64,000 nt of DNA from Gemmatimonas aurantiaca T-27 (GTDB lineage Bacteria > Gemmatimonadota > Gemmatimonadetes > Gemmatimonadales > Gemmatimonadaceae), in assembly GCF_000010305.1 (NCBI RefSeq), contig NC_012489.1:434001-498000 (forward strand). The letters run 5' to 3'. Both the position numbers and the translations under genes were made by a program. Numbering within the stretch: the first letter of the stretch is position 1; every line of letters begins with the position of its first letter. Shown here piece after piece: positions 1 through 64,000 of this stretch. The notes below the pieces were generated by a model. The model was given only the letters and a program-made list of their open reading frames with translations. It made no database searches and had not been told where the DNA came from.

Positions 1-879
1 CGGAAGTCTCGGCTCTATCACTCGGACGCGGTGGCCGAGCGCGTGGCGCGTGGCATCGTGAATGCGGTGCCCAATGCGCAGATCCTCGGAGCTGCGGCAA
101 AGGACGAGGACGATGAGTTGTCCGAAACGTTGGCACCGGATGCGCCAACGCAGCTCATCGTCGTGCGCTTCGAACGCGATCACTGCGTGATCAGTGCCGA
201 CAGTTCGGGCACGTTGCTGCACCGTCGCGGTTGGCGGCAGGCCATCGCCAAGGCGCCGCTCCGGGAGACACTGGCCGCGGTCATGCTGGCGGCGATGCCC
301 TGGGACGGCGAAATCCCGCTGGTCGATCCGTTTGCGGGCTCCGGCACGATCGGTATCGAAGCGGCGTTGCGTGTGCGTCGCATCGCGCCGGGGCTGACCC
401 GCTCTTTCGCCATGGAGCACTGGCCCGACGCCGATGCGAGCATGCACGCCGGTGTCCGGGAGAGCGCGCAGCAGCAGGTGCGTCCGAGCATCGGGGTGCC
501 CATCGTGCTGCGCGACCGTGACGCCGGGGCGATCGTGGCAGCGCGCGCCAATGCGGAACGCGCTGGTGTGCTGGCCGATGTCACCATCGAGCAGGGAGCA
601 CTCTCGGAAACGGAACTCGCGCAATACGGCGCTCGAGGTCTGCTGCTCACCAACCCGCCCTACGGACACCGTATCGGTGACGGGGCCGATCTGCGCGGAC
701 TCTACGCGCGACTCGGCGACGTGTTGCGCGTCGGCGGACGCGGGTGGCGTCTCGCCATGCTGATGCCCAACGATCGTGCGCTGCTCGGTCAGTTGCGATT
801 GTCGGTGTCGCCGCTGTTGCGCACGAGCAATGGTGGATTGCCCGTCGCATTGCTGGCAACGGCGCCTTCGAAAGGGTAG
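1..879 (+). CDS. THUMP-type class I SAM-dependent RNA methyltransferase, 3' part
   Basis: The frame is open to the window edge, so only the C-terminal part is present (292 residues before the stop at 877-879). The first residues (KSRLYHSDAVAERV) match the end of the THUMP region in RlmL/Trm14-like enzymes. A Rossmann methyltransferase domain follows, with the SAM-binding motif DPFAGSGTIGIEAAL and the catalytic TNPPYG typical of N2-guanine or N6-adenine RNA methylases. The family methylates guanosines of 23S rRNA or tRNA in the cytoplasm; which base this one modifies cannot be read here. A start placed at GTG 31 would be artificial, because homology continues upstream of it. Confidence 0.85.
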   Translation, partial: RKSRLYHSDAVAERVARGIVNAVPNAQILGAAAKDEDDELSETLAPDAPTQLIVVRFERDHCVISADSSGTLLHRRGWRQAIAKAPLRETLAAVMLAAMPWDGEIPLVDPFAGSGTIGIEAALRVRRIAPGLTRSFAMEHWPDADASMHAGVRESAQQQVRPSIGVPIVLRDRDAGAIVAARANAERAGVLADVTIEQGALSETELAQYGARGLLLTNPPYGHRIGDGADLRGLYARLGDVLRVGGRGWRLAMLMPNDRALLGQLRLSVSPLLRTSNGGLPVALLATAPSKG

Positions 880-881
880 GC

Positions 882-1039
882 GGTACAGCGGGGGGAACAC
901 TGATGACACAAAAACAAAGCAGATAGTCGCAGATACGGCCTGACAACGATCAACAGCCGAACAGCACACACAATAAAGAGTGTTGTATCTGTGTCGATCT
1001 GTTTTGTTTTTGTGTCATCAGTGTTCCCCCCGCTGTACC
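882..1039. repeat. Long near-perfect inverted repeat between convergent genes
   Basis: Arms of 43 bases at 882-924 and 997-1039 are reverse complements with a single mismatch, around a spacer of about 72 bases. They fill the gap between the stop of the methyltransferase at 879 and the stop of the convergent gene at 1042. The arms contain GATGACACAAAAACAAA and a run of six G. The repeat could act as a bidirectional terminator or be a dispersed intergenic element. No coding capacity is evident. Confidence 0.85.
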
Positions 1040-1041
1040 CG

Positions 1042-1479
1042 TCAGACGCGGAACCGATCTCCCCGCCAGGCTTTGATCTGCTGCTTGATCTCCTTGGACG
1101 TGAGAGCCGGATTGGCAATCACCTGCTCAACGAGAGCCGGCAATTCGACATCGCTGGCAAAGCGCAGCGCGACGTAGTGTCGCGGGCGCAGCGTGGTGAT
1201 GGCACGCGCGGTGAGCTCCGGTGACAACACACGCTGGAAGCGTACCTGCTCCTCGAGCCGGATCAGACGATCCTGCACGCGCAGGGGAGAGAGTCGCGAG
1301 ACGGCCACCACGCCGATGAGGGCGAGGCTGCCGACGAGGAAGTAGCCGGTCTCCGCGCCTGGCGCCTTCACAAATCGGACGATTGTCCAGATCAGAAAGA
1401 TCGCGGCCAGGGGGCTGGTGAAAAAATGGTAGTACGGCGTGAGCTGCGTGTGATTGGCGTAGTTCTGATTTTCACTCAT
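1042..1479 (-). CDS. DUF6526-like membrane protein
   Basis: A protein of 145 residues starting MSENQNYANH. The ATG at 1479 was chosen because it overlaps the stop of the upstream gene by 8 bases and the family begins with this Asn/His-rich segment; the longer frame up to 1593 lies inside the neighbour. Two hydrophobic segments (about residues 24-38 and 46-61) are followed by a charged cytoplasmic half ending EIKQQIKAWRGDRFRV. This resembles the DUF6526 family, which has no known function. It is last in a three-gene set with a NadR-like kinase and PnuC, and the overlap suggests translational coupling. Confidence 0.7.
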   Translation of the reverse strand: MSENQNYANHTQLTPYYHFFTSPLAAIFLIWTIVRFVKAPGAETGYFLVGSLALIGVVAVSRLSPLRVQDRLIRLEEQVRFQRVLSPELTARAITTLRPRHYVALRFASDVELPALVEQVIANPALTSKEIKQQIKAWRGDRFRV

Positions 1480-2041
1480 GGTCTGCAAGGTTGAAGGGAG
1501 ACGGTGGTGAAGACAGCAGTGTGTCGATGAGATTCGTAGCGATGGACAGGCGCTCAGGCCAGTCGCCTCGCACGATGGTGTAGGGGGCGCCAAGCCGATC
1601 CAGTGTGGTCACGAACAGCGTGTGCATCTCCTCTCGGCGATCCCCTCGATCGCGGACGCCGTCCGCAATCCACGGCACATCGATGTCGAGCAGGAGATAG
1701 TGGTCCGCACGTCGGGCAATGGCCAGCGCTTCGAGGGCGGGCGGGCAGTCGCCGAAATAGTGGTGACTGTAGGCCACATTGCTCACCAGATCCGTGTCGT
1801 GCAGCAGCAGAGTGTTGCCGAGTGCTCGCGAACGATCGATGTACTCGTCTTCGTAGGACGCCTGACCACGGGCCAATCCCTCACGATCGGCCAACACCGG
1901 CGGCGTGCCCTTCAGGCGCGTGAACTCGCGTACGTACTCGGGGACACACAGCACGTGGTAGTGTGCCGCCAACTGTAGGCCCAGGGTGGTCTTGCCGACA
2001 CTCTCCGATCCGGTGATCACCACCCGTCGCAGTCGTGTCAT
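1472..2041 (-). CDS. NadR-like P-loop kinase (AAA_28 family)
   Basis: A protein of 189 residues with a P-loop, ITGSESVGKTTL, at about 9-20, then EYVREF and a central LLLHDTDLVSN, as in the ribosylnicotinamide kinase domain of NadR. The NMN adenylyltransferase and HTH domains of full-length NadR are absent. Its start overlaps the stop of pnuC by 4 bases. In this family the kinase traps a nucleoside imported by the Pnu transporter by phosphorylating it. Nicotinamide riboside is the default substrate. Because a TPP riboswitch and TonB receptor lie next door, thiamine or another vitamin nucleoside is a real alternative. Confidence 0.8.
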   Translation of the reverse strand: MTRLRRVVITGSESVGKTTLGLQLAAHYHVLCVPEYVREFTRLKGTPPVLADREGLARGQASYEDEYIDRSRALGNTLLLHDTDLVSNVAYSHHYFGDCPPALEALAIARRADHYLLLDIDVPWIADGVRDRGDRREEMHTLFVTTLDRLGAPYTIVRGDWPERLSIATNLIDTLLSSPPSPFNLADHE

Positions 2042-2673
2042 GCGGGCTGCTCGTCAGCCTGGGCATTACGCCACGACGCGCGCCACTGCATGTGTCCCGA
2101 TACGGCCAATGCAAAGAACACGGCATACAGCACCGCCGTGAGCGGCAACTGCCGGTTGATGAATACACCCACGTAGATGATGTCGACGACGATCCACACC
2201 AGCCAGTTCTCGGCCAGCTTGCGCGTCATCATCCACTGCGCGATGAGGCTGGCGGCGACGAGTGCTGAATCGATGTGTGGCAAAGCGGCACCGGGAATAC
2301 GTGCCGTGATGGTCCACAACAACAGCCAGGTGATCACGCCAATGAGCGAGAGACGGAATGCCAGTGCGCGTGATGTGCGTGTCACCGGCAGTGTGTCCGC
2401 CGTCGGTCCACCGCGCCACCAATGCCACCAGCCATACAGTGACAACACGAAATACACGACCTGCAGGCCGGTGTCGGAATAGAGGCCCGTGCGCGCAAAC
2501 ACCACCGTGTAGAACAGCGCGTTGGCCACCCCGATCGGCCAGCTCCAGATGTTCTGGCGCGTGACCAGCCACACGTTCACGACACCGGTCAGGAAGCCGG
2601 CGACCTCCATGCAGGACGACCCGTGGGCGTCGAGCCAGTGGCAAAACGCGGAGAGGCTGGTCATGACGGGCAA
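2038..2673 (-). CDS. pnuC: PnuC-family vitamin/nucleoside transporter
   Basis: A protein of 211 residues with about seven hydrophobic segments and the PnuC signature region WSWPIGVANALFYTVVF followed by LYGWWHWWRGG, where Trp and Asn residues bind the pyridine or thiamine ring. PnuC proteins carry out facilitated diffusion of unphosphorylated nicotinamide riboside, or of thiamine in the PnuT branch, across the inner membrane. An internal ATG four codons in (MTSLSAF) is an alternative start. The gene is divergent from a TonB receptor preceded by a TPP riboswitch, so its own promoter must lie within or beside the riboswitch DNA. Confidence 0.88.
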   Translation of the reverse strand: MPVMTSLSAFCHWLDAHGSSCMEVAGFLTGVVNVWLVTRQNIWSWPIGVANALFYTVVFARTGLYSDTGLQVVYFVLSLYGWWHWWRGGPTADTLPVTRTSRALAFRLSLIGVITWLLLWTITARIPGAALPHIDSALVAASLIAQWMMTRKLAENWLVWIVVDIIYVGVFINRQLPLTAVLYAVFFALAVSGHMQWRASWRNAQADEQPA

Positions 2674-2694
2674 AGCTAATTAGGGTTGAGGCAC

Positions 2695-2780
2695 ATGACC
2701 GGGGTGCCGGCGCCGCCAGTGTGCGCAGGCTGAGAGAGTCCCGTAGAACCTGATCCGGTTCGTACCGGCGTAGGGAGTCC
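2695..2780 (+). promoter_or_regulatory. TPP riboswitch (THI element)
   Basis: The plus strand carries the conserved core GGGGTGC at about 2701, GGCTGAGAGAGTCCCGTAGA at about 2728 and ACCTGATCCGGTTCGTACCG at about 2748, closing with GCGTAGGGAGTC. The closing strand includes GGGAG at 2773-2777, nine bases before the ATG at 2787. That GGGAG is the natural ribosome-binding site of the TonB receptor gene. Ligand-dependent sequestration of this site is therefore the likely mechanism: expression off when thiamine pyrophosphate is plentiful. Confidence 0.95.
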
Positions 2781-2786
2781 AATCTG

Positions 2787-4907
2787 ATGTCTCGTCGCAG
2801 CCTCGTGCGCCATGGGCGCACGCCGCGGCCTGGCCGTCTTCGCACGGCCGCCGCATCTCTGTCCATCGTGGTGCTTACGCTCGCGCCCGTAGCGCTTCAT
2901 GCGCAAGGCACGCGACCCACACGTCCGGACACGGCCACGTCCGACACCACGGCCCGCCGCATTGAAGGGGTGCTGGTCAACGCCATCCGCGCCGGCAATG
3001 AAGCGCCGATCGCGCAAAAGACCATCGGGCGTGCGGCCATCACCGCGCGGCATTTCGGTCAGGATGTGCCGATGCTGCTCATGCAGGCTGCCCCCTCGAT
3101 GACCGCCCACACCGAGACGGGCACGCAGTGGGGCTACAGCTACCTGCGTTTGCGTGGTCTCGATCAGACGCGCATCAACATCACCATCGACGGTGTGCCG
3201 CTCAACGATCCGGAAGACCAGGTGTTGTACTTCGCCAATCTGGCCGATCTGATGAGCAACGTGCAGAGCGTGCAGGTGCAACGTGGTGTGGGCACCAGCA
3301 CGGCCGGCACGGCGTCGTATGCGGGTTCGATCAACTTCGAGACCATGCCGGTGGCGCGGAAGCAGCGCAGCGGCGACGTCGAAGTGCAACTGGGTTCTTT
3401 TGGGGCACAGCGGGCCAGCGCGTCTTTCAATTCTGGTCTTGGCGACAATCGCCTCGCCGCGTATGGCCGCGTGAGTGCCCTGCGCACCAACGGCTATCGT
3501 GATCACTCGGGTGTCATGGGGCGCTCGGCATTCCTTGGCGCGGGCTGGTTCGGTGACCGCGACATTGTGAAGGTGACGGCCATCGTGGGACAGCTCGCCG
3601 ATACGCTCTCGTATACGGGTGCCACACTGGCCGAGCTCGCGGAGAATCGCCGCTACAACCCGTTGTATCCGAACGAACGCGACAAGTTTGGCCAGCAGAT
3701 GGTGTCGCTCGCCTACACGCACGCACGTGCCGACGGTGGCAGCTTCAACACCACGCTCTATCGCAACTCGGCCAGCGGCAACTACGACTATTTCGACCTG
3801 CCTGATCGGTACCGCTACAATCTGGCTCACACCTGGTATGGCGTGACCAGTGCGTACAACGTGGAGCGGGGGGCGGTGCGCCTCAACACGGGTGTCAATG
3901 CGAACACCTACCAGCGGGCGCATCGGGCGTACTTTCAGCCCGATACCGAGTTGTATGACAACACCGGCCACAAGCAGGACGCCAGCGCGTTCGTGAAGGC
4001 CTCCGTGGACGTGGGCCGCGCACGCTGGTTTGCCGACGTACAGGGACGATGGGCGCAATTCCGCTACGACCCATCGGAGAATGCCGGTATCACGGAGCGC
4101 AGCATCGATTGGGCATTCCTGAATCCCAAGGCCGGCGTGACGATGACGTTGCGTCCCGGACTGTCGGCCTTCGCGAGCTATGGCATCACCAGCCGAGAGC
4201 CCGCGCGCAGTGACATGTTCGCCGGTGAAGATGACCTCAACGCGGACAATGTGGCCGGCTTCGGTGATCTCTCGCGCGTGAAGCCGGAACGCCTGCACGA
4301 CACCGAACTGGGTCTTACGTACACGCATTCCGCGCTCGACGTGTCGGCCAATCTGTACAGCATGGATTTCCGGAACGATCTGGCCCGCATCGGCGCGCCA
4401 ACAGCATCCGGCGCCATCCCACGCCGCAGTGTGGGCAGCAGCTATCGCCGTGGCGTTGAACTCGATGCCACCTATCGCGGTGTCGACAAACTGGTCTTCG
4501 CCGGCAACGCCACGTGGAGCGACAATCGCATCAAGCAGTTCACCGATTCGTCGCGTGGAACGCCGGTGGTGCGCCGGGATGTAGAGCCGATGCTCACGCC
4601 GCGCTTCATCACCACGCATCGTGTGGACGTGTTGCCCACGCCGCGACTGGGTTTCAGCCTGGAAGGCCGCTACCAGTCACGCGCATTCCTCGACAACACC
4701 AGCAGCGCTGATCGTATTCTTCCCGACTACTACACCGTCGATGCATCGGCCCGCGTGGCCGTGCGGGATTTCACCGTGATGGTGCGCGGTGTGAACCTCG
4801 GCGACACTCAGAAGTTCGGCAGTGGCGCCGTGTCAGGCTCTGGGCGCGTGCGGTACTTCGTACTGCCGGCCCGGGCTCTGTTCGTCACGCTCGGCTACGC
4901 GTTCTGA
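2787..4907 (+). CDS. TonB-dependent outer-membrane receptor, probable thiamine uptake
   Basis: A protein of 706 residues with a basic N-terminus and a hydrophobic segment ending about ALHAQG (signal peptidase I site near 34). A plug domain follows (LLMQAAPSMTAHTETGTQWGYS, then RLRGLDQTRINITIDGVPLND), then a 22-strand-type barrel ending in an aromatic terminal strand, FVTLGYAF. The start is fixed by the riboswitch-embedded Shine-Dalgarno. Family members move scarce ligands across the outer membrane using TonB energy. Control by a TPP riboswitch points to thiamine or a precursor. The divergent PnuC/kinase pair could supply the inner-membrane step. Confidence 0.9.
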   Translation: MSRRSLVRHGRTPRPGRLRTAAASLSIVVLTLAPVALHAQGTRPTRPDTATSDTTARRIEGVLVNAIRAGNEAPIAQKTIGRAAITARHFGQDVPMLLMQAAPSMTAHTETGTQWGYSYLRLRGLDQTRINITIDGVPLNDPEDQVLYFANLADLMSNVQSVQVQRGVGTSTAGTASYAGSINFETMPVARKQRSGDVEVQLGSFGAQRASASFNSGLGDNRLAAYGRVSALRTNGYRDHSGVMGRSAFLGAGWFGDRDIVKVTAIVGQLADTLSYTGATLAELAENRRYNPLYPNERDKFGQQMVSLAYTHARADGGSFNTTLYRNSASGNYDYFDLPDRYRYNLAHTWYGVTSAYNVERGAVRLNTGVNANTYQRAHRAYFQPDTELYDNTGHKQDASAFVKASVDVGRARWFADVQGRWAQFRYDPSENAGITERSIDWAFLNPKAGVTMTLRPGLSAFASYGITSREPARSDMFAGEDDLNADNVAGFGDLSRVKPERLHDTELGLTYTHSALDVSANLYSMDFRNDLARIGAPTASGAIPRRSVGSSYRRGVELDATYRGVDKLVFAGNATWSDNRIKQFTDSSRGTPVVRRDVEPMLTPRFITTHRVDVLPTPRLGFSLEGRYQSRAFLDNTSSADRILPDYYTVDASARVAVRDFTVMVRGVNLGDTQKFGSGAVSGSGRVRYFVLPARALFVTLGYAF

Positions 4908-4926
4908 GTCTGGCGCGGGAAAAGCC

Positions 4927-5029
4927 TTGCCGCGGATGACGCGGAAAAGCGCGGAAACCACACGGATCAAACAACAAAGCTGTTCTGTTTCCGTGAGTTT
5001 CTGCGCTTTCCGCGCGTTTCCGCGGCAAA
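4927..5029. repeat. Imperfect inverted repeat with roughly 10-base periodicity
   Basis: Between the convergent receptor and monooxygenase genes lies a GC-rich imperfect palindrome. The left arm runs about 4927-4967 (TTGCCGCGGATGACGCGGAA and onward) and the right arm about 4985-5029, ending TTTCCGCGGCAAAAAA. Each arm contains TTTCCGCG-type units spaced about 10 bases. The ending resembles that of the tandem repeat at 23841-23886, so the two may belong to one dispersed intergenic family. It could also act as a transcription terminator for both genes. Confidence 0.7.
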
Positions 5030-5039
5030 AAAGAATGAC

Positions 5040-6029
5040 CTACAGTAGCCCTGCCGCTTCCGCCGTCAGCTTCACCGAGTGCAGTCGCGCCGCATGGTCG
5101 TAGATCATCGACACGACAATGAGTTCGTCTGCACCGGTCTCCTCGACCAGCGCCTCGAGCCCCGCTCGCACGGTATCCCGTGAGCCGACGATCGAGCGGG
5201 CCAGCATGCGACCCGCCTGCGCCTTCTCAATGGGTGTCCAGTAGGTCTCGATGTCGTCGATGGGCGGCTGTCCGAGGCCACGCGCACCACGAAAGATGTT
5301 CGTGAAGGCCATCTGCTGGGTGGTGGCCAACCGGTGCGCTTCGGCATCGGTGTCGGCCGCAATGACGTTCACGCCGACCATCGCGTACGGGCGATCGAGC
5401 TGATGCGACGGCTTGAACCGATCGCGATAGAGGCCGAGTGCCGGCAGCAGATCGGCCGGTGCGAAGTGCGAGGCAAACGCATACGGCAGCCCGAACTCGG
5501 CGGCCAGCATCGCGCCAAAGTGGCTCGAGCCCAGAATCCAGAGTGGGATCTCGGTGCCGGCGGCCGGCACCGCGACAATGCGCTGACCAGGCGCCACCGG
5601 AGCCAGCCACGACTGCAGCTCCATCACGTCCTGAGGGAATTGCTCGGCCGCATCCGGTGTGCGGCGCAACGCACGCAGCGTGACACCGTCGGTGCCCGGC
5701 GCACGACCCAGTCCAAGATCGACACGCCCTGGGAAGAGCCGTTCGAGCGTCCCGAACTGCTCGGCGATGACATAGGGCGCATGATTGGGCAGCATGATGC
5801 CACCCGCGCCGATGCGGATGGTGTTCGTGCCGGCGGCGATATGGGCCAGCACCACGGACGTCGCCGCGCTCGCGATGCCCGGCATGTTGTGGTGTTCCGC
5901 CACCCAAATACGGTTGTAGCCCCAACGCTCCGCGTGGGCGGCGAGATCCCGAGCATTGTCCAACGCGCCCCGGGCATCGGTCTGCTCGGTGATCGACACG
6001 AGTTCGAGGATGGAGAGCGGAATGTTCAT
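5040..6029 (-). CDS. LLM-class flavin-dependent oxidoreductase (luciferase-like monooxygenase)
   Basis: A protein of 329 residues starting [13 protein letters not shown]. It shows the bacterial luciferase-like TIM-barrel signatures [15 protein letters not shown] (about 43-57), [25 protein letters not shown] in two parts, and [16 protein letters not shown] (about 101-116). It belongs to the MsnO8/YhbW-like group, which uses reduced FMN (sometimes F420) and O2. The substrate is unknown and no dedicated flavin reductase is adjacent. It is divergent from a histidine kinase across a 110-base AT-rich gap holding TATATT and TATAGT boxes that could serve both promoters. Confidence 0.9.
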
Positions 6030-6139
6030 CGCTCACATCCGTGTAAACAGAATCTCATTTCTTCAATATAGTAGATTCGCAAGCATAGAGGAGGAGGGCA
6101 TTCACTCCCTCAGCGTCTCCCAACAGCTAAACTCTCCCC

Positions 6140-7411
6140 ATGTCCGCCCCCCACGATCCCGCGAACTATCCGGCCGTCTCCGACGACCTGCTGTACTCCG
6201 ATTATCGGAAAACAGAAGAGCTCGGTAGCATCCGCCAAGTGGCTCGGGCGCTGGCCGCCGAGACCAGCTCGCAGCAGGTGCTGCAGACGCTGTGTCGGTT
6301 GTCGATGTTTCGTGGGCGAGCAAGTGGCGCTATGGTGACTCAAGTAAGTGGTGATAATGGTATATATGTTGCCTGCTCCGGTGTCGCGACGCCGCTCCTT
6401 GGCATGACCTTCCCATTGGCCGGTACCTTCATCAACCGCGCGGCGGCCGAGAAGCGGGCGGTGCTGTTGCCGTCGCCGCATGAGGCCACGCCGGTGTTCG
6501 CCGCGCTGCTCCCACAACTCGGCATCGGGCCGATCCTGTTCCTGCCTCTCGTCGCCAACGATCAGCTCTTTGGCGTTCTGGCGATTACGCGCGATGCCGG
6601 GCACCCGACGTTCGACGAAACGGACGAGGAACGTCTGGCCGTCATGGCCGACCTCGCGGCGCTCGCACTGTGGAAGGCACGGCTGCTCGAAGACGCACAG
6701 TCGGCCGATGCCGCCAAGACCAGCCTGTTGGCTACGCTGTCTCATGAACTGCGCACACCGCTGACCGCGCTCGAAGGCTATGGCGAGCTGCTCGAGGACG
6801 AAATCCTGGGGCCACTTTCCCATGAACAACGGGATGTCATCACCAGGCTGCGCACCGTTGGTCGCCACCTCGGCTCCCTGATCGAGGACATTCTCACGTA
6901 CGCCTCGCTGGAGGCCGATCGGTTGACCGCACGCCCCAGTGCTGTGCGTCTCGACGAGCTGCTGGATTCCCTGCACCCGTTTCTCGAACCGCTGGCCCGC
7001 GAAAAAGGCATCGACTTCGTGATCGATCCGGAAGGCGGCCTGCCGGGTATGCACACCGACGAAGCCAAAGTGCGGCAGATTCTGCTGAATCTGTGCCAGA
7101 ACGCCATCAAGTTCACCGAGAGCGGCAGCGTCACCCTGCGGGTCTCGCGTGGGTCTCCCATGCCGGATGGCGGCGTCAGCCTGCGGTTCGCCGTCAAAGA
7201 CACGGGAATCGGTATCGCGACCGCCGATCTCCAACGTCTCTTTCGCCCCTTCTCCCAGCTAGAGGACGTCCCGACCCGGCGACGGGGGGGAACCGGGCTC
7301 GGTCTGTACATCGCCCGTCGGCTGGCCACGCTGCTCGGTGGACGTATCGAAGTGGTGTCGCGCCCCGGCGAAGGGTCGGTGTTCACACTGGTGCTGCCCG
7401 TGCAGGCGTGA
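6140..7411 (+). CDS. GAF-domain sensor histidine kinase
   Basis: A protein of 423 residues with no membrane segments, so cytoplasmic. A GAF domain spans about 30-180. A HisKA domain carries the phospho-accepting His202 in LATLSHELRTPLTALEGYG. The HATPase domain follows, with the N box LNLCQNAIKFTE (about 316), G1 DTGIGIA (about 354) and G2 GGTGLGLYIA (about 383). No response regulator gene is adjacent, so it is an orphan kinase here. A local AT-rich patch near 6340-6370 differs from the surrounding composition but does not break the frame. Confidence 0.9.
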   Translation: MSAPHDPANYPAVSDDLLYSDYRKTEELGSIRQVARALAAETSSQQVLQTLCRLSMFRGRASGAMVTQVSGDNGIYVACSGVATPLLGMTFPLAGTFINRAAAEKRAVLLPSPHEATPVFAALLPQLGIGPILFLPLVANDQLFGVLAITRDAGHPTFDETDEERLAVMADLAALALWKARLLEDAQSADAAKTSLLATLSHELRTPLTALEGYGELLEDEILGPLSHEQRDVITRLRTVGRHLGSLIEDILTYASLEADRLTARPSAVRLDELLDSLHPFLEPLAREKGIDFVIDPEGGLPGMHTDEAKVRQILLNLCQNAIKFTESGSVTLRVSRGSPMPDGGVSLRFAVKDTGIGIATADLQRLFRPFSQLEDVPTRRRGGTGLGLYIARRLATLLGGRIEVVSRPGEGSVFTLVLPVQA

Positions 7412-7489
7412 GTGCCGTCCGGCGCGAACAGGCCCCGGTGTGAATACCTGAGTGCCTAGGGCGCCAAACGCCGTTTACATTCCCATTTT

Positions 7490-10261
7490 ATGTCAGCCAT
7501 CACGAGCGTTTTCAACGACGGCATCTTTGCCGAGCAGTTCGAGCGGTATCGTCGCGACCCGGCGAGTGTCGACGAAACCTGGCGTCAGTACTTCCGCATG
7601 GCCGAGTCGCTGCTCGGTCAGTCGGCCGCGAGTGCACCGGCCGCCGCAGGTGCGACGACCGATGTGGCCTATCTGCAGAAAGTCGCGGGCGCCGCGTCGC
7701 TGCAGCAAGCCATTCGCATGTACGGGCACTACGATGTGCCGCTCGATCCCCTTGGCGCGCCGCCGATCGGTGCCGACGAACTGGCGCCGGGCTTCCATGG
7801 GCTGACCGAAGACGATCTCGCCACGATCCCCGGTGCGGCGATCGGCGATGATCGTTATGCGACGGCCAAGGATGTCATCGCGCGCAAGCGTGAGGTCTAC
7901 ACCACGCGCATCGGCTACGAAGTGTGGCACCTCGAGGTGAACGAGGAGCGTAACTGGTTCCGTCATGCGTTCCGCGCCGGCGAACTCACACGCCCGCTCA
8001 CCGTCGACGAAAAGAAAGCCGTGCTGCGTCGCCTCAACGAGGTCGATGGGCTCGAACGCTTCCTGGGTCGCGCCTATCAGGGCTACAAGCGCTTCTCGGT
8101 CGAAGGCAACGACACGCTTGTGCCCATGCTCGACGAGATGATCAATGCCCTCGGCAAGTCGGGTGCCGAAGAGATCGTGATCGGCATGGCCCACCGCGGC
8201 CGCCTGAACGTGCTGACCAACGTGATGGGCAAGCCGTTCGAAACCCTGTTTGCCGAATTCGAAGGACGTCACGATCATGCCGACGAAACGGCAACGGGTG
8301 ACGTGAAGTATCACGCCGGCTTCACCGGTGTGCGTTCGGTGGATGGTCGCGAGGTGAAGTTGCGCCTCGTGCCCAATCCGTCGCACCTCGAAGTCGTGAA
8401 CCCCGTCATCGAAGGGGTGGTGCGTGCGCGGCAGCGCGTGGCCGGCAAGCCGGGCGAGCGCAACGAGCATGCGGTGGTGCCGGTGGCCATTCACGGTGAT
8501 GCCGCCTTCCCGGGTGAAGGCATCGTCGCCGAAACGCTGAACATCTCGCATCTGAATGCGTATCGCACCGGCGGCACCATTCACATCATCGTGAACAACC
8601 AGGTTGGTTTCACGACCGACCCGGGTGATGCGCGCTCCACGTATTACTCGTCGGATCTCGCGAAGGGCTTCGAGATCCCGATCTTCCACGTGAACGCCGA
8701 CGACGCCGAGTCCTGCATCACGGCGATGCGTCTGGCGTGCGCGTACCGCACGATGTTCAAGAAGGACGTGCTGATCGACCTCGTGGGCTACCGCCGTCAT
8801 GGGCACAACGAGGGCGACGAGCCGATGTACACGCAGCCCACGCGTACGACGGCCATCCGCAAGCATCCGACGGTGCCGCAGGTGTGGGCCACCCGTCTGG
8901 TGAAGGAAGGCGTGCTCACGGCTGACGAAGCGGCGGCCGTCGAGAAGGACGTGTCGCAGCGGTACGCCGACATCCACAGCGCGTTCAAGCAGTCCTTGCT
9001 GAGCAGCGAGAAGCATGCGCCGTGGCCTGCTGAACCGTCCCCGGCGTCGCGTGTGGTGCAGACCAACGTGGCGGCGGAACGCCTGCAGTTCGTCAACGAG
9101 TCCCTGTTGCAGTGGCCGCAGGAGTTCACGCCCAATCCGCGTCTGGCCAAGCAGCTCGAGCGTCGTCGCGAGACGATGGGTGAGCAGGGCGGCATCGAGT
9201 GGGGTCATGCCGAAGCGCTGGCGTTCGGTACGTTGTTGCTCGATGGCATGTCGGTGCGCATCACTGGCCAGGACGCCGAGCGTGGCACGTTCTCGCATCG
9301 TCACTCGGTGCTGAACGACGCCAACTCGGGTCGCAAGTACGCGCCGCTCGCCAACATCCCGGGCTCCAAGGGCATCTTCGAGGTCTACAACTCGGCGTTG
9401 TCGGAAACCGCCGTGCTGGCGTTCGAATACGGTTTCAGCACCGTGGCGTCCGATACCCTCACGCTGTGGGAAGCGCAGTTCGGCGACTTCGTGAACGTGG
9501 CGCAGCCGATCATCGACCAGTTCATCGTGGCCGACCGCGCGAAGTGGGGGCAGGACAGCGGCCTCGTGATGCTGTTGCCGCATGGCTATGAAGGACAGGG
9601 CCCGGAGCACTCGAGCGCTCGCCTCGAGCGGTTCCTACAGCTCTGCGCGGAAGGCAACATGACCGTGGCCTATTGCAGCACGCCGGCGCAGTTCTTCCAT
9701 CTGCTGCGCCGCCAGGCGCTGCGGCCGAATCGCCGTCCGCTGATTTGCATGCAGCCCAAGTCGATGCTGCGCCTGCCCCAGGCGTCGTCACACCTGGACG
9801 ATCTTGTGCACGGTGGCTTCCAGTCGGTGATCGACGATCCGATCGCGTCGCAGCGTCGTGATGACGTGCGCCGGATCGTGTTCTGCACCGGCAAGGTGTA
9901 CTACGACATGGCGCTGGCCGCCAACCGCAATCCCAATGTCGCGCTGGTGCGTGTCGAGGAGCTGTACTCGTGGCCGCACGAGGAGATCCAGCGCATCATG
10001 GATCTCTATCCGGCTATCGAGCAGGTGGTGTGGGCGCAGGAAGAGCCGAAGAACCAGGGCGCCTGGACGTATGTGCAGCCGCGTCTTCGGGCTTCGGCGG
10101 GTGCTGCGGTGGGTGTGCGCTATGTGGGACGTCCCGAGCGTGCCAGCCCCGCGGAAGGGTATGCCGATGCGCACCAGCAGGAACAGGCGCGTATCATTGC
10201 GATGGTGATGGACACCGGCGAGGTCGCGGAAGAGCGTCCTGCCATGACAATCTCAAAGTGA
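7490..10261 (+). CDS. sucA: 2-oxoglutarate dehydrogenase E1 component
   Basis: A protein of 923 residues, the normal length for SucA. It begins with the E2-binding N-terminal region (VFNDGIFAEQFERYRRDP). GMAHRGRLNVL is at about 232, the thiamine diphosphate region GDAAFPGEG at about 336, NNQVGF at about 369, and the transketolase half contains FSHRHSVL near 603. It decarboxylates 2-oxoglutarate and transfers the succinyl group to the lipoyl domain of E2, in the TCA cycle. No sucB or lpd lies beside it, so the complex is encoded at more than one site. The next gene begins one base after the stop. Confidence 0.97.
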   Translation: MSAITSVFNDGIFAEQFERYRRDPASVDETWRQYFRMAESLLGQSAASAPAAAGATTDVAYLQKVAGAASLQQAIRMYGHYDVPLDPLGAPPIGADELAPGFHGLTEDDLATIPGAAIGDDRYATAKDVIARKREVYTTRIGYEVWHLEVNEERNWFRHAFRAGELTRPLTVDEKKAVLRRLNEVDGLERFLGRAYQGYKRFSVEGNDTLVPMLDEMINALGKSGAEEIVIGMAHRGRLNVLTNVMGKPFETLFAEFEGRHDHADETATGDVKYHAGFTGVRSVDGREVKLRLVPNPSHLEVVNPVIEGVVRARQRVAGKPGERNEHAVVPVAIHGDAAFPGEGIVAETLNISHLNAYRTGGTIHIIVNNQVGFTTDPGDARSTYYSSDLAKGFEIPIFHVNADDAESCITAMRLACAYRTMFKKDVLIDLVGYRRHGHNEGDEPMYTQPTRTTAIRKHPTVPQVWATRLVKEGVLTADEAAAVEKDVSQRYADIHSAFKQSLLSSEKHAPWPAEPSPASRVVQTNVAAERLQFVNESLLQWPQEFTPNPRLAKQLERRRETMGEQGGIEWGHAEALAFGTLLLDGMSVRITGQDAERGTFSHRHSVLNDANSGRKYAPLANIPGSKGIFEVYNSALSETAVLAFEYGFSTVASDTLTLWEAQFGDFVNVAQPIIDQFIVADRAKWGQDSGLVMLLPHGYEGQGPEHSSARLERFLQLCAEGNMTVAYCSTPAQFFHLLRRQALRPNRRPLICMQPKSMLRLPQASSHLDDLVHGGFQSVIDDPIASQRRDDVRRIVFCTGKVYYDMALAANRNPNVALVRVEELYSWPHEEIQRIMDLYPAIEQVVWAQEEPKNQGAWTYVQPRLRASAGAAVGVRYVGRPERASPAEGYADAHQQEQARIIAMVMDTGEVAEERPAMTISK

Positions 10262-10262
10262 G

Positions 10263-12992
10263 ATGATGATGACGCGGCAGCTCTTGCAGAGCGGCGCGCG
10301 CCTCATGGGAAGGATGGGTGTCACGAACGCCGCGGCCATTGCCGCGGCGTTCGTGTTAAGCGCCCCCATCATGAGTGCTCGTGCCCAGTCGAATGGCAAT
10401 GGGGGGCCCGATCGTGGCGCCGCCAAACTCGGATCCACGCTGGCCGGCATCGGCACCACAGGTCGTGTGTTGACCATCGCCGCACATCCCGATGACGAAG
10501 ACACGCCGATCATCGCTTGGCTTGCCCGCGCCCGACACGTGGAGACCGCATACCTGTCGCTGACCCGCGGCGATGGTGGCCAGAATCTCATCGGCAACGA
10601 ACTCGGTGAACCGCTGGGTGCCATCCGCACACAGGAGCTGCTGGCCGCACGCCGCATCGACGGTGGTCGGCAGTTTTTCACGCGCGCCTACGACTTCGGC
10701 TTCAGCAAGAATGCCGAGGAGACCTACCTGCATTGGCCGAAGGATTCCATTCTCGGCGACGTCGTGCGTGTGGTGCGCGCGTATCGTCCGCAGGTGATCG
10801 TGGCGTTTTTCAGTGGCACACCCCGCGATGGACACGGACATCATCAGGTGTCTGGGTTGCTCGCGCGTGAGGCATACGATCTGGCTGGTGATACGGTGCG
10901 TTTTCCGGTGCGTGACTACGGCTTGCCGTGGACACCACAGAAGTTCTACCGCAGTGCCCGTCAGGCCCCCGACAGTGCCTCGTTGCGTGTGAACACCGGT
11001 GAGTATGATGCGTTGCTGGGGCGCAGCTACTACGAAATTGCTGCCGAGAGTCGGTCGCAGCACAAGTCGCAGGGTTTTGGCGTGCTGCAACGGAAGGGTG
11101 TGATGTGGGCCTATCTGTCGCGCGAAGCTTCGCGTGTGGGTCCGGATGATGCGCGCAGCGAGCGTTCCGTGTTCGATGGGATCGACACCACATGGACGCC
11201 ACTCAGGGCCAAATTGCCCACGGCCGTCGTACCCACGCTGGACTCTGCTCTTGCCGCGCTGGCAATGGTGCGTGGTGTGTATCGGGCCGACAATCCTTCC
11301 GCACTCGTGACGCCGCTGGCCGCGGTGCTTCGGCAGCTCCGCGCCGTACGCAATACTCTGGGCAGTGGTCCGGCGTTGCTCATCGGCGAAGGAATTGGAC
11401 GTCCGGCGCAGGTGCGCGCGCGTCCTGCGCAGCAGGCAGATCCCGCATTGTGGGATGCACTGTCACTGACCATCGACCGCACCAGCGACGCGTTGGTGGA
11501 GGCGGCAGGCATTGCCGTGGAAGCCTCAGCTCCGCAGGGCACCTTCCCCGTGCGCGAAGCCGAGAAGGAGAATGTCAACGACTCGTTGCCGGTGACCATC
11601 AGCGTGTTCAATCGCGGGCGGGCGACCGTTCGGGTGACTGGTGGATTCATCAGCGGGCTCGGGATGCGCGCCAACGAACGCGGGTCGATCGACGTCGCTC
11701 CCGACAGCACAGGCGTGCTGCAGCGATACGCGGTGGCATTCGGTCCGAACTCTCCGTGGTGGCGCCAGCAGGGGCGGTCGGGCAAGGACTGGTTCCTCAT
11801 GCCCATCGATGCCCGTGATGAAGTGCAGCAGGAAGCGCGCGTATCGACCATGGCCGAGGTGGCGCTGCTCATCGCCGAAGTGTCGGTGTCGGTGACCACG
11901 CCGATCGTGTATCGGTTTGCCGACCCCATCAAGGGTGACCAACAGATCCCGGTGGCGGCCGTGCCCGGAATTACAGTCAACCTGGCCAGTGCGATCGAAT
12001 ACATCCGCGCCGGAGTGCCCGTCGATCGCCTGGTGAATGTGCGGGTGCAGTCTTCCTATCCGCACGAGACGTCGGTGCGGGTGCGTCTCGAAGTGCCCAA
12101 GGGCCTCCTGGCGGACTCGGTGCAACGTGTACGCACGTTGCCCGCGCAGGGCGGGACCATGGTGTCGTTCCGGTTGCGCGGTGTGTTGCCTGAGGGAGCG
12201 CATCAACTGTTGGTGGCCGGATTCCACGAAAATGTGCCGGCCATGCGAGGGGTGTATCCCATCAGCTACGATCACATCACGCCGATGCGATTGTATGGCA
12301 CGTCGGCCATGGCGTTTTCAGCGGTGTCGGTGAAGCTGCCCGCGCGGGCGCGCGTGGGATACATCGCCGGTGTGGCTGATGCTGGCATCGATGCGCTGCG
12401 TCAGCTCGATATCACCGTGGAAAAACTCGAGCCCTCGATGCTTGGCAGCACCGACCTGTCACGGTTCAGCAGCATCGTGGTGGGCCCGCGTGCATACGAA
12501 GCGAGCGAAGAGCTGGTGAAGCAGAATCCACGATTGCTCGAGTATGCCAACCGTGGTGGTACGCTGGTGGTGCAGTATGGGGCGCAGGACATGAGCCGCT
12601 TTGCGAACGTCATGCCGTATCCGCTGCAGTGGACGCGTCCGGCGGCTCGGGTGACGATGGAGCAGGCACCGGTCAACATGCTGCAGCCCACGCATCCTCT
12701 GCTCACCACCCCAAACCGTCTCACTGCCAGTGACTGGGATGGTTGGGTGCAGGAGCGCGCGACGTACATGCCGAGCACGATTGATCGACGGTATACGTCG
12801 TTGCTGTCGATGAACGATCCCGGTGAGCCGGCCAACACCGGCGCCCTGCTGGTCGCTCCGGTCGGCAAGGGACGCTATGTCTACGTGACGCTGGCGCTGT
12901 TTCGCCAATTGCCCATGGGGGTGCCGGGCGCGGCGCGCATTCTGACCAATCTCGTCAACGGGCAGGCGCCGGTCGTGATGCCCAAGATGTAA
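10263..12992 (+). CDS. Large exported PIG-L family deacetylase
   Basis: A protein of 909 residues. The N-terminal PIG-L/LmbE domain holds the zinc motif AAHPDDED at about 76, then LTRGDGGQN, and TRDGHGHHQVSGL-like residues (PRDGHGHHQVSG) at about 190. A long C-terminal extension of beta-sandwich and ThuA/glutaminase-like character follows (VVGPRAYEAS and later). A hydrophobic stretch AAAIAAAFVLSA before ARAQS looks like a signal peptide, placing it in the periplasm or outside. Relatives remove N-acetyl groups from sugar conjugates. Starts at 10263, 10266, 10269, 10305 or 10314 are all possible. A strong hairpin lies within the signal-peptide codons. Confidence 0.85.
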   Translation: MMMTRQLLQSGARLMGRMGVTNAAAIAAAFVLSAPIMSARAQSNGNGGPDRGAAKLGSTLAGIGTTGRVLTIAAHPDDEDTPIIAWLARARHVETAYLSLTRGDGGQNLIGNELGEPLGAIRTQELLAARRIDGGRQFFTRAYDFGFSKNAEETYLHWPKDSILGDVVRVVRAYRPQVIVAFFSGTPRDGHGHHQVSGLLAREAYDLAGDTVRFPVRDYGLPWTPQKFYRSARQAPDSASLRVNTGEYDALLGRSYYEIAAESRSQHKSQGFGVLQRKGVMWAYLSREASRVGPDDARSERSVFDGIDTTWTPLRAKLPTAVVPTLDSALAALAMVRGVYRADNPSALVTPLAAVLRQLRAVRNTLGSGPALLIGEGIGRPAQVRARPAQQADPALWDALSLTIDRTSDALVEAAGIAVEASAPQGTFPVREAEKENVNDSLPVTISVFNRGRATVRVTGGFISGLGMRANERGSIDVAPDSTGVLQRYAVAFGPNSPWWRQQGRSGKDWFLMPIDARDEVQQEARVSTMAEVALLIAEVSVSVTTPIVYRFADPIKGDQQIPVAAVPGITVNLASAIEYIRAGVPVDRLVNVRVQSSYPHETSVRVRLEVPKGLLADSVQRVRTLPAQGGTMVSFRLRGVLPEGAHQLLVAGFHENVPAMRGVYPISYDHITPMRLYGTSAMAFSAVSVKLPARARVGYIAGVADAGIDALRQLDITVEKLEPSMLGSTDLSRFSSIVVGPRAYEASEELVKQNPRLLEYANRGGTLVVQYGAQDMSRFANVMPYPLQWTRPAARVTMEQAPVNMLQPTHPLLTTPNRLTASDWDGWVQERATYMPSTIDRRYTSLLSMNDPGEPANTGALLVAPVGKGRYVYVTLALFRQLPMGVPGAARILTNLVNGQAPVVMPKM
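10322..10355. terminator. Perfect 15-bp hairpin inside the PIG-L signal-peptide codons
   Basis: Arms 10322-10336 (CACGAACGCCGCGGC) and 10341-10355 are perfectly complementary around a 4-base loop, CATT, followed by GTTAAG. By shape it is a terminator stem about 60 bases after the sucA stop, but it sits in the coding sequence of the next gene and encodes part of its hydrophobic signal segment. It has no T-tract. It may attenuate sucA read-through or hinder translation of the downstream gene. Confidence 0.55.
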
Positions 12993-13019
12993 AGCGTCCT
13001 CAAAAAGGCACATTCATGA

Positions 13020-13056
13020 AATACACTGTAAAAATGGTCCAACTTTACAGTGTATT
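13020..13056. promoter_or_regulatory. Perfect AT-rich palindrome, candidate operator
   Basis: Arms AATACACTGTAAA (13020-13032) and TTTACAGTGTATT (13044-13056) are exact reverse complements with an 11-base spacer. It lies in the 135-base gap between the deacetylase stop and the start of the Ig-repeat lipoprotein. Being AT-rich without a following T-run, it looks more like a dimeric repressor operator than an intrinsic terminator. The rest of the gap shows no gene. Confidence 0.6.
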
Positions 13057-13127
13057 GGATGGAGGGTACGTTCTCGGCGCTGTTCATCAGCGCCGGTGTT
13101 TGACACCACCCTCAATCCCGCACCCTC

Positions 13128-15713
13128 ATGCGTCAGCGAATTGTTCGCGCCTCCGCGTCGCTCGCACTAATGGCTGGAGCTCTGCTTTCCGGCTGCTCCG
13201 AGAGCTCCAGCCCGGCACCCACCCCCACGCTCGCTTTGGCGAACACGGGAGCGACGACGGCCACGGCCGCGCGAGGGTCCAGTGCCACCTATGCGTTCAC
13301 CATCACGCGCGGCGGCGGATTCAGCGCGCCCGTGCAACTGGCGGCCGAGGGCGTACCGGCTGGAGTGACCGCGAGTTTTGCCCCTGCTTCGCTCACGGGT
13401 ACGACGACCGCCTCGACGATGACGCTGGCCGTGGATGCCGCCGCGGCGCCTGGTACGTTCTCCGTTACCGTCCGCGCGACGGGCAGTGGCGTCACGGGAC
13501 AGAGCGCGGTGGTGGAGCTGGTGATTCCCAATCCGACGATTGGTCTTCAGGGCGCAGCCACCGCGCTGACGGTGGTGCAGGGCGGCTCTGGCACGGTGAG
13601 CTACACCGTGACCCGGGGTGGAGGTTTTGCGGGGGCCGTGAGTCTGGCCGTGGAGGGTTTGCCCAACGGGGTGACGGCGGCATTCGCACCGACCTCGTTG
13701 GCGGCCGGTGTCACGACCAGCACGCTGACACTGACGGCTGCAGCCGGCACATCGGCAGCGGTCACCAACCTGACCGTGCGGGCGACCGGCACCGGGGTCA
13801 CGGCGCAGACGGCTGCGTTGGCGCTCACGGTATCGGAAGCACCCGGCATCGTGCTGAGCAACGCTGGTGAGGCCTTGAGTGTCGTGGCCGGTCAGAGCGG
13901 AACGCGTACGATCGGTATCGCGCGGCGTGGTGGTTTTGCGGGCGCCGTCACGCTGGCCCTCGAAGGCGCGCCGGCCGGTGTCACGGGGACCTTCGCACCC
14001 GCCGCGCCGACCACGAATGAATCGGTGCTCACGCTGAACGCGGCAGCGACGACCGCGGTGGGTAGCTACACGCTGACCGTGCGTGGTACCGGAACCGGTA
14101 TCACCGCCGTCACCACAACGGTGACGCTGGTTGTGACCGAAGCGCCGGGCATCACACTGAGCAACAGCGGTGGCGCGCTGAGTGTGGCGGCGGGGCAGAG
14201 CGGCACCCGCACCATCAGCATTGCGCGTCGGGGAGCATTTGCCGGTGCCGTCACGCTGGCCCTGGAAGGTGCGCCCACCGGTGTGACTGGCACTTTCGCG
14301 CCGGCCGCGCCCACGGCCAATGAATCCGTGCTCACGCTGAACGTGGCGCCGACCACGGCGGTGGGGAACTACACACTCACCGTGCGCGGCACGGGAACGG
14401 GTGTTGCGGCCTCGACGACGACGCTCGCGCTGACAGTGACGGAAGCGCCAGGGATCACGGTAATAGGAACGGGCGGTAGAACGTGGAATCTCCCTGCGGG
14501 TACAAGTGGCACACGCACCATAGGCATTGAGCGACAGGGTGGATATACCGGTGCCGTGACGCTGACTCTCGAGGGCGCACCTCTCGGCGTCACTGCGGCC
14601 TTTGCACCTGCGGCGCCAACAACGAATGAGTCGGTGATCACTTTGACGGCGGCCGCGTCGACCCTCCCGGGTCTCTACACTCTCACTGTGCGAGGTACGG
14701 GTATCGGAGTCTCGCCCGCCACAGGGGTCATCTTTCTCTCCGTGACCACCGGTCCGTCGCTCAGCGTTACGTGGGCCGTTCCAAGTGTTTCCGTGGTGCA
14801 GGGGCAAGCGACGCGCGCGCAGATGCTGATTCAACGGACAGGTACATTCCCGGATCGGGGTCGACTGGTTATCGAGGGTCTACGCGAGGGATTGAATGTG
14901 CTATTCCCCGTGCCATTGGACTCTCTGACGACGGTCAACACGTACATTGCCACTATCGATGTCGGTCCTGTGTTGCTTCCGGGAACGTATCAGTTGATCG
15001 CGCGGGCCACGGCTGGGGAGCTCAGCAGCACAGCGACCTTGACTGTGGTGGTGACGGCGGCGGCGAGCGGATTCGCATTGTCTACCCCGGTTACCTTGCG
15101 GACAATTGAGCAGGGAGATTCGGCGTCGATTCCACTCAATGTGACGCGATACGGCGGGCACTCGGCAGCAATCGCCGTGGGCAACTTTACTCTTACCTGT
15201 CTGGCGACTGTTGGTGGATGTCCCAGCACGACATTTGGTAATTTGGTCAGTACCGCCTTCGTGTCACCGCAAACGGGCAATACCGGCCGCGTGCAGCCCA
15301 ATCTTCATGCGGATATCCCAGAGGGAGAGTATCGATTCCGGATGGTGGCGACGGGATCAGGTGGTGGGCCTGATACGCTGCATGTACCCGTGCGTGTTGT
15401 TTCAGCTACGCAAGCCAGGCATTCGCTCAGCACCATCACGCTCCCGAACGCCGCTGGTGGGGAAACGATCGACTATACGGTTCGCGTACACCGCACACCT
15501 GGCAACAGCGCGAACGTTACGTTCTCCGTATCCAGCTGCCAAAGCGGTCTGACCGCGTCGCTGCCGACGCCGGGGACGACAGGCAACTCACTGACGCTGC
15601 GTATCTCGGTCAGCAGAACGGCAACACCAGGATCGTTGTACTGCACCCTTGTGTCTTCCGCACCCGGTCAACGCAGCCAGAACGTGAATACGTGGGTCAA
15701 CGTGACCCCCTGA
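13128..15713 (+). CDS. Surface lipoprotein of tandem Ig-like repeats
   Basis: A protein of 861 residues. Its signal peptide ends in a lipobox, ALLSGCS, with Cys23 as the lipidation site. Five repeats of about 102 residues follow (starting near 36, 138, 239, 341 and 443), each with a GGFAGAVTLALEGAP-like core, AFAP, and YTLTVRGTGTG near the end, then more diverged units. Units three and four are nearly identical at the DNA level with a 306-base period. Each unit looks like a bacterial Ig-like beta-sandwich rich in Thr, Gly and Ala. No catalytic domain is visible. A structural or adhesive role at the outer membrane is inference. Confidence 0.8.
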   Translation: MRQRIVRASASLALMAGALLSGCSESSSPAPTPTLALANTGATTATAARGSSATYAFTITRGGGFSAPVQLAAEGVPAGVTASFAPASLTGTTTASTMTLAVDAAAAPGTFSVTVRATGSGVTGQSAVVELVIPNPTIGLQGAATALTVVQGGSGTVSYTVTRGGGFAGAVSLAVEGLPNGVTAAFAPTSLAAGVTTSTLTLTAAAGTSAAVTNLTVRATGTGVTAQTAALALTVSEAPGIVLSNAGEALSVVAGQSGTRTIGIARRGGFAGAVTLALEGAPAGVTGTFAPAAPTTNESVLTLNAAATTAVGSYTLTVRGTGTGITAVTTTVTLVVTEAPGITLSNSGGALSVAAGQSGTRTISIARRGAFAGAVTLALEGAPTGVTGTFAPAAPTANESVLTLNVAPTTAVGNYTLTVRGTGTGVAASTTTLALTVTEAPGITVIGTGGRTWNLPAGTSGTRTIGIERQGGYTGAVTLTLEGAPLGVTAAFAPAAPTTNESVITLTAAASTLPGLYTLTVRGTGIGVSPATGVIFLSVTTGPSLSVTWAVPSVSVVQGQATRAQMLIQRTGTFPDRGRLVIEGLREGLNVLFPVPLDSLTTVNTYIATIDVGPVLLPGTYQLIARATAGELSSTATLTVVVTAAASGFALSTPVTLRTIEQGDSASIPLNVTRYGGHSAAIAVGNFTLTCLATVGGCPSTTFGNLVSTAFVSPQTGNTGRVQPNLHADIPEGEYRFRMVATGSGGGPDTLHVPVRVVSATQARHSLSTITLPNAAGGETIDYTVRVHRTPGNSANVTFSVSSCQSGLTASLPTPGTTGNSLTLRISVSRTATPGSLYCTLVSSAPGQRSQNVNTWVNVTP
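13845..14460 (+). repeat. 306-base tandem repeat within the Ig-like lipoprotein gene
   Basis: Two consecutive units beginning around 13838 and 14144 encode nearly the same 102 residues (from APGI to the TVTE/VVTE boundary) and keep high nucleotide similarity. Flanking units are progressively diverged. The pattern indicates recent duplication, with potential for copy-number change by recombination. Confidence 0.75.
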
Positions 15714-15724
15714 ACGAGAGTGGC

Positions 15725-16162
15725 CTACATCCCACTACGACGCCGGGGCGTTCGTTTCGTCGCCCCGGCGCCGGTCTGACCGGCTTCAAGCTGCAGCAGG
15801 TGTTTCGCGGCTTCTTCGATCGCCTGCCGCGCCTCCGCTACGCGATCCAGCGCGGGGCGCAGCAGGTCTGTTCGTTCACGCTCGTGCTGGTCGCCCGGCG
15901 TTCGCGTCGAGCCGGCCGTATCGGCGGAGCGCGGTGTATCCTCTGCGGAACCCTCCATCTCCTGAAACAACCCGGCGATGGTGATGCGCAGGCCACGCGC
16001 AATGCGATGAATGTTCTCGATCGAGATATTGGTCTCACCTCGCTCGACGGTGCCGATGTAATTGCGATGCATGCCCACCAGGTCTGCGAAAGTCTCTTGC
16101 GAGAATCCCGCATTCGTGCGCAGTCGCCGCACCGTCTTGCCGAAGCGAACAAACAGATCCAT
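15725..16162 (-). CDS. XRE-family helix-turn-helix regulator
   Basis: A protein of 145 residues with an HTH_3 domain at about 5-65: FGKTVRRLRTNAGFSQETFA, then MHRNYIGTVERGETNISIEN and IARGLRITIAGLF. This is the form seen in single-domain Cro/C1 and restriction-modification controller proteins. A charged, low-complexity tail (about 70-145) follows, with no recognisable ligand domain. No restriction enzyme or toxin gene is adjacent. Palindromic half-sites directly upstream of the start suggest autoregulation. The gene is convergent with the Ig-repeat lipoprotein, 11 bases apart. Confidence 0.85.
   Translation of the reverse strand: MDLFVRFGKTVRRLRTNAGFSQETFADLVGMHRNYIGTVERGETNISIENIHRIARGLRITIAGLFQEMEGSAEDTPRSADTAGSTRTPGDQHERERTDLLRPALDRVAEARQAIEEAAKHLLQLEAGQTGAGATKRTPRRRSGM
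15741..15770. terminator. Perfect 10-bp GC hairpin at a convergent junction
   Basis: CGCCGGGGCG (15741-15750), a 10-base loop TTCGTTTCGT, and CGCCCCGGCG (15761-15770) form a perfect stem 27 bases after the lipoprotein stop. It lies inside the last codons of the convergent XRE gene. A terminator for the lipoprotein transcript is plausible, although no clear T-run follows. Confidence 0.55.
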
Positions 16163-16169
16163 CCGCCAA

Positions 16170-16203
16170 CGGTGTCATCACACCGGGGTGCGATGCTACA
16201 CCG
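16170..16203. promoter_or_regulatory. Candidate XRE operator: CGGTGT/ACACCG half-sites
   Basis: CGGTGTCATCACACCG (16170-16185) is a perfect palindrome with a 4-base centre. A further ACACCG half-site lies at 16198-16203. All are within 45 bases upstream of the XRE gene start at 16162, beside a TAATAC box read on the minus strand. This arrangement is typical of autorepressed controller genes. A direct repeat TAGCGG at 16207-16212 and 16221-16226 lies further upstream. Confidence 0.55.
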
Positions 16204-16227
16204 TATTAGCGGACCATGTATAGCGGT

Positions 16228-17898
16228 CTACGCGTTCGTCATTGATGGCTGCGGCCGATTGCCGAGGCTGAGCACCGTACCCACCACGACCACCACCACC
16301 GCGCCGATCACATTGTGCCACAGGAAGCTGATCTGCGGTGCACCGAATGACACGGCCGCCACAGCGCCCATGCCCGTGAGCAGGCCCGCGAATGCACCGA
16401 AGGCGGTGGCGCGTTTCATCATGGCCAGCATGAACACGCCCAGAATCGAGCCGTAGAAGAACGAACCGAATCGGTTCACCACTTCGATCAGCGAGCCCAG
16501 AGTGGCGGCGTAGAGGGCCACCACGCAGGCGAATACACCCCAGAGGGCCGTGGCCAGCTTGCCGGCGTTGAGCAACTCCGTACTGCCGGCGCTCGGCCGG
16601 TACCAGCGTTGATAGAAGTCCACGACCGACGCCGTCGACAGCGAGTTCAGTTCGGCCGCGATCGAGGACATCGCGGCTGCCAGCACCGCCGCCAGGAAAA
16701 TGCCCGCAAACCCCATCGGCAGATGGTCGAGCACCAGGCGCGGGATGATGTAGTTCACGTCGCGGGAGCTTTCGCCGGTGGCCTTGGCCGCAGCGGCGAG
16801 CGCTTCCTTGCGCACCGATTCCACCGAGGCGTTCTGCTGCGTGAAGTTGGTCAGCGCGGCCGGTTCCGATGAGGCCGCGGCCTCGCGTGCCGCCTGGTCA
16901 CGAGCGGCCAGCGCGGCGGTGTACCGGGACTCGAGCATCGCATATTCGGCCGGCTGCCGCTCGCGCAGTTGCGCGTCGTGGCGCGGATTGTACAGGAGTG
17001 GCGCCGGCGAGAAGGTGTAGAACAGGAACACCAGCACGCCGATGAGCAGGATCAGCGCCTGCAGCGGGATCTTCCAGTACGCGCTCATGAGCAGCGAACT
17101 GCGGGCTTCATCCACCGAGCGCGCGGCGAGGTATCGCTGCACCTGGCTCTGATCAGTGCCAAAGTAGGACAGCATCAAGAACGTGCCGCCGAGAATGCCA
17201 GACCAGAACGTGTACGTCTCGGTCAACGAGAAGGAGAAGTCGAACACCCGCAGTCGGCCCGTGGAACCGGCCACGCGCAGCGCGTCATCCAGTGGCACCG
17301 GCAGCCGGATGATCAACACCACCACAATGGCCAGCAGGGCCCCCACGATGATCACCATCTGCTTCACGTCTGCCCACGCGATGGCTTCCACACCGCCCAG
17401 CACCGTGTAGATGATGGTGGGCAAGCCAATCAACAGCACACACCAGATCAGATCCCAGCCGAAAATGGCCGACAACACCACGGCCGGCGCGGCGATGATC
17501 GTGCCACAGGACATGCCGCGCGAGAGCAGGAACAGCAGGCTGGTGAGCGACCGGGTCTTGGGATCGAACCGCCGCTCGAGGAATTCATAGGCGGTGTAGA
17601 CCTTCGCCTTGTGCAGGAACGGCACAATGGTGACACCCAGCAGCACCATCGCGATGGGCAGTCCAAAGTAGAACTGCACGAACCGCATGCCGTCGGTGGC
17701 ACCCTGCCCGGTCGTGCCGATCAGGGTGACAGCCGAGATCTGCGTGGCCATCACGCTGAGGCCGACCGCCCACCATGGGAGCGAACGGCTGGCGAGGAAG
17801 TACCCCTCGATGTCTTTGGTACCGCGGGTGCGCCGCAGGCCGTCGACAATGACGACGGCCAGATACACCACGACAATGACCCAGTTGATCCAATGCAT
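16228..17898 (-). CDS. Sodium:solute symporter (SSS family)
   Basis: A protein of 556 residues with about 13 membrane segments. It opens MHWINWVIVVVYLAVVI and contains the SSS signatures GYFLASRSLPWWAVGLS (about 32-48) and the Na+-site region QISAVTLIGTTGQGATDG. A soluble insertion of about 80 residues near 305-385 is rich in Ala and Glu. The family imports sugars, amino acids or organic acids with Na+. The substrate cannot be assigned. A 32-residue membrane peptide is encoded 12 bases upstream on the same strand and may be a partner. Confidence 0.92.
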   Translation of the reverse strand: MHWINWVIVVVYLAVVIVDGLRRTRGTKDIEGYFLASRSLPWWAVGLSVMATQISAVTLIGTTGQGATDGMRFVQFYFGLPIAMVLLGVTIVPFLHKAKVYTAYEFLERRFDPKTRSLTSLLFLLSRGMSCGTIIAAPAVVLSAIFGWDLIWCVLLIGLPTIIYTVLGGVEAIAWADVKQMVIIVGALLAIVVVLIIRLPVPLDDALRVAGSTGRLRVFDFSFSLTETYTFWSGILGGTFLMLSYFGTDQSQVQRYLAARSVDEARSSLLMSAYWKIPLQALILLIGVLVFLFYTFSPAPLLYNPRHDAQLRERQPAEYAMLESRYTAALAARDQAAREAAASSEPAALTNFTQQNASVESVRKEALAAAAKATGESSRDVNYIIPRLVLDHLPMGFAGIFLAAVLAAAMSSIAAELNSLSTASVVDFYQRWYRPSAGSTELLNAGKLATALWGVFACVVALYAATLGSLIEVVNRFGSFFYGSILGVFMLAMMKRATAFGAFAGLLTGMGAVAAVSFGAPQISFLWHNVIGAVVVVVVGTVLSLGNRPQPSMTNA

Positions 17899-17910
17899 GA
17901 GCGTTTCGGG

Positions 17911-18009
17911 TCAGACGGTGTATCTGGATTGCAGCAGCCACAGGAGGATCAGCGCGACCACCTGGATGACCAGGACGCGCAGCAACGTCGATCGGAATTG
18001 GCTGGACAT
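17911..18009 (-). CDS. 32-residue single-span membrane peptide, candidate symporter subunit
   Basis: A small open frame translating to MSSQFRSTLLRVLVIQVVAL followed by ILLWLLQSRYTV. It has a polar basic N-terminus, one hydrophobic helix of about 17 residues, and a short tail ending QSRYTV. It ends 12 bases before the start of the SSS symporter on the same strand. Small single-helix subunits accompany several sodium symporters (YhdT with PanF, MetS-type subunits with NSS carriers), so a similar partnership is plausible. No strong Shine-Dalgarno precedes it. Its reading frame has normal codon use for the region. Confidence 0.6.
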   Translation of the reverse strand: MSSQFRSTLLRVLVIQVVALILLWLLQSRYTV

Positions 18010-18117
18010 GACATCAAATTACAGGCGGGACACGGACGCTGCCGAATCTTCGGCGCTCCGGTCTTCGATAGGGGGCGCATCGTCCCCGCGAGATATCCCC
18101 GAAACGTTGACCACGGA

Positions 18118-19548
18118 ATGACGAACTCTCCGAGCGTTTCACGAAACGGCGCGCATGGCGCGTCGCAGCACGAACCACATGTCGTGATCATTGGCGGCGG
18201 CTTCGCGGGGCTGGCGGCAGCCCGGGAACTGCGGAAAGCCGCCGTGCGGGTGACCCTGCTGGACCGGTCCAATCACCACACCTTCCAGCCGTTGCTGTAT
18301 CAGGTGGCGACGGCCGGACTGGCGCCCAGCGACATTTCGGTGCCCATCCGCTGGCGTCTGCGTCACCAGGCCAATGCCACGGTGCTACTGGCAGAGGTGG
18401 TGGGCATCGATGCCACCCGGCAAATCGTGCGACTCGACGATGGCACCGAGATCCCCTACGACTTTCTCATCGTGGCCACTGGTGCCCGACATGCCTACTT
18501 CGGGCACGATGAATGGTCGGCGTTTGCACCGGGGCTCAAGAGCATCGAGGACGCCACCGACATGCGCCAGCGTCTGTTGCTGGCCTTCGAGCGGGCGGAG
18601 CGCACCGATGATCCTGCGGTGCGCGATGCCAATCTCACCTTCGCCATCGTCGGTGGTGGCCCCACGGGCGTGGAGCTGGCCGGTTCGATTCCGGACATCA
18701 CCAAGCGTGCGCTGCGCCAGGAATTTCGGCGCATCGATACACGCCAGACGCGGGTGCTGCTCATCGAAGCCGGGCCACGCATCCTCTCCACGTTTCCCGA
18801 GGCGCTTTCCCGTGCGGCCCAACAGGACCTCGAAGGACTCGGCGTGGAGGTCCGGCTTGGCGTGCCCGTCACGCACATCGATAACGACAGCGTCACGATC
18901 GGCGAGGAACGGATCCCCACGCGCACGGTGTTTTGGGCCGCCGGAAATGTCGCATCGCCCCTAGGGCGTATGCTCGATGCAGACACTGATCGAGCGGGAC
19001 GTGTCAAAGTGGCGACGGATTGTTCGGTACCGGCGCATCCGAACGTGTTCGTCGTGGGCGACCTGAGCATCGTCATGCGCGAGAACGGACAGCCGGCGCC
19101 GGCGGTGGCACCAACGGCGAACCAGACGGGACAACATGCGGCACGCATGATTGTCGCCAGCATGAATGGGCGCCCTCGCACACCGTTTCAGTACTGGCAC
19201 AAAGGCGATCTGGCCACCATTGGCCGGCACAAGGCCGTGGCGGCGTTTGGCCGTCTGCACCTGAGTGGCTACTTCACGTGGTTCCTCTGGCTCTTTGTGC
19301 ACCTCATGTACCTCGTAGGCTTCCGCAACCGGGCCAGTGTGCTGCTGCAATGGGGATGGGCGTATGTGACATGGCAACGGGGCGTGCGACTCATCACCCG
19401 CAACACCGTGAGTGGGAACATGGTGACGGGCAACTCCACAGGGAGTCGCTCGGCCAGTGCCAGTGCCCAGGTGGCAGCTCCTGAAGCGGTCTCTCCCGCC
19501 GCGGTTTCTTCGAATGCTCCGGCTGAGAGGGACCTAAGGCTGGTTTGA
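18118..19548 (+). CDS. ndh: Type II NADH:quinone oxidoreductase (NDH-2)
   Basis: A protein of 476 residues starting MTNSPSVSRNG; the open frame far upstream is antisense to the symporter and was discarded. The FAD-binding motif HVVIIGGGFAGLAAARELR is at about 21-39 and the NADH-binding motif FAIVGGGPTGVELAG at about 176-190. AAGNVASPLG and VFVVGDLSIV follow in the C-terminal FAD contact region, with a membrane-associating hydrophobic stretch FLWLFVHLMYLVGF near 385-400. The enzyme oxidises NADH and reduces quinone at the inner face of the membrane without pumping protons. Confidence 0.92.
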   Translation: MTNSPSVSRNGAHGASQHEPHVVIIGGGFAGLAAARELRKAAVRVTLLDRSNHHTFQPLLYQVATAGLAPSDISVPIRWRLRHQANATVLLAEVVGIDATRQIVRLDDGTEIPYDFLIVATGARHAYFGHDEWSAFAPGLKSIEDATDMRQRLLLAFERAERTDDPAVRDANLTFAIVGGGPTGVELAGSIPDITKRALRQEFRRIDTRQTRVLLIEAGPRILSTFPEALSRAAQQDLEGLGVEVRLGVPVTHIDNDSVTIGEERIPTRTVFWAAGNVASPLGRMLDADTDRAGRVKVATDCSVPAHPNVFVVGDLSIVMRENGQPAPAVAPTANQTGQHAARMIVASMNGRPRTPFQYWHKGDLATIGRHKAVAAFGRLHLSGYFTWFLWLFVHLMYLVGFRNRASVLLQWGWAYVTWQRGVRLITRNTVSGNMVTGNSTGSRSASASAQVAAPEAVSPAAVSSNAPAERDLRLV

Positions 19549-19647
19549 CCGAGGGGACGAACGGGCGCTAGGTTATTCCACCGCACGTCGCTCCTCGCGC
19601 CTCGGGAATCCGAATGGCCGCGACGTCAATGCCGACGCTGGCAGCGC

Positions 19648-21666
19648 GTGGTGGTCGTCCAGATGCCCATCCCTCCATTAGTGGTTTCGTCGGCAACACC
19701 CAGCATTGCACTGGACGTCGCTCGGCTTGCTGCCGTGCTGGGGGCCTTGCCCGTACCTGCCGTGCTGTTTCGCACGGAAGGCACGGCCGCGGCCATCAAT
19801 GCCGATGGAGAGGATCTGTTTGTCTTCGACACCATCGCGCCGCTGTCTTCGCAACACTGGCGCGTGATGTTGCATCCGTTCGGCGATGTGGCACGTGACA
19901 TCATGGCCGCGGTGCAGGCCACCAACACCACGGTGTCACGTCAGGTGACGCTGCCGGTCGATGGAGCCGTGTTCACGCTGCGCGCGGCGCCATTCGATGA
20001 AGCGTTCGTGCTGGTGACGGCCACCGATCACAGTGAGGAGCAGCAGCGACGGATCGCGCTCGAACGGGCCGAACGCGAGCGGCGCACGTTGTTCATGCTG
20101 GCACCGGCCGTGGTGCATGTGGTGGATGTGTCGGGTCGTATCATCCGCACGAATGGGGAAGCGGATCGACAGCATGGCGATCGGGCCCCGACCACGCTGC
20201 GGGAGCTGTGGGAGCGAGAGGCGCCGCACGACCTGTCCGAAGAGGGGCGTCCCGCACGTCCGCTGACATTCCTCGACACACCGGGCATGCGCGCGCTCGC
20301 CGGTGTGTCGGTGCGGCAGCAGCGGCTGCAATGTCGACGTGGCGATGGCACGCGTATCATCGAGGCGAGCGCGTCGCCGATGACCGATGCGAGCGGCGCA
20401 CTGATCGGCGTGATGCTGGTCGACCATGACATCACCGATCGTCATCGTCGCGAACGTCCGTCGCCCACCGCCGCGACCACCGCCGTGGACGCGGCACAGT
20501 TCGACCGTCTGGTGGAAGAGCGATCGCGAGAGGTGATCGCGTCGCACGAAGAACATGTGCGCGAGCGACGTCTCGCCGCGGTGGGGCAGTTGGCCGCCGG
20601 GGTGATGCACGATGTGAACAACGCGCTCAATCCCATCATGGCGGCAGCGTACCTGCTTCAGCATCACGCCGAGTCTCCGGCGGCGGTGCGCGATTACGCG
20701 GAACGCATTCGCGCGGCGGCCGAGATCGGTGCAGCGACGGCGTCCCGTGTGGGGCGTTTCATTCGGCAGGAACCACTGCACGCAGGCGGAGACGAAGAGA
20801 TCGATCTGTCCGTCCTGGTGGCGGAGGTGCTCGATCTGACCGAGCCGATGCGGCTGCGTCGTTCCGTGGGCAGCCATGCCGTGCGTGTCGCGACAGAACT
20901 CGAGCCTGGAGTCCAGGGACGCGGACTGCCGGGCGAGATTCGTGAGGCGATGCTGAATCTCGTCCAGAATGCCATCGATGCGATGCCGGAAGGTGGCACG
21001 CTCACGGTACGCTGCTGGGGCGAGGGGACCGATGCCTGCCTGTCCGTTCAGGACACCGGGGTTGGCATGAGCGAGGAAGTGCTCGAGCGCGCCTTCGAGC
21101 CATTTTTCACCACGAAGGGGGCAAAGGGGTCGGGGCTTGGTCTGGCCGAGGTGTACGGCATCGTCCGGCGGCACCGCGGTCAGGTGACACTGTCGTCATC
21201 GGCTGGAAAGGGGTCCACGGTGACCCTCCGTTTGCCCCGTGTGGCACCACAACCGGTGGTGGCAGCGGTTGTGCCTCCTGCCAAAGCCGTGCCGCAGCGC
21301 ATCCTCGTTGTGGAGGATCATGACGACGGACGCATGCTGCTGCGTCGTATCCTCGAGGGCGATGGTCATCAGGTGGACGCGGTTGCCAGTGTCACCGAAG
21401 CCAAGTCGAGGCTCGCGGTGGAGGGCGGTATGCCGTACGATCTGATGTTGACGGATGTCGGGTTGCCCGACGGCAGTGGCTGGGATCTTGCACGGGAGAG
21501 TCGTGCATCATGGCCTGCGCTGCGCGTGGGGGTGATCACGGGATGGGAAGCAACCGCCGGCAGCGAAGAAGCACGCGGCGTGGAATTCGTGCTTCGCAAG
21601 CCGTTGCGGGCACAGGAACTGAAGGCTCACATTGCGGGGCGAACGCCCCCGTCCAACAACGAGTAA
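19648..21666 (+). CDS. PAS-domain hybrid histidine kinase with C-terminal receiver
   Basis: A protein of 672 residues without membrane segments. Two PAS-like regions occupy about 15-285. A dimerisation helix has His321 in GVMHDVNNALNPI, a NtrB-like H box. The HATPase domain follows (LNLVQNAIDAMPEGG near 437, GSGLGLAEVYGIV near 495). A receiver domain from about 552 has the acceptor Asp603 in LTDVGLPDGSGW. The start at 19648 could instead be the ATG at 19663 (MPIPPL). It is 3 bases upstream of an ANTAR response regulator, so phosphate could pass to either the internal or the separate receiver. Confidence 0.9.
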   Translation: MVVVQMPIPPLVVSSATPSIALDVARLAAVLGALPVPAVLFRTEGTAAAINADGEDLFVFDTIAPLSSQHWRVMLHPFGDVARDIMAAVQATNTTVSRQVTLPVDGAVFTLRAAPFDEAFVLVTATDHSEEQQRRIALERAERERRTLFMLAPAVVHVVDVSGRIIRTNGEADRQHGDRAPTTLRELWEREAPHDLSEEGRPARPLTFLDTPGMRALAGVSVRQQRLQCRRGDGTRIIEASASPMTDASGALIGVMLVDHDITDRHRRERPSPTAATTAVDAAQFDRLVEERSREVIASHEEHVRERRLAAVGQLAAGVMHDVNNALNPIMAAAYLLQHHAESPAAVRDYAERIRAAAEIGAATASRVGRFIRQEPLHAGGDEEIDLSVLVAEVLDLTEPMRLRRSVGSHAVRVATELEPGVQGRGLPGEIREAMLNLVQNAIDAMPEGGTLTVRCWGEGTDACLSVQDTGVGMSEEVLERAFEPFFTTKGAKGSGLGLAEVYGIVRRHRGQVTLSSSAGKGSTVTLRLPRVAPQPVVAAVVPPAKAVPQRILVVEDHDDGRMLLRRILEGDGHQVDAVASVTEAKSRLAVEGGMPYDLMLTDVGLPDGSGWDLARESRASWPALRVGVITGWEATAGSEEARGVEFVLRKPLRAQELKAHIAGRTPPSNNE

Positions 21667-21669
21667 CCC

Positions 21670-22272
21670 ATGTCGGAACAACCATCGACCCTGCGTGTGC
21701 TGGTCGCTGAGGACAATGCTCTCGAGCGTTCGACGCTCGTGGATCTCCTCGGCGTACTCGGTCACGTGGTCGTGGCAGAGGTGGAATCAGGCACCGATGC
21801 CATCGCGAAGGCGCAGCAGTTCACGCCGGATGCGGTGCTGCTCGACATGCACATGCCGGGCGCCACAGGTGTTCAGGCCGCGGAAGAAATCGCCAGTGCG
21901 TTGCCCGGCACGGCGGTGGTGCTGATCACCGGAGACCTGTCTCTCACGCTCTCCACGGCCGATGTGCTGCGCAGCACGGCGGTGGCGCTGTTGCCCAAGC
22001 CCACGCCACCGACCACGCTCGATGCCACGTTGCGCATGGCCGTCACGCGTGCGCGCGAACTCATCGAAGCCCGTCGGGAAGCGGCGGAGGCCAAGCAGCA
22101 GCTCGAGGCCCGCAAGCTCATCGAACGGGCGAAGGGCATCCTCATGCGTCGCACGGGCAGCAGCGAACAGGAAGCCTATCGCATCATGCAGCGCAGCAGC
22201 CAGGATCGCTCGGTGCGCATGGTGGATATCGCGAAGGCCGTGATCGACAGCGAACCCGGCATGAAATCCTGA
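21670..22272 (+). CDS. Response regulator with ANTAR RNA-binding domain
   Basis: A protein of 200 residues. The N-terminal receiver has VAEDNALERS and the acceptor Asp59 in LLDMHMPGATG. A helical linker follows, then an ANTAR domain at about 145-195 (KLIERAKGILMRRTGSSEQE, with a later RIMQRSSQDRS). ANTAR proteins bind paired hexaloop RNA hairpins and stop transcription termination. The gene lies 3 bases after the hybrid kinase and almost certainly shares its transcript. Its target leader RNA was not identified in this window. Confidence 0.93.
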   Translation: MSEQPSTLRVLVAEDNALERSTLVDLLGVLGHVVVAEVESGTDAIAKAQQFTPDAVLLDMHMPGATGVQAAEEIASALPGTAVVLITGDLSLTLSTADVLRSTAVALLPKPTPPTTLDATLRMAVTRARELIEARREAAEAKQQLEARKLIERAKGILMRRTGSSEQEAYRIMQRSSQDRSVRMVDIAKAVIDSEPGMKS

Positions 22273-22297
22273 TTCGCTGTCGATGTGCAAGACCGTG

Positions 22298-22333
22298 CGC
22301 GGGGCTCAGGACACAGGCTGTCCGGGCCCCGCG
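22298..22333. terminator. Compound GC-rich hairpin at a convergent junction
   Basis: CGCGGGGC (22298-22305) pairs with GCCCCGCG (22326-22333), and inside it GGACA (22309-22313) pairs with TGTCC (22319-22323). The stem begins 26 bases after the stop of the ANTAR regulator and overlaps the last codons of the convergent M20 peptidase. This is the expected place for a bidirectional terminator, though T-runs are weak. Confidence 0.55.
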
Positions 22334-23751
22334 ACTTGTTTCACCAGCTCGTACAGGAAGGCCAGTCCGTCGTAGAATGACTTGACACGCAACTTTTCGT
22401 TGCGGCCATGCGCGTTGGTTTCGCCAGGCGCCGAGAAGATGCCACTCACGCCGTACGTGGGAATGCCGGCGTTGCGCAATCGATAGCCGTCAGTGGCGCC
22501 GGTGCTCATGGTGGGGATGACCGGGATGTCGCCGAACATCTGCCTGGTGAGCGATTCGGTGGCTTTGAGCAACACCGGGTGAATGGGGGCCGGTGCGCCA
22601 TCGGTGCGATCGGGACGTTCACCGACGATGGCCACGGCCGTGTCGTTCACGATGCGCTGCAGGGTCGCACGTACCTGCGATGCCTTGCTCGACGGCGCGA
22701 TACGGCAATTCACGTTGGCTTTGGCCGTCTGCGGCAATGCATTCGGCGCATGACCACCATTCAGCATGGTGGCCACGCAGGTGGTGCGCAGCATGCTCGC
22801 ATAGCGCGGGTCGGTGGAAATCACGCGCGCGGCCGCGGTGTCTGCCGGATTGGCGACGAGTGCGCGCATGGCCGTGGCGAGCGAGGGCATCTCCACCTTG
22901 GCGGTCTGCGTGAAGAACGCCGTGGTCACCGCGTTGAGTTCCACGGGAAAGGCGTACTGCTGCACCTTGAGCAACGCCTGTGACAGCGAGTAGATGGCGT
23001 TGTCCTTGCGCGGCACGCTCGAATGTCCACCGGTGTTTTTCACCGTGAAGGTGAAGTCCTCGTACACCTTTTCGGCGGCCTGAATGGAATGGAACAGCGG
23101 CTTGTCGTCCTGCAGGGTGCCGCCGCCGCCTTCGTTGATGGCGTATTCGGCATCGATCAGATCGCGGCGATTTTCGATGAGCCACGACACGCCGTTGGAG
23201 TTGCCACCTTCTTCATCGGCGGTGAGGGCCAGAATGAGATCCCGTTCCGGTACCCAGCCTTCGCGCTTGTAGCGCAGCAGGTTGGCGATGAACATGGCGC
23301 ACATCGACTTGTCGTCGGAGACGCCGCGGCCGTAGAACCAGCCGTCTTCTTCCACGAGTACGAACGGGTCGCGGGGCCAGTCGGCGCGCAGGGCCTGCAC
23401 CACGTCGAGGTGGGCCAGCAGCAAAATGGGCTTGCCGCGTGTCTTGCCGCGCAGGCGCACCACGAGGTTGTGCTTGGCGGGCGCATTGGCCGGGCCGACG
23501 ATGTTCACATCGGCCGCAGGAAATCCGGCGGCCCGGAATCGCGCCGCCACCACCTGCGCCGCACGCGTGACGGAGCCCACGGAGTCGGCCGTGTTGATCT
23601 CGACGATCTCTTTGTAGATCGCGCGGGCGGCCTGCTGTTCCGCCGTGAGCGTGGTCGGCGCGCCCGGGGCGCGGGTGCCAGGCAGTTGCGCGTCGGCAGC
23701 CACCGGGGCGGCAAGGAGCAGGACGCCAGTGAGAATGCGGCGAGCTGTCAT
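22306..23751 (-). CDS. Exported M20/M28-type metallopeptidase
   Basis: A protein of 481 residues with a Sec signal (RRILTGVLLLAAPVAADAQ, cleavage near 22). Metal-binding motifs are typical of M20: LLLAHLDVV near 110, GRGVSDDKSMCAMF near 141, and ALTADEEGGNSNGVSW near 175, with a dimerisation domain around 240-360. The family cleaves dipeptides, acyl-amino acids or carboxypeptidase substrates using two zinc ions. The signal peptide places it in the periplasm. The exact substrate is unknown. Confidence 0.9.
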   Translation of the reverse strand: MTARRILTGVLLLAAPVAADAQLPGTRAPGAPTTLTAEQQAARAIYKEIVEINTADSVGSVTRAAQVVAARFRAAGFPAADVNIVGPANAPAKHNLVVRLRGKTRGKPILLLAHLDVVQALRADWPRDPFVLVEEDGWFYGRGVSDDKSMCAMFIANLLRYKREGWVPERDLILALTADEEGGNSNGVSWLIENRRDLIDAEYAINEGGGGTLQDDKPLFHSIQAAEKVYEDFTFTVKNTGGHSSVPRKDNAIYSLSQALLKVQQYAFPVELNAVTTAFFTQTAKVEMPSLATAMRALVANPADTAAARVISTDPRYASMLRTTCVATMLNGGHAPNALPQTAKANVNCRIAPSSKASQVRATLQRIVNDTAVAIVGERPDRTDGAPAPIHPVLLKATESLTRQMFGDIPVIPTMSTGATDGYRLRNAGIPTYGVSGIFSAPGETNAHGRNEKLRVKSFYDGLAFLYELVKQVAGPGQPVS

Positions 23752-23840
23752 AGATAAACGAGAGATTAACGAGCGTGGGACAACGTGGGCTTGATAAGGT
23801 GGCTTCCAGATCTCGCGTTGACCATGGCTCCCGAACGGCC

Positions 23841-23886
23841 TTGCCGCGTGTTTCCGTGTGTTTCCGTGTGTTTCCGTGGCAAAAAA
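23841..23886. repeat. Short tandem repeat, 10-base units
   Basis: TTTCCGTGTG occurs twice and then as TTTCCGTGGC (23851-23880), preceded by TTGCCGCGTG and followed by AAAAAA. It lies between the divergent M20 peptidase and tldD. The unit and the GGCAAAAAA ending match the repeat at 5011-5031. It does not appear to be coding. The rest of the 217-base gap should hold the two divergent promoters, but none is clear. Confidence 0.65.
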
Positions 23887-23968
23887 TTGGGCATTCCGGT
23901 CTGGTTCGTGGCGAGGCGCAACCGGTGTCCCGGCAGGTATATTCCGGCTCCTCCCTCACCGCCTTCAA

Positions 23969-25603
23969 ATGCCAAGCAACCGTCGAGATTTTCTCAAGGT
24001 CGGGGCAGCGGTTGCGGCCGGTTCACTGGTCGCATCCTCGCCGCTCCTGGCGCAGACCCCTTCGGGGCTGCTCGTTCCCCACGATGACCTGCCCAAGGTC
24101 GACGATCCGGCCATCAAGGCCCTCATGGAAGCCGCGCTGAACACGGCCAAGGCCGGCGGCGCTTCGTACGCCGATGTGCGCGTGGCCGCCCGCCGCCAGC
24201 AGAACGTCAACACGCGCGATCGCATCGTGCAGGGTGTTTCCGATACCGACACGTTCGGACTCGGCATTCGCACCCTGGTCGACGGCGCGTGGGGTTTTGC
24301 CGCCACGAGCAAGCTGGACAAGGACTCGGTGGCCAAGACCACGCAGCTCGCACTGGGGCAGGCCAAGGCCAACCGCGCCAGCCAGCTCCGTCCGGTCGTG
24401 CTGGCGCCGACGCCTGGCAATCAGGTCGGTGAGTGGAAGAGCCCGATCGAAGTCGATCCCTTCAATGTGGCCATCACCGACAAGGTGGCCTTCCTGCTCG
24501 CGGCCAACGAAGCCGCGCTCAAGGTGAAGGGCATTCGCAACGTCACGTCGAGCATGTTCTTCCTGCGCGAAGAAAAGTCGCTCATGACGACCGACGGTTC
24601 GTACGTGGTGCAGACGATCTATCGCACGTCACCCAGCATGGGCGTGACGGCGGTGTCGGCGGACAACCGCGACTTCCAGTCGGTGCAGAGCAACGAAGTC
24701 GCGCCGATGGGCCTGGGTTACGAACACGTCACCAACAGCCGGCTCGCCGAACGCGCCCCCGAATGGGCCGAGCTGGCAGTGCAGAAGCTGAGCGCCAAGC
24801 CGGTGGAGCCGGGTCGCTACGACCTGCTGCTGCACCCGTCCAATCTGTGGCTCACCATTCACGAAGTGATCGGTCACCCCACCGAACTCGATCGTGCGCT
24901 GGGCTTCGAAGCCAACTACGCCGGTACCAGCTTCATCGCACCGCCCGACGCGATGCTGGGCAAGATGCAGTACGGTTCGGAACTCATGAACATCGTGGGT
25001 GATCGCGAACAGAAGGGATCACTTGGTGCCATCGGCTGGGACGACGAAGCCGTGAAGCCGGTCAAGTTCGACATCGTGAAAAACGGTGTGTTCCAGGACT
25101 ATCAGACCACGCGCGAACAGGCCACGATGATGGCCGACTACTACAAGCGTGTGGGCAAGCCAGTGCGCTCGTATGGCTGCTCGTACGCGCAGAGCTGGTC
25201 GGACGTGCAGTTCCAGCGCATGCCGAACGTGAGCCTGCAGCCGGGCAACAACGACGACACGTGGGAGTCGATGATTGCCAAGATGGACCGCGGCATCGCG
25301 ATCGTCGGCGACGGCTCGTTCTCCATCGATCAGCAGCGCTACAACGGTCAGTTTGCCGGTCAGGTGTTCTACGAAGTGCGTGGTGGCAAGATCGTCGGCC
25401 AGCTCAAGGACGTGGCGTACCAGTTCCGCACACCGGAGTTCTGGAAGGGGCTCAAGGCTATTGGCGGTCCGCGCAGCTATCACCTCGGCGGCGCGTTCGG
25501 CGACGGCAAGGGTCAGCCCGCGCAGTCCAACTCCGTGAGCCACGGTTGCGTGCCGGCGCTCTTCTCGCAGGTCAACGTCATCAACACCGGGAGGACGGCA
25601 TGA
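23969..25603 (+). CDS. tldD: TldD-family metalloprotease subunit with Tat signal
   Basis: A protein of 544 residues starting MPSNRRDFLKVGAAVAAGSL, a twin-arginine signal with cleavage after LLAQ near 31. The ATG at 23969 was chosen because it puts the RR motif at residues 5-6. The TldD metal motif HEVIGH is at 298-303, followed by DRALGFEANYAGTSF. TldD pairs with TldE to form a protease that degrades unfolded peptides and matures some modified peptides. Most TldD proteins are cytoplasmic, so the Tat signal is notable. tldE overlaps its stop by 4 bases. Confidence 0.9.
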   Translation: MPSNRRDFLKVGAAVAAGSLVASSPLLAQTPSGLLVPHDDLPKVDDPAIKALMEAALNTAKAGGASYADVRVAARRQQNVNTRDRIVQGVSDTDTFGLGIRTLVDGAWGFAATSKLDKDSVAKTTQLALGQAKANRASQLRPVVLAPTPGNQVGEWKSPIEVDPFNVAITDKVAFLLAANEAALKVKGIRNVTSSMFFLREEKSLMTTDGSYVVQTIYRTSPSMGVTAVSADNRDFQSVQSNEVAPMGLGYEHVTNSRLAERAPEWAELAVQKLSAKPVEPGRYDLLLHPSNLWLTIHEVIGHPTELDRALGFEANYAGTSFIAPPDAMLGKMQYGSELMNIVGDREQKGSLGAIGWDDEAVKPVKFDIVKNGVFQDYQTTREQATMMADYYKRVGKPVRSYGCSYAQSWSDVQFQRMPNVSLQPGNNDDTWESMIAKMDRGIAIVGDGSFSIDQQRYNGQFAGQVFYEVRGGKIVGQLKDVAYQFRTPEFWKGLKAIGGPRSYHLGGAFGDGKGQPAQSNSVSHGCVPALFSQVNVINTGRTA

Positions 25604-26988
25604 GCGCGCCTCGCTCCCTGTTTGCTCCGGCGAGCGTGCTGTCGCGCGCCGAAGCGCAGGAGATCGCGCAGCGTGTGCTGCGCAATTCGCCCGCCGAAGA
25701 AACGCGTGTGTCGATCAACAGCGGTGCGCGTGCCGATACGCGCTTTGCGCTGAATCAGGTCACCACGTCGGGTGAAAATCAGGACACGCAGATCACCATC
25801 ACCGCGTACGTGGGCAACCGTTCGGCCAGCGTGAACACCAACCGCCTCGACGAAGCCTCGTTGGCGGCGGCGGCCAAGCAGGCGCACGAGATCGCGAAGC
25901 TCGTACCGCCCAATCCGGAGCGCATGCCGGAACTGGGCGCGCAGACGTATCCGGCGTTCCGCGAGCGTGCGCTCGATATCCCCACGCCGGCGGAACGTGC
26001 GGCGGCGGCGAAGATCGTGACCGAGCTTGCACGGGCCAACGATCTGGTGGCCACGGGTTTCATCGAATGCCGCGCTGGCGCCACGGCACTGGCCAACTCG
26101 AAGGGGCTGTTTGCGTACGACGCGTCGGCCTCGGTGTCGATGACGGCGACGGTGCGTTCGCCCGATGGCACGGGTTCCGGCTGGGCGTGCACCGATGGCA
26201 ACAGCTTCGGTGAACTCGATCCCAAGCAGCTCGCCGCCACGGCGGTGCAGAAGGCCAAGGATTCGCGCAATCCGGTGGCGATTGAACCGGGTCGCTACAC
26301 GGCCATTCTCGAGCCGACGGCGGTGGGCAATCTGGTGCAGCTCATTCCGGGTGCCATGCAGGCACGAGCGGCAGACGAAGGCCGTTCGTTCTTCTCGAAG
26401 CCGGGTGGTGGCAACAAGATCGGCCTCAAGGTGGTCGACGAACGTGTCACGCTGCTCACCGATCCGGCGGACTCGCCGAGTCTGAGCGGTGGGTATGACA
26501 ACGACGGTGTGCCACTCGAGAAGGTGGTGTGGATCGAGAACGGGCTCGTGAAGAACCTGAACTACGATCGTTTCTGGGCCCAGAAGCAGAACGTGCCGGC
26601 CACGCGTGCCGGTGGTGGTGGCTTCGGTGGCACGCGTTCACTGCGCATGCTGGGTGGCTCGTCGAGCATCGCCGATATGATCAAGAGCACCGAGCGTGGT
26701 GTGCTGGTCACGCGCTTCTGGTACATCCGTGGCGTCGATCCGCGCACGATTCTGTACACGGGTCTCACGCGCGATGGCACGTTCCTCGTGGAGAACGGCA
26801 AGGTCACGCGTCCGATCAAGAACTTCCGCTACAACGAAAGCCCGATCTTCTTCCTGAACAACCTGGAAGCGGTGGGCGGAACGATGCGCATCAATTCGTC
26901 GGAAAGTGCGTCGACGGGTGGCGCGGTGTTCATGCCGCCGATCAAGGTGCGGGATTTCAACTTCACGTCGTTGTCGGACGCGGTGTAA
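25600..26988 (+). CDS. tldE: TldE/PmbA-family protein, partner of TldD
   Basis: A protein of 462 residues starting MSAPRSLFAPASVLSR at an ATGA overlap with the tldD stop, indicating coupled translation. The PmbA_TldD domain has no HExxxH metal motif, as expected for the non-catalytic partner. Conserved segments include LEPTAVGNLVQLIPGAM and a C-terminal FMPPIKVRDFNFTSLSDAV. It has no signal peptide. If TldD is exported folded through Tat, TldE either stays behind or travels bound to it. Confidence 0.9.
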   Translation: MSAPRSLFAPASVLSRAEAQEIAQRVLRNSPAEETRVSINSGARADTRFALNQVTTSGENQDTQITITAYVGNRSASVNTNRLDEASLAAAAKQAHEIAKLVPPNPERMPELGAQTYPAFRERALDIPTPAERAAAAKIVTELARANDLVATGFIECRAGATALANSKGLFAYDASASVSMTATVRSPDGTGSGWACTDGNSFGELDPKQLAATAVQKAKDSRNPVAIEPGRYTAILEPTAVGNLVQLIPGAMQARAADEGRSFFSKPGGGNKIGLKVVDERVTLLTDPADSPSLSGGYDNDGVPLEKVVWIENGLVKNLNYDRFWAQKQNVPATRAGGGGFGGTRSLRMLGGSSSIADMIKSTERGVLVTRFWYIRGVDPRTILYTGLTRDGTFLVENGKVTRPIKNFRYNESPIFFLNNLEAVGGTMRINSSESASTGGAVFMPPIKVRDFNFTSLSDAV

Positions 26989-27013
26989 TAAGGAAAGGCG
27001 TTTTATTTCTAGA

Positions 27014-27089
27014 GGAAACAGGGGGGAGTTGGAGAGATTACAGGAAGCAGGACTGCGCCCTGCGATCTCTCCAACTCCTCCCTGTTTCC
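27014..27089. repeat. 25-base inverted repeat between convergent genes
   Basis: Arms 27014-27038 and 27065-27089 are reverse complements with one mismatch around a 26-base spacer. The arms begin with GGAAACAGG and contain GAGTTGGAGAGAT. The repeat occupies the gap between tldE (plus) and the DsrE-like gene (minus). A bidirectional terminator or a dispersed palindromic element are both possible. Confidence 0.8.
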
Positions 27090-27113
27090 ATTTGATATCA
27101 GATCATTTCCGAA

Positions 27114-27833
27114 CTAAACGGCGTAGACAAAGGCGCAGCCCACTTCCTGGGCCAGCACGTTGGCGAAAATGCCTGAGGGCTGCATGATCAGACCCGGGAC
27201 GAGCATGCTCTTCGCCTTCTCGCGGGCTTCGGCGGGCGTCAGCTTGTCCTGCTTCTGCACCGTCGACACGATGCTGCGAAACGCCAGGTTGCAGCCCAAT
27301 ACGACCGCGCCCTTGGCGATCTGATTGTCGAGCATGTAGGTCGCAAAGGTGCCCGTTGGTGCGGGCGCGCCAGGCGTGGGCAACACGGGGTTGTACTTCA
27401 TCGTCTTGCCGTCATCGCCTTTGAGCTTGTACTGCTTGCCGACGTTGTAGTTGGCCCAGAAATCCTGATTCATCGCCAGCGGAATGCCGCTGTGTCGAAT
27501 CACGATGACCGGTGACAGGTCTGCCGCGGTGACCTTGAGTGCGTCGATGTACTGGGCGCCCCAGATGGCCGCGCGAAATACACCGGCACCTCCCGCAATC
27601 TCCGGCACGTCGAACATCGCCTTGTGTTTTGCGGTGACGCGCTTGGTCCAGGTCGTGTCCCAGGCTTCCTGCGGCGGCTGTTCGAACTCTGCGAGTTCTT
27701 CCGACAGGGACAGCAGCGCCGCACGCGGGCTGTTGATCGCACCGGCTTCAGCCTTGGCCAGCGAAGGAAGAGCCGCCAGGGCGGCGGCTGAGATGCCGGC
27801 CTGCTTGAGGAACGCGCGACGCGCAGAGGACAC
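27114..27833 (-). CDS. Tat-exported DsrE-like protein
   Basis: A protein of 239 residues from GTG 27833, which has GGAG at a good distance upstream and puts the twin-arginine motif SARRAFLKQAG at residues 3-13. An alternative ATG at 27947 overlaps the stop of the TonB gene but would put 38 residues before the RR. The mature part resembles the DsrE/DsrF fold: AIWGAQYIDALKV, PVIVIRHSG, GAVVLGCNLAF and the ending PSGIFANVLAQEVGCAFVYA. DsrE proteins handle sulfur or act as small carriers. The role here, behind a TonB receptor at the tail of the hydrogenase operon, is unknown. Confidence 0.7.
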   Translation of the reverse strand: MSSARRAFLKQAGISAAALAALPSLAKAEAGAINSPRAALLSLSEELAEFEQPPQEAWDTTWTKRVTAKHKAMFDVPEIAGGAGVFRAAIWGAQYIDALKVTAADLSPVIVIRHSGIPLAMNQDFWANYNVGKQYKLKGDDGKTMKYNPVLPTPGAPAPTGTFATYMLDNQIAKGAVVLGCNLAFRSIVSTVQKQDKLTPAEAREKAKSMLVPGLIMQPSGIFANVLAQEVGCAFVYAV

Positions 27834-27943
27834 AGAGACTCCGGGGCGATGGGTCGGGCGGGATGCAATCCGCGGGGATCCCTGAATGATGATCGACCCG
27901 GGAGGCGTTGTCACGCGTTGGCAGCGGACACCGGATGCCCGGC

Positions 27944-30112
27944 TCACTCCGGCGCCTGTACCGCCCCCCAGCCACCGATGCTGACCCCGAGCCGAAGCTG
28001 TCGCGGCTCCACGGGATGGAAGTGCACGTCCTCCACGCCGCCTGCCGGTTCACCACGCAGCCGCGACGCATAGAAGTACTGCACATCACGGCCGCGACTG
28101 CCCAGCAGATTCAGCACACTGGCCGTGATACGCACACCCCGCACAGGTACGCCGAGACTGGCGTTCAGCAGCGTGGTGGAGCGCCCGCGTATGGAGTTGT
28201 CTTCGATGAGCGGATGCGCGCCGAAGTGCCGCAGGCGTACTACGCCGGTCGGGCCGACCGACCACGGCGTCCACTGCACGCCGGCGGCGATGACCGATTC
28301 CAGTGCGCCTGGCACCGACTGCGCTCCTGCGGGTTCGTCCAGGTAGCGGGCTCTGGTGAACGAGACATCACCATCCAGCGCCAGCGAACGAAGCGGGCGC
28401 CAGAAATTGGCCACCGTCACGCCGGTGCGTGCACTGCGTCCCTGTGGTTCGGTGGTGCCGGCGTCACCCACGAACAGCAGCTCGCTGTCGAGGCGGAGTG
28501 TCCAGAGTGATACGGTGGTGCGCAGATCGCGTGCGCCAGAGAGGCGTAGTCCCAATTCTCCGCCACGTGACCGGACGAGCGGGTCCACCGGGTCCACGGC
28601 ATCACCGCTGACCGGGTCGGTGTGAATGGTGGTACCACGGGCATCGTTGCTGTGGAAACCCAGCCCACCTCCCACGTAGAGCTCCAGGGCGGTGGTTGGC
28701 GATACGATGATGGAGGCCTTCGGGCTGGCCAGCGTGGCGTTGCGCACACCGGAGTTTTCAGGACGGTCACTGACCACATCGAATCGATATCCATCGCCGC
28801 GCACACCGGCGGTGGTTCGCAGCCAGCGGTTCCAGCGGCTTTCGATGGTGGTCCACAGGCCAAGGCTGCCTTGCTGCACCAGATCGGCACGCACCATGTC
28901 GGTGAACGCACGGTTCTGTGTGCGGGCCAAGGAAACATCGGCATCGTCGAATCGGCCCTGCACGCCGTAACGCACCAAGTGCTGCATGCCACCCAATGGC
29001 AGGATGCGCTGCTGCTGGAGATTGAGACCGAAGATCGCGCGATCGTCGCGTTGGCGGATCTGATCTCCGCCGTCTTCGTTGTCGAGGTAATACGTGAAGT
29101 TCGAGAACAGTTCGAAATCGTACCGTACGGCATACGCCTCGAGTTGAGTGCGTGTGGTGCCGGTGGTGCGTGTCCAGTCGAGTGACAGGCTGTGGCGGGC
29201 CGTGGAGCCACCTAACGACGGGTCGATCTGCCCAAACCGGTTCACGGCGCCAACATCGACCACCCGCTCGGGGATCTGATCGGACGCGTTCCAGTGATTG
29301 AGATAGCTGAGCCCCAACAGCGACAGGCTCTGCTCGCGACCTTGCCACGAATACCGCGCCACGGCCGAACGTTTTGCCAGGCCCTGCGCCACCTGCCATG
29401 GGCCGTCATAGCCCTTGGCCTCGCCGCCAATCAGCATGGTGTGCGCACCACGCGTGCGACTGCCGGCCAGCACAGCGCGTCGATAGCCCCATGCCCCACC
29501 TTCAACCTGCGCCAGCGCCCGTGGCAGGGAGCGCACCAGGTTCAACGTGGCGCCACCGGCACTGCCGAAGTCTCCGAGCTCCGCGTAGTACGGACCAAGC
29601 GAATAGCTCACATGATCCACCAACTCCGGGATGAGCAGGTTGAGATCGGTGTACCCCTGTCCATGCGCGTGCGTGGGCAGGTTGAGTGGCATCGACTCGA
29701 TACGCGTCTGAAAATCCGTGCCGTGGTCGAGATTGAATCCTCGCACGAACATCTGGTTGGCTTTGCCATCGCCGCTGTGCTGCGTGAGAATCATGCCCGG
29801 AACAGCTTCGAGCAGCTCCCCTTCGCGCAGCAGCGGCCGCTGACGGAGATCGACACGTCCGATACGGCCCTGCGCGGCGCTGGTCGCGAGCCCCACGAGA
29901 TTGTCACGACGCCCGCTGATCTGCATGGTGCCAAGCTGCGTCGCAGAATCGCGCGCGGTGCGAGGCGCGGTGCGAGGCGCGGTGCGAGGCGCGGTGCGAC
30001 GCGTGGTGTCGGTGTTGGCGCGTTGCTGTGCGTCGACCGTGGTCGAGACGGTGACGCAGGCCAGCGTCAGCAGCAGCGCCGGTCCGTACGCGCGAAGGTC
30101 GAGCAGAGGCAT
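27944..30112 (-). CDS. TonB-dependent receptor, candidate metal uptake, in the hyp operon
   Basis: A protein of 722 residues with a Sec signal (LLLTLACVTVSTTVDAQ, cleavage near 29). A Thr/Arg-rich linker of four TAPR units precedes the plug, which has ILTQHSGDGKANQMFVRGFN and LPTHAHGQGYTDLN. A long barrel follows, ending RQLRLGVSIGGWGAVQAPE. It begins 8 bases after the hypE stop and is surely co-transcribed with the hydrogenase maturation genes. That placement, and the His residues in the plug, suggest import of nickel or another metal complex for the hydrogenase. The ligand is inference. Confidence 0.85.
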   Translation of the reverse strand: MPLLDLRAYGPALLLTLACVTVSTTVDAQQRANTDTTRRTAPRTAPRTAPRTARDSATQLGTMQISGRRDNLVGLATSAAQGRIGRVDLRQRPLLREGELLEAVPGMILTQHSGDGKANQMFVRGFNLDHGTDFQTRIESMPLNLPTHAHGQGYTDLNLLIPELVDHVSYSLGPYYAELGDFGSAGGATLNLVRSLPRALAQVEGGAWGYRRAVLAGSRTRGAHTMLIGGEAKGYDGPWQVAQGLAKRSAVARYSWQGREQSLSLLGLSYLNHWNASDQIPERVVDVGAVNRFGQIDPSLGGSTARHSLSLDWTRTTGTTRTQLEAYAVRYDFELFSNFTYYLDNEDGGDQIRQRDDRAIFGLNLQQQRILPLGGMQHLVRYGVQGRFDDADVSLARTQNRAFTDMVRADLVQQGSLGLWTTIESRWNRWLRTTAGVRGDGYRFDVVSDRPENSGVRNATLASPKASIIVSPTTALELYVGGGLGFHSNDARGTTIHTDPVSGDAVDPVDPLVRSRGGELGLRLSGARDLRTTVSLWTLRLDSELLFVGDAGTTEPQGRSARTGVTVANFWRPLRSLALDGDVSFTRARYLDEPAGAQSVPGALESVIAAGVQWTPWSVGPTGVVRLRHFGAHPLIEDNSIRGRSTTLLNASLGVPVRGVRITASVLNLLGSRGRDVQYFYASRLRGEPAGGVEDVHFHPVEPRQLRLGVSIGGWGAVQAPE
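29953..30000 (-). repeat. Four tandem 12-base units in a TonB receptor linker
   Basis: GCGCGGTGCGAG (plus-strand reading) is repeated exactly three times at 29953-29988 with a fourth copy ending GAC at 29989-30000. In frame it encodes TAPR repeats just after the signal peptide. Copy number could change by slippage without disturbing the reading frame. Confidence 0.9.
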
Positions 30113-30120
30113 GACAGATA

Positions 30121-31196
30121 TCAGCAGATCCGGGGTAGTTGTTCGCCGATGGGCGTGGTGATGACCCGACGCGCACCCAGTCCGGTGCGGGCCACGAGCA
30201 TGCCCGGGTGGTCGGCCACCACTTCGCCGATGATGGCAGCATCGACACCCAGTGCATGGGCGCGCAGTGCAGAAAGGGCGGTGTTGGCCGCATCGGCCGG
30301 CACGATGGCCAGCAGCTTGCCTTCATTGGCCACAAACAGCGGATCGAGGCCCAGCACCTCACAGGCCGCGCGCACGGCGGGGCGAATGGGAAGCGCCCGT
30401 TCTTCGAGCATGATCCCGACATTGGCATCGGCCGCAATCTCGTTGAGCGACGTGGCCACACCCCCGCGCGTGGGATCGCGCAGCACGTGCACATCGGGCA
30501 CGGCGGCCCGCAAGGCATGCACCAGCGTATGCAATGCGGCCGAATCGCTGACGATGGTGGTCTCGAACTCGAGCCCTTCGCGCTGGCTCATGATGGCCAT
30601 GCCATGATCGCCGATGCTGCCGCTCACGAGTACGACGTCACCCACGGTGGCGCGATCAGGACCGATGTGCACGTCGTCATCCAGCACGCCGATGCCACTG
30701 GTGTTGATGTACACGCCATCGCCGTGACCGCGCTCGACCACCTTGGTGTCCCCGCAGACGATGCGCACACCGGCCTCACGCGCCGCACGGGCCATGTCGT
30801 GCACGATGCGGGCAAGCTGCGCCATGGGCATGCCTTCTTCGATGACAAATCCCACCGTGAGCACCAGCGGACGTGCCCCACTCATCGCGAGATCGTTCAC
30901 CGTACCATGCACGGCCAGTGAACCGATCGTGCCACCGGGAAACTCCAACGGCTGCACCACGAACGTATCGGTGGTATAGGCGATGCGGGATCCCGGCAGC
31001 GTGAGCACGGTGGAGTCGGTGAGCGCACTGGTATCTCCCGGCGCAAACGCCGGACGGAACAGGTGTGTCACCAGTTCGGCAGACAATTGCCCGCCGCCGC
31101 CATGGCCCATCACGATGGTCGGATAGTCCCGCAAAGGCAGTGGGCAGCTCCATTCGTCGAGCGATACGGCGGTGGGCTGCTGCGCGACGGTGGTGG

Positions 31197-31200
<4 letters not shown>
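30121..31200 (-). CDS. hypE: Hydrogenase maturation protein HypE
   Basis: A protein of 359 residues of the PurM/AIR synthase fold: [15 protein letters not shown] near 32, [14 protein letters not shown] near 190, and the ending LPRIC, whose terminal Cys359 carries the thiocarbamate. HypE accepts carbamoyl from HypF, dehydrates it with ATP to thiocyanate, and donates cyanide to the iron on HypCD. Its start overlaps the hypD stop by 4 bases. All expected features are intact. Confidence 0.97.
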
Positions 31201-32308
<1,108 letters not shown>

Positions 32309-32312
<4 letters not shown>

Positions 32313-32614
32313 TGCAGGCTCGATGTTGGCAACGGACAGGACGGTGGAGGCGAATACACCTCGTCAGCCACTTCTCCGAGTTCTTCTTCGAGAATGCCCA
32401 GTGAGCGGAAGTGGTGCAGTGTCTCCTGAGCCGAGGCTTCATCGATGAGACTGATGGCGAACCCCACGTGTACGATGGCGTACTGACCGACGACGGCATC
32501 GGGCAGGTACGCGAGGCACACGTTCTTGGTGATGCCACCAAAATCCAACTTGGCCATACGCACCACGCCTTCATCGAAGATCGCGGTGATGCGTCCGGGA
32601 ACGGCGAGGCACAT
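32309..32614 (-). CDS. hypC: Hydrogenase maturation chaperone HypC
   Basis: A protein of 101 residues beginning [10 protein letters not shown], with the essential Cys2 that binds the Fe(CN)2CO fragment. The usual [14 protein letters not shown] segment is present at about 44-57 and the helical [10 protein letters not shown] end is longer than in some homologues. HypC shuttles the iron ligand complex from HypD to the large-subunit precursor. It starts 3 bases after the NHL protein gene. Confidence 0.96.
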
Positions 32615-32616
32615 CG

Positions 32617-33813
32617 TCAGGCTCCTGTCAGGGAGGGGCCACAGGTCGCCGAGAGCGACCAGAGCATCACGCGATTGTTGCCGCTGTCGGCGATCGCGAG
32701 GTGATTGTCGTGCAACCAGACGCCGTACGGCCAGCAGAGCGTGTCATCGGCCACGGCTGTCCACCGGTTTTCCCCGGCTGCGTCGAAGTTGAACTGACCG
32801 AACACTTCCTGCGCCGGCGTCTGCACGCCGCGACGGGGCATGCCATGCCAGCGCAGTAGGCGATTGTTGGCCGTGTCGGCCGTGATCAGGGTGTCCTGTC
32901 GGGCCGCCACGGCGTACGGGAAACGCAATCGATGTGCGCCTTGCGGACGATGTGGTAGTTCTTCGTTGTGCGTGAAGCCTTTCTGGCCCAGCACGAGATC
33001 GGCGGGCCGGTCGGACAGCGGCGCGGGAGTCCATCCCAGCACGCGATGATTGCCCGCATCGGCCACAAACAGCGTTTGGTCGTCGCCGCTGATCGCATGT
33101 GGCCAACGAAACGATGCGGCCGATGGATCGCCGCCGCGGTTTTCATCGCCACGTGTCGCATCATCCTGCCCCAGCACGACCTGCGCAGACTCGCCGGGTT
33201 CGGGGATATGGGGCCACCCCAGCACACGACGATTGCCCGTGTCGGCGATCCAGAACCATCCACCGGCCATCCCCAACCCATACGGCCAGTAGAGGGCATT
33301 GCCGGCGATGCTGCCACCGGCATTGGGCATGGCATCGGACACGGTCGGCTGGCCAATCGCGTACGAAGGCGGCGTATCGTTGCACGTGGGGATTTCGTTC
33401 CACACGAGGATGCGATGGTGCCAGGCATCGGCCACCAGCAGTCGTCCGTGGTGCACCAGCACACCGGTTGGCAGATGCAGGCCGTTGTCACAGCCGCGGC
33501 CACCGGCCGCCGGTCCTTCCGCGTGAAAATGTGGCTGCCCCAGTACCACATCTGCGTCCGCACCATCCTGTGACGGATGTCCGTTCCAGATGAGCACCCG
33601 ATGGTTGCCCGAGTCTGCCACCACGATGCGCTCATCGTCGAACCACACACCACGCGGAGCGTAGAGCTGATTCGCGGTGGGCTGCGCCGAGGGGAGCGCG
33701 AGTCCGAACGGCGAGGCCGCACCGAGGCGACGTAGCGGCATCGACGACGACGGTGATGCGGATCGGGCCGTCTGTGTGGCGTCCGACATCGTGGACAGAG
33801 CGGGCGAGATCAT
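32617..33813 (-). CDS. Six-repeat NHL beta-propeller protein of the hydrogenase operon
   Basis: A protein of 398 residues from ATG 33813 (MISPALSTMSDAT), whose A overlaps the upstream stop (TGATG). A longer frame to 33894 would lie inside the Rieske gene. Six repeats are visible, each with a core such as VVADSGNHRVLIWN, LVADAWHHRILVWN, WIADTGNRRVLGWP, FVADAGNHRVLGWT, ITADTANNRLLRWH and AIADSGNNRVMLW, separated by VLGQ motifs. This predicts one closed six-bladed propeller. There is no signal peptide, so it is cytoplasmic. NHL proteins accompany this hydrogenase type, probably as a binding platform; the function is not established. Confidence 0.85.
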   Translation of the reverse strand: MISPALSTMSDATQTARSASPSSSMPLRRLGAASPFGLALPSAQPTANQLYAPRGVWFDDERIVVADSGNHRVLIWNGHPSQDGADADVVLGQPHFHAEGPAAGGRGCDNGLHLPTGVLVHHGRLLVADAWHHRILVWNEIPTCNDTPPSYAIGQPTVSDAMPNAGGSIAGNALYWPYGLGMAGGWFWIADTGNRRVLGWPHIPEPGESAQVVLGQDDATRGDENRGGDPSAASFRWPHAISGDDQTLFVADAGNHRVLGWTPAPLSDRPADLVLGQKGFTHNEELPHRPQGAHRLRFPYAVAARQDTLITADTANNRLLRWHGMPRRGVQTPAQEVFGQFNFDAAGENRWTAVADDTLCWPYGVWLHDNHLAIADSGNNRVMLWSLSATCGPSLTGA

Positions 33814-34703
33814 CAGGTTGGACGCAGTTGCACCCGACCGCCGTCCACCCGCACGGGCAGCGCTTCGAGTTGCGCCTGTGGGGCGGAGAGACATTCACCC
33901 GTTCCGCAGTCGAACCGGAACCCATGCCAGGGACAGGTGATGGTGCGCGCTTCACGGTCCACCATGCCGCCATCAATGGGCAGTCCCATGTGCGCGCACT
34001 CATTCCAGTAGGCGGTGATGGCGTCATCGAGCCGCAGGATGACGATGCTGCGCCCGTCGGCCACTTCATGACGGTAAGGGCGCGCATCCTGCAGTTCTTC
34101 GAGCAGCGGACCGTCCACCCACCCATCACCACGCGGGGCGCGGGTGAGTGTCACGAAGGCGGCAGCGGCATCGGGTTCGTTGGGCACGACCTCGATGCGC
34201 GTGATTTCGGGAACCTGTTCCTTGAGCGCCTCCTCGATGCCATTGCGCAGTGTCACCGACGACATACTGCAGCCATTGCACGAGCCGGACAGCTTCACGA
34301 ACACCGTATCGCTGGTGACGTCCACGAGCGTGACATCACCGCCATGGGACTGTGTGTACGGGCGAAGGTTCTCCACCACGCGGGCCACCCGGGTGCGCAT
34401 ATCGGCTTTCACAATGCCGTGCAGCGAGAGGAGCGCGTACACACCCGGATCGTCGATCAACTCGAAAAGCAGTTCCTTGCCACGGGGGTCCTGCTTGAGC
34501 GCACGCACGATGGTGGTGAGCCCCGCCTTGTGAAACGCTTCGAGTGCGTCCTTGAGCGCCAGGGCACGCGTGCGTTGATCGATGGGCATACCACGCACGT
34601 CGTCGAGCGTGCGTTGCACATTTGTGGCCAGTGTTTCGAGCGTGGCGTCGCTGGTACCGGAGGGCGATGCCGATGCGACCGGCAGAGGGGCGGTGGCTGT
34701 CAT
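33813..34703 (-). CDS. NifU-domain and Rieske-domain fusion iron-sulfur protein
   Basis: A protein of 296 residues. A helical N-terminus is followed by a NifU C-terminal-like domain with SCNGCS at about 155-160 (the CxxC that binds an Fe-S cluster), and a Rieske-type [2Fe-2S] domain with CAHMGLP and CPWHGFRFD near 238-268. The NifU-Rieske architecture corresponds, from memory, to the HhyE/HucE-type proteins encoded with high-affinity hydrogenases and proposed to carry electrons from the enzyme toward quinone. It ends at a TGATG overlap with the NHL gene and starts 5 bases after the 129-residue protein. Confidence 0.88.
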   Translation of the reverse strand: MTATAPLPVASASPSGTSDATLETLATNVQRTLDDVRGMPIDQRTRALALKDALEAFHKAGLTTIVRALKQDPRGKELLFELIDDPGVYALLSLHGIVKADMRTRVARVVENLRPYTQSHGGDVTLVDVTSDTVFVKLSGSCNGCSMSSVTLRNGIEEALKEQVPEITRIEVVPNEPDAAAAFVTLTRAPRGDGWVDGPLLEELQDARPYRHEVADGRSIVILRLDDAITAYWNECAHMGLPIDGGMVDREARTITCPWHGFRFDCGTGECLSAPQAQLEALPVRVDGGRVQLRPT

Positions 34704-34708
34704 GACGC

Positions 34709-35098
34709 TCAGTCGACCACCTGGAAGGCCAACCGCTGCTCCAGCGCTTCCTCCGCCTTCGTGGACAGGATGGTTGCGAATCCCCGTCGTGCGGTGAGTT
34801 GCATCCAGTCGCCGATGGTCCGCGCCTGGCCGTGCAACATCGCGGCATCCGCGGCGGGCAGAGGACGCCGAGCGAGTGATCCGAGCACGAAGGCCGCCCC
34901 GGCGGCATTGTCGAGCAGGAAGTCGGTGAACAGGGCGGAGACAAATTCATCCACCCAGACCCCGTCGCTGTTCGGATCGAGACGCAGCCGCGTGAGCGCG
35001 GGCACGGGACCACCACAGCGCTGCTCGATGCGCTCGACAAAACGTTCGACGGCGGTGTTGAAGAAAAAATCGAACTGCTGCCGTTCGTGCACGTTCAT
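34709..35098 (-). CDS. Uncharacterised 129-residue protein of the hydrogenase operon
   Basis: A protein of 129 residues, mostly helical and acidic, with no Cys pairs, membrane segment or signal. It begins MNVHERQQFDFFFNTAVERF and contains GVWVDEFVSALFTDFLLDNA. Its start overlaps the stop of the TPR gene by 4 bases and its stop is 5 bases from the NifU-Rieske gene, so it is translated as part of the operon. Its family was not recognised. A hydrogenase-specific chaperone or assembly factor is a reasonable guess from position only. Confidence 0.75.
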   Translation of the reverse strand: MNVHERQQFDFFFNTAVERFVERIEQRCGGPVPALTRLRLDPNSDGVWVDEFVSALFTDFLLDNAAGAAFVLGSLARRPLPAADAAMLHGQARTIGDWMQLTARRGFATILSTKAEEALEQRLAFQVVD

Positions 35099-36300
35099 GA
35101 AGGAACTCCGGCGGTGGAGAGTTGTCCGTTGATCAGTTCGAGCTGCTCCAGCAGTCGCTGCGCCGCGTCGGCTTCACCATGCCAGTGCAGCAGCTTGTGG
35201 GCCTCGGTGAGCTTCTCCACGGCGTGCCCGAAAATGCCCAGATGGGCGAGCGCGTTCCCCTGATTGGCCAGGATGCGGGCATACCCCACCGGATCCATGG
35301 CACGGGGGCGTACGGTCAACAGTTCTTCATAGGCTTCGACGGCCTGCATGAGATTCTCCTGCCGATGCCCCGACGGCATGTACTGCATGGCGTTGGCCAT
35401 GTTGAGCATGGTGCTGGCCCATTCATCCGCGTTGGTTTCGCGATCGTACACGCTGAGCGCTTCGCGGAAGGCCTGTACCGCAACGGCGAGGCGCAGTTTG
35501 TCTCCAGCTTCCGACATCGGCATCGCGACATAGGCAATGCCCAGGTTGGACTGAATGCGCGCCCAGAGCAGTGGATGCGATTCACGATCGATGCCGGCAC
35601 GCAGGGCCTGCTGATACAGTTGTGTCGCCTCGACGAGTCGATGTCGCCGCGATTCGGCGATCTGATGCACCACCAGCGCGTACCCACACAGCAACTCTGC
35701 TTGCAGGCCCGGCAGCGGAGTGTCCCCGGCCAGCGCAATCGCGTCCTTCCAGAGCGCTTCTGCCTGCTCCCCGGCCTCCTCGAGCCCGGCACGCTGGGCG
35801 AGTAGCTGCGCGGCGAGCAGCGGAGAGACCACCCGCGCCGCGGCGATGCCAGCATCGAGCTCGGTCGCCGACGCCGTGAGATCGCCGGTCTCCAGTGCAT
35901 GGCTCGCGCTCACCAGACGTGCATGGCCCGCCAGTTCGCGATCGAGCAACGACCAATCCGGTTCGCGATATTCGTCGCCCAAGACAAAAGCCGCCATCCG
36001 TGTCAGCGCAGACAGCACAGGATCGCTCCCCGCTTCAGCCTGGGCGCGCTCTGCGGGTTCCCCGGACAGCACGTAGCGGTTGTAGTGCGCAAGCTGACTG
36101 TCCTGCGACGCCAGCAACGACAGCGCGAGATCACGGTCGTTGCGACACGAGGCTTCGAAGAAATGCCAGGCCTCGGGCCAGCTCTCGGGTGTTTCACCGC
36201 GGAGCAGCGCCGTCAGCGCGGGCTGATCCGCGTCCACCGCCGGCAACAGCAACAGGCCGGTGGGATAGGGAAACACGCCGATCGGTTGGGGGCGGATCAT
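35095..36300 (-). CDS. TPR protein of the hydrogenase operon
   Basis: A protein of 401 residues, rich in Ala and Leu, with helical repeats of TPR type across about 120-390 (for example LWARIQSNLGIAYVAMPMSE, EWASTMLNMANAMQYM and YARILANQGNALAHLGIF). The N-terminal PIGVFPYPTGLLLLPAVDAD is not TPR. No signal or membrane segment is seen. It overlaps its neighbours on both sides by 4 bases. TPR proteins commonly scaffold complexes, so a part in hydrogenase assembly is likely but inferred. Confidence 0.85.
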   Translation of the reverse strand: MIRPQPIGVFPYPTGLLLLPAVDADQPALTALLRGETPESWPEAWHFFEASCRNDRDLALSLLASQDSQLAHYNRYVLSGEPAERAQAEAGSDPVLSALTRMAAFVLGDEYREPDWSLLDRELAGHARLVSASHALETGDLTASATELDAGIAAARVVSPLLAAQLLAQRAGLEEAGEQAEALWKDAIALAGDTPLPGLQAELLCGYALVVHQIAESRRHRLVEATQLYQQALRAGIDRESHPLLWARIQSNLGIAYVAMPMSEAGDKLRLAVAVQAFREALSVYDRETNADEWASTMLNMANAMQYMPSGHRQENLMQAVEAYEELLTVRPRAMDPVGYARILANQGNALAHLGIFGHAVEKLTEAHKLLHWHGEADAAQRLLEQLELINGQLSTAGVPS

Positions 36301-36653
36301 GAGATATCCGTGAAAGAGTGCGTCGTCATCTGCGTCGTCATCGACGAAGCCGGGACCAGCGCGACGCGCAGGGCGCCACGCTCATCGTCCCAGAATGCCG
36401 GCAGGTCGCCCGTGGGGCCGTCGTCGTGCAGGACCTCGCGTACGAGCACGCTGCGATCACCGGCCGGGTTGCGCTGCTTGAGCAACAAGCCACCACCGCC
36501 TGGTCCACGGGTGGGCAACAACCAGAGTTCATTGCCACGTGGCATGGCCAACAACGTGTCGGCGGGAAAGAAGCGCTGCGCGAGTGATACCGGCAGCACG
36601 AGGTATCCGTCACTGCGCAATTGCACCGTGAACGGCGTGGCGTTGGAGGTCAT
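36297..36653 (-). CDS. Uncharacterised 118-residue protein next to the hydrogenase protease
   Basis: A protein of 118 residues starting MTSNATPFTVQLRSDGYLVL. The ATG at 36653 overlaps the stop of the protease gene; the longer frame to 36824 is inside that gene. The first half (FTVQLRSDGYLVLPVSLAQR, then LWLLPTRG) faintly recalls a swapped-hairpin AbrB-like fold, and the second half holds LLLKQRNPAGDRSVLVREVL. No cysteine motif or membrane segment is present. Four-base overlaps on both sides tie its production to the protease and TPR protein. Confidence 0.75.
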   Translation of the reverse strand: MTSNATPFTVQLRSDGYLVLPVSLAQRFFPADTLLAMPRGNELWLLPTRGPGGGGLLLKQRNPAGDRSVLVREVLHDDGPTGDLPAFWDDERGALRVALVPASSMTTQMTTHSFTDIS

Positions 36654-37144
36654 GACACGGCCTCCTGCACCGCGATGGCGGCATCCACTTCCTGCATCAA
36701 CAGGTCGGCCACGCGATGCATGGCCGCATCGATGGCCGGTGAGAGCGGCGCACCGGGATCGAACTGGGCTCCTTCGATGAGCCACACGTCGATACGTGGC
36801 GGGTAGTCTTCCTTGAGCGCCCACCGCGCGAACGCCAATGCGTGATCCCAGCGAAATGCATGCAGGTTCACGCCGGCCAGCGGCGGGGTTTCCGCGTCAC
36901 GCCCATCCAGTCGGAAAATCGCGCCGGGTTCGGAGCCGCTGCGGCAGGCGTCCACGATGATGACGTGTGGCACGCCCCGCATCTGAAATCCGACATCCAT
37001 CCCGCCCGTTCCACCGTCGGCACAACGCACGCCGTGCGGCACCCCTCGATCCCAGAGGTGCCGCACGAGAATGGGGCCGACCGCATCGTCGCCGCGCAGC
37101 AGGTTGCCGCAGCCAACGATGAGTACGCGGACCGAATCGTTCAT
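36650..37144 (-). CDS. [NiFe] hydrogenase maturation protease
   Basis: A protein of 164 residues of the HycI/HupD family. GCGNLLRGDDAVGPILVRHL at about 11-30 contains the first nickel-binding acidic residue, and VDACRSGSEPGAI near 77-89 the second; a His follows in NLHAFRWDHAL. It cleaves the C-terminal tail of the large subunit once nickel is inserted. The matching substrate, the large subunit with a 19-residue tail, ends 21 bases upstream. It overlaps the next gene by 4 bases. Confidence 0.93.
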   Translation of the reverse strand: MNDSVRVLIVGCGNLLRGDDAVGPILVRHLWDRGVPHGVRCADGGTGGMDVGFQMRGVPHVIIVDACRSGSEPGAIFRLDGRDAETPPLAGVNLHAFRWDHALAFARWALKEDYPPRIDVWLIEGAQFDPGAPLSPAIDAAMHRVADLLMQEVDAAIAVQEAVS

Positions 37145-37165
37145 CGAGACCTCATGCTCCGCCCC

Positions 37166-38791
37166 TCAGCCCATCTCTCCTATGCGGAAACGGGAGAGCT
37201 CCTTGCCGGTCTTTTCGTCATAGGCATGCACCGTGCACACGAGGCAGGAATCGTACGAACGGGCCACATGTCCCATCTCGATCGGGTCGGTGGGATCCTG
37301 AATTTCGGCGCCGATGAAGGCCGCCTCCATGGGGCCATGACGGCCCAGGCGATCGCGCGGTCCGATATTCCAGGCCGTCGGGGTGATCACCTGGTAGTTC
37401 TCGATCTTGCCGTCGCTGAGCACGATCCAGTCGGAGAGCGATCCGCGAGCGGCTTCGGTGGAGCCAAAACCACGACCACTCTCGAGTTCCACCGGCTTGT
37501 TGTAGAACCGGTCGTGCAGGTCGATCTGGTCGAGCCAGGAACGCACGAGACGGAAGTACTTGGGTGCTTCGTGCATGCGCGCCATCACGCGGGTGAGGAT
37601 GCTCGGTCCCACCGTTTGAATGGCGTCGAGAATGAACGGATCGTAGTCCTGATGCGCGGCGGCATCACCACGACCGGCGATGATCTGCCGCGCCAGCGGG
37701 CCGGCTTCGAGCGGAATCGCTCCCTTGCCGGGCACGTCGTACCGCGGCGACTTCGCCCAGGAATACTTGCCCTGCTTGTGGCCATCGAGCGGATCGATGG
37801 GATCGGTCTCACCCTGCCACGGATGCAACGACTTGTCACCACGATAGAACGAATGTGCGGTGTCCTCACGCACGTTCAGGTGATCGAAGTCGTGGAACGC
37901 CGATCCGTCGTAAATGCCGGCGCGGCTCATCAGCGCGGCGTTGCGCCCTTCCACCGTGGGACGTTCGTACAACTTGGGATCGAAGAACGTGCCGGTAGAG
38001 AGAAACGCGCCCACCCCCTGACCGTACTTGTCGAGACCGGCCCGTTGCGCGAAGCGGATGAACAGGCCGCAGTCGGAGTTGCGCTGCGATTCGTTCTCTT
38101 CGGCCCAGGCGAGCATGTCGTTCCAGCTCTTGATCTCAAGCCAGCGGTCGATGGAGCAGCCGAGCCACTGCTTTTCGAGCCACTCGCGCCGCCACATATC
38201 GAGAATGGCGATGGAGCGGGTCACGTCGGACAGCGACGGCGCGCACATCACGCCGCCCGGAATCATGAAGCTCGAGTGTGGCCATTGTCCGCCGAAGATC
38301 GCGTACACTTCCACCGGCTTGGCGGATAGCGTGACCCCTGGCTCGAAGCTCGTGCCGACAAAGGGCGCAAAACGCTTCACCACCTCGTCGTACTCGGGCA
38401 GGTGCGCGTACTTCTTGTTGATCAGGTCCACCGCAAACAGCGCATAAAACCAGCGCGGGATGGACAGCAACGTTTCACACGCCTGCGCGATGTTGCGAAT
38501 GAGCGTGGCGTTGTGTGGCAGGTGCGTCTTCCACGCCGTGTCCAGCGCGTAGGCCGCCTTGTAGAGGTGTGAACCGCCGCAGATGCCGCAAATGCGCGGC
38601 GTGACGATGAGACCGGCTTGCGGATCCTTGCCGCGCAGGATGATCTCGAATCCGCGGAACATGCTTGCTTCGGTCCATGCATCCGTGACAACACCGTCGC
38701 GAATCGTCACGCGCAGGTCGAGATCACCCTCCACGCGCCCGAGAGGGCTGATGCGCAGGTCGGAGGGCATGGGCTGAGTCGCCGTGGCCAT
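37166..38791 (-). CDS. hhyL: [NiFe] hydrogenase large subunit, group 1h-like
   Basis: A protein of 541 residues from ATG 38791 (MATATQPMPS); the frame to 38863 overlaps the small-subunit gene. The N-terminal nickel motif RICGIC supplies Cys68 and Cys71. The C-terminal motif DSCLVCTVH supplies Cys516 and Cys519, with cleavage expected after His522, releasing a 19-residue tail. The usual Pro before the third Cys is Ser515. The enzyme oxidises H2. Lack of a cytochrome b gene and the accessory set around it point to the oxygen-tolerant, high-affinity group 1h (actinobacterial type). Group assignment is by motif memory, not by a tree. Confidence 0.92.
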   Translation of the reverse strand: MATATQPMPSDLRISPLGRVEGDLDLRVTIRDGVVTDAWTEASMFRGFEIILRGKDPQAGLIVTPRICGICGGSHLYKAAYALDTAWKTHLPHNATLIRNIAQACETLLSIPRWFYALFAVDLINKKYAHLPEYDEVVKRFAPFVGTSFEPGVTLSAKPVEVYAIFGGQWPHSSFMIPGGVMCAPSLSDVTRSIAILDMWRREWLEKQWLGCSIDRWLEIKSWNDMLAWAEENESQRNSDCGLFIRFAQRAGLDKYGQGVGAFLSTGTFFDPKLYERPTVEGRNAALMSRAGIYDGSAFHDFDHLNVREDTAHSFYRGDKSLHPWQGETDPIDPLDGHKQGKYSWAKSPRYDVPGKGAIPLEAGPLARQIIAGRGDAAAHQDYDPFILDAIQTVGPSILTRVMARMHEAPKYFRLVRSWLDQIDLHDRFYNKPVELESGRGFGSTEAARGSLSDWIVLSDGKIENYQVITPTAWNIGPRDRLGRHGPMEAAFIGAEIQDPTDPIEMGHVARSYDSCLVCTVHAYDEKTGKELSRFRIGEMG

Positions 38792-38832
38792 GGCTATATG
38801 CTCGAAATGGAAGGTGAGAGGAGTGAGGCGGC

Positions 38833-39804
38833 TCAGACGACGAACATGTCTTCCTTGCTCCACTTGGGCGCCGCGATGCGTGCGGCGGCCGCATGGGCCA
38901 TGTACGACACGTGGTCGGTGCCGGTGGGCACTTCCTTCGGAATCGTGCCACTCACCTTCTGTGTCTTGAACACCGTGCCAGGCTTGAGATCATGGAACGG
39001 GAATTCGGGCTCGGTGCAACCGGTGCAGGGCATGCCGGCGCGAGTCTTCGATGACTGCCGGTTCCACAGAATGCGATTGCAAGGCGAGTGGGTCATCGGA
39101 CCGCGGCAGCCGAGTTCGTAGAACAGGCACCCCTGACGCGTGCCCTGACCGAACTCCATGGTGCTCTGCTTGTACTCGAAGTACTGCACCCGCGTACAAC
39201 CGGTCTGCGTGAACGTCTTGAAGAACGTCTGCGGGCGCTGCAGATCGTCGAGCGCGATATCGCCCGCTCGTCCTGCGGAGATGGCCACCAGGATCTGCGT
39301 CACCCAGTCGGGGTGTGTGGGGCAACCGGGGATATTCACCACGGGCAATCCCCACTTGGAGCGGAAGTCACTGCCCAGGAACCCGCCGTGTTTCCGCTTG
39401 AGATACTGCAGGCCAACGTTGTCGACCGGATTGGGCTCGGTGGCCGGGATACCGCCCCAGCAGGCACAATCGCCGAGTGCCACCACGGCCCCCGCATGCG
39501 ACGCCAGCTCTCTCACCCAGTCCATCATCGGGCGATCGGCAAACATGTTGAACCGACCGGTCTTGTTGGGACCCAGGATGACGGTGCCCTCGAACACGAA
39601 GATGTCGAGCTGCCGCTTGCCGGACGCGAGATCATTGAGCATCTGCTTCACCGGCTCGCCCATCTCATAGCCGAGTGATGGATGCCAGAGAATGTCGATG
39701 CCGAAGTCAGTCACGAGATCGCACGCGCTCGGCTCTTCGGCATTGAGGAAGGACATCGTGTTGCCGGAACACGCACCACCCTGCAGCCACAGCACCGTTG
39801 CCAT
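38833..39804 (-). CDS. hhyS: [NiFe] hydrogenase small subunit, group 1h-like
   Basis: A protein of 323 residues from ATG 39804 (MATVLWLQGGACSGNTMSFL), preceded by GGAGAA. There is no Tat signal and no C-terminal membrane anchor, so it is cytoplasmic. Proximal-cluster ligands include Cys12, Cys113 or Cys115, and Cys161 (NIPGCPTHPDW). The position of the usual second N-terminal Cys is Asn15, as in actinobacterial-type enzymes whose proximal cluster has three Cys and one Asp. Cys226, Cys233, Cys242, Cys260 and Cys263 serve the other clusters. It passes electrons from the NiFe site to acceptors, probably the NifU-Rieske protein. Confidence 0.92.
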   Translation of the reverse strand: MATVLWLQGGACSGNTMSFLNAEEPSACDLVTDFGIDILWHPSLGYEMGEPVKQMLNDLASGKRQLDIFVFEGTVILGPNKTGRFNMFADRPMMDWVRELASHAGAVVALGDCACWGGIPATEPNPVDNVGLQYLKRKHGGFLGSDFRSKWGLPVVNIPGCPTHPDWVTQILVAISAGRAGDIALDDLQRPQTFFKTFTQTGCTRVQYFEYKQSTMEFGQGTRQGCLFYELGCRGPMTHSPCNRILWNRQSSKTRAGMPCTGCTEPEFPFHDLKPGTVFKTQKVSGTIPKEVPTGTDHVSYMAHAAAARIAAPKWSKEDMFVV

Positions 39805-39967
39805 GTGAGGAAGTTCTCCGGGAAACAGCCGGTCACGCCGGCAGGGAATGGGAGAGGAGGGAGGGGCCACACCGTGCAGACACTGGCGTGGGTCGGTGTC
39901 ACAATGCGAAGGCCGGCAACGCGCAACAATAGCAAGAACTAGGTAGGCGCCCGGTCGTGATGGTGAC
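39805..39967 (-). promoter_or_regulatory. Probable promoter region of the hydrogenase structural genes
   Basis: This 163-base gap is the largest inside the operon and separates the response regulator gene from the small subunit gene, so an internal promoter is likely here. It holds ACACCG (39869-39874) and CGGTGT (39894-39899) as an inverted pair, and a small GCCGG-TCACG-CCGGC hairpin near 39824-39838 just upstream of the Shine-Dalgarno. No convincing -35/-10 pair was found. Confidence 0.4.
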
Positions 39968-40609
39968 TCAGGTGGGCGTTTGCAGCACGATCAATCCCTG
40001 GCTGGCCGCGATGCGCACCAGCTCCACCTGATTGTGCACATTCAGTTTCTGCATGAGGTTGGCGCGGTGTCGCGTGGCCGTGTGTGGGGAGATGTTCAGT
40101 GCCTCGGCCACGGCACTGGTTGTCAGGCCATTGGCGATCAGTTGCAGTACTTCGCGTTCGCGCGCCGTGAGAGACACCGGGCGCATGCGGGACTCCTGCA
40201 GGCGGGCCCGGTCGATGGCTGCGGCGAGATAGCGTTGGCCCCGCAGCACACTCTCGATGGCAAAGAACAGCTCATCATCCATCGAGTCCTTGAGCAGGTA
40301 GCCATCGGCACCGGCGCTCAGGGCCTGTCCCACCAGGTGAGTTTCGTCGTGCATGGACAGCACGAGGACGCGTGTCGTGAGTCCTTTGGCCCGCACGCGT
40401 CGCAACGTCTCGAGCCCGTCGATACCCGGCATGTTGAGGTCGAGAATCACGAGATCCGGGCGCTCGGCCTCAATGAGCGGAACGGCGGCCTCTCCTGTGC
40501 CCGCCTCCCCCACGACATCGTGACGACCATCGAGGCGCAGCAACACGGCGAGTCCGCGGCGCACCAGCGAATGGTCGTCCACGAGTACGACCCGTGTCCG
40601 GGTGTTCAT
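39968..40609 (-). CDS. NarL/LuxR-type response regulator in the hydrogenase operon
   Basis: A protein of 213 residues. The receiver has VVLVDDHSLVRRGL and the acceptor Asp57 in VILDLNMPGIDG. A LuxR-type HTH lies at about 147-205 (LTAREREVLQLIANGL, then NISPHTATRHRANL). It overlaps the upstream histidine kinase gene by 4 bases, making a clear cognate pair. Position directly upstream of the structural genes suggests it activates or tunes hydrogenase expression. Confidence 0.94.
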   Translation of the reverse strand: MNTRTRVVLVDDHSLVRRGLAVLLRLDGRHDVVGEAGTGEAAVPLIEAERPDLVILDLNMPGIDGLETLRRVRAKGLTTRVLVLSMHDETHLVGQALSAGADGYLLKDSMDDELFFAIESVLRGQRYLAAAIDRARLQESRMRPVSLTAREREVLQLIANGLTTSAVAEALNISPHTATRHRANLMQKLNVHNQVELVRIAASQGLIVLQTPT

Positions 40610-42282
40610 GTGAGCGGCAACTGTACCGAGACGACCGTACCCGTGCCGGGTTGGCTTGCCACATCACAGAGCCCTCCCAACTGATGCGCGCGCTCGGCGA
40701 TACCGCGCAGGCCGAGGCCAGACTGTGACCGCGTGATATCGAACCCGCAGCCGTCATCGCTGACGCGCACGAGCAGGCGCTGCGCCGTTTCACCCACACT
40801 CACGCGCACTTCCGTGGCGCCCGCATGAGCGGTGACGTTGGTGAGGGCTTCCTGCACGATCCGGAACACGGCGGTTTCGTGCAGCGGGAACCGACGTTGA
40901 TCGAGACCGTCCACCTCGAGATGCACCGCAAACCCGCCCCGTTGTTCGGTATCGTGCACCAACTGGGCGAGGGCCGCCGCGAGGCCGTGCTGGTCGAGCG
41001 CCGGAGGCCTGAGACGACGCGCCAATTGCCGAAACCGTGCGGTGGCCTGATTGACCTGCAAGCGCAGCTCATCGAGCGGTGCGCGCACGTGTGGCGTGTC
41101 CGATGGCAACACGCGCGACAGGACCTGCAAGGCCAACTTCACCCCGACGAGCGCCTGACCTGCCTCATCGTGCAACTCCCGTGCGATGTGCTGACGCTCT
41201 TCCTCGATACGGTCGGCGTGCAGGGCAAACAGTTGCCGCACTTCCGCGTTCTTGCTGGCCAAGGCGGTGACCAGGCGCGAGTTCTCGATGGCCATGGCCG
41301 TGGTGTCCGCCAGCGCCTCGAGAAACGACGCATCGTTCCAGGTGAACGGGGCTCGCTCGATCGTCCGATGCAGTTCCAGAAATCCCACGACTTGATGTGA
41401 CGCATCGCGGAGCGGCACACACACGGCATAGTGCACACCGTCGTGGTCCACCAGTTCTTGGTCGCGCGCCGAATCGGCCGGGTAGTCGGCGGTGAGATAG
41501 GCAAACTCGTGTTCGAGCACACGTCCGGGGATGCCTTCCCGTCGTGCCCAGGTGCGCGGAAGACGTCGCCAATGGTTCTGACTCCAGTAGCTGGTGGACA
41601 CCAGCCGTGTCTCGCCGTGTTCACCCACGCTTGTCAGTCCGGCATAACCACCGTCTGCCTTGAGGAAGCGCGAGGCATGTTCCACCATCTCCTGCACCAA
41701 CGCCTCGGGCTCCCGGTGTCGGTGCACCGATCCGGAGAAGGCCAACAAGGCCTCCATGCCATTCGACCATTCGGCCAACCGACCCAGGAGCTCCGCGCGA
41801 TCCACGGCCACGGCCAACTGTTCGGACACGATGGTGAGCGCCCGCAGCAGAATCGCATCGAAGGCATGCTCCGATCTGGCGGCGACGAGCAGCACGGCCA
41901 GGGGGTGCCCGGCATGATGCGCCACCGGCACGGCCACGACGCTGCCCCAACCCAGCATTTGCGGCGCCACGCAGGTGCCGGGAATGACGTCCAGGGCCTC
42001 GTTGCTGAGCAGGCACTCGCGGCGCGTGGCGGCCGTGTGCATGATCGCACGCAGCGTGCGCGTGGACTGTCGTTCCGGCAGCAGTGTGCTGCCCACCAAC
42101 GCAGATACTTCGCCTTCATGCACCGACGCGATCGCGACCAGTGGCACCTGCAGACAGGTCGCCATGGAGGTGCACAGGAACTCCCGCAGCGTCGCGCCAT
42201 CGGGCTCGCGCGCGAGGACCGACGCGGCCACGGCCACCAACTCGAGGGCGAGACCGTCCCGCTCGGAAGGTGTGCGGATCAC
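40606..42282 (-). CDS. GAF sensor histidine kinase (HisKA_3) in the hydrogenase operon
   Basis: About 558 residues if the GTG at 42282 is the start. The open frame reaches ATG 42489, but that would overlap hypB by 188 bases with low-complexity Pro/Ser sequence, so the start is uncertain. Two GAF-like domains (about 15-170 and 190-345) precede a HisKA_3 region with His371 in HIARELHDEAGQAL and a C-terminal HATPase (VSDDGCGFD, GLGLRGIAERA). It is a soluble NarX/DegS-class kinase. The GAF domains may bind a heme, flavin or small ligand and could report oxygen, redox or nutrient state. Confidence 0.85.
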   Translation of the reverse strand: MIRTPSERDGLALELVAVAASVLAREPDGATLREFLCTSMATCLQVPLVAIASVHEGEVSALVGSTLLPERQSTRTLRAIMHTAATRRECLLSNEALDVIPGTCVAPQMLGWGSVVAVPVAHHAGHPLAVLLVAARSEHAFDAILLRALTIVSEQLAVAVDRAELLGRLAEWSNGMEALLAFSGSVHRHREPEALVQEMVEHASRFLKADGGYAGLTSVGEHGETRLVSTSYWSQNHWRRLPRTWARREGIPGRVLEHEFAYLTADYPADSARDQELVDHDGVHYAVCVPLRDASHQVVGFLELHRTIERAPFTWNDASFLEALADTTAMAIENSRLVTALASKNAEVRQLFALHADRIEEERQHIARELHDEAGQALVGVKLALQVLSRVLPSDTPHVRAPLDELRLQVNQATARFRQLARRLRPPALDQHGLAAALAQLVHDTEQRGGFAVHLEVDGLDQRRFPLHETAVFRIVQEALTNVTAHAGATEVRVSVGETAQRLLVRVSDDGCGFDITRSQSGLGLRGIAERAHQLGGLCDVASQPGTGTVVSVQLPLT

Positions 42283-42301
42283 GTGGCGGTGGGCAGCAGA
42301 C

Positions 42302-43015
42302 TCAGTGAGCCGCAAGCCGTTGCGCGTGCCACTCGGCACGCCACTCGGCGCGTCGGGCATCCAACAGCGCGAGCCAGTCTTCGAGCCCGGCACCGGTACG
42401 CGAGGAGCAGGACAGCACCGGCATGCCTGGCCGAACGGATGCGATGGCAGCTTCCGCGGCTTCGCGGTTGAACTCGCAGGCCACGGCAAGATCGGACTTC
42501 GTGACCATCGCGATGTCGGCCGAGTTGAACATCGTGGGATACTTGAGCGGCTTGTCCTCGCCTTCGGTCACGGAGAGCAGCACCAGCCGCAGCGCCTCGC
42601 CAAGATCATACGAAGCTGGGCACACGAGATTGCCCACATTTTCCACGAAGAGCACCTCGATATCCTCGAGTGCCCATCCGTCGAGATGGGCATCGATCAT
42701 CTCGGCCTCGAGGTGGCAGCGTCCGTGGGTGTTGATCTGCCTGACCGGCGCCCCGCTGCGCGCCAGGCGCTGCGCGTCGTTGTCCGTCTCCAGATCGCCG
42801 ACCAGTGCTGCCACCCGCACGCCACGCTGGTGCAGCGCTGTGAGGGTCCATTCGAGGAAAGCCGTCTTTCCTGTTCCAGGACTCGACACGAGGTTCACCA
42901 CAAAAACACCGGCGGCCTCGAACCGTGCGCGCAGGCCATGTGCCAGCTCGTCATTCTTGCGAAGAATGCCGGCACGCACGGCAACGATGCGCGACGTGGG
43001 CATGGTGGAGGTCAT
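42302..43015 (-). CDS. hypB: Hydrogenase nickel-insertion GTPase HypB
   Basis: A protein of 237 residues. The P-loop SSPGTGKT is at 44-51, with [17 protein letters not shown] (metal-binding Cys-His region at the dimer interface), [16 protein letters not shown], and KSDLAV for guanine recognition. The N-terminal CxxCGC nickel site and His-rich tract of some HypB proteins are absent. It delivers nickel to the large subunit with HypA. It overlaps the hypA stop by 4 bases. Confidence 0.96.
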
Positions 43016-43437
43016 GCAGGGATCTCCGGCGCCTGGGATGCACCCAGTGCTGACGTGTCGTGGTCGATGGAATCGAAGTCGGTCGATGCACCGTCGTCGA
43101 TTTCCAGACCGGTGATGTCCAACTCACGTCCCCTTCGGATATCGCCGCTCGGTGTATCACAGACCGGGCAACGGAATCGGTTGACTCCCGGCAACTCGTG
43201 AATCGCAGCACAGGGTGCGCAATGAATGGCAATCGGAATATCCTCGATCACCAGCCGTGATCCCGCGAGCGGCGTGTCGGCAGCCACCAGCTCATAGGAG
43301 AACAGCAGCGCCCCCGGCTCGATACCGGAGAGTCGTCCTATCGCAAGGTATACCACACGAACGGACGACGCGCCAAGCCGACGCGCTTCCGCACCGGCCA
43401 CATCGACGATGCTCTGAGCGATCGACAGTTCGTGCAT
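43012..43437 (-). CDS. hypA: Hydrogenase nickel chaperone HypA
   Basis: A protein of 141 residues beginning [10 protein letters not shown]; His2 and Glu3 are nickel ligands. A zinc site is formed by Cys73 and Cys76 (CAPC) and Cys90 and Cys93 (CPVC). The tail after residue 115 ([20 protein letters not shown]) is about 25 residues longer than usual and acidic. It begins 12 bases after the DUF1641 gene. Confidence 0.96.
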
Positions 43438-43449
43438 GATGTGAGTGGA

Positions 43450-44238
43450 TCAGCGGCCAAGTTTTTGCCCGTACGCTTTCGAAGCGTGCAGGGCAAAACT
43501 GATCGCCCGATTTACGTCGGGATCACGCAGGGCGCGCAATAGGCCAAAGATCCCAATAGGCTTTTCCGCAGCCCGGGCTTCCCGAGCTTCCTCGTACGAC
43601 TCGGCCGCCGAACGCCCAATGGTGCCAAGGACTTCGACGGTCTGTGGTTCGAGCATGCCGGAGCGCACCAGCGTCTGGCCAGCGGCTACCAGCGTCGGGA
43701 GCGCCGCGAGGAGCTCCTTGAGCTTGGCAAAATCGGGTTGTGACGCGGTCTTGAGTTCATCGAGATCGGCCGAGAGCGCCGTGGCGATGGTGTCTCCACG
43801 CCGCAGGAGGCCATCGATGGCTTCGAGCGTGAACGCGGCGAGTTCGAGTCGATCGAGCACGGCTTTCACGGCCTCGATCGTTTTTTCTTCGCCGAGACGT
43901 TCGACTAATCCCGAATCAATCAGTCGTTGAAATCCGGGTGTGGCTGATACGTCGGCGAGTTGCACGCCCACGCGGGCGAGCTGGGGAATGCGACTGATCA
44001 CGTCTCCGGCGGCGGTGTCGTCACCGGCCAGGCGCTTCATATCGGCCACACTCTCCGCGACGCTTTCCGCCACGACGTTGGCGCGATGCAGAAAACCGTC
44101 CAACGCGTCCGCCACGAAGGCGAGAAGGTCGAGACGATCGAGCAGGCGGTTCAGTGAATCGATGGTCTTTTCTTCCGACAGGCGGGCCAGTAGCTGCTCC
44201 TGGGCAGCGCTGGATGCGGAAGGCAAGGCAGTCCCCAT
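43450..44238 (-). CDS. Duplicated DUF1641-like protein, first gene of the hydrogenase operon
   Basis: A protein of 262 residues, helical, without signal or membrane segments. It contains two copies of a motif: SEEKTIDSLNRLLDRLDLLA followed by DALDGFLHRAN near 20-60, and GEEKTIEAVKAVLDRLELAA followed by AIDGLLRRGD near 135-175. It resembles DUF1641 proteins, which occur beside redox enzymes such as formate dehydrogenases but have no known function. As the first gene of the minus-strand operon, it begins opposite hypF, with a shared 121-base promoter gap at 44239-44359. Confidence 0.75.
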   Translation of the reverse strand: MGTALPSASSAAQEQLLARLSEEKTIDSLNRLLDRLDLLAFVADALDGFLHRANVVAESVAESVADMKRLAGDDTAAGDVISRIPQLARVGVQLADVSATPGFQRLIDSGLVERLGEEKTIEAVKAVLDRLELAAFTLEAIDGLLRRGDTIATALSADLDELKTASQPDFAKLKELLAALPTLVAAGQTLVRSGMLEPQTVEVLGTIGRSAAESYEEAREARAAEKPIGIFGLLRALRDPDVNRAISFALHASKAYGQKLGR

Positions 44239-44359
44239 GCAGTCCCTCCGGAAACGGGATCGGGGTGAGGTGCGGCTACGTTATGTGCCGGCGCCGCCCA
44301 GTGTTATGGCAAGATCATGCTATTTCCAGCGAGGTTGCCCACCGACGACGTTAGCCCAC

Positions 44360-46939
44360 ATGGCGTTTCCCTCCGCGCAGACCAATTCCACCACACCGAT
44401 CGCCACGACTCGTGTCGTGGTCCGTCTGCGCGGTACGGTACAGGGCGTCGGGTTCCGTCCTTTTGTGCATCGATTGGCCATTCGACTTGGGGCGCGCGGC
44501 GAAGTCCGCAATGTCGGGGACGGCGTTCTGGTGGAGCTCGAGGGTGAGCCGGGCGTGATCGAGCAGTTTCTCGCGGCCCTGTCGCGGGAAGCGCCTCGGG
44601 CGGCGCGCATCGAGTCGATGGAAGTCCACGCCGAGCAGCCGCAGGGCGTGAAAGGGTTCCGGATTGCGGGCAGTCGTACGCACGATGAGGCGATGCCAGG
44701 CAACGGGAAGGTGTTGGCGTTCGCACGCGTTGCGGCGGTGCCACCGGACCTGGCAACCTGCTCCGACTGCTGGCGGGAGTTCCACAATCCGGCAGATCGA
44801 CGGTACCGCTATCCGTTTCTCAACTGCACCCAGTGTGGGCCACGATTCACCATCGTCATCGGCGTGCCGTATGATCGGGCGCTTACCACGATGCGGCGCT
44901 TCACGATGTGTGTGGCCTGTCAGCGCGAATACGACGACCCGACCCATCGTCGTTTTCATGCGGAACCCAACGCCTGTGCCGACTGCGGTCCGCAGGTCGC
45001 ATGGTCGGTCGTGCGTCGTGCCGACACGGACATGCGCGAGCCTGCACTCCCAGTCGTTCACGCGACAGATGCGCGTAACGAGAACGCGTTGCGGGCTGCG
45101 TTGACGGTACTGCGTGCCGGTGGGATCGTGGCTGCCAAGGGGATCGGCGGATACCACTTGTTGTGCGACGCACGAAATGCCGACGCGGTGGCCCGGTTGC
45201 GCCTCCGCAAGGATCGGCCGCACAAACCGTTGGCAGTGTTGGTGGACACCCTCTCCACGCTGCGCACCTTCGCGGACGTGCGTGCATCGGCGGTGGTATC
45301 GCTGGAGTCTCCAGCGCATCCCATTGTGCTGGTGCCCACCTCCAAGGGGGCGGCGCAACCGCTGGCACACAATGTGGCGCCCGGACTCGATTCCGTCGGG
45401 GTGATGTTGCCGGCGTTTCCGCTGCACGCGTTGCTTGCCGCTGACGGTCCGCTCGTATGCACCAGTGGCAATCTGAGTGATGAGCCCATCGCCTGGCGTG
45501 ATGTCGATGCGCTACGGCGTCTGGCGGTGCTGGCCGACGGATTTCTCACACACAATCGCGAGATTGTTCTACCCTGTGATGATTCCGTGGTGTCGATCGG
45601 TGACGACGGGCATGAACAACCCGTTCGCCGATCGCGGGGCTATGCGCCGTATCCGATCCCCGTCGCGGCCTCGTTGCCGGCATCCATCCGTGCGTCCGCG
45701 TCAGTGCTGGCCGTGGGAGCGGAACTCAAGTCCACGGCCGCATGGCTCGCTGCCGATCAGGTGACGCTGTCGAGTCATATCGGTGATGTCGGGAGCCCCG
45801 AAACCCTCGAGGCGCTGACGCTGGCCACGGGGCAACTCGAAGCGATGCACCATGGCCGCGCCGACGTGATCGCCTGTGACCTACACCCTGAATACCACTC
45901 GTCGCGGTGGGCCGCGGAACGCGCGCGGCAGTCGGGTGCGACGCTGGTGCGGGTGCAGCACCACCATGCCCATCTCGCGGCGTTGATGGCCGAACACGGG
46001 CTTCCCGGATCCACGCCGATTCTGGCCTGCACGTTCGACGGGACAGGCTGGGGCACCGACGGCACCGTGTGGGGTGGTGAAATGCTGCTCGGGGATTGCA
46101 CGGGCTTTACCCGTGTTGCCTCCCTCACGCCATTCCCCCTTGCCGGTGGTGATGCGGCCGTGCGGCAACCGTTGCGTGGTGCGCTGGGGTTGTTGCACCG
46201 ACACGGTCATGACGTGTCGGACAACGCCATCGCGCCAATGCTGCACCATACGGAGCTGACGTCGGAAGCACGTCGCCTGATGATCCAGCAACTGGAGCGC
46301 GGCATCGCCTGTGTGGAGACGTCCAGCATGGGGAGGTTCCTGGATGCCTGCGCCGTCCTGTGCGGCGGTCCGGCGAAGGTGTCCTATGAAGGACAGGCGG
46401 CGATTCTGCTGGAAGTGCTCGCTCGCCAGTATCCTGGCACACGCATGCGGGCCGGGTACAACATCGACGTGCACGAGGGACCGGCATCGTCGGTCAATCG
46501 CGACGGAGTGCACGCGCCGCGGTGGTTGATGAATCCCGCGCCGATGTTGCAAGCACTGTTGTGGGACATGCAGGCCGAAGTGTCTGCATCAAGGTCGTTG
46601 AATCGCACGCAGGACGCGTGGGCGGATGCCATCGCGCCGATTGCCTGGCATGTGCACGACGCGGTGGCCCGTGTGGTGGTCGATATCGCGCTGCGTGTTC
46701 GCCGGGACCACGGCACGAACCACATCGGCCTCACCGGTGGGGTCTTTCAGAATCAATTGCTCTCCACGCTCACGGCCCGTGCGCTCGAAACCGATGGCTT
46801 CGAGGTGCTCCAGCATCGTCGCGTGCCGTGCAACGACGGTGGCCTGGCACTCGGCCAGGCGTTGATCGCTGCGCACGCGACACAGAAAATGTCACCGACG
46901 TCATCGACGTCACGACTCACTCATCACCTGGCACGGTGA
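44360..46939 (+). CDS. hypF: Hydrogenase maturation carbamoyltransferase HypF
   Basis: A protein of 859 residues from ATG 44360 (MAFPSAQTNS); the open frame further upstream is antisense to the DUF1641 gene. Domains in order: acylphosphatase (RLRGTVQGVGFRPFVHRLA, about 21-39), two zinc fingers (CSDCWREFHNP with CTQCGPRF; CVACQREYDDP with CADCGP), a YrdC-like domain (about 225-410), and a Kae1-like C-terminal domain (QHHHAHLAALMAEHG, FDGTGWGTDGTVWGGE). HypF makes the carbamoyl group that becomes the CN ligands. It is somewhat longer than the usual 750-780 residues. Confidence 0.96.
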   Translation: MAFPSAQTNSTTPIATTRVVVRLRGTVQGVGFRPFVHRLAIRLGARGEVRNVGDGVLVELEGEPGVIEQFLAALSREAPRAARIESMEVHAEQPQGVKGFRIAGSRTHDEAMPGNGKVLAFARVAAVPPDLATCSDCWREFHNPADRRYRYPFLNCTQCGPRFTIVIGVPYDRALTTMRRFTMCVACQREYDDPTHRRFHAEPNACADCGPQVAWSVVRRADTDMREPALPVVHATDARNENALRAALTVLRAGGIVAAKGIGGYHLLCDARNADAVARLRLRKDRPHKPLAVLVDTLSTLRTFADVRASAVVSLESPAHPIVLVPTSKGAAQPLAHNVAPGLDSVGVMLPAFPLHALLAADGPLVCTSGNLSDEPIAWRDVDALRRLAVLADGFLTHNREIVLPCDDSVVSIGDDGHEQPVRRSRGYAPYPIPVAASLPASIRASASVLAVGAELKSTAAWLAADQVTLSSHIGDVGSPETLEALTLATGQLEAMHHGRADVIACDLHPEYHSSRWAAERARQSGATLVRVQHHHAHLAALMAEHGLPGSTPILACTFDGTGWGTDGTVWGGEMLLGDCTGFTRVASLTPFPLAGGDAAVRQPLRGALGLLHRHGHDVSDNAIAPMLHHTELTSEARRLMIQQLERGIACVETSSMGRFLDACAVLCGGPAKVSYEGQAAILLEVLARQYPGTRMRAGYNIDVHEGPASSVNRDGVHAPRWLMNPAPMLQALLWDMQAEVSASRSLNRTQDAWADAIAPIAWHVHDAVARVVVDIALRVRRDHGTNHIGLTGGVFQNQLLSTLTARALETDGFEVLQHRRVPCNDGGLALGQALIAAHATQKMSPTSSTSRLTHHLAR

Positions 46940-46944
46940 CCGTC

Positions 46945-47628
46945 ATGATCTCGCTCCTGCTGTCCGCCATCGGTGTCGGCTTTCTCGTCGGGTTTCGTCA
47001 TGCTTTCGAGCCGGATCACCTCGCAGCGGTCACCACATTGGCCACACACGATGGTGGGCTGCGGCGCGCCGCACGGCTCGGTGTGTCGTGGGGCGTGGGC
47101 CATACCCTGAGCGTGGGATTGGTGGCGTTGGTGCTCATCGCACTCGGTGTGCAGGTGCCCGATCGGTTCTACGCGACGGCGGAACTCGGGGTGGCGCTCA
47201 TGTTGCTGGTGTTGGGTGTGGGTTCCATCGTCGCCGAGTCGCGCCGACACCGTTCATCGCAGGGGCGGCCGCATCGTCTCGCGCACGATCAGATGGCGCA
47301 TCACCACCATGTTGCCGTGGGGAGTGGATTCAAGGCGCAGTTGCGGGCGCTGGGTTTTGGCGTGCTGCACGGATTGGCGGGCAGTGGCGCGGTGATCGTG
47401 CTCATCATCGCTGCGGCGCCGAGCGCTCGTGACCGCACGTTCTACCTGCTGGCGTTTGGTGTGGGCACCGTGGCAGGGATGTCCCTGGTGTCCGCCCTGT
47501 CAGGGGCGACGACCAGTGTGGTGGGTCGGCGTCACGCAACCGCGGTACACTATCTGCGCCTCGGCGCGGCCATGTTGAGTGTCGTGGTGGGACTCATGCT
47601 CGGTGGCGGCGTGATCAGGGAGTGGTGA
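46945..47628 (+). CDS. Nickel/cobalt permease-like membrane protein (HX4DH motif)
   Basis: A protein of 227 residues from ATG 46945, five bases after the hypF stop, with about six hydrophobic segments. The first contains GFRHAFEPDHLAAVTTLATH, the HX4DH signature of NiCoT-class nickel/cobalt transporters and related UreH-like proteins. A His-rich cytoplasmic loop (HRLAHDQMAHHHHVAV) follows near 118-133. It probably brings nickel across the inner membrane for the hydrogenase. Its end overlaps the convergent GNAT gene by 14 bases. Confidence 0.85.
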   Translation: MISLLLSAIGVGFLVGFRHAFEPDHLAAVTTLATHDGGLRRAARLGVSWGVGHTLSVGLVALVLIALGVQVPDRFYATAELGVALMLLVLGVGSIVAESRRHRSSQGRPHRLAHDQMAHHHHVAVGSGFKAQLRALGFGVLHGLAGSGAVIVLIIAAAPSARDRTFYLLAFGVGTVAGMSLVSALSGATTSVVGRRHATAVHYLRLGAAMLSVVVGLMLGGGVIREW

Positions 47629-48466
47629 TCGCTTCCGATCGCATCCACTTGACGCGGGAATAGACGATCCCGAATCCCGCGCGCTGGGCATTTTTCTGTG
47701 AGGTGGTGCCCGGCGCGGCTACCATCATGGCCAGATCACAACCGGCGTCGGCAGCAAACTGCAAACGGGCGTCGAGCAGTGCCCGCTGTGCACCCTGGCC
47801 ACGTGCCGCCGGAATCGTACTGGCGCCGGCCAGCAGGGCCACGCCTTCGTGCAGGTGGAGTGCGCCCGCTGCCACAGCCGTGCCGTCGAGTTCCGCCACG
47901 AAACAATGCGTGTCGGCGGCTCGCGCGTTGACCTGCCCCAATGCGCGGATGAACGGCACCAGTTCAGCGCTTTCGCTGCTCCACCCTTCGGCCGACAGAT
48001 CTGCCCAGCTATCAGCCTCGTCGAGGGTTGTGCGACGCACAACAAGCGGACGGTTGTGTGCCGAAGGGGTGTCGGCACTGCCGGAGAGCGTCTGACACAG
48101 CACCTGTGACCATTCGATCGGCTGATAGCCACGTGCGCCAAGCAGCGGGAGCACACCGGGATCGGCCATCACGCAGATCTCGTGCATCACCTCGCTGCCG
48201 CGTGATGTGAAGAATGTTTCCAGTTGCTCGAGCTGGGTTGGCGTCACATCGGAGAACAGTCCGAGTCCGAAGGTCTGGGTGAGCGGCGAGCCGACCCCGT
48301 CGAACATCGCCCAGGTGCCGTCCACGTCGCACCGGGTGGCGCCGAGTGCAGGGGTCAGCGAAGCACGGGCATCGACGAAGGCCGCGTTGGCGTGGGCTTC
48401 GCAGCGCTCCAGGCGGCGGGCGAGCACACGATCGGCAAGTATCAGCATCTCTGGGCTATGGGGCAT
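47615..48466 (-). CDS. GNAT-family N-acetyltransferase
   Basis: A protein of 283 residues. The C-terminal half has the acetyl-CoA site AGASTIPAARGQGAQRALLD (about 214-233; R-G-Q-G-A pattern) and the GNAT ending GTTSQKNAQRAGFGIVYSRV. The N-terminal half is a degenerate second GNAT-like domain. The substrate is unknown. It is divergent from the next gene with only 17 bases between starts; an internal ATG at 48448 may be the real start. Confidence 0.85.
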   Translation of the reverse strand: MPHSPEMLILADRVLARRLERCEAHANAAFVDARASLTPALGATRCDVDGTWAMFDGVGSPLTQTFGLGLFSDVTPTQLEQLETFFTSRGSEVMHEICVMADPGVLPLLGARGYQPIEWSQVLCQTLSGSADTPSAHNRPLVVRRTTLDEADSWADLSAEGWSSESAELVPFIRALGQVNARAADTHCFVAELDGTAVAAGALHLHEGVALLAGASTIPAARGQGAQRALLDARLQFAADAGCDLAMMVAAPGTTSQKNAQRAGFGIVYSRVKWMRSEAITTP

Positions 48467-48483
48467 GGTTCTATATTTACCTC

Positions 48484-48798
48484 ATGATCCTGCTTCGTGT
48501 CACTCAAAGCCTCGACAGTGCATCGCGAACGGCGGCGTCTGCCGTCGAGGCGCCAGCGCCGTATTCGGGGGGTGGGTTGCCGAAGGGCGGCATCATGATC
48601 GTGATCAGCGTGGCGTTGTACATCCTGCCCACGTTGCTGGCCTGGAAGAGTGGGCACCCGCGCTTTCGCAAAATTGCCCTCGTCAATCTGCTGCTGGGCT
48701 GGACCGTGATCGGTTGGATCGCCGCCATGGTCATGCTGTACATCTACACACCTCCCCCCGATGGGGAAGTGGATGTGCCGCACATCCCTGGCCAGTAG
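48484..48798 (+). CDS. Superinfection-immunity-like small membrane protein
   Basis: A protein of 104 residues, or about 67 if translation starts at the ATG at 48595. The C-terminal part has two hydrophobic helices with the family pattern ALYILPTLLAWKSGHPRF and LLGWTVIGWIAAMVML, as in the T4 Imm-like superinfection immunity family. In phage T4 the protein blocks DNA entry of a second phage; most bacterial homologues are untested. The N-terminal 37 residues are low complexity and not part of the family. No phage genes are nearby. Confidence 0.75.
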   Translation: MILLRVTQSLDSASRTAASAVEAPAPYSGGGLPKGGIMIVISVALYILPTLLAWKSGHPRFRKIALVNLLLGWTVIGWIAAMVMLYIYTPPPDGEVDVPHIPGQ

Positions 48799-48821
48799 GC
48801 CCGACGTGGTGCGCGGGGGGC

Positions 48822-50282
48822 TCAGCGTCCGTAGGTAGAGACCAGTCCGGCCAGGCGTGTGGTGATCGCTGGCGTGAGCTGATCCCACGAAAAACGAAAT
48901 CCCCAGTTGCCCGCTTGGCGGCCGGGCAAATTCATGCGCGCCGCACTGCCCAGGCCCAGCACATCTTGCATTGGCACGAGCGCGGTGTTGGCCACAGACG
49001 CCAGGGCGGCACGCATCAACGACCAATGCATCTCGCCACCATCGCAGTCGAGGTAGCGCAGCGCGAAGGCCTTTTCGCGAGTGACCTCCTCGGCAGGACG
49101 TGTAGAGTCTCCGTCGCCGCTGGACATCCACCAGCCCACGGTGGTGTCGTTGTCATGAGTGCCCGTGTACACGACGCGGTTGCGCACCAGTCGATGTGGC
49201 AGAAACTCCGACGCTTCATCGGCAAACGCGAACTGCAGGATGCTCATGCCGGGAAAGTCGTACTGATCGCGCAGCAACTCCACTTCCGGCGTGATGACTC
49301 CAAGGTCCTCGGCCACGATCGGCAAATCACCGAGGGCATCGCGCAGGGCATCGAAGAGTGCGGCGCCGGGGCCGGTGCGCCAGACGCCGTGTATGGCGGT
49401 GGTGGCGTCACCCGGGACTTCCCAGTAGGCCTCGAAGCCACGGAAGTGATCGAGACGAATCACGTCGAACTGGGTGAGCGCGGCACGCATGCGCTCGATC
49501 CACCAGGTGAACCCGGTGTCGCGCATGCGTGACCATTCGTACAGCGGGTTGCCCCAGAGCTGCCCGGTTTCGCTGAAGTAGTCGGGTGGCACACCGGCCT
49601 GCGTTTCGAGCGATCCGTCGGCGTGCAGGGCAAACAGTTCCCGATGGGCCCATACATCGGCCGAGTCGTGCGCCACATAGATGGGCACATCTCCCATCAG
49701 TGACACGCCAGCACGGCGACACGCATCGTGCAATGCCGTGTACTGTTGATGGAACACGTACTGCTCTTTGTATGTGCGTTCGATGTCCGCCGCGTGTGTG
49801 GTGCGTTGCAGGATCAGCGCGTGCGGTTCACGCAGGGCCAGTGCGGCGCCCCATGTCGTCCACGACGCATGATGGTGCGCACGCTTGAGAGCCATGAACA
49901 GCGCATAGTCGGGCAGCCAGTGCTGCTGCTGGCGCACAAACGACTCGATGGCGTCGTCGAAGGGCAGCCCGTCGAGCCAGGTGGCCAGCGCTGCGCGCTT
50001 GGCATCGGCGACGGTGCTGAAGTCGACGATGTGCTCGGGAAATGTCCCCTGCCACCCTGGCACGTGGATCAGCAACGGGTTGCCGGCAAACGCCGAAAAA
50101 CACTGATACGGGGAATCACCGTATCCGGTGGGCCCCAGCGGCAACACCTGCCACAGCTTCATGCCAGTGCGCGCGAGCCAATCGACAAAGCGGTGAGCGT
50201 CTGGACCGAGATCGCCAATGCCGCCGGCGCCGGGCAGGGACGAAGGGTGCAGCAGGACACCGGCGGCGCGAGGAAACGGCAT
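48822..50282 (-). CDS. malQ: 4-alpha-glucanotransferase
   Basis: A protein of 486 residues from ATG 50282 (MPFPRAAGVLLHPSSLPG); the longer frame extends antisense into the next gene. It is a GH77 enzyme: QVLPLGPTGYGDSPYQ near 42-57, the nucleophile region VIRLDHFRGFEAYWEVPG, the acid/base region IVAEDLGVITPEV, and GTHDNDTTVGWW near 380. It transfers maltooligosaccharide segments during glycogen or maltodextrin metabolism in the cytoplasm. No other glycogen genes are adjacent. Confidence 0.96.
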   Translation of the reverse strand: MPFPRAAGVLLHPSSLPGAGGIGDLGPDAHRFVDWLARTGMKLWQVLPLGPTGYGDSPYQCFSAFAGNPLLIHVPGWQGTFPEHIVDFSTVADAKRAALATWLDGLPFDDAIESFVRQQQHWLPDYALFMALKRAHHHASWTTWGAALALREPHALILQRTTHAADIERTYKEQYVFHQQYTALHDACRRAGVSLMGDVPIYVAHDSADVWAHRELFALHADGSLETQAGVPPDYFSETGQLWGNPLYEWSRMRDTGFTWWIERMRAALTQFDVIRLDHFRGFEAYWEVPGDATTAIHGVWRTGPGAALFDALRDALGDLPIVAEDLGVITPEVELLRDQYDFPGMSILQFAFADEASEFLPHRLVRNRVVYTGTHDNDTTVGWWMSSGDGDSTRPAEEVTREKAFALRYLDCDGGEMHWSLMRAALASVANTALVPMQDVLGLGSAARMNLPGRQAGNWGFRFSWDQLTPAITTRLAGLVSTYGR

Positions 50283-50381
50283 GACTGGAAACTCGTTGGT
50301 GTTTCGGAGCGCCGCCAGCGGTGCTGCGCGGACGTAGGGGCCGCTTCCGACACCAGCGATGTGCGGTAACGTACGGGGAGT

Positions 50382-51353
50382 ATGAATCCACTCCTTGTTT
50401 GCATGTCTGCGGTGTTGCTGGTCAGCGCCGCCCAGCCGCCTGCGTCCCGCGCCACCAAACCCGTCAAGCCATCCGGCGCGCCGTCGGGTCCGTCCACGGC
50501 CGATGTGCCGGCGACCATCGCCGGAGCGCTGATCGCGGCGGATCGTAGCCACGCGGCGGCTGCCCGCACACGCCCGCTACGCGCAGCCCTCGACGCGATG
50601 TTCGCTGACGGTGTGATGATGCCCGCACCCCGTGGCCAGATCCTGAATGGGAAGGCGGCCGTACTGGATGCCATAGCCGCGACGGCCGACTCTGCGGCAC
50701 GGGGTAGCTGGACGCCCATTCGTGTAGGTCTTTCGTCGGATGGACTGCACGGCTTCACGCTGGGATTCATGGTGACCACGCGTGCTGATGGTGGTCGCAG
50801 TCAGTTCAAGTATCTCGCCTACTGGGTGAGGGATAGCGTCGGCAGCAACGCGCCGTGGCGTGTGGCCGCGTGGCGTCGTCGGGCCATCGACAGCAGTGTG
50901 GCCATCGATTCCACGGTGTTGCCTCCGATCCTTCCGGCGCGGTTGCAGGTGCCTCGCCGTGGCGCGGCACTGTTCACCACACTTCGCAAAGGTCTGATCG
51001 AGGCAGAAGCCGGTTTTTCGAACGAAGCGCAGCGGGTGGGAGTCGGGGCCGCTTTTGCCGCACTGGGTACGGAGGAGTCGCTGAATGTCGGATCGGTCAA
51101 CGAAGGACGCTTCACGCGCGGCGCGATCGCGATTGCCCGCGCCGTGGCTGGCGGACAGGCGCTCGACGCGCCGAGCACCATCGTGTGGAGCGCCGACACG
51201 GCGTTGGTTGCCTCCAGCGGAGATCTCGGCATCACGTTTGGTGTCATCCGCCCCAAGGGCGTGCCCGCAGGCCAGCCGGCACCAGGTACGTCTTTCTTCA
51301 CGATCTGGCGCCGTGCTTCGCCCACGGCGCCGTGGCGGTACATCGCCGAATAA
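50382..51353 (+). CDS. Exported protein with two SnoaL-like (NTF2-fold) domains
   Basis: A protein of 323 residues with a short Sec signal (NPLLVCMSAVLLVSAAQ, cleavage near 18). Two regions of similar layout, about 45-170 and 195-323, each show a helix with an AD/AE start, a GxxxxGxxAI segment (RGQILNGKAAVLDAIA; NEGRFTRGAIAIARAV) and a terminal WR beta-strand (PWRVAAWRRR; PWRYIAE). This is the SnoaL/DUF4440 pattern. No catalytic residues can be named. It lies upstream of an ABC exporter gene, 36 bases away. Confidence 0.7.
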   Translation: MNPLLVCMSAVLLVSAAQPPASRATKPVKPSGAPSGPSTADVPATIAGALIAADRSHAAAARTRPLRAALDAMFADGVMMPAPRGQILNGKAAVLDAIAATADSAARGSWTPIRVGLSSDGLHGFTLGFMVTTRADGGRSQFKYLAYWVRDSVGSNAPWRVAAWRRRAIDSSVAIDSTVLPPILPARLQVPRRGAALFTTLRKGLIEAEAGFSNEAQRVGVGAAFAALGTEESLNVGSVNEGRFTRGAIAIARAVAGGQALDAPSTIVWSADTALVASSGDLGITFGVIRPKGVPAGQPAPGTSFFTIWRRASPTAPWRYIAE

Positions 51354-51389
51354 CCGCATCCACATTGGTTGCCACACCACCGGCCGACC

Positions 51390-53378
51390 ATGAGTCAGAC
51401 ACCGCAGAAACCCGCCGCCGGATCGTCGCGGGCACGCTATCGCGATTTTGTGCAACAGTATGCCGCTGGCACACTGGGGGATCGCGCGCGCGACGAAAAT
51501 CCGCCGAATAAGACACAGGCGGACGCGTCATCGAACAATGGCGCCAATGTGGAGGCAAAGGGCTGGCGCGCCAAGCTGCTGCATGGCAAACGCGGCGACT
51601 ATCTGCGCGACTACCTGCGGTGGCTCGCTCCGCACCGAAAGCGGTTGGCCGTCGTGTGCGTACTCGCGCTGCTGTCGGCCGCGGCGCAGTCGGTGGAGCC
51701 GTTGTTCATGCGCTTCATCGTGGACAAGGTGTTGCTCGCAGAGATTCCGGCCGCCATCAAAGCTTCACGTCTCAACATGGCCGGCGCGGGGTTCCTGTTG
51801 CTGGTGGTGCTGTCGGCGTTCATCACCATCGGCAAGGACTACACGCAGCGCATCCTGAATGTGAAGGTGGTGTTGTCGCTGCGGCGGGCGGTGTTCGATC
51901 GCTTCATGCACTTACCGCTACCCACGCTGTGGAACATGAAAACCGGTGGACTGCTGTCGCGGTTGTCCGGCGATGTGGAATCCACCAGCGGTCTGTTGCA
52001 GATGGCCATCATTTCACCGTCGATTTCGGTGATGAAGCTGCTCATGGCCATGGGCGTGTTGCTGTCGCTCAATTGGCGCCTAGCCCTGACGGCGCTGGCA
52101 GTGATTCCGGGTGCGATGTTCATGAGCTTCACGTTTGCCAAGCGCATTCGCCCCATCTATCGCGTGGTGCGCCACGACTCGGAGCAGATCGACGGCCGTG
52201 TAGGTGAGGCGTTCAGCGGCATCCGTGTGGTGCGTGCTTTCCGACAGGAAGCGCGCGAGCTGCTGGCCTACATGCAGGGTCGACACACGGTGCTGCGCAA
52301 GGAACTGTTTGCCAGCCGCCGTGAGCTCGTGCTGTGGACGTCGTGGGGATTGCTCATCGCCATCGTGAATGTGGTCATCGTGTGGTACGGTGGGCATCTC
52401 GCGCTCCGCGGCAATGCCACGGTGGGCGATATCTTCGCCTTTCAGTGGTACACGTTCCTGCTAATGGGGCCTGTCTGGAACATCGTGAACTCCTTCAGCG
52501 AGATGCAACGTGCGCTCGCGGCCATGGAACGCGTGTTCGAAATTCTCGGCATGGCGCCGGACAAGCCCGACGTTCCTGATGCCACGGTAGCGCCTGAGGT
52601 CATTGACGAGATTCGTTTTGATCACGTGACCTTCGCCTATCACGAAGGCAAGCCGGTACTGCACGATCTCGATCTCACCATTCCCGGTGGCACCGTGGTC
52701 GCCCTCGTGGGACGCAGTGGCGCCGGCAAGACCACCGTGACCGATCTGGTGGCGCGTTTCCACGACCCCACGACGGGCGCCATTCTCGTGAATGGGGTGG
52801 ACATCCGGCAGATGCGGCTGGCGAGCTATCGTTCCCGCCTGGCCATCGTGCAGCAAGAAGTGTTTCTGTTCGATGGATCGGTGCGCGACAACATCGCCTA
52901 TGGGCGCCACCATGCGAGCGAAGAGGACATACTCAGCGCCGCTCGGCGGGCCAATGCCCACGAGTTCATCGAGCGGCTGGTGCATGGTTACGACACGGTG
53001 GTCGGTGAGCGTGGTGTGAAGCTGTCAGGGGGACAGAAACAACGCCTCGCCATTGCCCGGGCCATGCTTGCCGATCCGCAACTGCTCATTCTCGATGAGG
53101 CCACGAGCAATCTCGACACCGAGAGCGAGCAGCTCATTCAGGCATCACTCGCCGACCTGGTGACCGGTCGCACCACGTTCATCATCGCCCATCGGCTTTC
53201 CACCATCCGCCGGGCGGATCTGATTCTCGTACTGCAGGACGGACGGGTGGTGGAGCAGGGCCGCCACGAGGCGCTGATGGCGCGTGACGGCCTCTATGCG
53301 TCGATGGTCCGCCGGCAGGATGCGGGGATGATCGACGACTTCGATGCCATCACGACGCTGTCGGCTTCTCCGGCCTGA
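51390..53378 (+). CDS. ABC exporter, fused membrane and ATPase domains (MsbA type)
   Basis: A protein of 662 residues from ATG 51390 (MSQTPQKPAAGSS). About 80 hydrophilic residues precede six membrane helices (about 85-380). The ATPase domain has Walker A GRSGAGKTTV, the Q loop IVQQEVF, signature LSGGQKQRLAIARAM, Walker B LLILDEATSNLD and an H-loop IAHRLSTI. It would work as a homodimer exporting lipids or drugs. Its final 29 bases overlap the convergent MFS gene. Confidence 0.94.
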   Translation: MSQTPQKPAAGSSRARYRDFVQQYAAGTLGDRARDENPPNKTQADASSNNGANVEAKGWRAKLLHGKRGDYLRDYLRWLAPHRKRLAVVCVLALLSAAAQSVEPLFMRFIVDKVLLAEIPAAIKASRLNMAGAGFLLLVVLSAFITIGKDYTQRILNVKVVLSLRRAVFDRFMHLPLPTLWNMKTGGLLSRLSGDVESTSGLLQMAIISPSISVMKLLMAMGVLLSLNWRLALTALAVIPGAMFMSFTFAKRIRPIYRVVRHDSEQIDGRVGEAFSGIRVVRAFRQEARELLAYMQGRHTVLRKELFASRRELVLWTSWGLLIAIVNVVIVWYGGHLALRGNATVGDIFAFQWYTFLLMGPVWNIVNSFSEMQRALAAMERVFEILGMAPDKPDVPDATVAPEVIDEIRFDHVTFAYHEGKPVLHDLDLTIPGGTVVALVGRSGAGKTTVTDLVARFHDPTTGAILVNGVDIRQMRLASYRSRLAIVQQEVFLFDGSVRDNIAYGRHHASEEDILSAARRANAHEFIERLVHGYDTVVGERGVKLSGGQKQRLAIARAMLADPQLLILDEATSNLDTESEQLIQASLADLVTGRTTFIIAHRLSTIRRADLILVLQDGRVVEQGRHEALMARDGLYASMVRRQDAGMIDDFDAITTLSASPA

Positions 53379-54654
53379 TCATGCGTGGAGCATACTGTTC
53401 GAGATCCCGTCCCATGGCCAGTGTTGCGAGCACCAGCACGGCGCTGATCAGAAAGGGTGTGGGTTGCCCGAGTGAATCGTAGGCCGCGCCCAGAATCACC
53501 GGGAAGGCGACGCGGGTGATGCCCCCATACGTCTGTTGCACACCCATGTAGAGCCCACGTTCGGTGCTGCTCACCACACGCGACAGCATGGCTGTTACGC
53601 AGGGGAACGTGAACGCCGTGCCCAGCGGCAGCATGCCCACGGCCAGCGCCAGCGTGACGTAGTCATGCGACAACGACACACCGGTCAGGCCGATGGCGAG
53701 GAAGACCACGCCAATGCGACTGAGGCGCGGTTCGCCCACGCGGTCGACCAGTCGGCCGAGGATGAGTGCGCGGACCACCACACTGAGCACGCCGATGTAC
53801 ATGAAGAAGTAGCCGATCGTGTCGGCTGTGACGCCGAACCGCCAACCGAGAAACAGGGCCAGAATGGCGGTGGTGCCCTGAAACGCACCGATGGCGATGG
53901 CGTAAATCAGAATGAGTCGCGATGCCGGCTCATTGGGATGTGAAATCACGCGAAACACCGCTTCGCGCGAACTGCGTCGCACTGGCTTGCTGCCATCGGC
54001 AGCCAGTCCACCGGGTTTCCGGATTTCGTTCAGGTACTTCCGGGCGAAGGCCATGTTCACGACACACAGTGCCGCCGCCACGAGGCCCGGCGTGTGCGGA
54101 CTCCAGTGCTGCACCCAACTGCCGATGACTGGCCCCAGTGCCACGCCGGCGTTGGTCGCCGCCGACAGCCACCCCAGACTCTTGGCGCGGTCTTCGGGGC
54201 GTGTGGCATCGGCTACGTAGGCCTGGATGACACTGACGGTGCCGCCGCCCGCGCCCTGCACGATGCGCGAGAGAAACAACAACCACAGGCTGTCGGCGTA
54301 GGCGAACACCACGTACGCCACAGCGCTCGCGCCCAGTCCAACCATGAGCGCGGGGCGTCGACCATATCGGTCACTGAACCGACCCCACAGTGGTGCGCTG
54401 AGCAACTGCGCCACACTGAAGGAGCTCACGAGCAGGCCCACCACAAATCCGCCCGCGCCGAGGTTTTCGGCGTAGAACGGCAGGAGAGGCAGGATCATCA
54501 ACAGGCCCAGCATGTCGATGAATGCCGTGACCATCAGCACGGTCAGCTTGCCGAAGGCGGTCTTCCCGCCGTCGGCTGGCAATTCGTCGTCGATGTGGGG
54601 CTCGGACGGCCCGGGTGGTGCGGCGGGAGGGGGTGAAGCGGGAGAGTCGGACAT
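53350..54654 (-). CDS. Major facilitator superfamily efflux-type transporter
   Basis: A protein of 434 residues with twelve predicted membrane helices. The loop 2-3 motif GRFSDRYGRRPAL near 96-108 and RIVQGAGGGTVSVIQAYVAD near 134-153 are typical of TetA/DHA1 proton-coupled antiporters. An N-terminal Pro-rich cytoplasmic segment of about 30 residues comes first. It starts 36 bases after the nucleoside permease gene on the same strand and may be transcribed with it. The substrate is unknown. Confidence 0.92.
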   Translation of the reverse strand: MSDSPASPPPAAPPGPSEPHIDDELPADGGKTAFGKLTVLMVTAFIDMLGLLMILPLLPFYAENLGAGGFVVGLLVSSFSVAQLLSAPLWGRFSDRYGRRPALMVGLGASAVAYVVFAYADSLWLLFLSRIVQGAGGGTVSVIQAYVADATRPEDRAKSLGWLSAATNAGVALGPVIGSWVQHWSPHTPGLVAAALCVVNMAFARKYLNEIRKPGGLAADGSKPVRRSSREAVFRVISHPNEPASRLILIYAIAIGAFQGTTAILALFLGWRFGVTADTIGYFFMYIGVLSVVVRALILGRLVDRVGEPRLSRIGVVFLAIGLTGVSLSHDYVTLALAVGMLPLGTAFTFPCVTAMLSRVVSSTERGLYMGVQQTYGGITRVAFPVILGAAYDSLGQPTPFLISAVLVLATLAMGRDLEQYAPRMIRPEKPTAS

Positions 54655-54690
54655 TCATGCTCGCCGATGCGAGCGGACAGTGAGGAAGAG

Positions 54691-55569
54691 CTAGTCGGTC
54701 TTGCCGAGTGCGGCGGGGGCGACGCTGCGCCCCACGACACCGGCGAGGGCGATGATCGTGAGCAGGTAGGGGATCATCTCGACGAACTGGCTCGGAATGA
54801 GCTGAGCGCCCTGGAGCTGGATCTGGAGTGTTTCGGCGGCCGCAAACAACACACACGCCACGGCCACGCGTACCGGTTCCCAACGACCGAAGATCACGGC
54901 CGCCAGGGCAATGAACCCGCGACCGGCCGTCATGCCGTCGGTGAACTGGTGCTGATCGAGTGCGAGATAGGCACCACCCAGGCTGGCGAGCGAGCCGGCG
55001 ATGAGCAGTCCCTTGAATCGCAGCGGTGCAACCGCCACACCGAGTGAGGCGGCCGCTTCCGGCTTCTCTCCAACGGCGCGTACGCGCAATCCGAATGGCG
55101 TGTGATACAACACCCATCCGAGTACCGGCAGGGCGGCCAATCCGATCCATACCACTGGGTTTACAAAGCTGGCGAGCATGGCATTGCTGATGCCTTCGCC
55201 GCCAAAACCGGGGACGCGGGGCGAATTGCTCGCGCTGTCGAATACCAGGCGCAGGAAAAACCGGGTGCCGGCCACGACAACGAGATTGATGGCCACTCCC
55301 ACGACCACCTGATTGGCCTTGAAGCGCAGGGTGGCCACAGCCAGGACTGTGGTCACGATGGCGCCGGCAACCAGCGCGCCGACCAGCCCGATCCACGGCG
55401 AATTCCCGTAGTAGCTACCCAATGCGGCGCCAAATGCGCCTGAGAGCATCAACCCCTCGAGCCCCAGGGCGATGACGCCCACTCGTTCCGACATGACACC
55501 GCCCGCCGCCGCGAGCAGGTACGGAATGGCAATGCGGATGGTCTGCAGGAGGAACATCAGGGCCATCAT
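54691..55569 (-). CDS. Nucleoside-type ABC transporter permease (second)
   Basis: A protein of 292 residues of the BPD_transp_2 family with about eight to nine membrane helices. Signatures include VGVIALGLEGLMLSGAFGAA near 30-49 and GRGFIALAAVIFGRWEP near 224-240. It pairs with the upstream permease, with which it shares a 4-base overlap, to form the channel of a BMP-dependent importer such as NupABC or YufNOPQ. These import purine nucleosides. Confidence 0.93.
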   Translation of the reverse strand: MMALMFLLQTIRIAIPYLLAAAGGVMSERVGVIALGLEGLMLSGAFGAALGSYYGNSPWIGLVGALVAGAIVTTVLAVATLRFKANQVVVGVAINLVVVAGTRFFLRLVFDSASNSPRVPGFGGEGISNAMLASFVNPVVWIGLAALPVLGWVLYHTPFGLRVRAVGEKPEAAASLGVAVAPLRFKGLLIAGSLASLGGAYLALDQHQFTDGMTAGRGFIALAAVIFGRWEPVRVAVACVLFAAAETLQIQLQGAQLIPSQFVEMIPYLLTIIALAGVVGRSVAPAALGKTD

Positions 55570-56675
55570 GCGACACCCTCCGCGCGCGAACCACGCAGCG
55601 TATTCGCCGCGCGGGCTGCGGCGGCGCGCAGTTGCGTCTGTACTTCAGGCACGGCGGTCGCCACGGCGAGAATGACCACCGCCGTGAGGATATCGGTGAG
55701 CTGCTTGGGCACGATGGCGTTCACGGCCAGGCCACCCTGTGACAGCGTGGCAAACAACAGCGCCGATGCGAGAATGCCGATGGGATGGTTCCGGCCCACC
55801 AAGGCCACCGCGATGCCGAGGAAGCCTGCACCGCCGGCGAAGCCATCTTCGTAGTAGCCTTTGTACCCGAGCACGAAGTTCACCCCACCCAATCCGGCGA
55901 GCGCGCCGGAGAGCGCCATCGTCACCAGCAGGACGCGGGGCACGCGCACGCCACCGTACTCGGCGGCATCGGGCTGCAGTCCCACTGCGCGCAGCTCATA
56001 GCCGCTGCGGGTGTGGAACAGATACCACCAGGCTGCGACGGCGGCTGCCACGGCAAATAGCAGTGTGAAGTTGGCCGCACTGCCACGGAACATCGCAAAT
56101 GCATCGGCCAGCCTGGGCACGGTGCCTGCGGCAATACCGGGCGTGTGCAGCGTTTCCGGCACATGTAGCTTGGCCGATACGAACCAGTTGAGCAGCGCCA
56201 GCACGATGAAATTGAGCATGATCGTGACGATCACTTCACTGGCGCCGAATCGTGCCCGCAGCACGCCCGGTACCGCGCCAACACCGGCGCCGGTCAGCAT
56301 GGCCGCTGCGACACACACCGGGACGGCCACCACGGCCGGCACACCGGCCGGCAACAACAATCCCATCACGGCTGCGCCAAAACCGCCCGCAGCCAACTGC
56401 CCTTCGGCGCCCACATTGAACAGTCCCGCGCGCGCCGCGAAGGCAAACGCGAGACCGGTGCAGGTGAGCGTGGTGGTCTTGTAGAGCACCTGCCCGATGC
56501 CGTACGCATTGCCCCAGGTGCCTTTCACCAGCAGTGAGAACACGGCTGCTGGAGCTTCACCAAAGGTGAGAATGAGCAGATCGCCCACCACCGCCGCGAT
56601 GCACAGCGCCACAATGGGCGGCAGTACGGCTTCCCAGATACCACGATCCACCCGCATGCCGGTATCCGTGCTCAT
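55566..56675 (-). CDS. Nucleoside-type ABC transporter permease (first)
   Basis: A protein of 369 residues from ATG 56675 (MSTDTGMRVDRG), which overlaps the ATPase stop by 4 bases; the frame to 56720 was rejected. About nine to ten membrane helices, with RAGLFNVGAEGQLAAGGFGA near 100 and FAGGAGFLGIAVALVGRNHP near 282 as the BPD_transp_2 motifs. It forms a heterodimeric channel with the next gene product. Confidence 0.93.
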   Translation of the reverse strand: MSTDTGMRVDRGIWEAVLPPIVALCIAAVVGDLLILTFGEAPAAVFSLLVKGTWGNAYGIGQVLYKTTTLTCTGLAFAFAARAGLFNVGAEGQLAAGGFGAAVMGLLLPAGVPAVVAVPVCVAAAMLTGAGVGAVPGVLRARFGASEVIVTIMLNFIVLALLNWFVSAKLHVPETLHTPGIAAGTVPRLADAFAMFRGSAANFTLLFAVAAAVAAWWYLFHTRSGYELRAVGLQPDAAEYGGVRVPRVLLVTMALSGALAGLGGVNFVLGYKGYYEDGFAGGAGFLGIAVALVGRNHPIGILASALLFATLSQGGLAVNAIVPKQLTDILTAVVILAVATAVPEVQTQLRAAAARAANTLRGSRAEGVA

Positions 56676-58270
56676 GCCGCGGCTCCCGTCATGAACGGTC
56701 CAAGCAACTCGGCGCTGCACGCTGCCCGTGGCAATACGGTGGCAAACCGACCCCCGTACATCACGGCAATGCGATCGGACAATGCCAGCACTTCCGTCAG
56801 GTCCGCGCTGATAAGCAGGATGCCCTTGCCAGCGTCACGGGCTGCCCGTAGCTGCGCATGAATGAACTCGATGGCGCCCACGTCCACACCGCGTGTGGGT
56901 TGGGCAGCCAGCAACACGCTGAACGAGCGACCCATCTCCCGCGCGATCACGATCTTCTGCTGATTGCCCCCCGACAGTGCCCGCGCAGGGAGCGCCGGCA
57001 TGGGAGGGCGAATATCGAAGCGCCCGATCTGCTCCTTCGCGTTGGCATCGATGGCGGCATGATCCAGCTTGCCACGCGTGCCAAAATGATGCTGCCGCCC
57101 GAGGATCAGGTTGTCGGCGATGGAGTAGTCAAGCACCAGACCCCGGCGATGGCGGTCTTCCGGAATGTGCGACAATCCACGATCGGCCCGCTCGCGCACG
57201 GACAGGGTGCCAAACGCCTGGCCACCCAATTCGATGCGACCACTGCGCACCGTGCGCAGGCCGGCGATGGCTTCGAGCAGCTCCGTCTGTCCGTTGCCTT
57301 CCACACCGGCGATGCCGAAGATCTCACCGGGCCGGATATCGAACGACAGGTCGTTGACCGCGGCGAGGCCACGATCAGAAACCACTTGAAGGCCGGTGAT
57401 GCGCAGTGCGGGAGCCGCGGTTGGTGCCGCCGATGCATTCGCCGATGTATCGGCCGTTGCGGAATCCACCGGCGTGTCCACCGCGCCCACCGCTTCGAGA
57501 TGCAATGCCACATCGCGTCCAACCATCGCGCGGGCAATCTCGCGTGGGGTCACCCCCTGCGTGGGAAAGCGCGACACGGTCGTACCGGCCCGCATCACGG
57601 TGATGTGATCAGATACGGCGATCACTTCGTCGAGCTTGTGCGTGATGAGTACCACGGTGCCGCCATCGTCACGCAGGGCGCGCAGCACGGTCCACAGTTC
57701 CTGCACTTCCGGCGGGGACAGCACCGCCGTGGGCTCGTCGAGAATGAGGATCTTCGCGCCGCGGTACAGCGTCTTGAGAATCTCCACGCGCTGGGCTTCA
57801 CCGACCGACAGATCGGCCACCTTGGCGTGGGGATCGACGTGCAGGCCACACTTGCGACACAGCGATTCCACTTCGATGGCCGCGCGATGCAGGTCCACGC
57901 GCAAGCCGTTTTGGGGCTCCACGCCCAGCACGACATTCTCGGCCACCGTGAGCGTGGGCACGAGCATGAAATGCTGGTGCACCATGCCCACACCGGCGCT
58001 GATCGCTTCGGTGGTCTTCCAGCCGGTCACGTCGCGGCCATTCACTTCCACCGAGCCGGCATCGGGCGCATAGAGGCCAGCGAGCACCCGCATCAGCGTA
58101 CTCTTGCCGGCGCCGTTTTCGCCCACGAGCGCATGGATCTCGCCGGTGGCGACATCCAACGAGGCGTCGCGATTGGCGACGACCCCGCCAAACGTTTTCA
58201 CGACGCCACGCATGCAGATGGCCAATGGTTTCTGCGCAGCGGAAGCGGCGGTCGGAGCAGGAGTGGTCAT
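56672..58270 (-). CDS. Nucleoside-type ABC transporter ATP-binding protein, two NBDs
   Basis: A protein of 532 residues from ATG 58270 (MTTPAPTAASAAQK). Two tandem ATPase domains as in RbsA/YufO. The first has GENGAGKSTLMRVLAGL near 54-70, LSVGEAQRVEILK and LILDEPTAVLSPPEV. The second has GVEGNGQTELLEAIAGL near 325, LSGGNQQKIVIAREM and AAQPTRGVDVGAIEF. A stretch rich in Ala and Asp (about 255-285) links them. It powers the importer with the two permeases. It begins 2 bases after the BMP protein stop. Confidence 0.95.
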   Translation of the reverse strand: MTTPAPTAASAAQKPLAICMRGVVKTFGGVVANRDASLDVATGEIHALVGENGAGKSTLMRVLAGLYAPDAGSVEVNGRDVTGWKTTEAISAGVGMVHQHFMLVPTLTVAENVVLGVEPQNGLRVDLHRAAIEVESLCRKCGLHVDPHAKVADLSVGEAQRVEILKTLYRGAKILILDEPTAVLSPPEVQELWTVLRALRDDGGTVVLITHKLDEVIAVSDHITVMRAGTTVSRFPTQGVTPREIARAMVGRDVALHLEAVGAVDTPVDSATADTSANASAAPTAAPALRITGLQVVSDRGLAAVNDLSFDIRPGEIFGIAGVEGNGQTELLEAIAGLRTVRSGRIELGGQAFGTLSVRERADRGLSHIPEDRHRRGLVLDYSIADNLILGRQHHFGTRGKLDHAAIDANAKEQIGRFDIRPPMPALPARALSGGNQQKIVIAREMGRSFSVLLAAQPTRGVDVGAIEFIHAQLRAARDAGKGILLISADLTEVLALSDRIAVMYGGRFATVLPRAACSAELLGPFMTGAAA

Positions 58271-58272
58271 GC

Positions 58273-59319
58273 TCAACGTCCTCCGCGTGTGCTGGGCACG
58301 GTGATGCGCCCGTCGATGATCTTCGCGGTGAGCGAATCGAGCGTCACACGCACGCTGTCGGGAATGAGGGCCTTGTTGTTGTCGTCGTACACATAGCCCA
58401 CGCCTTTTTCGGCCAACCCGAATTGCTGCACACCGCCCGTGAAGTGGCCTTCTTTCACCGCCTTGACGGCCTGATACACCGACTCGTCGATGCCTTTCAC
58501 CATGGAGGTGAGCACGAAACCCGGGGCTTCGCTGTACTGATCGGCATCCACGCCGATAGCCAGCTTGCCCGCCGTGCGGGCGGCTTCGAACACGCCGAGT
58601 CCGGTGGAGCCGGAGGCATGGAAGATCACATTGGCGCCTTGATTGTACATGGACAGCGCCATCTCCTTGCCACGCCCCGGATTGCGGAAGGCCTCCGGGG
58701 TCACACCGGCATAGTTCACGATGACTTCGCAGTCGGGGCACACGTGCTGCACGCCCGCCTTGTAGCCGGCCTCGAACTTGTGAATGAGCGCGATGTCCAT
58801 GCCGCCCACGAAGCCCACTTTCTTGCTCTTGCCCACCAGTGCCGCGAGCGCCCCGACGAGGAAGGAGCCTTCTTCCTCGCGAAACTTGAGTGCCTTGAGG
58901 TTCGAGGGCAGCGGCAACGGGTTGCCATTGGCATCCGTCGGCAGCGAGAGATCCACGTCGGCAAAGCGGACGTTCGGATACTCCTTGGCCAGCGGCAGGA
59001 TGTCGTCGGTGAAGATGAAGCCCACGCCGATCACGATATCCATGCCTTCGGCGGCCAGCAGCCGAAGCCCCGCTTCACGATCCGAGCCATCACCGGGCTC
59101 GATATAGGTCACGCGTGCCCCCAGTTCCTTCGCGGCCCGCATGCCGCCGAGGTAGGCACCGTCGTTGAACGACTTGTCGCCGCGACCGCCGACATCGAAC
59201 ACGATGCCGACATCGAGGCCTTCAGAGGTGTCGGCGACCGTGGCCCCGGAGGGCCGGACGGTGAGCAGCGCGAGATGGGCGAGGAGGAGCGCCCCGATCA
59301 GGAAGAGGGTACGGCGCAT
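58273..59319 (-). CDS. BMP-family substrate-binding protein of a nucleoside ABC importer
   Basis: A protein of 348 residues with an N-terminal hydrophobic signal (RRTLFLIGALLLAHLALLTV). There is no lipobox cysteine, unlike most BmpA proteins of Gram-positives, so it is a soluble periplasmic or tethered protein. The domain has VGIVFDVGGRGDKSFNDGAY near 37-56, a signature of basic membrane protein/PnrA-like purine-nucleoside binders, then GVGFIFTDDILPLAKEYP and VGFVGGMDIALIHKFEAGY. It is first in a four-gene importer operon. Confidence 0.93.
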   Translation of the reverse strand: MRRTLFLIGALLLAHLALLTVRPSGATVADTSEGLDVGIVFDVGGRGDKSFNDGAYLGGMRAAKELGARVTYIEPGDGSDREAGLRLLAAEGMDIVIGVGFIFTDDILPLAKEYPNVRFADVDLSLPTDANGNPLPLPSNLKALKFREEEGSFLVGALAALVGKSKKVGFVGGMDIALIHKFEAGYKAGVQHVCPDCEVIVNYAGVTPEAFRNPGRGKEMALSMYNQGANVIFHASGSTGLGVFEAARTAGKLAIGVDADQYSEAPGFVLTSMVKGIDESVYQAVKAVKEGHFTGGVQQFGLAEKGVGYVYDDNNKALIPDSVRVTLDSLTAKIIDGRITVPSTRGGR

Positions 59320-59376
59320 GGCACCGAAGGTTCGCCGTCGAACACGTTCTCGGGAAGGGCCGACACGCTCCGACTG

Positions 59377-60630
59377 TCAGCGTTTCGCCGGCGATGCCCG
59401 GAACAGGCCGTGCAGCATATCGCTGGCAAACACGCCCGTGGGTGTCCAATGCACGCCCCACACGTACACCGGTGCCGAAAGCCCCCCGGCGTACCGCGCC
59501 TTCCATCGGCCCATTTTCTGCAGATCGCAGCGGCCATCCGCTCCACGCTGACCGGGGGCACAATTTCCCAGATCCCCCCGCACATCGAGCACCTGCACGC
59601 CGCCATTGTAGTAGGCGGCGTAGGCAAACCCATTGGCCTCGTCCACCGAGAAGTTGTGCGTGCCCGCCCCCGGCATCGTGTAGAATGCCACCTCCACGGG
59701 CAGTTGGATGTTGCTGATGTCCACCACGTGGATATCGCCGCTGCTGGTTGAGCCGATCGAACCCGGTCCTTCCTGACCCACGAGCACGTACTGCTTGTTG
59801 CCGGTCACCGGATCATGGATCCACCACATGTTGTGGACCTGGCCCCCCAGCGTGGTGATGCGGGAAATCCGGCGGGGTTGTGCCACCGACCCATTGCCGG
59901 CGCCTCCGATATCCCAGATGCCCATGCCGTCGTTCCATTCGGCCGTGAACAACAAGCCGTCACGGACGAATACGTCGTGCAGATTGGGGCGGCCCATGGC
60001 CTGCGAGAACACCGTGCGCGGTGTGGCAGGATTGGACAGGTCGAGCACCACCAGGCGGGAAGCCACATTGCTTGACGGATCGACTACACAGAAGGCGTAC
60101 AGCACGCCGTTCACCCGGGCGAGTTCGGCGGTGTGCACACCGTACTGCATCTCACCCCCCGTGGTGCGCACCAGCAGTTGTGGCTTGCGGGCATCGGCCA
60201 TGGAGTAGATGGCCACACCGCCATTGGGATTGCTCTCGATGGCGACCAGCATGATCGAGCCGTCGTCCGACACCTGCACATCGCCGGTGGTGGACGCGTT
60301 CTCCACGATCACACTGTCCACCAGACGTGGCTGATCGGTGCTCACATCCCAGATCTTCACGGCATTGCCGCGGGCCACGGAGCGGATGCCCCAACTGCTG
60401 GTGTAGGCGGTGTTGCCGCGTACCCACAACTCCGACGTATACCGATCGGAGACGTTGCCTATCGCGACGTGTGTGAGGGTCGTCCCCGACCCCACCCCGA
60501 GCGCACCCACGGAGACCGGATCGCTGCCACACGCCGCCAGCAGGGCCCCGGTGAGCATTGCGGTGGCGGTCAGTACGAGTCTGATCGACGACATCGACAC
60601 GAACGGGGTACGGGGCGAGCGCATCGGCAT
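59377..60630 (-). CDS. LVIVD-repeat lipoprotein (choice-of-anchor style beta-propeller)
   Basis: A protein of 417 residues from ATG 60630, which shares its first base with the previous stop (TGATG). ATGs at 60624 and 60594 are alternatives. The lipobox is LLAACGS. The body has LVIVD-type repeats such as AVKIWDVSTDQPRLVDSVIV, RLVVLDLSNPATPRTVFSQA, DIHVVDISNIQLPVEVAFY and GVQVLDVRG, forming a propeller. Family members are extracytoplasmic and mostly uncharacterised. It is probably made with the upstream barrel-like protein. Confidence 0.82.
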   Translation of the reverse strand: MPMRSPRTPFVSMSSIRLVLTATAMLTGALLAACGSDPVSVGALGVGSGTTLTHVAIGNVSDRYTSELWVRGNTAYTSSWGIRSVARGNAVKIWDVSTDQPRLVDSVIVENASTTGDVQVSDDGSIMLVAIESNPNGGVAIYSMADARKPQLLVRTTGGEMQYGVHTAELARVNGVLYAFCVVDPSSNVASRLVVLDLSNPATPRTVFSQAMGRPNLHDVFVRDGLLFTAEWNDGMGIWDIGGAGNGSVAQPRRISRITTLGGQVHNMWWIHDPVTGNKQYVLVGQEGPGSIGSTSSGDIHVVDISNIQLPVEVAFYTMPGAGTHNFSVDEANGFAYAAYYNGGVQVLDVRGDLGNCAPGQRGADGRCDLQKMGRWKARYAGGLSAPVYVWGVHWTPTGVFASDMLHGLFRASPAKR

Positions 60631-61952
60631 CAATGGGAATGGGTGGGTGACATGATACGGCCAAGGGCAGGATCCAGCACGCCGTATCGTCCCATGCGGG
60701 CGCGCATGGTGCCCACATGCAGGCGGGCCCCCACCGTGATGGACCATTGGGTGGCCGCCCCATAAAAATCACGCGGGACAAAAACGGCAGGTGTGCTCCG
60801 CGGCTGGGCGTGGGCTGCGACCGCCTCGAGAAACGGGACGAGACGCGCTGTGCCACGGCCAAACGCAGGAGCCGCAAGCTGTACCGTGCCAACCTGCCAT
60901 CGTGTCACACCGACGATCTGCACGTCGAAGTGTCCGGTCTGCGTGCGAAACAGATCCAACAGGCGTGAACCCTCGGGACGGTCCGTCTGTTCGGCACGAG
61001 CCGCCAGCGACCATTCGCGCCACGCCGTGCGTCCCTCGGCCAGCATACTGTTGAACCGGAATACGGCGCGGTCGTTCAGCGTTTCATTGGTGCGGGCCGC
61101 TTCGATGAAGAATGTGTGGCGCGACGTGCCGCCATAGCGCAGCGAGGTGCTGTACTGCACATGATCGAAGGCGCCGCCCTGCACGAGCCCCGGGCTCTTC
61201 ACGAATGCACGGCTGGCCTGCCATTCAACGTCGCCGCGTGGCAGCAGCGTGAGACGTGTGGTGTGTGAGTCGCCAAACCGCGACCAGCGCGGACCGGTGA
61301 ACGGTCCCAAGGGCTCGTCGCCGTTGAAGCGTCCGTGTTCGAGCACCGCAGCCCGGCTGGTGCCAACACGTACCGCGCCCAGGACCTGCACCCGCTCGAT
61401 GATCTGCGCGTGATGATGATTGACGGGATACTTCACGAACGTCCGCATCATCGGATCGTCGGTGCCGTACGGCGTGAATCCCTTGCCGGCCGACAAAGAC
61501 ATCTGCCACCACGATGGCGCGGGCGTGGAGGCCGTCATCATGGCTTCGTGCACGAGCGTGTGGGGATGCCGCCGGTCGATGTATCCCTCGCCGTACATGC
61601 CGGCGTTGAGTTCACCGCGCCGGAGGGTATATCCCTCGAAGTTGAGCGTGCCGGTGGTGCGCAGTGCGCCCCAGCGACCGCGCGCGGCGGTGATCGCCCC
61701 CATCAGATTGGGCTGGGTGAGATACCCTTCGGTGAGCCGTCGATTGGCAATGGCCGGAGACGCGGAAGTCACCGCTCCGATGGCCATGATGCCGAGCTCA
61801 CCCGCTCGTCCAATGGAAGCTGGCGTCTGCGCGCGTATTGGTCGGGCCAACAGCAGGGACGCTGCGCAGGCCGTCAATACGACCTGGGCGCATGACAACG
61901 GGCGTGACCGTCGTCGGAGATTCTGCTCCGCGTCGTTCACGCCCGTCTTCAT
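60630..61952 (-). CDS. Predicted outer-membrane beta-barrel protein, unknown function
   Basis: A protein of 440 residues with a Sec signal (LTACAASLLLARPIRAQ, cleavage near 42). The mature part alternates polar and hydrophobic residues in strand-like runs (GTLNFEGYTLRRGELNAGMY, TTRLTLLPRGDVEWQASRAF, HTFFIEAARTN) as in outer-membrane barrels. Histidines are frequent (NHHHAQIIERV; a C-terminal PTHSH). No family was recognised. It is translationally coupled to the LVIVD lipoprotein by a one-base overlap. Confidence 0.65.
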   Translation of the reverse strand: MKTGVNDAEQNLRRRSRPLSCAQVVLTACAASLLLARPIRAQTPASIGRAGELGIMAIGAVTSASPAIANRRLTEGYLTQPNLMGAITAARGRWGALRTTGTLNFEGYTLRRGELNAGMYGEGYIDRRHPHTLVHEAMMTASTPAPSWWQMSLSAGKGFTPYGTDDPMMRTFVKYPVNHHHAQIIERVQVLGAVRVGTSRAAVLEHGRFNGDEPLGPFTGPRWSRFGDSHTTRLTLLPRGDVEWQASRAFVKSPGLVQGGAFDHVQYSTSLRYGGTSRHTFFIEAARTNETLNDRAVFRFNSMLAEGRTAWREWSLAARAEQTDRPEGSRLLDLFRTQTGHFDVQIVGVTRWQVGTVQLAAPAFGRGTARLVPFLEAVAAHAQPRSTPAVFVPRDFYGAATQWSITVGARLHVGTMRARMGRYGVLDPALGRIMSPTHSH

Positions 61953-61993
61953 CGGTCGTCGATTCCCGCGGCTGCGGGACCGTCGATCACATG

Positions 61994-63499
61994 TTACTTG
62001 AGTGGCTTGTAGCGGTATCCGTAGATGCCAGCGCCCGTGGCCTTGATGACCACTTCCTTGCGCTCACCCTTCTTGATCGGGCCTGACGACTCCGTACCCG
62101 ACGTCACCACATTGCCGGCGGCGTCGAGGAATTCCGCCGTCACGCTGTAGTTGCCGGCCGCGTCCGCGACCTGCTCGAGCGAGAGCGTCAGCGACGAATT
62201 CTGTGCGCCACGCGTGAAGCCGGCCACATCCACCTTCACCGGCAGCGCTTCCGCGATCGTCTGGTATTTGACCAGCGAATCGGTCCACGCCTTCTTCTCG
62301 GCAGGCGTCTTGGCGTTCTTCGTCAAACCCTGTGCGGCATAGGCGAACATCATCCAGCCATCGTAGTTGTTCGGATCGACCGCCACGAGCTGCTTGGCCG
62401 GCGCGAACATCTTGTCGAACATGTCCTTGCCGTAGTACGTGGCCGAAAGATTGCGAAGGGCATCGCGGCCGCTCGGATTCTTCTGCACCGAGGCTTCGAA
62501 CAGCTTCAGCGCGTCGTCGATCTTGTTGGCACGCGTCGCGATCACACCGCCCATCGTCAGCGTGATGTCGTTGCCCTTGTCCGGGTTGGCGAGCAGGTCG
62601 GCATACACCACCGACATGTTTGCCGAATCCTTGGCGAGGGTCAGAGCATCCGACCAGCCCTGCATCAGGTTGGCCGCGTCCGGAGACTCGGGGTAAACCG
62701 TGAGCAGTTCCTTGAACGTGCCTGCGGCTTCCTTCGCCGTGGCCACCTGTTCTGCACCGCTCTGGCTCACCGCCAGTTCATACTGCGCCATGCCGGCGTA
62801 GTAGAGCGACCCGTTGCGCAGGTCCCGGTACGACGTGTCGGTGCCCGCGCGCTGCACGACATGCTGCCAGTGCGTGATGGCCGTCTTCTTGTCACCCTTC
62901 GAGTTGGCCACGTTGGCCAGCACGTAGTGCGGATACGGGCTCTCGTTGCTCACCATCATCGACCGCTTGGCGTAGTACTCGGCCGAATCCAGCTTGCCGC
63001 CGTTCGACGCGTCCAGCGCCGCACGGGTCAGCGCGAGCCAGGCTTCGTTCTGACGCATGCCGGCCACGTCTTCCTTGCACGCCGGCGCCGCGGCTTCGAT
63101 GGCCTTGTACGAGGCATCGAGCTGCGCGATCACGTCGTACTTCTCCTGCGGGTTGCTCACAAATCCGAGCTGGCCGCGCGTGGGCGTATCGCCCATGCCC
63201 GGTTCCGTCGCCCACATCACCAGCGCCTGCGACAGGATGTAGTTGTAACCGGCGGGGTTTTTCGCGAAGCGCTCGGGCTTCGTGTCGAGCTCCTTCATCA
63301 CACCCATCAGGACCTTCTTGCGGTCCTCGGGGCTCTGCGCGCTCTTGGCGCGATTGAAGGCCAGCGACTGGAGCGCGAGCTCTTTGGGATTGTTGGGATC
63401 GATCGAGCAGGCGGTGGAAACCCCGCCCGGCTGCGCCATAGCCAATGCCGGCAACAGCGACACAGCGGCCGCAAAACCGGCCAGGAACGTCGAACGCAT
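61994..63499 (-). CDS. Exported TPR protein
   Basis: A protein of 501 residues from ATG 63499, which has GGAG upstream; the frame to 63559 was rejected. A Sec signal (RSTFLAGFAAAVSLLPALAMAQ, in part) is cleaved near 23. TPR-like helices cover about 100-400 (EYYAKRSMMVSNESPYPHYV, DALRNLSATYYGKDMFDKMF). The last 100 residues look like a beta-sandwich (LTLSLEQVADAAGNYSVTAE, GIYGYRYKPLK). It probably acts as a periplasmic scaffold. The partner is unknown. Confidence 0.85.
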   Translation of the reverse strand: MRSTFLAGFAAAVSLLPALAMAQPGGVSTACSIDPNNPKELALQSLAFNRAKSAQSPEDRKKVLMGVMKELDTKPERFAKNPAGYNYILSQALVMWATEPGMGDTPTRGQLGFVSNPQEKYDVIAQLDASYKAIEAAAPACKEDVAGMRQNEAWLALTRAALDASNGGKLDSAEYYAKRSMMVSNESPYPHYVLANVANSKGDKKTAITHWQHVVQRAGTDTSYRDLRNGSLYYAGMAQYELAVSQSGAEQVATAKEAAGTFKELLTVYPESPDAANLMQGWSDALTLAKDSANMSVVYADLLANPDKGNDITLTMGGVIATRANKIDDALKLFEASVQKNPSGRDALRNLSATYYGKDMFDKMFAPAKQLVAVDPNNYDGWMMFAYAAQGLTKNAKTPAEKKAWTDSLVKYQTIAEALPVKVDVAGFTRGAQNSSLTLSLEQVADAAGNYSVTAEFLDAAGNVVTSGTESSGPIKKGERKEVVIKATGAGIYGYRYKPLK

Positions 63500-63616
63500 G
63501 AGACTCCTCGAGAACGAAACGGAAAAGGCGGAACTGGCCGAAATCACATCCCGGTGCAACGGGTGTGCCGTCCAGGGGTTCAGTTGGGGACCCGATGACC
63601 TTTGATTGAAACTACT

Positions 63617-64000
63617 ATGACCGACAGGATCCGCACCCGGTTCCTCGTGATTGGCAGCGGGGTCGCCGGATTACACACCGCCTGGCGAGCTTCGGCCCAC
63701 GGACCCGTGACGGTGCTCACCAAGCGTACCCTTTTTGACTCCGCTACCGCCTACGCGCAGGGGGGGATCGCCGCCGCACTGGGTGCCGGCGACTCGCCCG
63801 ATCTGCACCGGGAGGATACGCTCGCGGCCGGCGCGGCGCTGTGCGATTCCGAAGCGGTGCAGGTGCTGGTGGAAGAAGGGCCCGCCCGGGTCCGCGAACT
63901 CCAGGCCGCCGGGGCCCGTTTCGACCTCGATCCGTCCGGTGATTTCAAGCTGGGGAAGGAGGCGGCGCATTCCCGCCACCGGATCGTGCACGCCAACGGG
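63617..64000 (+). CDS. nadB: L-aspartate oxidase, 5' part
   Basis: The first 128 residues are present, cut by the window edge. FAD-binding FLVIGSGVAGLHTAWRAS is at about 9-26, followed by LTKRTLFDSATAYAQGGIAAAL, where the Ser-Ala-Tyr-Ala-Gln-Gly-Gly-Ile-Ala run is diagnostic of NadB/SdhA flavoproteins, and HSRHRIVHANG near 118-128. It oxidises L-aspartate to iminoaspartate in NAD synthesis. The 117-base gap before it (63500-63616) holds the divergent promoters. Confidence 0.93.
   Translation, partial: MTDRIRTRFLVIGSGVAGLHTAWRASAHGPVTVLTKRTLFDSATAYAQGGIAAALGAGDSPDLHREDTLAAGAALCDSEAVQVLVEEGPARVRELQAAGARFDLDPSGDFKLGKEAAHSRHRIVHANG

Follow-up and report, generated by a model that had tools for sequence, protein, structure and literature searches.

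Whether the TonB-dependent receptor gene at one end of a hydrogenase gene cluster in Gemmatimonas aurantiaca T-27 provides the outer-membrane entry for the nickel of that hydrogenase is the question raised by this locus. To our knowledge, outer-membrane nickel uptake by atmospheric-hydrogen oxidisers has hardly been studied, and few TonB receptors for nickel have been proven by experiment. The locus was analysed in a window of 64,000 nucleotides (the whole stretch of DNA under analysis) from the T-27 genome, which is a single contig of 4,636,964 bases (4.64 Mb). Judged from sequence comparisons, the receptor probably (at about 70%) serves as an outer-membrane nickel entry, the substrate being probably a small nickel chelate and possibly also cobalt, and would supply the high-affinity group 2a [NiFe]-hydrogenase. 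Nickel import is considered probable because relatives of the receptor adjoin nickel regulators and nickel pumps, and because the receptor ends the hydrogenase cluster.

The huc operon contains the small and large hydrogenase subunits, a protease, a TPR protein, a NifU-Rieske protein, an NHL protein and hypCDE (Table 1). This content fits the group 2a hydrogenase known from G. aurantiaca (hucL = GAU_0412), an enzyme with demonstrated oxidation of atmospheric H2 (PMC7784904), and no second hydrogenase large subunit was found in the T-27 genome. As the sequence-only reading had stated, the receptor starts 8 bases after hypE; the gap is exactly 8 because hypE occupies 30121-31200 and the receptor frame 27944-30112. 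The HX4DH permease that it had placed next to hypF is also real, with a Pfam NicO match above the cut-off and the motif HAFEPDH at 46999-47019.

Table 1. Features of the huc-hyp-NicO island and its surroundings (positions in the window).
Feature	Position	Strand	Evidence or remark
tldD and pmbA-type genes	23858-26988	+	convergent with the Tat gene across the genus
Tat-exported protein, unknown family	27114-27833	-	outside the proposed nickel route; tldD-pmbA neighbourhood
TonB-dependent receptor, 722 aa	27944-30112	-	signal peptide, low-complexity RTAP repeat, plug, 22-strand-type barrel
VHFHP (H697, H699), before last barrel strand	28013-28027	-	each in 73/73 relatives; placement inferred
Barrel segment FHSND (H487)	28643-28657	-	73/73 relatives; predicted extracellular strand end, from model strand list
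Plug segment THAHGQGY (H148, H150)	29651-29674	-	H148 in 70/73, H150 in 73/73 relatives
Plug segment QHSGDGKANQ...NLDHGTD (H112, H130)	29714-29782	-	each in 73/73 relatives
hypE	30121-31200	-	TIGR02124, E 2.2e-128; 8 bases upstream of receptor
hypD and hypC	31197-32614	-	profile matches
NHL-repeat protein and NifU-Rieske protein, huc operon	32617-34703	-	profile matches
Maturation protease, [NiFe]-hydrogenase large and small subunits	36650-39870	-	group 2a hydrogenase of T-27
hypB	42302-43015	-	assigned from sequence and position
hypA	43012-43437	-	Pfam
hypF	43940-46939	+	homology across the genus; frame runs upstream past the true start
NicO-family nickel permease	46945-47628	+	PF03824, 40.8 bits, cut-off 27.7; other island edge

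The receptor, which is single-copy in the T-27 genome, has both the Plug domain (Pfam, E 7.5e-7) and the beta barrel of a TonB-dependent receptor. An alignment-based AlphaFold2 model (mean pLDDT 88.4, pTM 0.86) shows a plug and about 22 barrel strands. The model has the plug-barrel architecture of TonB-dependent transporters, and its best matches in a Foldseek search were PqqU (top, 9c4o, E 1.9e-32, TM-score 0.75/0.82), FecA and FoxA. An in-frame tandem repeat at 29950-30005 encodes RTAP units in the mature N-terminus.

Among 73 relatives, seven histidines (112, 130, 148, 150, 487, 697 and 699) are each kept in at least 96%; the conservation of H130 is partly a product of how relatives were selected, because this residue, alone among the seven, falls within a search pattern. 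On the model, the seven appear to lie in plug loops and at the predicted outer ends of barrel strands. The plug segment with two histidines that had been pointed out earlier, LPTHAHGQGYTD, was located at residues 145-156 and contains H148 and H150. This pair is a family-wide signature, common also to members with other neighbours.

Homologous regions were annotated in about 17 genomes of the genus. A block of M20 peptidase, tldD, pmbA, the (convergent) Tat gene and a GNAT gene is kept whether or not a hydrogenase is present, and the island running from the receptor and hypE through the hydrogenase to hypA and hypF-NicO is contiguous, including in other species. In sister species the huc-hyp island (27944-47628, receptor to NicO) occupies two distinct insertion points that lie close together: in T-27 it is flanked by the Tat gene and the GNAT gene, whereas in G001 and G004 its flanking genes are the M20 peptidase and tldD. 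The differing sites therefore make the receptor the outer edge of the island and assign the Tat gene to the tldD-pmbA neighbourhood; either the island or the three-gene block may have moved.

The receptor and the hydrogenase tend to occur together. Among genomes at least 90% complete, a hydrogenase is present in 6/6 with the receptor versus 1/8 without it (Fisher P-value = 0.002), and over all 25 genomes in 6/8 versus 3/17 (P-value = 0.01), both values ignoring shared ancestry. In one of the six co-occurring genomes (G008) the hydrogenase is of another kind and lies apart from the receptor. Two further genomes outside the six have the receptor with the hydrogenase undetected (G002 and G007, assemblies 84 and 79% complete). 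The receptor is not obligatory for the hydrogenase, since islands in two sister genomes (G006 and G016) are without it and retain NicO. NikR is absent from the T-27 genome, and no match over the family cut-off was found in the genus, so nickel regulation is at most putative there. Urease as a nickel sink was rejected, as the genus gave only matches of 21-26 bits over about 40-50 positions, which were taken as other amidohydrolases; this leaves the hydrogenase as the obvious nickel enzyme.

The sequence-only reading had further proposed that the receptor, a Tat-exported DsrE-like periplasmic nickel carrier and the permease form one dedicated route, a proposal that now appears very improbable. 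The Tat signal (SSARRAFLKQAGISAAALAALPSLAKA) is real, the Tat gene adjoins the receptor in T-27 and lies 1-2 kb from it in G021, and in G002 the receptor and a 29% paralogue are convergent. However, the Tat gene stands beside pmbA and about 22 kb from the receptor in G001 and G004, and it is retained beside tldD-pmbA in genomes without receptor or hydrogenase (for example G005, G011, G013, G015 and G018). The suggested search for conserved pairs of receptor and Tat protein yielded no relative of the latter on plasmids or in the 80 listed receptor loci. DsrE homology was likewise undetected: neither the Tat protein nor any of 20 homologues matched Pfam DsrE (PF02635), and a comparison with genuine DsrE proteins by hhalign gave a probability of 2.6%, the aligned stretch including the conserved cysteine. 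The two cysteines invariant among the homologues, C180 and C232, would be compatible with a DsrE-type active site. A PDB profile search with the Tat protein found no relative, and a single-sequence AlphaFold model of it reached a pLDDT of 38. The thiosulfate dehydrogenase TetH (NCBIfam) was rejected as an identity for this protein, at 17.7 bits against a cut-off of 300.

The likely start of the Tat gene is the GTG at 27833, not the GTG at 27947 that overlaps the receptor, because the alignments of close homologues begin near it and just upstream lies an SD-like CGGAG; the gene thus begins 110 bases after the receptor stop, without overlap. Its adjacency to the receptor in T-27 probably reflects where the island came to lie. 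The Tat protein is exported, belongs to the tldD-pmbA neighbourhood by genus synteny and plays no part in the proposed nickel route. In the same neighbourhood, the first tldD-type gene (23858-26988 region) bears its own Tat signal (NRRDFLKVGAAVAAGSLVAS), and the exported TldD, the PmbA-type gene and the Tat protein (27114-27833) together form a neighbourhood conserved in the genus. A long inverted repeat at 27017-27090 (AACAGGGGGGAGTTGGAGAGAT ... ATCTCTCCAACTCCTCCCTGTT) separates pmbA from the convergent Tat gene and is probably a shared terminator.

Beyond the genus, relatives about 40% identical to the receptor adjoin nikR, HoxN, hyp/hydrogenase genes or HupE/UreJ permeases in several phyla. 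Relatives on plasmids repeatedly have nikR, HoxN or hydrogenase genes at their side: the order is nikR-hoxN-receptor in Paraburkholderia, HoxN-receptor-cybH-HupUV in Bradyrhizobium and hypF-C-SIS-D-E-B-TauE-nikR-receptor on pHCG3, and nikR also stands beside a relative in Comamonadaceae, Methylomagnum, Polymorphobacter and Methylocystis. About 10 further genomes among the matches listed likewise have nikR there. A genome-wide scan gave at least 80 receptor loci from several phyla. With HMMs built here, nikR, HoxN, hyp/hydrogenase or HupE_UreJ_2 was detected within 5 kb in 29/80 among the matches listed, leaving 51/80 listed relatives, with most Gemmatimonadota outside the genus among them, without a nickel gene of the tested kinds at that distance. 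A Pfam census of 136 immediate-neighbour frames of the listed loci, made without pre-chosen families, was topped by NikR_C (7) and HupE_UreJ_2 (6). Nickel genes are enriched more than fourfold near the listed receptors (26/283 bins at 0-2 kb versus 7/305 at 6-10 kb, P-value = 3e-4), and nickel contexts are spread over most clades in a tree of 98 receptors. A recurring module of receptor, HupE_UreJ_2 permease and DUF4331 exported protein was also seen (L089-L092, L119, L120 and L147).

The closest described counterpart is a predicted nickel/cobalt TonB-dependent transporter (TBDT) cluster, 987, with Bll6948, Daro_3944, RPA_4757 and pHCG3_081 (PMC3400609). The nickel/cobalt predictions are credited to Rodionov et al. 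2006 (PMC3400609; PMC7142613), and the predicted family also appears in PMC7142613 and PMC11247825. The sole family member found on pHCG3 shares 37% identity with the window receptor over 88%; as the single match on the plasmid it is most probably pHCG3_081. The family very probably corresponds to the predicted cluster, and through the pHCG3 receptor the window receptor thus joins a known, largely untested kind. Cluster 987 is linked to nikR, hup and hox genes, and the window receptor similarly adjoins hypE with NicO at the other end; it differs in coming from Gemmatimonadota rather than Proteobacteria, in standing without NikR and in its tie to a group 2a atmospheric-H2 hydrogenase. NikR regulation, as in the predicted family, has no counterpart in this genome or genus, but is taken as typical rather than strictly defining because many members are without nikR nearby.

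Other systems resemble the locus in part. Helicobacter pylori FrpB4 and FecA3 are NikR-regulated nickel TBDTs. They are comparable with the window receptor in proposed function and TonB dependence and differ in their NikR regulation. CntO, the metal-pseudopaline receptor, is encoded in the operon that makes its metallophore. It has the TBDT fold and chains so named give a weak barrel match (E 2e-4), but no metallophore operon was seen near the window receptor. A receptor relative (44% identity) on C. necator pHG1 lies 4 kb from the HoxN permease and the regulatory hydrogenase, although other hydrogenase groups and the NiCoT type are involved there. FrpB4 has been assigned to a heme-type cluster (PMC3400609).

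Two rival readings of the substrate have to be weighed against nickel. NicO and HupE permeases can carry cobalt, and an import of cobalt complexes or cobalamin-type ligands, with the position in the island accidental or secondary, would agree with the nickel/cobalt label of the literature cluster (PMC3400609), with BtuB, which besides PqqU is one of the nearest solved structures, giving one of the best sequence matches in the plug region, and with a relative in M. extorquens CM4 near TBDR-ABC and cobalamin synthesis genes. We regard this reading as rather improbable: the relatives have nikR and hydrogenase genes as neighbours far more often, the vitamin B12 receptor profile TIGR01779 scores 16.4 bits on the receptor, far below its cut-off of 599.7, and no cob genes were seen in the window cluster, which has nickel-enzyme maturation genes. 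The CM4 relative (L177) is a plasmid gene of this Methylorubrum strain.

It also seems unlikely that the receptor is a hitch-hiker of the island with a siderophore, PQQ or another chelate as substrate. PqqU is its best structural match and closest solved structure, PQQ dehydrogenases occur less than 10 kb from some relatives, and the 51/80 listed relatives without a nickel neighbour would agree with such a role. The PqqU equivalog NF041535, however, did not match the window receptor at E 0.01 and reached 43-49 bits in its relatives against a cut-off of 1200; PQQ dehydrogenases stand near 4/80 listed loci versus 29/80 for nickel genes, and the nickel contexts extend over the whole tree, not one clade. 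Judged by neighbourhoods, a siderophore or PQQ role is less likely.

The comparisons show the gene order, the behaviour of the island, the linkage of the family to nickel genes, the conserved histidines and the fold of the receptor. For nickel import, we infer a substrate, a pocket geometry, a direction of transport and a link to hydrogenase activity that would combine as follows. A nickel complex would bind the histidine-rich outer face formed by plug loops (H112, H130, H148 and H150) and barrel loops (H487, H697 and H699), and TonB energy would move it into the periplasm. The NicO permease would then carry Ni2+ into the cytoplasm, where HypA/HypB would insert nickel into the hydrogenase. The genes for the receptor, maturation, the hydrogenase and NicO are passed on together as a single movable island, bounded by the receptor on one side and NicO on the other. 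The earlier proposal of a nickel route dedicated to the hydrogenase is retained as far as a receptor for nickel (or a nickel/cobalt complex) travels with the island and NicO stands at its other edge.

Several genes beside the receptor relatives deserve mention. In two Gemmatimonadota/Longimicrobiales MAGs, peptide-synthetase condensation genes lie directly beside the receptor (L081:1051-3714 and L086:2950-3438), a possible metallophore link. Small His-rich proteins, probably secreted and without a Pfam match, are encoded directly upstream of the receptor at L082:9299-9796, L084:4865-5314, L086:181-678 and L149:9226-9744, and in Verrucomicrobia (L088, L089, L096 and L112) another small membrane protein occupies the upstream position. 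On a speculative view, to which we give little credence, Gemmatimonadota might possess an outer-membrane module that is detachable, being gained and lost at the edge of the atmospheric-hydrogen island, and whose seven-histidine face recognises a nickel metallophore dedicated to it, and the peptide synthetases of L081 and L086 could make this metallophore.

The receptor family itself is already known as a prediction, and what is new here is the phylum and the absence of NikR. The proteobacterial nickel/cobalt TBDT prediction would thereby be extended to another phylum, and the locus provides a specific candidate nickel receptor in a cultured species with measured hydrogenase activity.

Follow-up and report, generated by a model that had tools for sequence, protein, structure and literature searches.

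Probable assembly role of a HucE and NHL-propeller gene pair in the group 2a [NiFe] hydrogenase operon of Gemmatimonas aurantiaca T-27

What two adjacent genes, one for a NifU-Rieske protein and one for an NHL-repeat protein, contribute to the [NiFe] hydrogenase beside which they lie was investigated in a 64,000 nucleotide stretch of the G. aurantiaca T-27 genome (NC_012489.1, 434,001–498,000), hereafter the window. A first-pass annotation had placed the pair between the enzyme genes and hypCDE, and this arrangement was confirmed, with hucSL at 37166–39870 and hypCDE at 30121–32614. Huc hydrogenases let bacteria live on H2 from air, remove atmospheric H2 and are candidate biocatalysts, and their production outside the host requires knowing which helper genes build the enzyme. 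The genes follow one another on the minus strand in the order given here:

43450–44238, minus strand: hucM homolog (DUF1641), two tandem docking-domain copies at residues 16–68 and 111–163
43012–43437, minus strand: hypA
42302–43015, minus strand: hypB
40606–42489 and 39968–40609, minus strand: GAF histidine kinase and response regulator
38833–39870, minus strand: hucS, small subunit, menaquinone-site residues K234, Y251 and Y323
37166–38863, minus strand: hucL, large subunit of a group 2a-type [NiFe] hydrogenase (PDB 7utd_A, E 5e-265)
36650–37144, minus strand: hydrogenase maturation protease
36297–36653, minus strand: conserved 118-aa protein encoded downstream of the protease
35095–36300, minus strand: TPR-like protein of the TPR-HucE-NHL block, found in 57/57 loci
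34709–35098, minus strand: conserved 129-aa protein belonging to this block, without a Pfam match
33813–34703, minus strand: hucE, N-terminal helical domain followed by NifU (CNGC) and Rieske (CAH...CPWH) domains
32617–33813, minus strand: NHL-repeat protein (hcaB-type gene), six-bladed propeller model, start at 33813, 33789 or 33741
30121–32614, minus strand: hypC, hypD and hypE

HucL and HucS were matched to the Mycobacterium smegmatis Huc structure (7utd) with E-values of 5e-265 and 9.8e-177, the next best solved enzyme giving 2e-62 and 5.5e-34, respectively. Judged by these matches, the hydrogenase of the window is a group 2a (Huc) enzyme. A group 1h identity was dropped, as it is group 2a Huc that the subunits match, and a literature search for a group 1h hydrogenase structure yielded nothing further. 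G. aurantiaca is reported to oxidise H2 to sub-atmospheric levels and its hucL is GAU_0412 (PMC7784904), and the window very probably holds that same locus.

The 296-aa HucE carries a Pfam NifU domain (residues 106–171, E 7.7e-26, CNGC) and a Pfam Rieske domain (residues 202–278, E 9e-14, CAH...CPWH), which bears out the earlier reading of a protein with both cluster motifs; NifU CxxC and C-terminal Rieske motif are also the features by which HucE is defined. Its AlphaFold2 model (mean pLDDT 89.8, pTM 0.55) is helical at residues 18–94, ahead of the NifU domain. Among the 50 fold matches listed for HucE, all were to Rieske or NifU and none was to this N-terminal domain.

The NHL protein has up to 398 residues, counted from the ATG at 33813, and NHL repeats were detected at 73.9 bits (Pfam, cut-off 20). 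Six LYAPRG-type repeat starts were located at residues 50, 112, 174, 235, 296 and 359, five repeats spanning 61–63 residues and the last one being shorter. The AlphaFold2 model (mean pLDDT 92.2) shows six strand groups spanning residues 55–386, plus an additional N-terminal strand (25–31) that could complete the last blade, which is three-stranded. Its best fold matches in the PDB were the NHL propellers of Drosophila Thin, TRIM2 and TRIM71 and the designed Pizza6, all of which we take to be six-bladed. The protein is thus read as a six-bladed, end-closed propeller, closure being read from the strand list and general knowledge of the fold; the six repeats of the first-pass annotation and its closed propeller agree with the repeat starts and the model.

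That annotation had also described the two genes as adjacent and overlapping. Adjacency holds and overlap hinges on the start codon: from 33813 the NHL gene shares one base with the hucE stop (TGATG), and from the ATG at 33789 or 33741 none. Because conserved sequence begins only at about residue 30, one of these later starts is possible from the sequence, and the overlap would then be absent. The 425-aa ORF from 33894 is just the longest frame.

The pair had been proposed as the missing electron exit of a hydrogenase lacking cytochrome b, with the propeller as docking platform. The premise is wrong, as the known outlet through HucM and menaquinone is encoded nearby. M. smegmatis Huc is composed of HucS, HucL and HucM, and menaquinone is reduced directly beside the distal cluster of HucS, its head group being held by Lys212, Tyr229 and Tyr301 (PMC10017518). 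The hucM homolog (43450–44238) heads the operon of the window, carries DUF1641 and matches HucM 7uus_Q (E 6.2e-11) over its C-terminal 150 residues. Residue numbering was transferred from M. smegmatis HucS through alignment to 7utd, and equivalents of Lys212, Tyr229 and Tyr301 are kept in 78/78, 77/78 and 78/78 aligned HucS, the exception at Tyr229 being a Phe (L033). With a HucM homolog and a conserved HucS quinone site, the electron exit is therefore encoded here without HucE. The propeller may serve as a docking platform.

For comparative analysis, GTDB species genomes were subjected to a single HucL scan, which returned 80 loci. Counts were made on the 57 loci with at least 6 kb past hucL (6000-nt rule), leaving 23/80 uncounted, including L073; the locus from the genome of the window (L081) was left out except where 81 loci are given for the histidine kinase and response regulator. 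HucE and the TPR protein were each present in 57/57 loci, NHL in 56/57 and HucM in 50/57, five of the seven loci without HucM holding less than 1.5 kb upstream of hucL. The order hucS-hucL-TPR-hucE-NHL was found in 60/60 loci having all five genes, and hypC starts no more than 400 bases after the NHL gene in 35/56. Across 150 Gemmatimonadota genomes, HucL scored above 1000 bits in four, and these four were also the ones with NHL above 500 and HucE above 400 bits; the cut-offs were set after the scores were seen, the next best being 139, 73 and 80 bits. No such NHL was detected in the other 38 Gemmatimonadota genomes having some [NiFe] hydrogenase match.

According to the survey, hucE and the NHL gene go with the hydrogenase (57/57 HucE, 56/57 NHL), so this part of the earlier proposal stood, while the missing exit fell to HucM and the quinone site. 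The TPR-HucE-NHL block accompanies nearly every Huc, and the outlet is HucM/menaquinone rather than HucE. Aneurinibacillus terranovensis (L065) has Huc and HucE with no NHL match anywhere in its genome; therefore the NHL protein is not always needed.

A fixed association could also mean that HucE and NHL have a structural or quality-control role, anchoring the mature enzyme to HucM or to the membrane, or that they regulate it, with the clusters as redox sensors. The block is as widespread as hucSL, and the aligned NHL proteins are 45–64% identical to that of the window, as would be seen for a fixed partner surface. However, purified Huc contains HucS, HucL and HucM, the words HucE and NHL are absent from the available text of the structure paper, and a hucM deletion leaves the enzyme active (PMC10017518), whereas a hucE deletion does not (PMC6883350). 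Such a partner role is considered distinctly unlikely. The NHL alignment comprised 43/62 loci, without L026, L002 and L055 (contig end), L020, L022 and L051, and without 13 loci whose start the pattern missed.

Three further groups of loci were noted. A divergent Gemmatimonadaceae MAG (L073; L082; L083 6655–7743) encodes a Huc-like hydrogenase with a HucL of 57%; neither HucE nor NHL was found in about 5 kb downstream (L073), and a genome search for HucE gave no match. It has two NHL relatives (38–39%) away from hucSL, both after hypE, one of them (38%) after hypA-B-F-C-D-E. HucE-like proteins of two other Gemmatimonadota genomes (L084 5751–6821, adjoining a [NiFe] large subunit, and L085 4114–5076, adjoining a HucL match) are without the NifU CxxC; their Rieske motif is not intact, the first histidine being Glu or Asp, and Pfam Rieske still matches. 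These proteins, which lie beside other hydrogenases, were set aside. An apparent HucE-NHL fusion in L026 was rejected as an artefact of masked bases, and L026 was left out of the HucE alignment; L003, L020, L022 and L071 were left out of A2 (58/62).

An electron-exit module would be expected to keep its cluster ligands wherever the module is kept, yet HucE was incomplete in 10/62. Both sites were present in 52 of the 62 aligned HucE, Rieske only in four (L008, which has lost its NifU domain, L045, L050 and L057) and CxxC only in one (L074); neither was complete in five (L038, L046, L058, L068 and L077). The second NifU cysteine was present in 61/62 rows. Mapped on a quick tree of HucL, the losses require at least five changes of the NifU state and three of the Rieske state. 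Four of the five double losses fall in one actinobacterial clade and eight of the ten incomplete loci are actinobacterial. Going by record titles, nine of these ten loci come from MAGs, and Marihabitans asiaticum (L057) is an isolate. The Rieske pattern was absent from all ORFs of seven loci lacking the Rieske site or masked. All ten loci retain the NHL gene, and whole-genome searches in five of these genomes gave one NHL in each. The survey thus says that the HucE clusters would be dispensable in some lineages. A truncated HucE without the C-terminal domain was already noted in PMC6883350; a description of NifU cysteine loss was not found in the text available from that source.

These losses bear on a further explanation, in which HucE is a redox helper reactivating or protecting the enzyme under O2, outside both assembly and the main electron path. 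Rieske and NifU domains combined in one protein would suit such a helper, and the hydrogenases of groups 2a and 1h for which the protein is reported are ones that work in air (PMC6883350). Two findings speak against it, namely the loss of cluster sites from ten loci (eight actinobacterial) and the activity stain, which failed even under an H2-rich atmosphere (PMC6883350); we regard it as very improbable.

A requirement of HucE for H2 oxidation is demonstrated for M. smegmatis only (PMC6883350). Deletion of hucE lowered H2 oxidation to the level of a Huc structural mutant and also removed the nitroblue tetrazolium band of Huc, a dye-linked activity stain (PMC6883350). Loss of this stain without HucE argues against a simple downstream carrier, whose loss should spare it. 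The authors prefer electron transfer, yet state that the dye result also fits an assembly role (PMC6883350). For electrons leaving through HucE and NHL speak the 52/62 HucE with both motifs, the need for HucE in H2 respiration, the co-migration of the homolog HhyE with its group 1h hydrogenase on native gels and a high-potential Rieske cluster, which would suit menaquinone (PMC6883350). This route was nevertheless dropped as the leading view and is judged unlikely, given the HucM homolog and quinone site in the window, the direct reduction of menaquinone by Huc (PMC10017518), the failure of dye to rescue the hucE deletion (PMC6883350) and the sites lost from HucE (both incomplete in 5/62, one in five more).

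Assembly is favoured because of the later Huc structure, the cluster-site losses and the dye result. We infer that the TPR protein, the 129-aa protein, HucE and the NHL protein probably act together as an assembly module dedicated to HucS/HucL. The apo-subunits would be held by the NHL propeller and TPR protein, and HucE would bind a subunit through its N-terminal and NifU domains and, with CxxC present, deliver an Fe-S cluster. Its Rieske domain, when there is one, could serve a redox step or protect nascent clusters in air. In the finished enzyme, electrons would pass from HucS directly to menaquinone delivered by HucM. The physical contacts, the substrate of the propeller, the chemistry of HucE and the assembly role itself are all inferred. 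The likeness to HupGHIJ, HoxOQ and HoxR-type Fe-S subunit maturation factors is argued in function only. HucE proteins that naturally have no complete cluster sites would allow electron transfer and assembly to be told apart directly.

The block precedes the hyp genes, as in Nostoc, which was counted for assembly; the NHL relative behind a hyp cluster in the divergent Gemmatimonadaceae MAG, where HucE gave no match, was counted likewise. Several points count against it. The second NifU cysteine, kept in nearly every HucE, may allow a metal or sulfur function to survive loss of the first. The co-migration of HhyE is also one of these points, and mycobacterial HhyE genes sit with structural and not maturation genes (PMC6883350). 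In Parageobacillus, TPR and NHL had read counts near zero in a block whose NifU gene is strongly induced (PMC12976888); these low values may reflect an artefact of read counting.

Both genes, those around them and the G. aurantiaca enzyme have been published before (PMC7784904, PMC2408588, PMC3126725, PMC6036681, PMC12976888, PMC7248562). M. smegmatis HucE (MSMEG_2268) has the same NifU CxxC followed by a C-terminal Rieske, with its gene in the Huc cluster (PMC6883350); in the window, the NHL gene and hypCDE come straight after hucE. HucE and NHL-repeat proteins are described as common hucL neighbours in PMC7784904, the available text of which assigns no role to NHL. The extended hyp operon of Nostoc holds the same block as alr0691 (TPR), alr0692 (NifU) and alr0693 (NHL), for which small-subunit maturation was proposed in 2008 and 2011 (PMC2408588, PMC3126725); it differs in that the small membrane ORFs asr0689 and asr0690 come first and alr0692 is annotated as NifU plus thioredoxin-like. 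The Parageobacillus Phb/Huc locus shares the order TPR, hypothetical, NifU, NHL, hypCDE (PMC6036681, PMC12976888). In Kyrpidia, hcaA and hcaB of the conventional group 2a operons encode TPR and NHL, whereas a second, divergent group 2a hydrogenase of Kyrpidia is without FeS, TPR and NHL genes and is still expressed (PMC7248562). What may be new are the repeated loss of HucE cluster sites and the tandem docking domain of HucM, neither of which was found in the literature searched.

The hucM homolog (43450–44238) carries the docking domain twice in tandem, the N-terminal copy being the extra one compared with 7uus_Q. The tandem form was found in 33/62 HucM loci as well as in the window, covering Gemmatimonadota, Acidobacteriota, Planctomycetota, Chloroflexota, Rhodothermota and one further locus, and a single copy in 29/62, from Actinomycetota, Bacillota, Aquificota and others. 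No mention of this duplication was found in the text available from PMC10017518 or PMC10792529. A tentative joint reading, to which we give slightly less than an even chance, combines a cluster-optional, Huc-specific chaperone (TPR, 129-aa protein, HucE and NHL), whose universal core would be the HucE N-terminal domain and the propeller scaffold, with a quinone stalk of altered stoichiometry built from two-copy HucM in Gemmatimonadota, Acidobacteriota, Planctomycetota and Chloroflexota, for example from two HucM chains instead of four.

Two minor observations concern other genes of the operon. The GAF histidine kinase and NarL-type response regulator (39968–42489) are located inside it, between hypB and hucS, and were directly matched in just 20/81 and 22/81 loci, respectively, own genome included. 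The 118-aa protein was tried as HucM and dropped, giving no match. Protease and 118-aa protein (36297–37144) are separate here and occupy one open frame in 11 of the 53 loci with a direct match, a possible fusion as judged by the open frame alone.
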